This document shows positions 1-23,863 of a DNA stretch of 23,863 nucleotides, piece by piece. Numbering within the stretch: the stretch's first letter is position 1; each line of letters begins with the position of its first letter. The translations under genes and the position numbers were made by a program. Origin of the DNA: a virus; IMG/VR virus record IMGVR_UViG_3300006921_000154, positions 1 to 23,863 of that record; one strand, written 5' to 3'. The notes beneath the pieces were generated by a model. It saw only the letters and a program-made list of their open reading frames with translations, made no database searches and was not told where the DNA came from.

Positions 1-913
1 TAAAGATACCGGTACAATTAAATCTAAAATACCTACTCTCCGTGAGAACGGTGGACGAGTTAACCGTGTTGGATTCACCCGTACGCAAATTGAAGGGGAA
101 TTACTTAAGCGCGGTTTCTTTACAGAGTACACTCAGGAATCAATGGATTTCGATTCTGACGCAGAATTGCTAATGCATATTACTGAGGAAGCTCTTGTAG
201 GTGCTAATGAGCTGACTGAAGCGGAGCTTCAGGCAGATCTTATTACTAACGCAACTGCTAACGGAACAGCTTATTATTGTTCTGCTAGTCCTGCTGTTAC
301 TACAGGCAGTAAATTAGCAGTTGATGAAGTTGTTGTGTACCGAGATCTCATGAATCTTTCTATTGCTTTGGATGATAACAAAACTCCTAAGCAAACAAAG
401 ATTATTGCTGGTTCTCGAATGATTGATACGAAAACCATTAATGGTGGTCGTATAATGTATGTTGGTTCTGAGCTAATTCCAGTTCTACGAGCTATGACTG
501 ATCTTCACAGCCAGCCTGCTTTTGTATCTGTTGAAAAGTATGCTGATGCTGGAAATATCATGAATGGCGAAATTGGAACAGTAGATCAGTTCCGAATTGT
601 TGTAGTACCAGAAATGCAATTCACCGAGAATGGCGGTGCAGCTTCTGCTGATACTGCAGGTACTGGTGATAATGGTGCAGACATCTACCCAATGTTGGTT
701 GTTGGTGATGGTGCCTTCACTACTATAGGTTTCCAGACTGACGGAAAAAGTGTTAAATTTACCATTAACCATAAGAAGCCTGGTAAAGAAATAGCTTCTT
801 TGGATGATCCATATGGTGAAGTAGGGTTCTACTCCATCAAATGGTATTATGGATTTATGGCACTTCGCCCAGAACGTCTAGGAATTATTTGGACTGCCTT
901 GGCAGCTGTATAA
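1..913 (+). CDS. Major capsid protein, N4 gp56-like (5' end outside window)
   Basis: This is the main shell protein of the phage head. The reading frame is open from base 2 and runs through the Met at 143, so the true start lies left of the window and 303 residues are visible. The stretch from about 370 to 630 (SRMIDTKTINGG, SELIPVLRAMTDLHSQPAF, NGEIGTVDQFRIVVVPEMQF) is the typical pattern of the N4-gp56 capsid family, with a HK97-type fold expected. The C-terminus ends in a hydrophobic stretch (GFMALRPERLGIIWTALAAV), as in related proteins. N4 gp56 is about 400 aa, so roughly 100 residues should be missing. A strong terminator follows directly, which fits a highly expressed gene insulated from its neighbours. 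Confidence 0.88.
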   Translation, partial: KDTGTIKSKIPTLRENGGRVNRVGFTRTQIEGELLKRGFFTEYTQESMDFDSDAELLMHITEEALVGANELTEAELQADLITNATANGTAYYCSASPAVTTGSKLAVDEVVVYRDLMNLSIALDDNKTPKQTKIIAGSRMIDTKTINGGRIMYVGSELIPVLRAMTDLHSQPAFVSVEKYADAGNIMNGEIGTVDQFRIVVVPEMQFTENGGAASADTAGTGDNGADIYPMLVVGDGAFTTIGFQTDGKSVKFTINHKKPGKEIASLDDPYGEVGFYSIKWYYGFMALRPERLGIIWTALAAV

Positions 914-928
914 ACAATAGGATTGTCA

Positions 929-964
929 CCCGAGGGCTACGCCCTCGGGGGACTTTTCTCTTTT
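929..964 (+). terminator. Rho-independent terminator after the capsid gene
   Basis: A perfect 9-bp GC-rich stem (CCCGAGGGC at 929-937, GCCCTCGGG at 941-949) with a 3-base loop TAC is followed by a T-rich tract at 954-964. It starts 15 bases after the capsid stop codon. It is the most GC-rich local structure I noticed in an otherwise AT-rich window. It probably ends or attenuates capsid transcription, so the genes downstream would depend on read-through or a separate promoter. Confidence 0.85.
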
Positions 965-969
965 AACTA

Positions 970-987
970 GAGAAATGACAGTTTCTC
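970..987 (+). promoter_or_regulatory. Small hairpin just upstream of a ribosome binding site
   Basis: GAGAAA (970-975) pairs with TTTCTC (982-987) across a 6-base loop. The stem ends three bases before the strong AAGGAGA ribosome binding site at 989-995 that serves the ATG at 1001. It could act as a 5' stabiliser of mRNA that reads through or is processed after the terminator. It is a weak, AT-rich stem and may be chance. Confidence 0.3.
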
Positions 988-1000
988 AAAGGAGAATAAA

Positions 1001-1621
1001 ATGGAAGTTGTGACACCAATTAGTGAACTTACTGACGAAGAGATTAAAGAAGAATTAAAAGAGTATGGAGTTAAGTTTCATCATAAAACGGGCTCTGCTA
1101 AATTAGGAGAATTATTAAAAGATGCACGAAAGAGCCCTCAAGTAATGATGGAGGATATACCAATAGCTGTAGAAAATAGGCCCTATGAAGGAGGGCTACC
1201 TGATGCTAGTGAAGCTGCTAAAGCTGCAGCTGCAAAAGCTTTAGGAAAAACAGGAGAAAAAGAAGCTTTAAAATTAGTTAGAATTGTAGTTACTCCTAAT
1301 GATCCTCTTATGAGTGGATATCCTGGATTAATATTTACAGTAGGGGCTTCTGGTCTTAATAATGGAAAAATGATTAAAAAATATGTTCCATTTAATAACG
1401 AAGAAGGTTGGCATGTCCCACAAATTATTTATAATCAAATAAAGCATGCTGAAATGCAGAAATTTAAAACTGTTACTCGTCCTAATGGCGAGAAAGTGCT
1501 GGAGCCGTACATTACTCAAAAGTTTAATGTACGTGTTTTAGATCCTCTTACTAAAGAAGAACTAGAAAGATTAGCTGCAGCTCAAGCAGCTAACCCAGCC
1601 TTTCATACAGGAGATAACTAA
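1001..1621 (+). CDS. Virion-region protein with N-terminal HeH/LEM-like segment (N4 gp55 position)
   Basis: A 206-aa protein of unknown function sits directly after the capsid gene. The start is set by AAGGAGA six bases upstream. Residues 8-45 (LTDEEIKEELKEYG, then SAKLGELLKDARKS) look like the short helix-extended-helix (HeH/LEM/SAP-like) fold found at the ends of several phage structural proteins. Residues 71-82 form an Ala/Lys-rich linker. The rest is a mixed soluble domain with VRIVVTPNDPL and a predicted beta-rich part near YVPFNNEEGWHVPQII. By position it corresponds to N4 gene 55. A head decoration or completion role is possible but not shown. Its stop overlaps the next start by one base (TAATG). 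Confidence 0.75.
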   Translation: MEVVTPISELTDEEIKEELKEYGVKFHHKTGSAKLGELLKDARKSPQVMMEDIPIAVENRPYEGGLPDASEAAKAAAAKALGKTGEKEALKLVRIVVTPNDPLMSGYPGLIFTVGASGLNNGKMIKKYVPFNNEEGWHVPQIIYNQIKHAEMQKFKTVTRPNGEKVLEPYITQKFNVRVLDPLTKEELERLAAAQAANPAFHTGDN

Positions 1622-2145
1622 TGGCTATAACTATTGCTAATTTAACTGCTAATGTTACTACTAGTGACGCTAATGTAGTAACAGGTACAGGTATATTTGA
1701 TGACATGATGGAAACTGTAAATGCGCATATGGCTGCTCAGTTTAATTTAGGTCGAATTACTGGCAGTGATTACGCAACAGTTTATTTAACGGCTATGCAA
1801 GCAACAGTACAACAAGCAGTGGCTTTTACTATAGGTGCGCAAAAAGGTAATGCTGAAGAGTCATTACTTTTTCAAAAAGAAATTACCGAGTTTGCTCAAA
1901 CAGATAAATCAACTAAAGTAGCTCCAAGTACTACTAGTATTATGGGCAGAGCTGCAGCTTTATCTGCTGAGCAAGCTAAAGGTTTCAAATGGAATGCAGA
2001 TCAAAAATACCTTAAAACGATATTAGACGCCTGGAGTATCAATATTTCTACTGCAGGAGTAGCTGCTACTGGCGTTACTGCTATAAATGAAACTGGAACA
2101 GGTAATATAAATACTCAGATATCTAACGCAGAACCTACAGGGTAA
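1621..2145 (+). CDS. Small virion protein, possible head-tail/neck component (N4 gp54 position)
   Basis: A 174-aa protein translated from an ATG that shares its A with the upstream stop codon; AGGAG at 1609-1613 gives a 7-base spacing, so the two genes are translationally coupled. Residues 22-75 (GIFDDMMETVNAHMAAQF, then GRITGSDYATVYLTAMQATV) and the later GFKWNADQKYLKTILDAWSI resemble a helical pattern I associate with small structural proteins encoded just before the ejection proteins in many podoviruses. The C-terminal 35 residues are Gly/Thr/Ala-rich and low in complexity. A neck, adaptor or tail-tube role is plausible from position and pattern, but I cannot separate these possibilities. 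Confidence 0.72.
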   Translation: MAITIANLTANVTTSDANVVTGTGIFDDMMETVNAHMAAQFNLGRITGSDYATVYLTAMQATVQQAVAFTIGAQKGNAEESLLFQKEITEFAQTDKSTKVAPSTTSIMGRAAALSAEQAKGFKWNADQKYLKTILDAWSINISTAGVAATGVTAINETGTGNINTQISNAEPTG

Positions 2146-2150
2146 TAGCA

Positions 2151-5033
2151 ATGGGGTTTGTTGCTAGCATTTTTACGGCGATAGTAGATGTTATTGTTGC
2201 TATCGTTGAAGTTGTAGTACAGATAGTAGAAATGGTAGTAATGTTAGTTATGGTGCTTCTTGGCTATGACGGAGGAAGTACACAAATTGTTGAGTACTTT
2301 GAAGTACATAATGTCCCATTATTTGATGATGTAGATAACAAGAATCCTCTCCTTAATTCCCTTCTCCAAAGCATCATAGAAGAACAAGATATTACTAGTA
2401 ATTTAATTTATCACAGTGCCTTTAGAAGTCTTAAAGGTAATGTGAAAGATTTTTTAAATTATATTGAGCAGGGAAACTATTTCGAAAATTTCCCTACAGT
2501 TGAATCTTATATTTTAATTATAGATTATGATGAGTTAACTGCGGCATTACAAACTTTAACAGGTGTTCCTTGTACAGTTGAGAATGCGTACTTAAGAGCG
2601 TTATCTAAAGCAGATTGGGTTAAGTATTGGTTACAAGAAAATAAAACATATAACGTAGGTACTAATGTATTAGGTGCAGGTGCTGCTACTGTTACCACTT
2701 CGCCTATTACTCCTGCTAGTACAGAAGCTCAAAGTATTAATTTTAATCTTACAATTTCTGATGAAATTGCTACATCGGATTCAGTAGTTATTAATTCGGG
2801 TAGTGCTATTCAGACTTCTCCAGGTACACCTACTTCTACCTATACAATAAGTAATGAATTTATACTTGATATTACGGATGAAATAGCTACTAGTGACTCT
2901 GTAGTTGTAGACCAAAGTTGGCATATTAATTTAAATACCATTACCTACAATTCTTCTACAGATGACTACACGATACCCGCGTATCAGGATAACGGAATTA
3001 CTATAACTCTTCCGTATACTGCCCCCACTAAGCCTACTCAATTACACTACGTATCTACTTATTATCGAAATTCTGCTCCGTCTACACTTTATTTGTTTAT
3101 ATATCAAGTGGGCTCGGGAACGTATACAGATTTAGATACAGTAGAAGAGCCTATTGATGAAGATGGCTCTGCAATTAAAGCACTGCCTGCTATTCCATTA
3201 CGTATAAATAATGCGAACTATACTACTTTTGGGGCTACTAAACGTGCACAGATAGAAGGAATAATGGACATAATCCATCTAGAAGCTGAAGAAGTACTAG
3301 ATGCAATATTAACAGATTCTGGGGTAGCACCTGGAGATTTAGATCATATTTATGTAAATTTTGGAGTAAGAATGTGGGATACCTCGCAATCAGGAATGGG
3401 GTATCTATTTAATATGTTTGAAAATCTATTTCCATCTCAAGGAGTTACGCAGGGAACTTATAACAATACTCCAGCAGGTGATGATAAACCTCAGAATAAT
3501 ATGCTTATTACGTGTGATGATTACGAATATGCATTTCAATGGTCTTATATAACCTATGCTTTTACATCATTAGCTACTATTAATGCTAATAGTGGAAGTA
3601 CTGAGAACGGTATTTATTACTCAGATATGTCTAGGTTTGATTCAAATAATATTTTATATAACAACTACTACGTATCCTCCGGTAAAGGAACGTATAACGT
3701 AGGGTATAAAGCAGATGATTTAGATGAAGTACAAGATTTTTTAGACGGAAATGGTGTGCCTAATCCCGGTGCCACCTCCGGGGAAGCAACTAATTGGCTT
3801 CAGGTAACTACAAGGCTTAGCTACAATAATCCCTCACCTGTACTGCAGGAGTCTGATGGCACTACTAGCTCAATTATATATCTAACTCCAGACGCTGTTT
3901 ATGAGAATAATGGGTCAGGAGTTTTAAGGTATGTTCAGCAAGCTGCTCCTGAAACTACTATCGGACAATCTATAACTTACTATTGTGTTAAACCTTCTGG
4001 GTTAGATGCCTATACCGTACACGCGCCTATAGGAGCGTTAAAAGTAGTAGATGGAGACACTGGTAAATTTAAAGTAGTTAAGTTTAATCTCGGAGCTAAG
4101 GAAGACCTTATGGCTCCGTTTATTCATAATTTCATTGCAAACCTTTCTAATCAACAAGTTAGTAGACTATTCTTAGCAGGTGCCCATGCATCTATTTACA
4201 TAGCGCACTATGAAGTTATTGAACATGCTGGTATGAGTTTTCTTACGGCTCTAGTAATGATTATTGTTATTGTAGTTATAGCGTACGTAGCGTGGCCAAT
4301 GCTTAAAGCCGGTTTTGCTACTATGATGACTACGTTAGGTAATATTGCCGCAGCCGGCTCTCTTACTGCTGCTTTATCAGTAGCTTGGGGCGCATTTGTA
4401 GCTGCATTACCTAATATGCTTATTAAGATGGCAGCTCAGTATATTATCCAATTAGCTATTACAGAGATAGCTGGGGATAACTCAGAGCTGGCAATGATCC
4501 TTAATTTAGTCTCAATGGTTGCTATTAGCGCATGGGATCCGGGAGTTAGCTACGGAGGACCTACGTATGGACATACTGGAGGGACAGCTATAGGAGTTGA
4601 TACTCCTGGAAGCCTGATTGAATTTCAAAGTGCTTCGTTTAGTTTTTCTCCAAGTTCCTTTGATTTCAGCTTTTTAAACAACCCACTTAGATTAGCGGAA
4701 ATAGCTGTAAAAGTTATGAGCGGGTTAACTGATATAGCATTACAAAAAGAACAAGAAATTGGTAAACAAATAGCAGCTGAATCAGAAGCATTTACTACTG
4801 AAGCAGGAAGACTTTATGACGAGTTAAACGTCTTAAAAGCTGCAGTAACTGTTGATAATGCAGTAGCCACAAGCCAATTAGTTCAATCCGTAAGACATAT
4901 TAATAGGGGTGCGGCGTTAGGTGGAGAAGTAACCTATGCATTATTTAATGCACAGTATGAAGTTCCGTATACAGCTTATGCATTTAGCGAAACTATACAG
5001 CAAAATGTACAAGGAGGCGGAATGTATGCATAG
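2151..5033 (+). CDS. Large virion protein with membrane-type segments, putative ejection protein (N4 gp53 position)
   Basis: A 960-aa protein starting five bases after the previous stop, with only a weak CAGGG site, which suggests coupling. Residues 1-40 are almost wholly hydrophobic and Val/Ile-rich (IVDVIVAIVEVVVQIVEM), unlike a cleavable signal peptide. A second hydrophobic block lies at about 695-800 (FLTALVMIIVIVVIAYVAW and following), with at least two possible membrane helices. Between them is a soluble Thr/Ser/Asn-rich, probably beta-rich region carrying a 14-residue duplication at 200-213 and 239-252. Residues ~855-930 are helical, with possible coiled-coil character. Gene order and membrane segments fit a protein that enters the cell envelope during genome ejection, as T7 internal core proteins do; this is inferred, not shown. 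A tail component is the alternative. Confidence 0.7.
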   Translation: MGFVASIFTAIVDVIVAIVEVVVQIVEMVVMLVMVLLGYDGGSTQIVEYFEVHNVPLFDDVDNKNPLLNSLLQSIIEEQDITSNLIYHSAFRSLKGNVKDFLNYIEQGNYFENFPTVESYILIIDYDELTAALQTLTGVPCTVENAYLRALSKADWVKYWLQENKTYNVGTNVLGAGAATVTTSPITPASTEAQSINFNLTISDEIATSDSVVINSGSAIQTSPGTPTSTYTISNEFILDITDEIATSDSVVVDQSWHINLNTITYNSSTDDYTIPAYQDNGITITLPYTAPTKPTQLHYVSTYYRNSAPSTLYLFIYQVGSGTYTDLDTVEEPIDEDGSAIKALPAIPLRINNANYTTFGATKRAQIEGIMDIIHLEAEEVLDAILTDSGVAPGDLDHIYVNFGVRMWDTSQSGMGYLFNMFENLFPSQGVTQGTYNNTPAGDDKPQNNMLITCDDYEYAFQWSYITYAFTSLATINANSGSTENGIYYSDMSRFDSNNILYNNYYVSSGKGTYNVGYKADDLDEVQDFLDGNGVPNPGATSGEATNWLQVTTRLSYNNPSPVLQESDGTTSSIIYLTPDAVYENNGSGVLRYVQQAAPETTIGQSITYYCVKPSGLDAYTVHAPIGALKVVDGDTGKFKVVKFNLGAKEDLMAPFIHNFIANLSNQQVSRLFLAGAHASIYIAHYEVIEHAGMSFLTALVMIIVIVVIAYVAWPMLKAGFATMMTTLGNIAAAGSLTAALSVAWGAFVAALPNMLIKMAAQYIIQLAITEIAGDNSELAMILNLVSMVAISAWDPGVSYGGPTYGHTGGTAIGVDTPGSLIEFQSASFSFSPSSFDFSFLNNPLRLAEIAVKVMSGLTDIALQKEQEIGKQIAAESEAFTTEAGRLYDELNVLKAAVTVDNAVATSQLVQSVRHINRGAALGGEVTYALFNAQYEVPYTAYAFSETIQQNVQGGGMYA
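2748..2906 (+). repeat. Internal duplication in the 960-aa virion protein
   Basis: Two 42-base units (2748-2789 and 2865-2906) encode LTISDEIATSDSVV and LDITDEIATSDSVV, 12 of 14 residues identical, with starts 117 bases apart. The nucleotide copies differ at many synonymous positions, so the duplication is old and kept by selection on the protein. The intervening residues include a Thr/Ser/Pro-rich turn, which suggests two small tandem beta units. Confidence 0.85.
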
Positions 5034-5059
5034 ACATTTTAATCAAACAATAGTAATAT
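5031..5059 (+). promoter_or_regulatory. Candidate sigma70-type promoter in the 63-bp gap
   Basis: TAGACA (5031-5036, 5 of 6 to TTGACA) and TAATAT (5054-5059, 4 of 6 to TATAAT) are separated by exactly 17 bases. They lie at the end of the 960-aa gene and in the second-longest gap of the plus-strand block, 38 bases before the next ATG. N4 late genes are read by host RNA polymerase, so such a site would make sense. AT-rich DNA produces such matches often, so support is weak. Confidence 0.3.
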
Positions 5060-5066
5060 TTACTAT
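5050..5066 (+). promoter_or_regulatory. 7-bp stem, 3-base loop inverted repeat
   Basis: ATAGTAA (5050-5056) and TTACTAT (5060-5066) form a perfect inverted repeat with loop TAT. No T-run follows, so it is not a standard terminator. It overlaps the candidate -10 element. The geometry recalls N4 vRNAP promoter hairpins (5-7 bp stem, 3-base loop), but the AT-only character and loop sequence are not those of known N4 sites. Confidence 0.35.
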
Positions 5067-5096
5067 AAGTTAAGCAAAGACTAAGGAGATAGAAAT

Positions 5097-5741
5097 ATGA
5101 CTACTCGTAAATGGCAACCTCCATTTATGCCTGATTATGACCAACAAACTGCTGCACTAATGATGGAAGCACGTAATAGAGGTTGGAGCGATAGTAAAAT
5201 AAAAAACCGCTTCCAAGATATGGGGGTGGATTTAGGTAAAATGGCTGGATACTCCCTTTCTCAAAAAAGTCCCCAACAGCAATTAGGCCTACTAAAAAAT
5301 ACTCAGAGAAAACAGGCATCTGTTGCAGATAAAATGCGAGAGGACTGGAGTAATAATTCTAATTTACTGAATTTGGGTAGTGGGATATATACACAAAAAG
5401 GATCTGGTAATAGTAAAAGCTGGTGGGATACTATTGGTAGTACTTTAGGAGATATGGGCGGTAGTTTATGGGACTCAGCTAAAGATATAGGACTTAAAGA
5501 TGGGTTAAAGTTAGCAACTGATGTAGCTAAAATCCCCTTAGGGTATAAAATGGTTGGATTAGCTGAAGATGAAAATAAACTAGCTGCAAGTAATTTAGCT
5601 TTTCAAAAAGATGCCTTTTGGAAAAACTATGGCAATCAAGTTACGGCTTATAATCAAATTGCGTACGATAGGCAAGCATTTAAAGATGCTCAAGATCCAA
5701 AGCGTGAGAGATACGCACAGGAAACGATTATTCCAGTTTAA
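5097..5741 (+). CDS. Internal virion protein candidate (N4 gp52 position)
   Basis: A 214-aa protein with a strong AAGGAGAT site at 5083-5090. It is mostly helical and hydrophilic, with a Gly/Ser/Trp-rich middle (SKSWWDTIGSTLGDMGGSLW, about residues 104-123) that could form an amphipathic membrane-active helix. The C-terminal part (about 160-197) is rich in Asn, Ala, Phe and Tyr (NLAFQKDAFWKNYGNQ, then AYNQIAYDRQAF), a pattern seen in small internal or ejection proteins of podoviruses. No catalytic motif is visible. It lies 12 bases before the next gene and probably belongs to one transcript with it and the giant gene. Function is inferred from context only. Confidence 0.68.
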   Translation: MTTRKWQPPFMPDYDQQTAALMMEARNRGWSDSKIKNRFQDMGVDLGKMAGYSLSQKSPQQQLGLLKNTQRKQASVADKMREDWSNNSNLLNLGSGIYTQKGSGNSKSWWDTIGSTLGDMGGSLWDSAKDIGLKDGLKLATDVAKIPLGYKMVGLAEDENKLAASNLAFQKDAFWKNYGNQVTAYNQIAYDRQAFKDAQDPKRERYAQETIIPV

Positions 5742-5753
5742 AGGAGAATAGAT

Positions 5754-7793
5754 ATGGCAGATAATGTTCCAACATGGAGAAATGTAAATCCCCATATTTC
5801 TGGAACTGGGGATACTAGTAGAGCTAATACTAAGATCATCGCAGGCCTAGAAAAAATGCTAACAGGTGTAGAGGATGTTACAGATACTTCAGGGGATATT
5901 ATAAAGAGTCAAGCTATGAATGTGCTTGGTAATCTTATTCCTGAGGAAGGACAGTCTGGTCCTGCGGCTCGTCAGGCATATATAGAAAAGCACCCGGATG
6001 AGTTTAGCTCTAGTTTTTTACGTGGAGAAATGCCAGGTATAGAAAAGTCTCTTAGCGCTTTAGATGCTGGTAAAAAGAAAATACATGATGAAAATATTCT
6101 AACAAACGAAATAACCCAATTAGAAAACATTGATCCTGCAGAAAATCCTAGAGGAGTCCGAGATTTAGTAAATAATTTTTATAAACAAAATCGACTAGGT
6201 AATGTAGCAGATCCTAATAAACGCCTTAAATATTATGCGGATAAGTTGTTAAGAGATACGCCATATGCCTTAGATCCAGATACTATAGCAGAGGCAGGAG
6301 GTATCATTGGTAACGAGTCAACATACACTCCTGATGTTGTAGCAAAAGTAAGAAAAAACATAACAGACAAAATAAGAAGCGAAAATCTAGGGGCTACTGA
6401 AGAGGAAATTGAAGCCAAAGCTAATAAGATTTTTAAAGAAAGTGAATATGGACAAGCCTTTGTTAGAGGAGTTGCATATGATAAAACTCTGACTCTTAAA
6501 GATAGAACATTTAAACAGATGGCTAGAGACATATCAGATGCATCAGATATAAATAGTAAAATTAATGCAATAAATAAAGCTAGTAAAACGTTTGCAGCAA
6601 ATCCTCAATGGGATCCAACAGAGGCTGATTTTTTAACTCAGCCTATTATTCGTGCGTTAGATGATATGACATACGCATATCCGCAACCTGATGGGACAGC
6701 CATTGAAGGAAAACTTGATCCTCTTAAAATATGGCAACAACTTGGGCTTGGTGGTGATGGCAACTTAAAAGATCAAAGAATTTTTTTAGACAAAATGTAT
6801 GAAATATACCGATCTAAATTTACTGAACTTCCTAAAAAAGTTATCGATCAAAAAATTAGACAAGATATTGCAGAAAACGGCACGATATCTACAGTGATTA
6901 AGGCAGGTAATACAATTGCCGAATTAAAAGCTAGAGATTTTAAAAGTAGTTTAGAACAATGGAACGAAAAAGCGGTAGAAGCAAGGAAATTTTTCTTAGA
7001 TGACAGACCTGTTGCAAATAAAGCAGCAGAAGCTTTATTAGCAAATCTTAAAAAGAAATACGGTCAGACAAAAGAATGGAAAGAATTAGAATCTAATGGT
7101 ATAGGAGAATTATATAAACAAGTAAGAATAGTGTCAGATAAGATGAAAAAAGCTTTTACTTATAAGTCAGGTCCAAAAGCAGGACTAAGTACTTTACAGC
7201 CTTGGCATGAGGATACTCTTGAGTTAGCTATATTTAATATGTTAAGTAACACAGGTGGGTATGATGCTAATAGGGGATTTTTGAATTTTAAAGATCCAGA
7301 TTTTAGTATTATGACAATAGATCCTAATGGTGAGATGGCTAAAGCAGATTCCAATGTCTTAATAGATGAACTACAGAGATGGCTACCTAAAAATAGATAC
7401 AGGACACCAGAAGCAAGAAAAGAAATTGCAAAGGATAAAACAGCTAGTTTCGATCAATTGGTTAATCAATATCTTGAGAGACATCCTCCATTACATAAAG
7501 TAGAGATGGAAAATCCAGGTACGGGTGAGGGAGTTTCTTATGAAAAACGACAGGATTGGATGAGAGATTATGTTAGGGCTGCTAGGGAGAAAGGTTTTTT
7601 ATACATGTTAAAACCTGACGTAATGTATAAAGCGATGGCGCTTAACTTTGGATGGGAAGATCCTAAAGGATCTACTGGTTCAAAAGTATGGAGAAAAGTA
7701 CAACAAAACATGTCACAATTGTTTAAAGAATTCGAACATATGCAAAGAATGGAGCCACGAGCTGGAGAGCCTCCAATTCAACCTAAACGTTAA
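5754..7793 (+). CDS. Internal virion / ejection protein candidate (N4 gp51 position)
   Basis: A 679-aa protein starting after a clear AAAGGAG site. It is charged, almost all helical, and has no signal peptide, membrane segment or recognised enzyme motif. Its size is close to the ~80 kDa product of N4 gene 51, which I recall as an internal virion protein lying next to the vRNAP gene. The C-terminus is basic and Pro-rich (RAGEPPIQPKR). The TAA stop at 7791-7793 is in the same reading frame as the giant gene downstream, only 21 bases away. Likely role: a partner of the giant protein inside the head and during ejection (inference). Confidence 0.7.
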   Translation: MADNVPTWRNVNPHISGTGDTSRANTKIIAGLEKMLTGVEDVTDTSGDIIKSQAMNVLGNLIPEEGQSGPAARQAYIEKHPDEFSSSFLRGEMPGIEKSLSALDAGKKKIHDENILTNEITQLENIDPAENPRGVRDLVNNFYKQNRLGNVADPNKRLKYYADKLLRDTPYALDPDTIAEAGGIIGNESTYTPDVVAKVRKNITDKIRSENLGATEEEIEAKANKIFKESEYGQAFVRGVAYDKTLTLKDRTFKQMARDISDASDINSKINAINKASKTFAANPQWDPTEADFLTQPIIRALDDMTYAYPQPDGTAIEGKLDPLKIWQQLGLGGDGNLKDQRIFLDKMYEIYRSKFTELPKKVIDQKIRQDIAENGTISTVIKAGNTIAELKARDFKSSLEQWNEKAVEARKFFLDDRPVANKAAEALLANLKKKYGQTKEWKELESNGIGELYKQVRIVSDKMKKAFTYKSGPKAGLSTLQPWHEDTLELAIFNMLSNTGGYDANRGFLNFKDPDFSIMTIDPNGEMAKADSNVLIDELQRWLPKNRYRTPEARKEIAKDKTASFDQLVNQYLERHPPLHKVEMENPGTGEGVSYEKRQDWMRDYVRAAREKGFLYMLKPDVMYKAMALNFGWEDPKGSTGSKVWRKVQQNMSQLFKEFEHMQRMEPRAGEPPIQPKR

Positions 7794-7814
7794 CTACTTA
7801 CAGACAATGGTAAT
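7794..7814 (+). other. 21-base junction before the giant gene, no clear Shine-Dalgarno
   Basis: The gap between the TAA of the 679-aa gene and the ATG of the giant gene has no AGGAG-like site, unlike most other plus-strand genes here. The seven codons between them are sense codons in the same frame, so a single stop codon separates the two proteins. Initiation probably depends on ribosomes terminating upstream and restarting. Such weak initiation would keep the giant protein at low copy, in line with the one or two vRNAP molecules known per N4 virion. Confidence 0.5.
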
Positions 7815-10800
7815 ATGCGAAAATTTGACGATATTAAACGGAGTCTGTATGGGGATGATACAGCTACTCTAGATCCTGACTATGCTCAAGGCCCATCAGA
7901 TCCTAAAGCAACTTCCTTAACTAACCGCTTACTAGAAGCTAAAGCTAGAATTAACCAGCAGAAACTGCAGGTAGCTACTGAAGTATTTGGTAATGGGCAT
8001 AAAAATACTGCCCCAGTAGCTGAACAAAAAGCTTATATAAAATCCCCAGAGAACACTACTGATTTATCAGACCCGCCTATTTCCTTTGAGTCACTACCTA
8101 GTAAGCCTTTTATGCAAGAGGAGGAGCCTATAGCTACCGGTACTCCTTTAGATAAAGAACCAGAACCTACTGAGGTTTTATTTAAAGATTTAAATGACGC
8201 CGCAGATAGATATGGAGTTCCTAAGAATCTATTAAAAGCACTAGCTAAACAGGAATCTAATTTTAACAACGAAGCTGTTTCTGAAACAGGTGTTCGTGGA
8301 GTATTGCAAGTAACGGAAAAAACTGGGAAAGAAATGTTTGAAGGGACTGGCGTTGAATTTGATGTCACTAATCAGGATCATCAGATAGAAGCCGGTACTA
8401 AGTATTTAGCTAAGCATATTAAAGATTGGAAGGCTAAAGGATTTGGCGATCAACAAGCTCAACAACTAGCTACGGCTTCTTACAATACTGGGTTTAAACG
8501 AGTGTCCGATGCTATATCTGAAACAGGAAAAGCTCTACCGACTATGGAAGAGATAGAAGAAGCTGGAAATAAATTATTTCCAGAATCTAATCTTACTAAA
8601 GACGGCAAAAAAATTCCATTCAGCAAAGAAGAATATAAAATTAAATCAAAGCAAGCTAAGAGTTTTAGAGAGGGAATGGCTCATTGGAAAAAAATTCATT
8701 ATCAAGATGGAGAATTACAAGAATTTGGAGTAGAAGGCGGAGATGAATTTGTCACAGCGGGTACTCCTCCTCCACCCCCTCCTCCTTCAGAACCTCTATC
8801 TCTTAGTGTAGATGATTTTGAAGATGAGGAAGAACTTATAATTACAGAAAAGGATCGTAAAACTCCTGGAGCTATAGCTAAAAAAGTATCTAGAACTGCT
8901 CAGAAACCTTCTAAACCTATAAACGTAGATAAAGAATGGGATAAATTATTAGATACTGTCGTAGCAAATGATGACGTATTTCTAATGGGATTAAGTGATG
9001 GCACGGAGAGTTTAAAAATAGCGGCTAAGGCTTTTATGAAATCCCAAGGAGTTAGTGGTCTCACTAGCCCACAAGCACTAACCTATCTTAATGATAACGC
9101 AGAAGATCTAGTTAATTGGATAAAAAAGACTAGTTCTACTGAACGTGCTGCTTTAGAAGACACAGTAAAACCAGTAAAGATTGACGCTACGCCTAGAGAG
9201 CCTACGGATATTTCAGTTCCAACTATTACCAAAACACCAATTAGAGAAACAACTGGAGATCTTAAAAAGGTTCCCGATATACAAGAACGGGATCCTAATA
9301 GGGTTAAAGATCAGATCAAGCCTACTAAAATTGAAGATACAGAACGTCCTACTTCTGATATTGAAAAGCCCGTAAGTAAGTCTAAAGATGTACGAATAAT
9401 TGAAGAAGAGCCAATTGTTGACGTAGGTGAACTTAGTCCTGATGACATTTATTCTAGTGCGCTCGATTACTATGAGAAAAGTGCAACTACAGATTTGGAT
9501 GCGGCATATGAGAGCACAGATGGTTTTGATCTTGCTTATCTAGCACAAAAAGAAATACAGCGACAAAAAGAAGTAACACAAGGGTTCATGCCTTTAAAGA
9601 ATAAAACCACAGTTGTTGAACAATTTAGTAATAGAGTATTTAAACATAAAGACGGTACGTGGACAGTTAGGACTTCTAGTGGGCGTGAACTAACTGGATT
9701 AGATGAAATTATGGCCAAGTCATATGCTGACTATGACCGCGAGAATTGGGCGTCTGATCCAGATGCTCCTTTAGATGGTTCTGCTGGGCAATACTTTAAT
9801 CAAACTATGCAAAGCTTAGCTTATCCTGTTGAACTAATAGCTAGCGCCTTTACTCAAACTCCAGAATCTAGGGCGTCTATTAAAAAGATGGCTGAGGAGT
9901 ATAAAAAGTATTTCCCAGTAAATAGAGCTTCTATGCAAGGAGCTTCTACAGCTCTTGCATTAATTTCTGAGCAGAAAGGTTCAGTAGAAGCTATAAAATA
10001 TGCTTTTAATAATATAGGAACTTTTTTGGAAAAAGGGTTTGATAGTGTTGGTTTTACTTTAGCACTGGCTGTAGGAAATGTCCCTGTGCAAATAGGGATG
10101 CTAGCTAGCTTAGCTCACGGTAAAGCTAATACCATGAAAGATGAGTGGAGACAGCTAGATGAAAATAAAGGAAAAGAGCTGACTCCAGAAATAGCAGCGA
10201 GAATAGAAATATCTGCAGCTTTTAGTATGCTAGCTGAAAAAGTTAGTGTTCAAGCTATAAAAGGAGTCGTCTCAGGGAAACCGCTTATTAAAGTAGATCC
10301 AACTAAATGGATGAATAAAGTAGGCGATGCTATTAATCGAGGGCTAAATAAGAATCTAGGTACTAAGACAGCTAATCTTTTATTAGTTAAACCTATTACA
10401 AAAATTGCAGCACCACTAGCAGGAGAAGGTGGTCAAGAAGTAATCAGTCAAGGATTTGAGCATTGGGGGTTAAAAGAAGAATTTTTAAGTAAATCTGAAA
10501 TGGTAGCAATTGGTATTGAAGGGACTCTAGCTGCACCGGGAGTAGCGGGTACAGTTGCTAGTCTTCAACTTACAAAAGAAGCTGCTAAACAGGTAGCTAA
10601 AGGAACTCCTGCAACTAGAAAACGCATCTTTTTAGAAAAAACTTTAACAGATACACAGGCTCAGTTAAGTAAAATTACTGTAGAAGACCGTATCAATGAT
10701 TTAGATCAACAAATTAATGATCTGTCTGGAGAAGTTAAGGATACTGAGACTGGAGTTGCAAGTCAAAATAAACGTTTTGATGAAATCTACGATACTCTTC

Positions 10801-13800
10801 GAGCAGAAGCTTTTGGGCAACTTAGCATTCCTGATGCCATAAAAGCTGCTAAGGAACAATTAGCTACAGAGCTAGAAAGCTTGCAATCAGAAAAAGCTCA
10901 ATTAGAAAAAGATACAAAACCTTTAACATTTAAAGATAATGAATTTTTAAGTAGACCTATAAAACGAGATTTAGCTAAGGTTGAACAACAAATAGAAGCA
11001 CTAAAAACAGCCGAGCCTAAACCAGGTGAAACGCCGACAGCAAGAAATGAACAAATACAGAATTTAGAAAATCGAAAAAAGACGCTTGAAGATAAATTAA
11101 ATAGCCGAGTTACTAAACAACAATTAGAGTATTTAAGGCAAAAACTAACACAAGCTAAAGCTAAAATTGAATCAGCTCTAGAAACAGATCTTACAGGCAA
11201 AGAAAAAAATAAAGAAGAGCTTGCTGGAATTGCTCTTGATCCTAAATATGGAAAAGAATTAGGTGAAGGAGAGCTAGCAATAGCTTTAAAAGAAATTAGA
11301 GTTCTTGAAGACACAGATGATCCAGGAATGCTCGATCCAGATAGGGAATTAGATCCTATTGGATTGGAAGCAACAAGTGATTACACTCCAACTAAAGATA
11401 GTGGGTTAGAAGTAGTTAAAGAAACTGAAGGTGGAGCTGTAACTAGCAATACTGTTCAGCTTAAAGAAGAGCCTGCAGAATGGACTGATGAAAAGACAGG
11501 TAGAAGATTAACAAAAGAAGATTTTGATAGTCCTATTGAATATCAACAATTTGTTAAAAAAACTAGAAAGTTTGATGCGGATAGGGAAAGAGGTATTAAA
11601 GAACTTAAAAGAATTAAAGAAGAAAAAATTAAAGAGATATCTCCAGAAGATATAAATCCTAGACGACAGCAATTAGTATTAGAAAGATTAAAGAAACTAA
11701 CTAACCGTAAACTAAATGACACAGAGAAACAAGCTGTACGTGAGAAAGTAGCAGAGCTTAAGGAAAAAGGAGTCTTACCTACTGATGCTGGGAAGAAAGG
11801 ATCTAAAGCAGATAAACTATTCTCGGGTCCTACTGCATTTGCTGACGCACAAAATGCAACTCCAGAGCAACTTAAAGAAGCACTCGATGATCCTAAGACA
11901 GATGCTGCTACTAAGAAACATTTACTAGCAATACAAAAAGCTCAGGAAGATCAGAAGAAATTAGACGAAAAACTTGAAGATAAAACCTTTGCTGATGTAC
12001 ATGAAGAAGTTGTTCGTGGAGAGGGCAAAAGGTTTAAAGGTCTGCATACATATCGTAATGAAATAATAGAATTACTTAAAAATCCTGAGAAACGTCCTAT
12101 AGCATTAATCAATCAGAAAGTCGCAGTTCTGTATGATGAAATGCAGAATCACGCGACTAATCTCAGCAATAAGCTGTATGCGTTTAAGCAAGCCTACGAT
12201 AAGGCTGAATCTGGTTTCTCAGATACAGGTAAGTTATGGGCTGTATCTGGAGTTATAGATCCTGCTGCTCAAAAGTTAAATCCTAACACACGGAAAATGA
12301 AGTACACCGTACAGGAGATGACTAGAGCTGAGTTTGATAAGGAAGTCGAGGAAAGACGAGAAGCAGCTGGGATTAGTTTTCTTACTGAGATTAGTTCATC
12401 TAAACAAACCGATACTACACTAGATTCTAGGAATCTAATTAATGCACTAGAAGAGGAAGTTAAGTTAGGTCGTAGTGCATGGGAAGCAGTTAAAACATAT
12501 CCCACTACGTCCATTGCTAAGAATGAAGCTAAAGCACAGGGCAAAGCGGAGACAGATAGTGAATTCCTAGCTGGCCTTGACAAGATAGAAGAAAAGATTG
12601 GCAGACCGACTGAGGAAATATCTGATGAAAAAATAGCTGATATCAAAGATCCTCAAAAGAAGGCTAAAGTTAAAGAAGGAGATATTGTAAACGTAGTAGA
12701 TCAAGATGGTTCTTTAATTACGCCAAAACCGGTGCCTATCACTAAAATGTTAGGTAAAGGGCCTGACGGAATTGAATATGTACAAGTTGAGGGATCTTCA
12801 GCTGGGTACCAAATTGACCGCATTGTTCCTGTTAAATCAGAAACTAAAGCACGACCTAAAGGGACATCCATTCCAGAAGAAATTGCAAAGTTAAAAGAAG
12901 ATTTAAAAAGAGTTAGACAGCTTAAAGAAGAAAAAGCTAAAAAAGATAAACTAGGGAGTGCACCCGATGAAGATTATGATAAACAAGAGCGTGAGATTCT
13001 TAGAAAAATTGAAGAGCTTGAAGCCCTTGAAAGACAAGCCGGTCAGCAACCTACAGAAGATACAGGGGGTGATGGAGCAGATGAGGTATTTGATGAAACT
13101 ACTAAAACTTCTAAATCATCTCCTGATTCTGCTGAGCAACTTACTCAAGAAACAGGAACAGATGCAGAGACCGAAACAAAAACTAAAGCAGGTAAAGTAC
13201 AAGATTTTATAGCTAGTACCATTAAAAAATATTGGCCTGTAATTCTTAAAGCGAGTGCTAAGAATCGAGAAAGAATTATGGGAATGCTTGGAACGTTCTT
13301 CACTGATTTAGTTCAAATAGGTGACATAGAGAATGTACCGGGATTGCACACGCTTCAAGATACGGATTTTATATGGACTGATGCGGATATAGAATCAGGA
13401 AGAATAAGAAAACCTCAGAAACTAGTTGGTACATTTAGTTGGCAGAAACTTAGAGATGCTCTTACAGGGTTAGGTGTAGATAAAGCTACGGCTAAACATA
13501 TAGCACAACAGTATGGAAAATTTAAAAACCGTTATGAAAATATAGCAGTAGCTTTAAAAGCTGGATCAAATGTACGTATTATTGACTCAGAAGACACACG
13601 AGTTTATGAAATAGTATCTATTAACTCAGAAGGTATTGCTAAACTTGAACTTAAGAAAGATGAACCGAAGAAGTTGATTGTAGCTGGTAAAGAGTTACCA
13701 ATAAAAACATCTTCATCTGTAGAGCAATTGTTTGATGCTAAGCAGTTTGCTTTAGGAGAGCCGTTATCTATTCTATTACGTCCTTATAATAATAGTAAGA

Positions 13801-16800
13801 CAGAACAAGTAGGTAAATTACCAGATCAAATACTATTAGGTATGTACCTAGGGGCATTATCATTTAGAACTAAGAATCCAACTAATACTAGATTTACTTC
13901 CGACTGGCAAAGGAAACAATTTCTATACAGCGGGAAAAAAGATCCTAACAAGAACGAAATAACAGAATTAGAAGATATAGGTCATGGTTTTAATGAGGCA
14001 GCAGACAGTATAGGTAAAGATGTTGCAAAGTCTTTACAACTATCTGCTAAGAAAATAGCTAAAGACCATCCTACATTAACCCAGGATAGTGCTGATTTAT
14101 ACTATGCAAGATTGCTCCCTGCTCTAGGTATGATGGCTTTAGATATAGCTGCGGGTAAAGACTCTGAAGCTTGGTTTGGTATAGAAAATAAAGTATTTAA
14201 CTTTCTTGAAGCTAAAGCAAAAGATCGAAATTTTAATAATCCAAAAAATAAAGATGACGATCAAACTTATAGGCATATTAAATACCCAGAAAAGAAAAAA
14301 TCTAAGGAAGAACTTATTGCACTTGCTGAAGATAAATCAGCATTAGAAAAAATAACTGAGCAGCTTGATATGAAGCTAGACTCTTATGGAGAAGTTCTGC
14401 GGGAACCTGTAGATACTCCAACTCGTATTAAACGATCCCTGAAGAAAGTACCACGTAAAGTAAGAAAGGCTCTTGAGAAGTTACATAATGCTAAATGGAA
14501 TATCTCAGAGACTGCGGACTCAGTAGTTGTATTAAATAAAAGTGATGCTGGTAAAGATCTTTTAAATCGACTCATGGGTGTTCTTTCTACAGAAGGAGAC
14601 ATGCATCAACGTCAACGAGATTCTTATGAAGCTGCAAATAGAGATAAACAAAACGATCTAAAGTCATTTTTAGAGGCTAACGAAGCAGGTGAATTAAAAG
14701 ACTTCTACTTTGCCTATGAACTACAAGGACATCATAGAATCCTACAACAGGGAAAAATAAATCCTCAGAACAGCAAAGTTACTAGATTCCTATTACAGTC
14801 CTGGGGAGCACAAACTTACAACAAAAATAATCTGTGGAAGTTTAAGTTAGCTGTTGCTCAGAATTTTGGACTGGATGTTGACAAGAATAAACTAGCTTGG
14901 GCTGAAACACAATTTGACCATATTGTAAATAATGGACATGTGCAAGAAGCTGTAAAAGCTATGCAAGCTCTTAACGAAAATAAAGACGACAAAGCTGCTG
15001 CTAGTAAGTTAGCAGAAGCTGTATCACAAATTAAGAGCATTGATGATTATAAAGATGCAAATATCCAGCTACTAACGGCTATTACTGCATTAGCTAAGTA
15101 CATGCCTTCTGGCGATCCTATCAGAGCAAAAGCCGAGTTTAAATCTGACATAGTAATGGAAATTGACGGAATTACTAATGGGTTTGCTATGAACCTCCTG
15201 CAGTTCCCAATATTTGATTCCGAACAATTAGAGACACATTTAAATCAAACAGGTACTTGGTATGATGTTCGTTCTTCACATGATCCAACTATACCTGATG
15301 TTTATATGACGTTGATTGACCATATTAAAGAAGGTGATACAGATGACAAAGCACTTGATTGGTACATAGAAAACGCATGGAAGAGTGACTTTGTTTCAGA
15401 GGCTGGAAGATATACAAAAGGAACTAAAAAGAAGCCACCAACTCCTCAGCAAGAGGCGGAAAATGCGCGAACGTTGGCAAAGTATCCTGAAATGTATAAA
15501 GCTAGAAGTGAAGCTTTAAGAAGCTTAGTTCCTGATTTACATCTTTATAATAAAAAAATGCGTAAAACTGTTAAGTATCCTTTCATGATTTATATGTATG
15601 GAGGAGGTACTAAGAGTATTGCTCAGGGAGTTGCATCAGATGTTGTTGATGGTTTTTATGAAGAAGTTACAGCTTTGCATAATATGTGGCAGGCTATGCA
15701 AAAAGGAACAGTAGCTCCGGAGGATAGAAAATATCTGAATGAGTTAGGCATCATTACAAGAAAAGATTATAAAAATAAGATGATGGCCTTTGTAGATAAT
15801 TTAGAAAAATTAGGTGCCTTTGAAGGCAATAAATCTCCATCTAAAGAAGAATATAAACAGTTACTATTAGATGGCAAAGCATTAGATGTAGATAAAAACG
15901 GAAAAGCACTACATAACTTTAATGATACAGAGTTAACTCAAGTAATTGGAAGAACAGTAGAGCCTAGATTTGAGCATGGTCTATCTTCTATGCTAGGAAG
16001 TACTAAAAATGCTAGAAGTGATGTAATCAAGATGGGGCAAATGATGCATCGTATGTTTATGCTCAAGTACGAGACGGCCTATCAAAAGAAATTAGATAAA
16101 ATTAATGCTGAGTACAAGGCCAGCCTTAGTGAAGAGGATAAACGAAACTTTGTTCCTTTAGATCGGTTAACTGAAAAACAAATAACTGAAATGGTAGCTG
16201 GGCAGAATGCAGAGCTGGCGGAGGTTATTCCGCAGGCTGCGGGACCACTAGCTCAGATTCTTTTAGATAGAGAAACTGGAAAAGAATATACAGATGGTGC
16301 TCTTGATTTAAGTTCTACAGAAAGTGTTAGAGGTAATGAAAAATTAGCGATTCGCAGTGATAAAATTTCAAATAAAATGACTCCGTCTGAAAACGATAAT
16401 CGCCCTGCTAATAGGGATATTATGGAGAAACAATTAGGATTTGTAGAGTCAGGCGTAAGTACACTAATTCGTCAGATTCAGAATATGGATTCCGTACTGC
16501 TAACGCAGACATTTGGTGGAGGAAACGGTAAAGGGGATCCTAGAGTTAACGTAGGCTTTACCAATAATAAATGGGAAGGAGATGGTAATGTTCTTCCATT
16601 GCATGACGCATTTATGGCTAGCCCCGAACAGCTTTCTGTCATCTCTGAGATCTACGGAACAGCGTATATAGAATACAATAAAAAATATAGCATCATTGAA
16701 ACTACTTTTAAACAAGTACAAAAAATTAGAAAGACGTTAACTCCAGAAGAGGCTCACTTTTTAAATCAGATGTACTCTGCTGAAGAGCAAAATAAACAAA

Positions 16801-19800
16801 ACCCCAGAGACGCAGATGATTTTATTGACGAATTTAAAGATCGAACAGAAGAAGTTCAAGGGTTTAGGAAGCTGCTCTTTGATAAAATGAAAGAGAAAGG
16901 TGTGGTTTCACACCAGCTATACATGCCTAAGCCCCAAGGCGAGAGTATAACTAGTTATGAAGAATCCTTAGAGGAAATAGATGCTGTAGTAAATGAGAAA
17001 GAGCCTCTTCCAGGTGCAGAAGTTGACAGACCTGTTCTACCATTTAATGACAAAAATGGTGATCCTGTAAAAGTTAATGATGACCAATGGCGGGCTATGG
17101 CTCAAATGGAGACATGGTGGGATACTGATATAGAAGATATAAATAATAAAATATTTGTACTACAAGGTAGAGGCGGTACAGGTAAAACTACGATTGTTGA
17201 AGCTGCTTTAACAAAGCTTGGATTGAATCTTGAACGCAATGAAGATGGAACACTGGTATTAGATCCATACGACAACAAACCAATTAGTAATCCTAATCTA
17301 GGAGAAGTTAAGTTTGCTCTACCTACACATAAAGCTAAGCAAGTAATTAAGCAAGCTGCAGGTAAATATAAAGATGAGGATTTTACTACAATTGCCGGTT
17401 TATTGGGAGAGAAGCCTAATTATGTACCTAGATCACAGAAAGATAAAGACACGGGTAAAACTACTATAGTTTGGAAAGCACAGTTTGAAAAGGATACAGA
17501 GTTAGCTAAGAAAGCACTAGATGATCTAAAAGGAGTTAAAGTAATTGTCATTGACGAAGCCTCAATGGTAAATGAAAAAGATACAACTGAACTAATTCAG
17601 ATAGCAGAGCAGAAGGGGATACGCCTATTGTTCATGGGCGATAACGTTCAACTGCCTCCTATAGAACAGGGCGGTAAGGGAACTGTAGACGTAGCTAGAG
17701 TGTTTGACACAGCAATGGGCATTGGGCAAAAAAAGCCAATACCTTTTGAGCCTAAACACTACGCTCAATTAAAGCAACGTATGCGACAGGATGCGGATAA
17801 TCCTATCTTAGCTATTACCGATATTCTTGCGAACGTTGCAGAGTGGATTCATAAAAAGCATACAAGTTATAAAAAACTTGAACACGGAAAGAACAGACAG
17901 TTATATTTTGAACTTCCGTTAATTAATAATAAAAATGTTAAATATATGGAGGGTAACTCATATAACGGAGCTACTAAGAATACTATCAAAGCTTTCGCTG
18001 ATGATTATAAGGCAGCTAGACTAGAAGGTAAAGAAGGTGGGGTTAAATATATTCATTACCAAAAGGCAGATCATAAAAGATCTGCATCTCTTCGTACAAA
18101 AATCCGTAAAGCAATTTTTGGTGATGCTGACCCAGGTATATTTGAAAAGCCTTATCTTAAAGGCGAACGAATAGTATTGGATGATTCTGTAACGTTACTT
18201 AATAAGGATGGTGAAGTTCAGAATTTTACTAAAGATTTACATAATGGAGATGAAGTAACAGTACAGAAGGAATTATATACTATTACTGCTCCTTATAAAG
18301 ATGGAAAAGATAGAGGAGAAAACAAAGCTCCGGTTTACAAAAACATTAGTGTAGATATCTTAGAAGTTAAATTAGATGGCAGTGGTGTTGTTTATAAGCT
18401 TGTATTAGAAAACGCTCAATCTAAAGAAGATATCGTTAAAGGGATGATACGGAATAGAAAATATGGCATTTTTAAAGGTGAACCTGGTACCGAGAATATT
18501 GCTTCTAACTATACAGGCAAGGATAAGTTCTTAGAGGGACGAGTAGTTAAGGAAATGTTTACAGAAGATCTAGGAGCAGCTTATATAATCAATGCACATA
18601 AGTCGCAAGGTAGTACCTATGATACTGTCTACGCAGATTATGAAAATATGTTACGTGGTTATCATGGTGCTGATTTCTTAACTAGAGTAAAGGCGCTATA
18701 TGTCGCTACCTCCCGTCCACGAACTAAGCTTGTAATGGTCGGAGATGCCGGCGTCATGGGATTGAATTTATCATTTGGTGATGGTGATCTTATTAAAGAG
18801 GGCGAAAATGCAAATGTAGAACTAATAGATGCTAATCAAGAGATATTAGAAAATGTCGTTAATAAAGAAACTTCTAATTTAGATGATCTTATTGAAGAAG
18901 AAATTGAACAGATAATAAAATCAGATGTTCCACCAACGCCTACACCTACGCTTTCCTGGAAAGATTTAGACAGCTTTTTAAATGACGGCTTAACTGATGC
19001 TGAACAAAACGCTATTGATAACTTAGCTAGATTTGCAGGTGATGAAACAATTTTAGAATATATTAATAATCCTCAAAGCCTTAAATCAGAATTAAAATCA
19101 ATTGAATCACAAGCTCGAGAAGATGAAGCACGAGCAGAAGCTGATGAAGAATTTGGTATGAACGAAGATGGGGACGCTGAGTCTGCTGAAAGCGCTGTTA
19201 TTAATAAAGGACTAACAGTTTTACATAAGGTTTTAGTAAAGAAAGGAGTTACAGATAAACTTGGCTCACTTGGTTCAATGGATGACTTACCAAACGAGCC
19301 TACCGGCGATCCTAGAGATTTAGGAGTTATTGGTAAAGGTAACTTTAAGAAATTATTCGATCAATTTAAACAATTCTCTACTAACTACTATGCCAATACA
19401 CGGGAGATGCTTGCACACTCTGAGACCTTAGATACTGTCTTAGGTATTTTAAGTGAAGGTATTACAGAGATAGGCGGAATTAATTTAAGTTTACAAGAAG
19501 TTCAAGGAATTACTCAGGGTGAATATGACATAGCTAATAGAGCTATGAAAATAAACCTAAGCAATAGTGTTCCCTATAGTGTTAACCAATCCCCTCAGGA
19601 AGTTTATGTTCATGAATTGCTCCATGCAACTACTGCTTTAGGTATAAGACAAAATCCGTTAATTGTTAATCGCGTAGAAAGAGTCTATGTTCAAACTAAA
19701 AGAGCAATAGATGCCAAGTACGGCAAAGGATCCGGTTACAAAGTATTTTTAACAGGTATTAACACGCCGTCTGAAAATGATATAGCAATGGCTAGGAAGC

Positions 19801-22799
19801 AATACAACTATGTATTTGCAGGTAGAGAGAAAGATAGAATACATGAATTCCTAGCTTACGCCGCTACTAATAGACAAATGATTGAGTTTCTTAAAACTCA
19901 ACCTAAACCTGTAAGGGAAGGAATTCTAGATAATATAATAGGTATTATTACAGATGTAATGAATTTCTTAAAAGAAAGCTTTGGTGCTCGAACTTACGCT
20001 GCTAAGGGCAACAATGCATTCGCAGAGATCCTTGCTGCTACTGAGCACTTAGTAGCTGTTCAAGCTAAGCATGAGAGCATGCTAGATAGATTGAATGCGT
20101 ACACCTATAATAAGCTCGATCAATCGGATGAATTCCTTAAACGAACTGGAGAAAATGTTTTCCTTAAGCTTCAAGGTAAAGAGGGGGAAACTCCTAGTCG
20201 TCTTAGACAAGCTGTTTTTGGTGCCGCTGGTGGAATCTACGCTACCATGACTACTAACGAGGCTACTATAGCTCTTAGGCAGAAAATAGATCAGAAGTTG
20301 AATAAAACTCTGAGAGGCATTGCTAATGAAATTGGAGATGGTGCTCTTACTAAAGAAATGATCGAACAGTTACTTTATGTAAAAGTTAATATATCCAAAG
20401 CTCGTCAGCAGGCAGAGACATTTACAATGAGTTGGTTTAATGGCAATAAAAAAGAAGATATAGAAGGTATTTGGAAATCCGTTAAAGAAGACGGAATGGA
20501 TGTTAAAACAAAAGTAGCACTAACTAGAGTAGTGTTCCAGACTGATCTATCTGTACTATTAAATGAAGATAATGAATGGGCTATGACTCCTGCGGAGATT
20601 ATGGATCTTATAGGGCATGCAGGCAGATCTAGACGAGCTACGTTAAAAGCTAGAATAGCTAAGGAACTTAAACTATCTCATAAATCAGATGCTCTTAGTT
20701 ACGCCAAAGAGTTGGGGTATTGGATTGCTACTGGTAATACTAGATTGGATGATTCTCATACTAATGTAAGTACAATTGCTGCACAGTATTTTACTAATCC
20801 TACAGCTGCTGAAGTTAATTTACTAGATATGTACTCTACATTGTCTGCGTTAGATTACACAGATGCTAATCATAACGAGGCAGTATTAAAGTTAGCTAGA
20901 GCAGAATTCATGGATAATCCTGATCGTAACGGTATCAGTGATCTACTAAAGAGCCACCGTACGTACAAAGAAAATATTCGTGCGGATAATTTTGAAGAGA
21001 ACGAGATGCAGCTAGTTAAAGGATATATTGTAGAGCGCGTAGATAACTTCACTTCTATTAAAATGGGCAGAGCAGATCAAGCTAAGGAAATGAAAGAACG
21101 GGGCTATTCTGAGAGCTACCCAGTAAGAAAGGTAGATCCTAGACAAACTATCGATACTATGTATGTTACCCGTACTACCCCAGAAGTTACAGACGTATCT
21201 GGAGTAATGTCTACAACTAACCAGCGTAACATGGGTACTACGTTAACTGAGATACTAGTTAGAGATCCTGCATATCACTTTACAAAAGGGCCCAATAAAG
21301 GTAAGCCTAATTTTTATATAATAAAAGCTGCAGTAGATAAATTTATTAAAGCTAAATCTAGAGCCGCTAAATCGAATAAAACTTTTAAGTGGGATGATTC
21401 TTTAACTATGCGTCCTCTTAGGGATCAAAACGGTAACATTACTGACTATCGAGTAATGATGAATCATGCTGACGTAGAGCAGATTATCCGCCCAGATCTG
21501 CAGGTTGACCACGTATTTGCTCATATGAGATCTTCAGCTGTAGATCGTAAAGAAACCATTGAAAGTGATAAGAAGACTGTAGAGCTTCTTGTATACGAGC
21601 AATTGGAGCTAATGGAAGCTAGCCCGGATATATCATGGATTAATATCATGGATCCTAATTCTCCATACATTGATAGATTTAGGAAACTACCTAAAGCTGT
21701 TAGGAAACACATGGAAGAATATGCCAAAGGTGGTCGATTCTTTGTTAGGGAAGATATTATAGATAAAGTATTCGGATATAAATCATTTGATTTATCTGAA
21801 CTGAAGATGCTCCAAGATGACGACACCAGCTTTAAACGTATTACCAAAAGAGCTGCGGGGTTAACTCATCACGCAATTAAACAAACTGTAGGTTACGGTA
21901 AAAACCGGGTAGTTATAGCAATGCCTAAAGTAGTTGTAGGTAACATGTTATCGAATATCTACCAATTAACGATGAGAAAAATACCATTAGATTACATTTT
22001 CCACAAAATAGTGGAAGGAGTACATGAGTATAACAAGTATCGTAAAGATACTGAAAGGCGCACTAAATTAAAACATGAGATAGAATCGCAAAAATTGGAT
22101 CCAGATACTAGTTCAGAAGCTGTTGAAATGCGTCAACTGGATGATCGTATTAAAGGTAATCTAATCCATCGATTAAGTAAAGCTGGGCTAAATTCTTTGA
22201 TTGTTGAAGATATTAATGATGCTCAAACAGATGGATGGATTAATAAGTTACAGAAGACTATTCCGTACTCTTTTCCTCGAGCGCAAAAGTTTATAGATAA
22301 AATACCTTCTGAATTAGGCGATGTAGCTAGATTTTTATTCATGACTAAAGGCAGTAAGCCATATCAGATATCACGGCATATAGTACAGATGACGGACTTT
22401 TTAGCTAGATATGTAATGATTGAGCATGCTACTAAAGTAAAAGGACAAGGCTTCAAAGAAGCCGTGCACGAATCTCTTGATGCTTTCGTAGTATTTGATG
22501 AAGCGATGATTCCAGCGCTAGAAACACTTGAAGCAGTAGGAGCTACGTCATTTCTTTCTTACTATCTACGTAATGCTAGAGCATCTAGAAAGTTAGTTGC
22601 ACAAAGTCCTACAGGAGTAGCACTAGCAGCCGCAGCTCAGCATACTACTGGCATACCCGTACTAGGGAATGTAAACAGTTCCTGGTTAGCTGGCAGATTT
22701 ACTCCAAATACTCTTCAAACAGATGATCTATTTGATGAAGCTAATAACGTTAGTTTATTTGAGATTGTCAAAGACGTAAATAAAGACCTATTTAATTGA
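7815..22799 (+). CDS. Giant 4,994-aa virion protein: transglycosylase + N4-type virion RNA polymerase + SF1 helicase + zinc peptidase
   Basis: One uninterrupted frame of 14,985 bases occupies the position of N4 gene 50 (virion RNA polymerase, ~3,500 aa). Order of parts by residue: lytic transglycosylase ~128-243; polyproline run 318-324; acidic disordered linkers; hydrophobic segments 741-769 and ~855-920; coiled coil ~935-1135; more charged linkers with a small SH3/KOW-like stretch ~1617-1673; RNA polymerase ~1880-2990; RecD/Dda-like helicase ~3090-3665; HExxH zinc peptidase ~3830-4060; unassigned C-terminal region to 4994. By analogy with N4 it should be packaged in the head in one or two copies and ejected with the DNA, then transcribe early genes. 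The ATG at 7815 is the only in-frame Met before residue ~100; its ribosome site is weak. The domains match those of phage 'polyvalent proteins' delivered into hosts. The 3' end overlaps the convergent gene by 12 bp. Domain calls rest on motifs; the joint mechanism is inference. Confidence 0.9.
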   Translation: MRKFDDIKRSLYGDDTATLDPDYAQGPSDPKATSLTNRLLEAKARINQQKLQVATEVFGNGHKNTAPVAEQKAYIKSPENTTDLSDPPISFESLPSKPFMQEEEPIATGTPLDKEPEPTEVLFKDLNDAADRYGVPKNLLKALAKQESNFNNEAVSETGVRGVLQVTEKTGKEMFEGTGVEFDVTNQDHQIEAGTKYLAKHIKDWKAKGFGDQQAQQLATASYNTGFKRVSDAISETGKALPTMEEIEEAGNKLFPESNLTKDGKKIPFSKEEYKIKSKQAKSFREGMAHWKKIHYQDGELQEFGVEGGDEFVTAGTPPPPPPPSEPLSLSVDDFEDEEELIITEKDRKTPGAIAKKVSRTAQKPSKPINVDKEWDKLLDTVVANDDVFLMGLSDGTESLKIAAKAFMKSQGVSGLTSPQALTYLNDNAEDLVNWIKKTSSTERAALEDTVKPVKIDATPREPTDISVPTITKTPIRETTGDLKKVPDIQERDPNRVKDQIKPTKIEDTERPTSDIEKPVSKSKDVRIIEEEPIVDVGELSPDDIYSSALDYYEKSATTDLDAAYESTDGFDLAYLAQKEIQRQKEVTQGFMPLKNKTTVVEQFSNRVFKHKDGTWTVRTSSGRELTGLDEIMAKSYADYDRENWASDPDAPLDGSAGQYFNQTMQSLAYPVELIASAFTQTPESRASIKKMAEEYKKYFPVNRASMQGASTALALISEQKGSVEAIKYAFNNIGTFLEKGFDSVGFTLALAVGNVPVQIGMLASLAHGKANTMKDEWRQLDENKGKELTPEIAARIEISAAFSMLAEKVSVQAIKGVVSGKPLIKVDPTKWMNKVGDAINRGLNKNLGTKTANLLLVKPITKIAAPLAGEGGQEVISQGFEHWGLKEEFLSKSEMVAIGIEGTLAAPGVAGTVASLQLTKEAAKQVAKGTPATRKRIFLEKTLTDTQAQLSKITVEDRINDLDQQINDLSGEVKDTETGVASQNKRFDEIYDTLRAEAFGQLSIPDAIKAAKEQLATELESLQSEKAQLEKDTKPLTFKDNEFLSRPIKRDLAKVEQQIEALKTAEPKPGETPTARNEQIQNLENRKKTLEDKLNSRVTKQQLEYLRQKLTQAKAKIESALETDLTGKEKNKEELAGIALDPKYGKELGEGELAIALKEIRVLEDTDDPGMLDPDRELDPIGLEATSDYTPTKDSGLEVVKETEGGAVTSNTVQLKEEPAEWTDEKTGRRLTKEDFDSPIEYQQFVKKTRKFDADRERGIKELKRIKEEKIKEISPEDINPRRQQLVLERLKKLTNRKLNDTEKQAVREKVAELKEKGVLPTDAGKKGSKADKLFSGPTAFADAQNATPEQLKEALDDPKTDAATKKHLLAIQKAQEDQKKLDEKLEDKTFADVHEEVVRGEGKRFKGLHTYRNEIIELLKNPEKRPIALINQKVAVLYDEMQNHATNLSNKLYAFKQAYDKAESGFSDTGKLWAVSGVIDPAAQKLNPNTRKMKYTVQEMTRAEFDKEVEERREAAGISFLTEISSSKQTDTTLDSRNLINALEEEVKLGRSAWEAVKTYPTTSIAKNEAKAQGKAETDSEFLAGLDKIEEKIGRPTEEISDEKIADIKDPQKKAKVKEGDIVNVVDQDGSLITPKPVPITKMLGKGPDGIEYVQVEGSSAGYQIDRIVPVKSETKARPKGTSIPEEIAKLKEDLKRVRQLKEEKAKKDKLGSAPDEDYDKQEREILRKIEELEALERQAGQQPTEDTGGDGADEVFDETTKTSKSSPDSAEQLTQETGTDAETETKTKAGKVQDFIASTIKKYWPVILKASAKNRERIMGMLGTFFTDLVQIGDIENVPGLHTLQDTDFIWTDADIESGRIRKPQKLVGTFSWQKLRDALTGLGVDKATAKHIAQQYGKFKNRYENIAVALKAGSNVRIIDSEDTRVYEIVSINSEGIAKLELKKDEPKKLIVAGKELPIKTSSSVEQLFDAKQFALGEPLSILLRPYNNSKTEQVGKLPDQILLGMYLGALSFRTKNPTNTRFTSDWQRKQFLYSGKKDPNKNEITELEDIGHGFNEAADSIGKDVAKSLQLSAKKIAKDHPTLTQDSADLYYARLLPALGMMALDIAAGKDSEAWFGIENKVFNFLEAKAKDRNFNNPKNKDDDQTYRHIKYPEKKKSKEELIALAEDKSALEKITEQLDMKLDSYGEVLREPVDTPTRIKRSLKKVPRKVRKALEKLHNAKWNISETADSVVVLNKSDAGKDLLNRLMGVLSTEGDMHQRQRDSYEAANRDKQNDLKSFLEANEAGELKDFYFAYELQGHHRILQQGKINPQNSKVTRFLLQSWGAQTYNKNNLWKFKLAVAQNFGLDVDKNKLAWAETQFDHIVNNGHVQEAVKAMQALNENKDDKAAASKLAEAVSQIKSIDDYKDANIQLLTAITALAKYMPSGDPIRAKAEFKSDIVMEIDGITNGFAMNLLQFPIFDSEQLETHLNQTGTWYDVRSSHDPTIPDVYMTLIDHIKEGDTDDKALDWYIENAWKSDFVSEAGRYTKGTKKKPPTPQQEAENARTLAKYPEMYKARSEALRSLVPDLHLYNKKMRKTVKYPFMIYMYGGGTKSIAQGVASDVVDGFYEEVTALHNMWQAMQKGTVAPEDRKYLNELGIITRKDYKNKMMAFVDNLEKLGAFEGNKSPSKEEYKQLLLDGKALDVDKNGKALHNFNDTELTQVIGRTVEPRFEHGLSSMLGSTKNARSDVIKMGQMMHRMFMLKYETAYQKKLDKINAEYKASLSEEDKRNFVPLDRLTEKQITEMVAGQNAELAEVIPQAAGPLAQILLDRETGKEYTDGALDLSSTESVRGNEKLAIRSDKISNKMTPSENDNRPANRDIMEKQLGFVESGVSTLIRQIQNMDSVLLTQTFGGGNGKGDPRVNVGFTNNKWEGDGNVLPLHDAFMASPEQLSVISEIYGTAYIEYNKKYSIIETTFKQVQKIRKTLTPEEAHFLNQMYSAEEQNKQNPRDADDFIDEFKDRTEEVQGFRKLLFDKMKEKGVVSHQLYMPKPQGESITSYEESLEEIDAVVNEKEPLPGAEVDRPVLPFNDKNGDPVKVNDDQWRAMAQMETWWDTDIEDINNKIFVLQGRGGTGKTTIVEAALTKLGLNLERNEDGTLVLDPYDNKPISNPNLGEVKFALPTHKAKQVIKQAAGKYKDEDFTTIAGLLGEKPNYVPRSQKDKDTGKTTIVWKAQFEKDTELAKKALDDLKGVKVIVIDEASMVNEKDTTELIQIAEQKGIRLLFMGDNVQLPPIEQGGKGTVDVARVFDTAMGIGQKKPIPFEPKHYAQLKQRMRQDADNPILAITDILANVAEWIHKKHTSYKKLEHGKNRQLYFELPLINNKNVKYMEGNSYNGATKNTIKAFADDYKAARLEGKEGGVKYIHYQKADHKRSASLRTKIRKAIFGDADPGIFEKPYLKGERIVLDDSVTLLNKDGEVQNFTKDLHNGDEVTVQKELYTITAPYKDGKDRGENKAPVYKNISVDILEVKLDGSGVVYKLVLENAQSKEDIVKGMIRNRKYGIFKGEPGTENIASNYTGKDKFLEGRVVKEMFTEDLGAAYIINAHKSQGSTYDTVYADYENMLRGYHGADFLTRVKALYVATSRPRTKLVMVGDAGVMGLNLSFGDGDLIKEGENANVELIDANQEILENVVNKETSNLDDLIEEEIEQIIKSDVPPTPTPTLSWKDLDSFLNDGLTDAEQNAIDNLARFAGDETILEYINNPQSLKSELKSIESQAREDEARAEADEEFGMNEDGDAESAESAVINKGLTVLHKVLVKKGVTDKLGSLGSMDDLPNEPTGDPRDLGVIGKGNFKKLFDQFKQFSTNYYANTREMLAHSETLDTVLGILSEGITEIGGINLSLQEVQGITQGEYDIANRAMKINLSNSVPYSVNQSPQEVYVHELLHATTALGIRQNPLIVNRVERVYVQTKRAIDAKYGKGSGYKVFLTGINTPSENDIAMARKQYNYVFAGREKDRIHEFLAYAATNRQMIEFLKTQPKPVREGILDNIIGIITDVMNFLKESFGARTYAAKGNNAFAEILAATEHLVAVQAKHESMLDRLNAYTYNKLDQSDEFLKRTGENVFLKLQGKEGETPSRLRQAVFGAAGGIYATMTTNEATIALRQKIDQKLNKTLRGIANEIGDGALTKEMIEQLLYVKVNISKARQQAETFTMSWFNGNKKEDIEGIWKSVKEDGMDVKTKVALTRVVFQTDLSVLLNEDNEWAMTPAEIMDLIGHAGRSRRATLKARIAKELKLSHKSDALSYAKELGYWIATGNTRLDDSHTNVSTIAAQYFTNPTAAEVNLLDMYSTLSALDYTDANHNEAVLKLARAEFMDNPDRNGISDLLKSHRTYKENIRADNFEENEMQLVKGYIVERVDNFTSIKMGRADQAKEMKERGYSESYPVRKVDPRQTIDTMYVTRTTPEVTDVSGVMSTTNQRNMGTTLTEILVRDPAYHFTKGPNKGKPNFYIIKAAVDKFIKAKSRAAKSNKTFKWDDSLTMRPLRDQNGNITDYRVMMNHADVEQIIRPDLQVDHVFAHMRSSAVDRKETIESDKKTVELLVYEQLELMEASPDISWINIMDPNSPYIDRFRKLPKAVRKHMEEYAKGGRFFVREDIIDKVFGYKSFDLSELKMLQDDDTSFKRITKRAAGLTHHAIKQTVGYGKNRVVIAMPKVVVGNMLSNIYQLTMRKIPLDYIFHKIVEGVHEYNKYRKDTERRTKLKHEIESQKLDPDTSSEAVEMRQLDDRIKGNLIHRLSKAGLNSLIVEDINDAQTDGWINKLQKTIPYSFPRAQKFIDKIPSELGDVARFLFMTKGSKPYQISRHIVQMTDFLARYVMIEHATKVKGQGFKEAVHESLDAFVVFDEAMIPALETLEAVGATSFLSYYLRNARASRKLVAQSPTGVALAAAAQHTTGIPVLGNVNSSWLAGRFTPNTLQTDDLFDEANNVSLFEIVKDVNKDLFN
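8196..8543 (+). other. Domain: lytic transglycosylase (SLT-like), residues ~128-243 of the giant protein
   Basis: The domain reads YGVPKNLLKALAKQESNFN, then AVSETGVRGVLQVTEKTG, then ATASYNTGFKRVSDAI. This is the SLT family signature: catalytic Glu147 in QES, the G-x-x-G-x-x-Q segment, and the AxYNxG motif at 221-226. Such domains cleave murein glycan strands to anhydro products. At the N-terminus of an ejected protein it recalls T7 gp16, whose transglycosylase aids passage of DNA through the cell wall. Confidence 0.88.
10035..10574 (+). other. Hydrophobic segments in the giant protein (residues ~741-920)
   Basis: Residues 741-769 (GFTLALAVGNVPVQIGMLAS) and about 855-920 (LLLVKPITKIAAPLAGEGG, then GTLAAPGVAGTVASL) are apolar, Gly/Ala-rich and lack charge for stretches near membrane-spanning length. 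In a protein carried inside the head these could insert into the cell membrane during ejection. They may instead be buried helices of a soluble fold. Confidence 0.4.
10617..11219 (+). other. Long coiled coil in the giant protein (residues ~935-1135)
   Basis: This region is rich in Glu, Lys, Gln and Leu with heptad-like spacing (EDRINDLDQQINDLSGEV, ELESLQSEKAQLEKDTK, VEQQIEALKTAEP, KKTLEDKLNSRVTKQQLEYL), broken by short Pro/Gly turns. It probably forms extended antiparallel helices that separate the N-terminal envelope-acting part from the polymerase. Confidence 0.7.
13452..16784 (+). other. Domain: N4/T7-type single-subunit RNA polymerase (virion RNAP), residues ~1880-2990
   Basis: All catalytic motifs of the T7/N4 class appear in order. 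Arg2308 (QGHHR) is followed eight residues later by NPQ (2316-2318), the same spacing as T7 Arg425 to FNPQ. Motif A: Asp2451 in EIDGITNG. Motif B: R2583-x3-K2587-x7-Y2595-G2596 (RKTVKYPFMIYMYG), exactly the T7 Arg627/Lys631/Tyr639 pattern. Motif C: His2930-Asp2931 in LHDAF. The spacings (143, 136, 344) resemble those of mini-vRNAP (Arg424, Asp559, Lys670, Asp951: 135, 111, 281). The extent was estimated by transferring N4 mini-vRNAP borders. The usual TxxGR lacks Thr and Gly here, a real deviation. Confidence 0.87.
17082..18809 (+). other. Domain: RecD/Dda-like SF1 helicase, residues ~3090-3665
   Basis: Motifs in order: a Q-motif-like DDQWRAMAQM; Walker A GRGGTGKTT with Lys3124; the THKAKQ segment (motif Ia); Walker B VIVIDEAS with Asp3247-Glu3248; motif III GDNVQLPPIEQGG from 3275; motif IV KQRMRQ at ~3320; a beta-rich insert ~3456-3540 in the place of the SH3-like 2B domain of RecD2/Dda; motif V/VI NAHKSQGSTYDTV from 3593 and ATSRPRTKLVMVGD with Arg3634. 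The set is complete, so an active ATP-driven 5'-3' DNA helicase is expected from the family. Confidence 0.9.
19302..19994 (+). other. Domain: zinc metallopeptidase-like (HExxH), residues ~3830-4060
   Basis: VYVHELLHATTALG contains HExxH with His3933, Glu3934 and His3937. HEFLAYAATN at 4010 supplies Glu4011 as a possible third zinc ligand, 74 residues further on, as in gluzincin-type folds. The preceding segment (AMKINLSNSVPYSVNQ) resembles the edge strand leading to the active helix. Zincin domains are known in phage and plasmid polyvalent proteins. The substrate is unknown: self-cleavage or host proteins are both possible. Confidence 0.78.
19995..22796 (+). other. Unassigned C-terminal region of the giant protein (residues ~4061-4994)
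   Basis: About 930 residues without a recognised catalytic motif. It is mainly helical and charged, with a more apolar end that includes KVVVGNMLSNIYQLTMR (from ~4710) and TSFLSYYLRNARASRKLVAQ (from ~4915). In N4 the C-terminal region of vRNAP is needed for packaging into the head; this region may do the same (inference). The final residues are acidic and Asn-rich. Confidence 0.5.
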
Positions 22800-23072
22800 T
22801 AATTTTACTGCGTAGAATAGTAAATAAAACATTACCATAACTAAGATAGTCGGAATAATTACTACAGAGCCCGCTAGAATAATTAAAGCTACAGCTATTA
22901 TTAAAGCAGCTATTAAAAGAGCTTTTATTTTCTTCACGAATCCTTTTGGAGTACTATCTGGAATGGAGTCATTTAGTTCGTATGCTGCTCTTTCTCTCTC
23001 CCTTTCGTCCTTAATTTGCCGAACTAGTTCAAGATTCCTATAATACGTCTCGTTGTCAAATTTCTTAGTCAT
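22788..23072 (-). CDS. Small membrane protein, function unknown
   Basis: A 94-aa protein with a charged helical N-terminus (residues 1-45, with RQIKDERERERAAYEL) and a strongly hydrophobic C-terminus: residues 51-73 form a clear membrane helix and 75-89 a probable short second one, split by Pro74. It starts in an ATGA overlap with the upstream gene, so it is translationally coupled. Its 3' end overlaps the giant gene on the other strand by 12 bp. Phage membrane proteins of this size include holins, spanin parts and superinfection-exclusion proteins. The topology, with the soluble part first, is not typical of common holins, so I do not assign one. Confidence 0.72.
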   Translation of the reverse strand: MTKKFDNETYYRNLELVRQIKDERERERAAYELNDSIPDSTPKGFVKKIKALLIAALIIAVALIILAGSVVIIPTILVMVMFYLLFYAVKLSIK

Positions 23073-23563
23073 TGGTTAAATAGTGAAGGGTTAAGTTGAG
23101 GTAAACTATCTTCTTTAACTTCAGGTATTTTTTCTTCTTTTTCTTCTTCAATTACAACTTTCTCTTCGCTTTCAGGAGCTTTAGCTAGTTTTTCAGCTTC
23201 TAGCTTTAGTTCTTCATTAGCTGCTTCGATACCTTCTTGAGCTATCTTATCTATCCTTGCTTTCTTAATAGCCGCTTCTTTAGCAATGTTTTCAGCTGAG
23301 TCATCCATGTGTAGTTTAGCTTTGACTTCTCCCTTTTCCTCCGGAGTAAGTCTACGTCCAAGTAATTTCTCTTCTTTGTGGAGTGCCATTTCTTCGGCGT
23401 TACGGCGTGTTTTACCTTCGCGTGGAAATTCATACTCATATTGAGACTCCGCATTAGATGTATCGTTAACAGTTACCTGCACATGTTCACTAGTAATATT
23501 AAGATGTTCTCTAATAAGATTACGTATCTCTTCTCGTACAATGGCTTCTATATCTAGATTCAT
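23069..23563 (-). CDS. Acidic, coiled-coil-rich hypothetical protein
   Basis: A 164-aa protein with a good AGGAG site seven bases before its ATG. Residues 1-20 form an amphipathic helix (IEAIVREEIRNLIREHL) that could drive oligomerisation. The middle is charged and helical (RRLTPEEKGEVKAKLHMDD). Residues ~130-155 are very rich in Glu and Lys, and the tail ends in LPQLNPSLFNQ. No family is recognised. It overlaps the genes on both sides by four bases (ATGA), so it is the core of a coupled cassette with the 48-aa and membrane proteins. Confidence 0.72.
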   Translation of the reverse strand: MNLDIEAIVREEIRNLIREHLNITSEHVQVTVNDTSNAESQYEYEFPREGKTRRNAEEMALHKEEKLLGRRLTPEEKGEVKAKLHMDDSAENIAKEAAIKKARIDKIAQEGIEAANEELKLEAEKLAKAPESEEKVVIEEEKEEKIPEVKEDSLPQLNPSLFNQ

Positions 23564-23706
23564 TTACGTCTCCTATCTAACTTATTCTTTTTTGTTTTAT
23601 AAGTATACTCAGCTGGGTACACAATAGACCATGTACCACACTGGCATAATGGGGTAGGTTTATTAACTGGGATTTTAATAATACTATCTAATACGTTATT
23701 CTTCAT
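23560..23706 (-). CDS. 48-aa basic protein with a CxC pair
   Basis: The ORF MKNNVLDSIIKIPVNKPTPL then CQCGTWSIVYPAEYTYK, ending in a basic KKNKLDRRRK tail. An AGGA site lies about ten bases upstream of the ATG at 23706. Its TGA overlaps the start of the 164-aa gene in ATGA, and its own start sits in an ATGA with a still smaller upstream ORF. Ribosome site, overlaps and non-random composition support a real gene. A single CxC with no second pair in the chain is not enough to call a zinc finger. Function unknown. Confidence 0.6.
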   Translation of the reverse strand: MKNNVLDSIIKIPVNKPTPLCQCGTWSIVYPAEYTYKTKKNKLDRRRK

Positions 23707-23777
23707 TTAGCTTTTCCTATAAATTGACCTCGGAAGTTATCAGTACACGCTAGAGCTTCCGTTAATAGCGTTCCCAT
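23703..23777 (-). CDS. Possible 24-aa ORF at the head of the coupled minus-strand cassette
   Basis: ATG at 23777 reads MGTLLTEALACTDNFRGQFI then GKAK and stops in the ATGA shared with the 48-aa gene. The four-base overlap matches the arrangement of the other genes in the cassette, which is the main support. Against it: no Shine-Dalgarno site, very short, and an in-frame TAG lies seven codons upstream of the ATG, so it cannot be the tail of a longer protein unless an alternative start is used. It may be a leader peptide. Confidence 0.33.
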   Translation of the reverse strand: MGTLLTEALACTDNFRGQFIGKAK

Positions 23778-23810
23778 CCACAGTATAAACGTTCGCTATT
23801 TTAGCTATTA

Positions 23811-23863
23811 TTACACTGCAGGTGTACTTGTCCCAGCTAACAGGTCGTATGTTTTAATCCATA
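23811..23863 (-). CDS. C-terminal end of a minus-strand gene cut by the window edge
   Basis: The last 16 codons of a frame entering from the right edge read WIKTYDLLAGTSTPAV and end at TAA (23811-23813), followed at once by two further stop triplets (TAATAATAG). The composition looks like a real protein end, but the fragment is too short to identify. It lies 33 bases before the small 24-aa ORF in the same direction. Confidence 0.42.
   Translation of the reverse strand, partial: WIKTYDLLAGTSTPAV

Follow-up and report, generated by a model that had tools for sequence, protein, structure and literature searches.

A predicted Dda-type helicase in the linker of an N4-type virion RNA polymerase

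The locus and the parts of the giant protein

The window, which is the whole stretch of DNA that was analyzed, is a 23,863-base fragment in a virus record. A near-DNA search with it found no match among deposited phages. Its largest gene is one ATG-started open reading frame (ORF) of 4,994 codons with 0 internal stops, and the features of the locus are collected in Table 1. A sequence-only reading had claimed that this 15-kb frame joins four parts (SLT, RNA polymerase, helicase and HExxH), and this was confirmed, since all four were located in the ORF. Their order is an SLT lytic transglycosylase domain, a single-subunit RNA polymerase (RNAP), a helicase, an HExxH domain and, lastly, an N4-type C-terminal domain (CTD) of about 1,100 aa.

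Table 1. Features of the locus, with nucleotide positions in the window and the evidence for each
Feature	Position	Strand	Evidence
Major capsid protein at N4 gp56 position, 5' cut	2..913	+	PHROG 1357, 2.2e-95
Virion structural protein	1621..2145	+	PHROG 2050, 1.9e-33
960-aa protein, N4 gp53 position	2151..5033	+	PHROG 2220, 1.1e-44; N4-like order
gp52-type ejection protein	5097..5741	+	phmmer with N4 gp52, E 1.1e-4; position
679-aa protein, N4 gp51 (ejection protein) position	5754..7793	+	Position only
Virion RNA polymerase of N4 gp50 type plus extra domains, 4,994 aa	7815..22799	+	ORF, profile searches
SLT lytic transglycosylase domain, aa 127-239	8193..8531	+	Pfam PF01464, 2.8e-19; PHROG 342 (T7 gp16-like), 6.5e-14
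Two hydrophobic segments, aa 749-767 and 896-914	10059..10556	+	Hydropathy scan
Single-subunit RNAP domain, aa ~2201-3070	14415..17024	+	Alignment of five schitovirid vRNAPs, including N4 gp50
SF1B Dda/RecD2-type helicase, aa ~3081-3650	17055..18764	+	Motifs I-VI, SH3-like NGDEVTV element, profiles, fold match
Acidic linker, helicase to metallopeptidase-like domain	18765..19364	+	Sequence scan
HExxH metallopeptidase-like domain (C1 of N4)	19335..20234	+	HELLH 3933-3937, E4011, Iyer et al. 2017
Conserved vRNAP CTD (C1 and C2)	19395..22796	+	PHROG 2206 profile 2339-3401 on aa 3922-4981; tblastn

The genes run in the order major capsid protein, structural genes, gp52-like gene, gp51-position gene and virion RNA polymerase (vRNAP), which is the gp56-gp50 order of N4. 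Therefore, the protein was taken to correspond to gp50 in a phage of Schitoviridae-like type. As in N4, the vRNAP gene directly follows the gp51-position gene, which is named by position and had no PHROG family match. The genes downstream of the vRNAP are convergent. Judged by homology and synteny, the 4,994-aa protein is an N4-type ejected vRNAP, and by homology it is very probably packaged in the virion and ejected with the DNA.

The PHROG vRNAP family 2206 matched the protein at E 4.6e-186, and the only PDB structures matched by the RNAP part were N4 mini-vRNAP entries, with 2PO4 first. An alignment of the window protein to the polymerases of five cultured schitovirids, among them N4 gp50, placed D2451 of motif A on N4 D1556, R2583, K2587 and Y2595 of motif B on N4 R1663, K1667 and Y1675, and D2931 of motif C on N4 D1948. 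The arginine of the T/DxxGR motif, R2308, aligned with N4 R1421, and the motif itself reads LQGHHR. The catalytic residues are thus kept, as the N4/T7-type RNAP motifs read earlier had implied. Besides this core, the protein shares with N4 gp50 the HExxH-bearing C1, a large C2 and the position after gp51. The two differ in length (4,994 versus 3,500 aa) and in the helicase and N-terminal SLT domain added here, and they are 21-23% identical in the BLAST-aligned parts.

The SLT domain scored 69 bits against a Pfam cutoff of 21.3, and its predicted catalytic residue, Glu147, lies within KQESNFN (ES motif), in line with the earlier assignment. T7 gp16 is also an ejected protein with an N-terminal SLT domain, and its family, PHROG 342, matches aa 126-300 of the window protein. 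This match covers profile positions 19-177 of 1235, and no homology to gp16 was found beyond the SLT domain. To our knowledge, T7 gp16 has no polymerase, helicase or HExxH domain. The two hydrophobic segments are possible counterparts of the membrane helices in the N-terminal domain of N4 vRNAP, by comparison with the N4 work (PMC12633501).

The helicase region matched Pfam AAA_30 (2.6e-17) and UvrD_C_2, and the PHROG Dda-like helicase profile covered aa 3081-3644 at 3.8e-48. Motifs I-VI are present together with the SH3-like 2B insertion of the SF1B Dda/RecD2 type; the motifs include a P-loop at 3118, DEAS at 3247, GDNVQLPP at 3275, QRMRQ at 3321, AHKSQGST at 3594 and ATSRPR at 3631. When a structural model was compared with the PDB, T4 Dda (3UPU) was the best match at 2.8e-22 and RecD2 also ranked high. 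Profiles, motifs and fold thus all bear out the full SF1 motif set that had been proposed. A 5'-3' polarity is predicted from family membership. T4 Dda and RecD2 share the motifs, the insertion and the fold, but they are standalone enzymes.

The HELLH at 3933 is the sole HExxH of the protein, so the proposed motif held up; it was invariant in 16/16 relatives together with the downstream E4011, a candidate third ligand. According to Iyer et al. (PMC5512222), HExxH is always found with N4-like RNAPs. This constant companion raises the explanation that the giant chain is a precursor, to be cut into SLT, RNAP-helicase and CTD enzymes either by its own HExxH domain or by a protease of the host. The long acidic linker after the helicase would suit such cutting, and five relatives encode the protein as two ORFs that split before the CTD (L065, and L062, L063, L067 and L069, in which the break lies between RNAP and CTD). 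However, a PDB fold search with the metallopeptidase-like domain gave nothing significant, with weak zincin matches at E 0.07 or worse, even though the domain of one relative, L095, had an SprT-like score of 2.2e-4. The proteolysis that had been proposed is a putative activity. N4 vRNAP is also packaged unprocessed, as stated by Iyer et al. (PMC5512222). We therefore regard processing of a precursor as unlikely.

The helicase in the RNAP-CTD linker of relatives

Relatives were collected with alignment-based searches of IMG/VR, one of which yielded 63 loci; a single-sequence helicase query found no relatives there, whereas alignment queries did. The order RNAP, helicase, metallopeptidase-like domain and CTD was found in the window and in L003, L012, L019 and L095, and L003 encodes all four parts in 4,930 aa. 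Three cut contigs (L004, L017 and L096) show part of this order. L004 and L017 come from the same metagenome, and one breaks off inside the helicase where the other starts; the two are possibly pieces of a single genome. Two loci are arranged differently: L065 (516-8984) has RNAP, a NADAR domain (9.6e-11) and helicase in one ORF with the CTD in the next, and L047 has the helicase placed before the RNAP. The contig of L019 and L090 (G003) carries a single frame of 5,963 aa, larger than the window protein, in which SLT, RNAP, helicase, DUF7831, a NADAR-like stretch recognized by eye, HExxH and CTD were read.

Since these proteins are known from metagenomic contigs only, an assembly chimera or a decayed, functionless insertion was considered. 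Several metagenomes, assembled independently, show this order again, with helicase identities of 36-69% and invariant motifs, and the frame of the window is open throughout. Recurrence in independent contigs such as L003 means that the architecture is not due to chance or misassembly, and a chimera was rejected; the explanation as a whole is highly improbable. The motif residues are invariant across the set of fused helicases compared, indicating selection for activity.

Between RNAP and CTD, the closest helicase-free relatives have 62-117 aa and L003 and L012 have 662-700 aa, and the helicase therefore fills the RNAP-CTD linker. In N4 this linker has 23 aa and is invisible in the structure (PMC12633501). 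Among frames that could be scored for both RNAP and CTD, 5 contained the helicase and 30 lacked it. Most relatives thus do without it, and vRNAPs in general do not require it. In five helicase-free loci (L020, L021, L022, L034 and L040), this slot is occupied by an insert of about 200-480 aa. None of these inserts had a Pfam match, and they are possibly unknown cargo domains. These relatives show the linker to be a slot for exchangeable modules.

Five cultured vRNAPs, including that of N4, had no P-loop of the form searched and no helicase profile match. A tblastn search with the C-terminal stretch of the vRNAP reached about 480 deposited phage records, and the helicases of the window and of L095 reached 64 and 185 records, respectively. 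Among the helicase matches listed, none was annotated as a vRNAP; their annotations were helicase, exonuclease V or hypothetical protein, and some had none. To this extent, no fused helicase was seen in the roughly 480 records with an N4-type C-terminus. The match in the 40-kb Manatee Spring phage is a standalone gene.

We found no report of a helicase within a vRNAP in the open-access literature. One of the closest described proteins is set apart by its description: the Moraxella prophage protein DR90_1081 (WP_038519592.1; Iyer et al. 2017) likewise has an N4-like RNAP, a metallopeptidase and a lysozyme/transglycosylase, but a PBECR RNase is described for it and the consulted part of that paper mentions no helicase, for this protein or with any N4-like RNAP (PMC5512222). 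The idea that the window protein fuses the role of T7 gp16 with an N4 vRNAP therefore stands for the domains and not for novelty, because N4 vRNAP is already viewed as an analogue of T7 gp16 (PMC12633501) and the domain fusion was mostly known from Iyer et al. Similarly, the four-part combination had been thought undescribed, which holds for the helicase and not for the other three parts. The new part is the SF1B helicase built into an N4-type vRNAP; the SLT fusion was known before.

Exchange of helicase and wall modules

In a tree of a small set of sequences, all nine fused helicases formed one clade (support 96/93), apart from the standalone helicases of the same phage group. The placement of L047 and L065 is less sure because both enter as long branches. 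Two relatives, G001 (L017) and G002 (L047), have both a fused and a standalone helicase. A recent origin of the module from the separate helicase of these same phages was rejected, since the standalone helicase of L017 lies outside the fused clade; its main local matches to the fused helicases reach only about 22-30% identity.

The fused helicase of L019 clusters with those of L095 and L096 (93/93), and the CTD of L019 clusters with that of the window. Accordingly, L019 and L095 share 58% identity across the helicase, compared with 29% for the RNAP and 27% for the CTD, and L019 and the window are 46%, 51% and 60% identical in the same parts. The simplest reading is that the helicase was transferred between polymerases into the same slot. 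In the CTD tree, five changes in helicase content were counted, an approximate number because some of the rows scored as lacking the helicase, L018 among them, are contigs truncated ahead of the slot.

The wall-cutting part also varies. The SLT domain is present in the window, L003 and the G003 frame (on the L019 contig, read in L090). Another kind of transglycosylase-type module, matching PHROG 4067, occurs in L004, L013 and L041. L012 has no wall module, and its matches jump from residue 88 of the window protein to residue 296. Judging from these sequences, wall modules are swapped among relatives. In L041 (122-991), the vRNAP N-terminus has the PHROG 4067 module and then a LysM domain (7.2e-11).

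Gain, loss and exchange of modules, as in polyvalent proteins, were thus seen among relatives, and the protein would be transferred with the DNA, as they are. Polyvalent proteins such as P1 DarB and the UvrD-bearing proteins of actinomycete plasmids are likewise giant, transferred and built of swappable enzymatic modules, some with helicases. Such likeness suggests another explanation, in which the helicase is counter-defense or DNA-repair cargo acting on host nucleoprotein or DNA-end structures. Horizontal exchange of the module would fit this, and Iyer et al. describe polyvalent proteins with DNA-acting effectors that include SF2 and UvrD-type helicases (PMC5512222). NADAR, proposed to counter host NAD/ADP-ribose defense (PMC9503650), adjoins the helicase in L065 and, by eye, in L019. 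The helicases of P1 DarB and the plasmid proteins are of the SWI2/SNF2 or UvrD type, and here an SF1B enzyme stands beside an N4-like RNAP. However, the module is repeatedly found fused beside the polymerase at one and the same site, which points to a functional link with transcription, and we consider a cargo role improbable.

A possible role in opening the template

The vRNAP of N4 shows no activity on native duplex DNA and is believed to depend on hairpins that gyrase causes to extrude (PMC12633501). Three questions were left open in the N4 work of 2025: how the vRNAP opens duplex DNA, what the CTD does and which enzyme cuts peptidoglycan during ejection. The N4 ejection proteins appear to be without wall hydrolysis, and DNA binding or unwinding by the CTD is a speculation of the authors (PMC12633501). 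In natural relatives studied here, the RNAP-CTD linker holds a Dda-type helicase, and the N-terminus carries a transglycosylase.

The reading we favor, and hold to be reasonably probable, is that of an ejected vRNAP with a wall-cutting SLT domain and a linker helicase that opens the template in cis. After adsorption, the protein would travel through the tail alongside channel proteins of the gp51/gp52 type, and the SLT domain would open the peptidoglycan locally. The part made up of RNAP, helicase and CTD would refold in the cytoplasm, and the helicase would unwind or translocate on the first incoming DNA. The polymerase would thus be supplied in cis with a single-stranded or opened template, which N4 vRNAP is believed to get solely via supercoiling by host gyrase. 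Packaging, ejection, the enzymatic activities and the unwinding role are our inference, and the domains, catalytic residues, linker position, recurrence, module exchange and synteny are seen in the sequences. Against this reading stand the lack of the helicase in most relatives and L047, where it lies on the other side of the RNAP. Because the helicase is built into the vRNAP, the enzyme that acts first on the entering genome may be able to unwind the template it transcribes. A tentative extension is that the exchanged module makes the vRNAP self-unwinding and independent of host gyrase supercoiling at the first promoters, and that it may help to pull the genome in. The suggestion that the protein is a self-contained entry-and-takeover machine was overstated, since genes of the gp51/gp52 type are retained in the window, and relatives have RNAP II and a separate helicase besides.

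Another possible explanation is that the helicase is a genome-entry motor, in which a membrane-anchored protein would pull DNA by ATP hydrolysis beside or instead of transcription. SF1B enzymes are directional translocases, and the window protein has hydrophobic segments in its N-terminal region. For N4, it has also been proposed that the vRNAP stays anchored in the membrane and that its transcription pulls the genome in (PMC12633501). Sequence alone does not tell such a motor apart from template unwinding. Dda-type helicases, however, move along single strands and require a free or opened strand, and a dedicated motor seems rather unlikely to us.

Returning to template opening, the early regions of two helicase-bearing relatives (G001 and G002) were scanned for N4-like promoter hairpins. 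No repeated promoter-like hairpin was found in them; the scan recovered three N4 early hairpins and gave no clear set for the cultured control PEV2 either. The helicase-bearing and helicase-free vRNAPs offer a natural experiment on template opening and gyrase dependence. One helicase-free vRNAP, L087, has a CTD 44% identical to that of the window, and its contig was binned with a Hyphomicrobiales MAG, which is a possible hint of the host.
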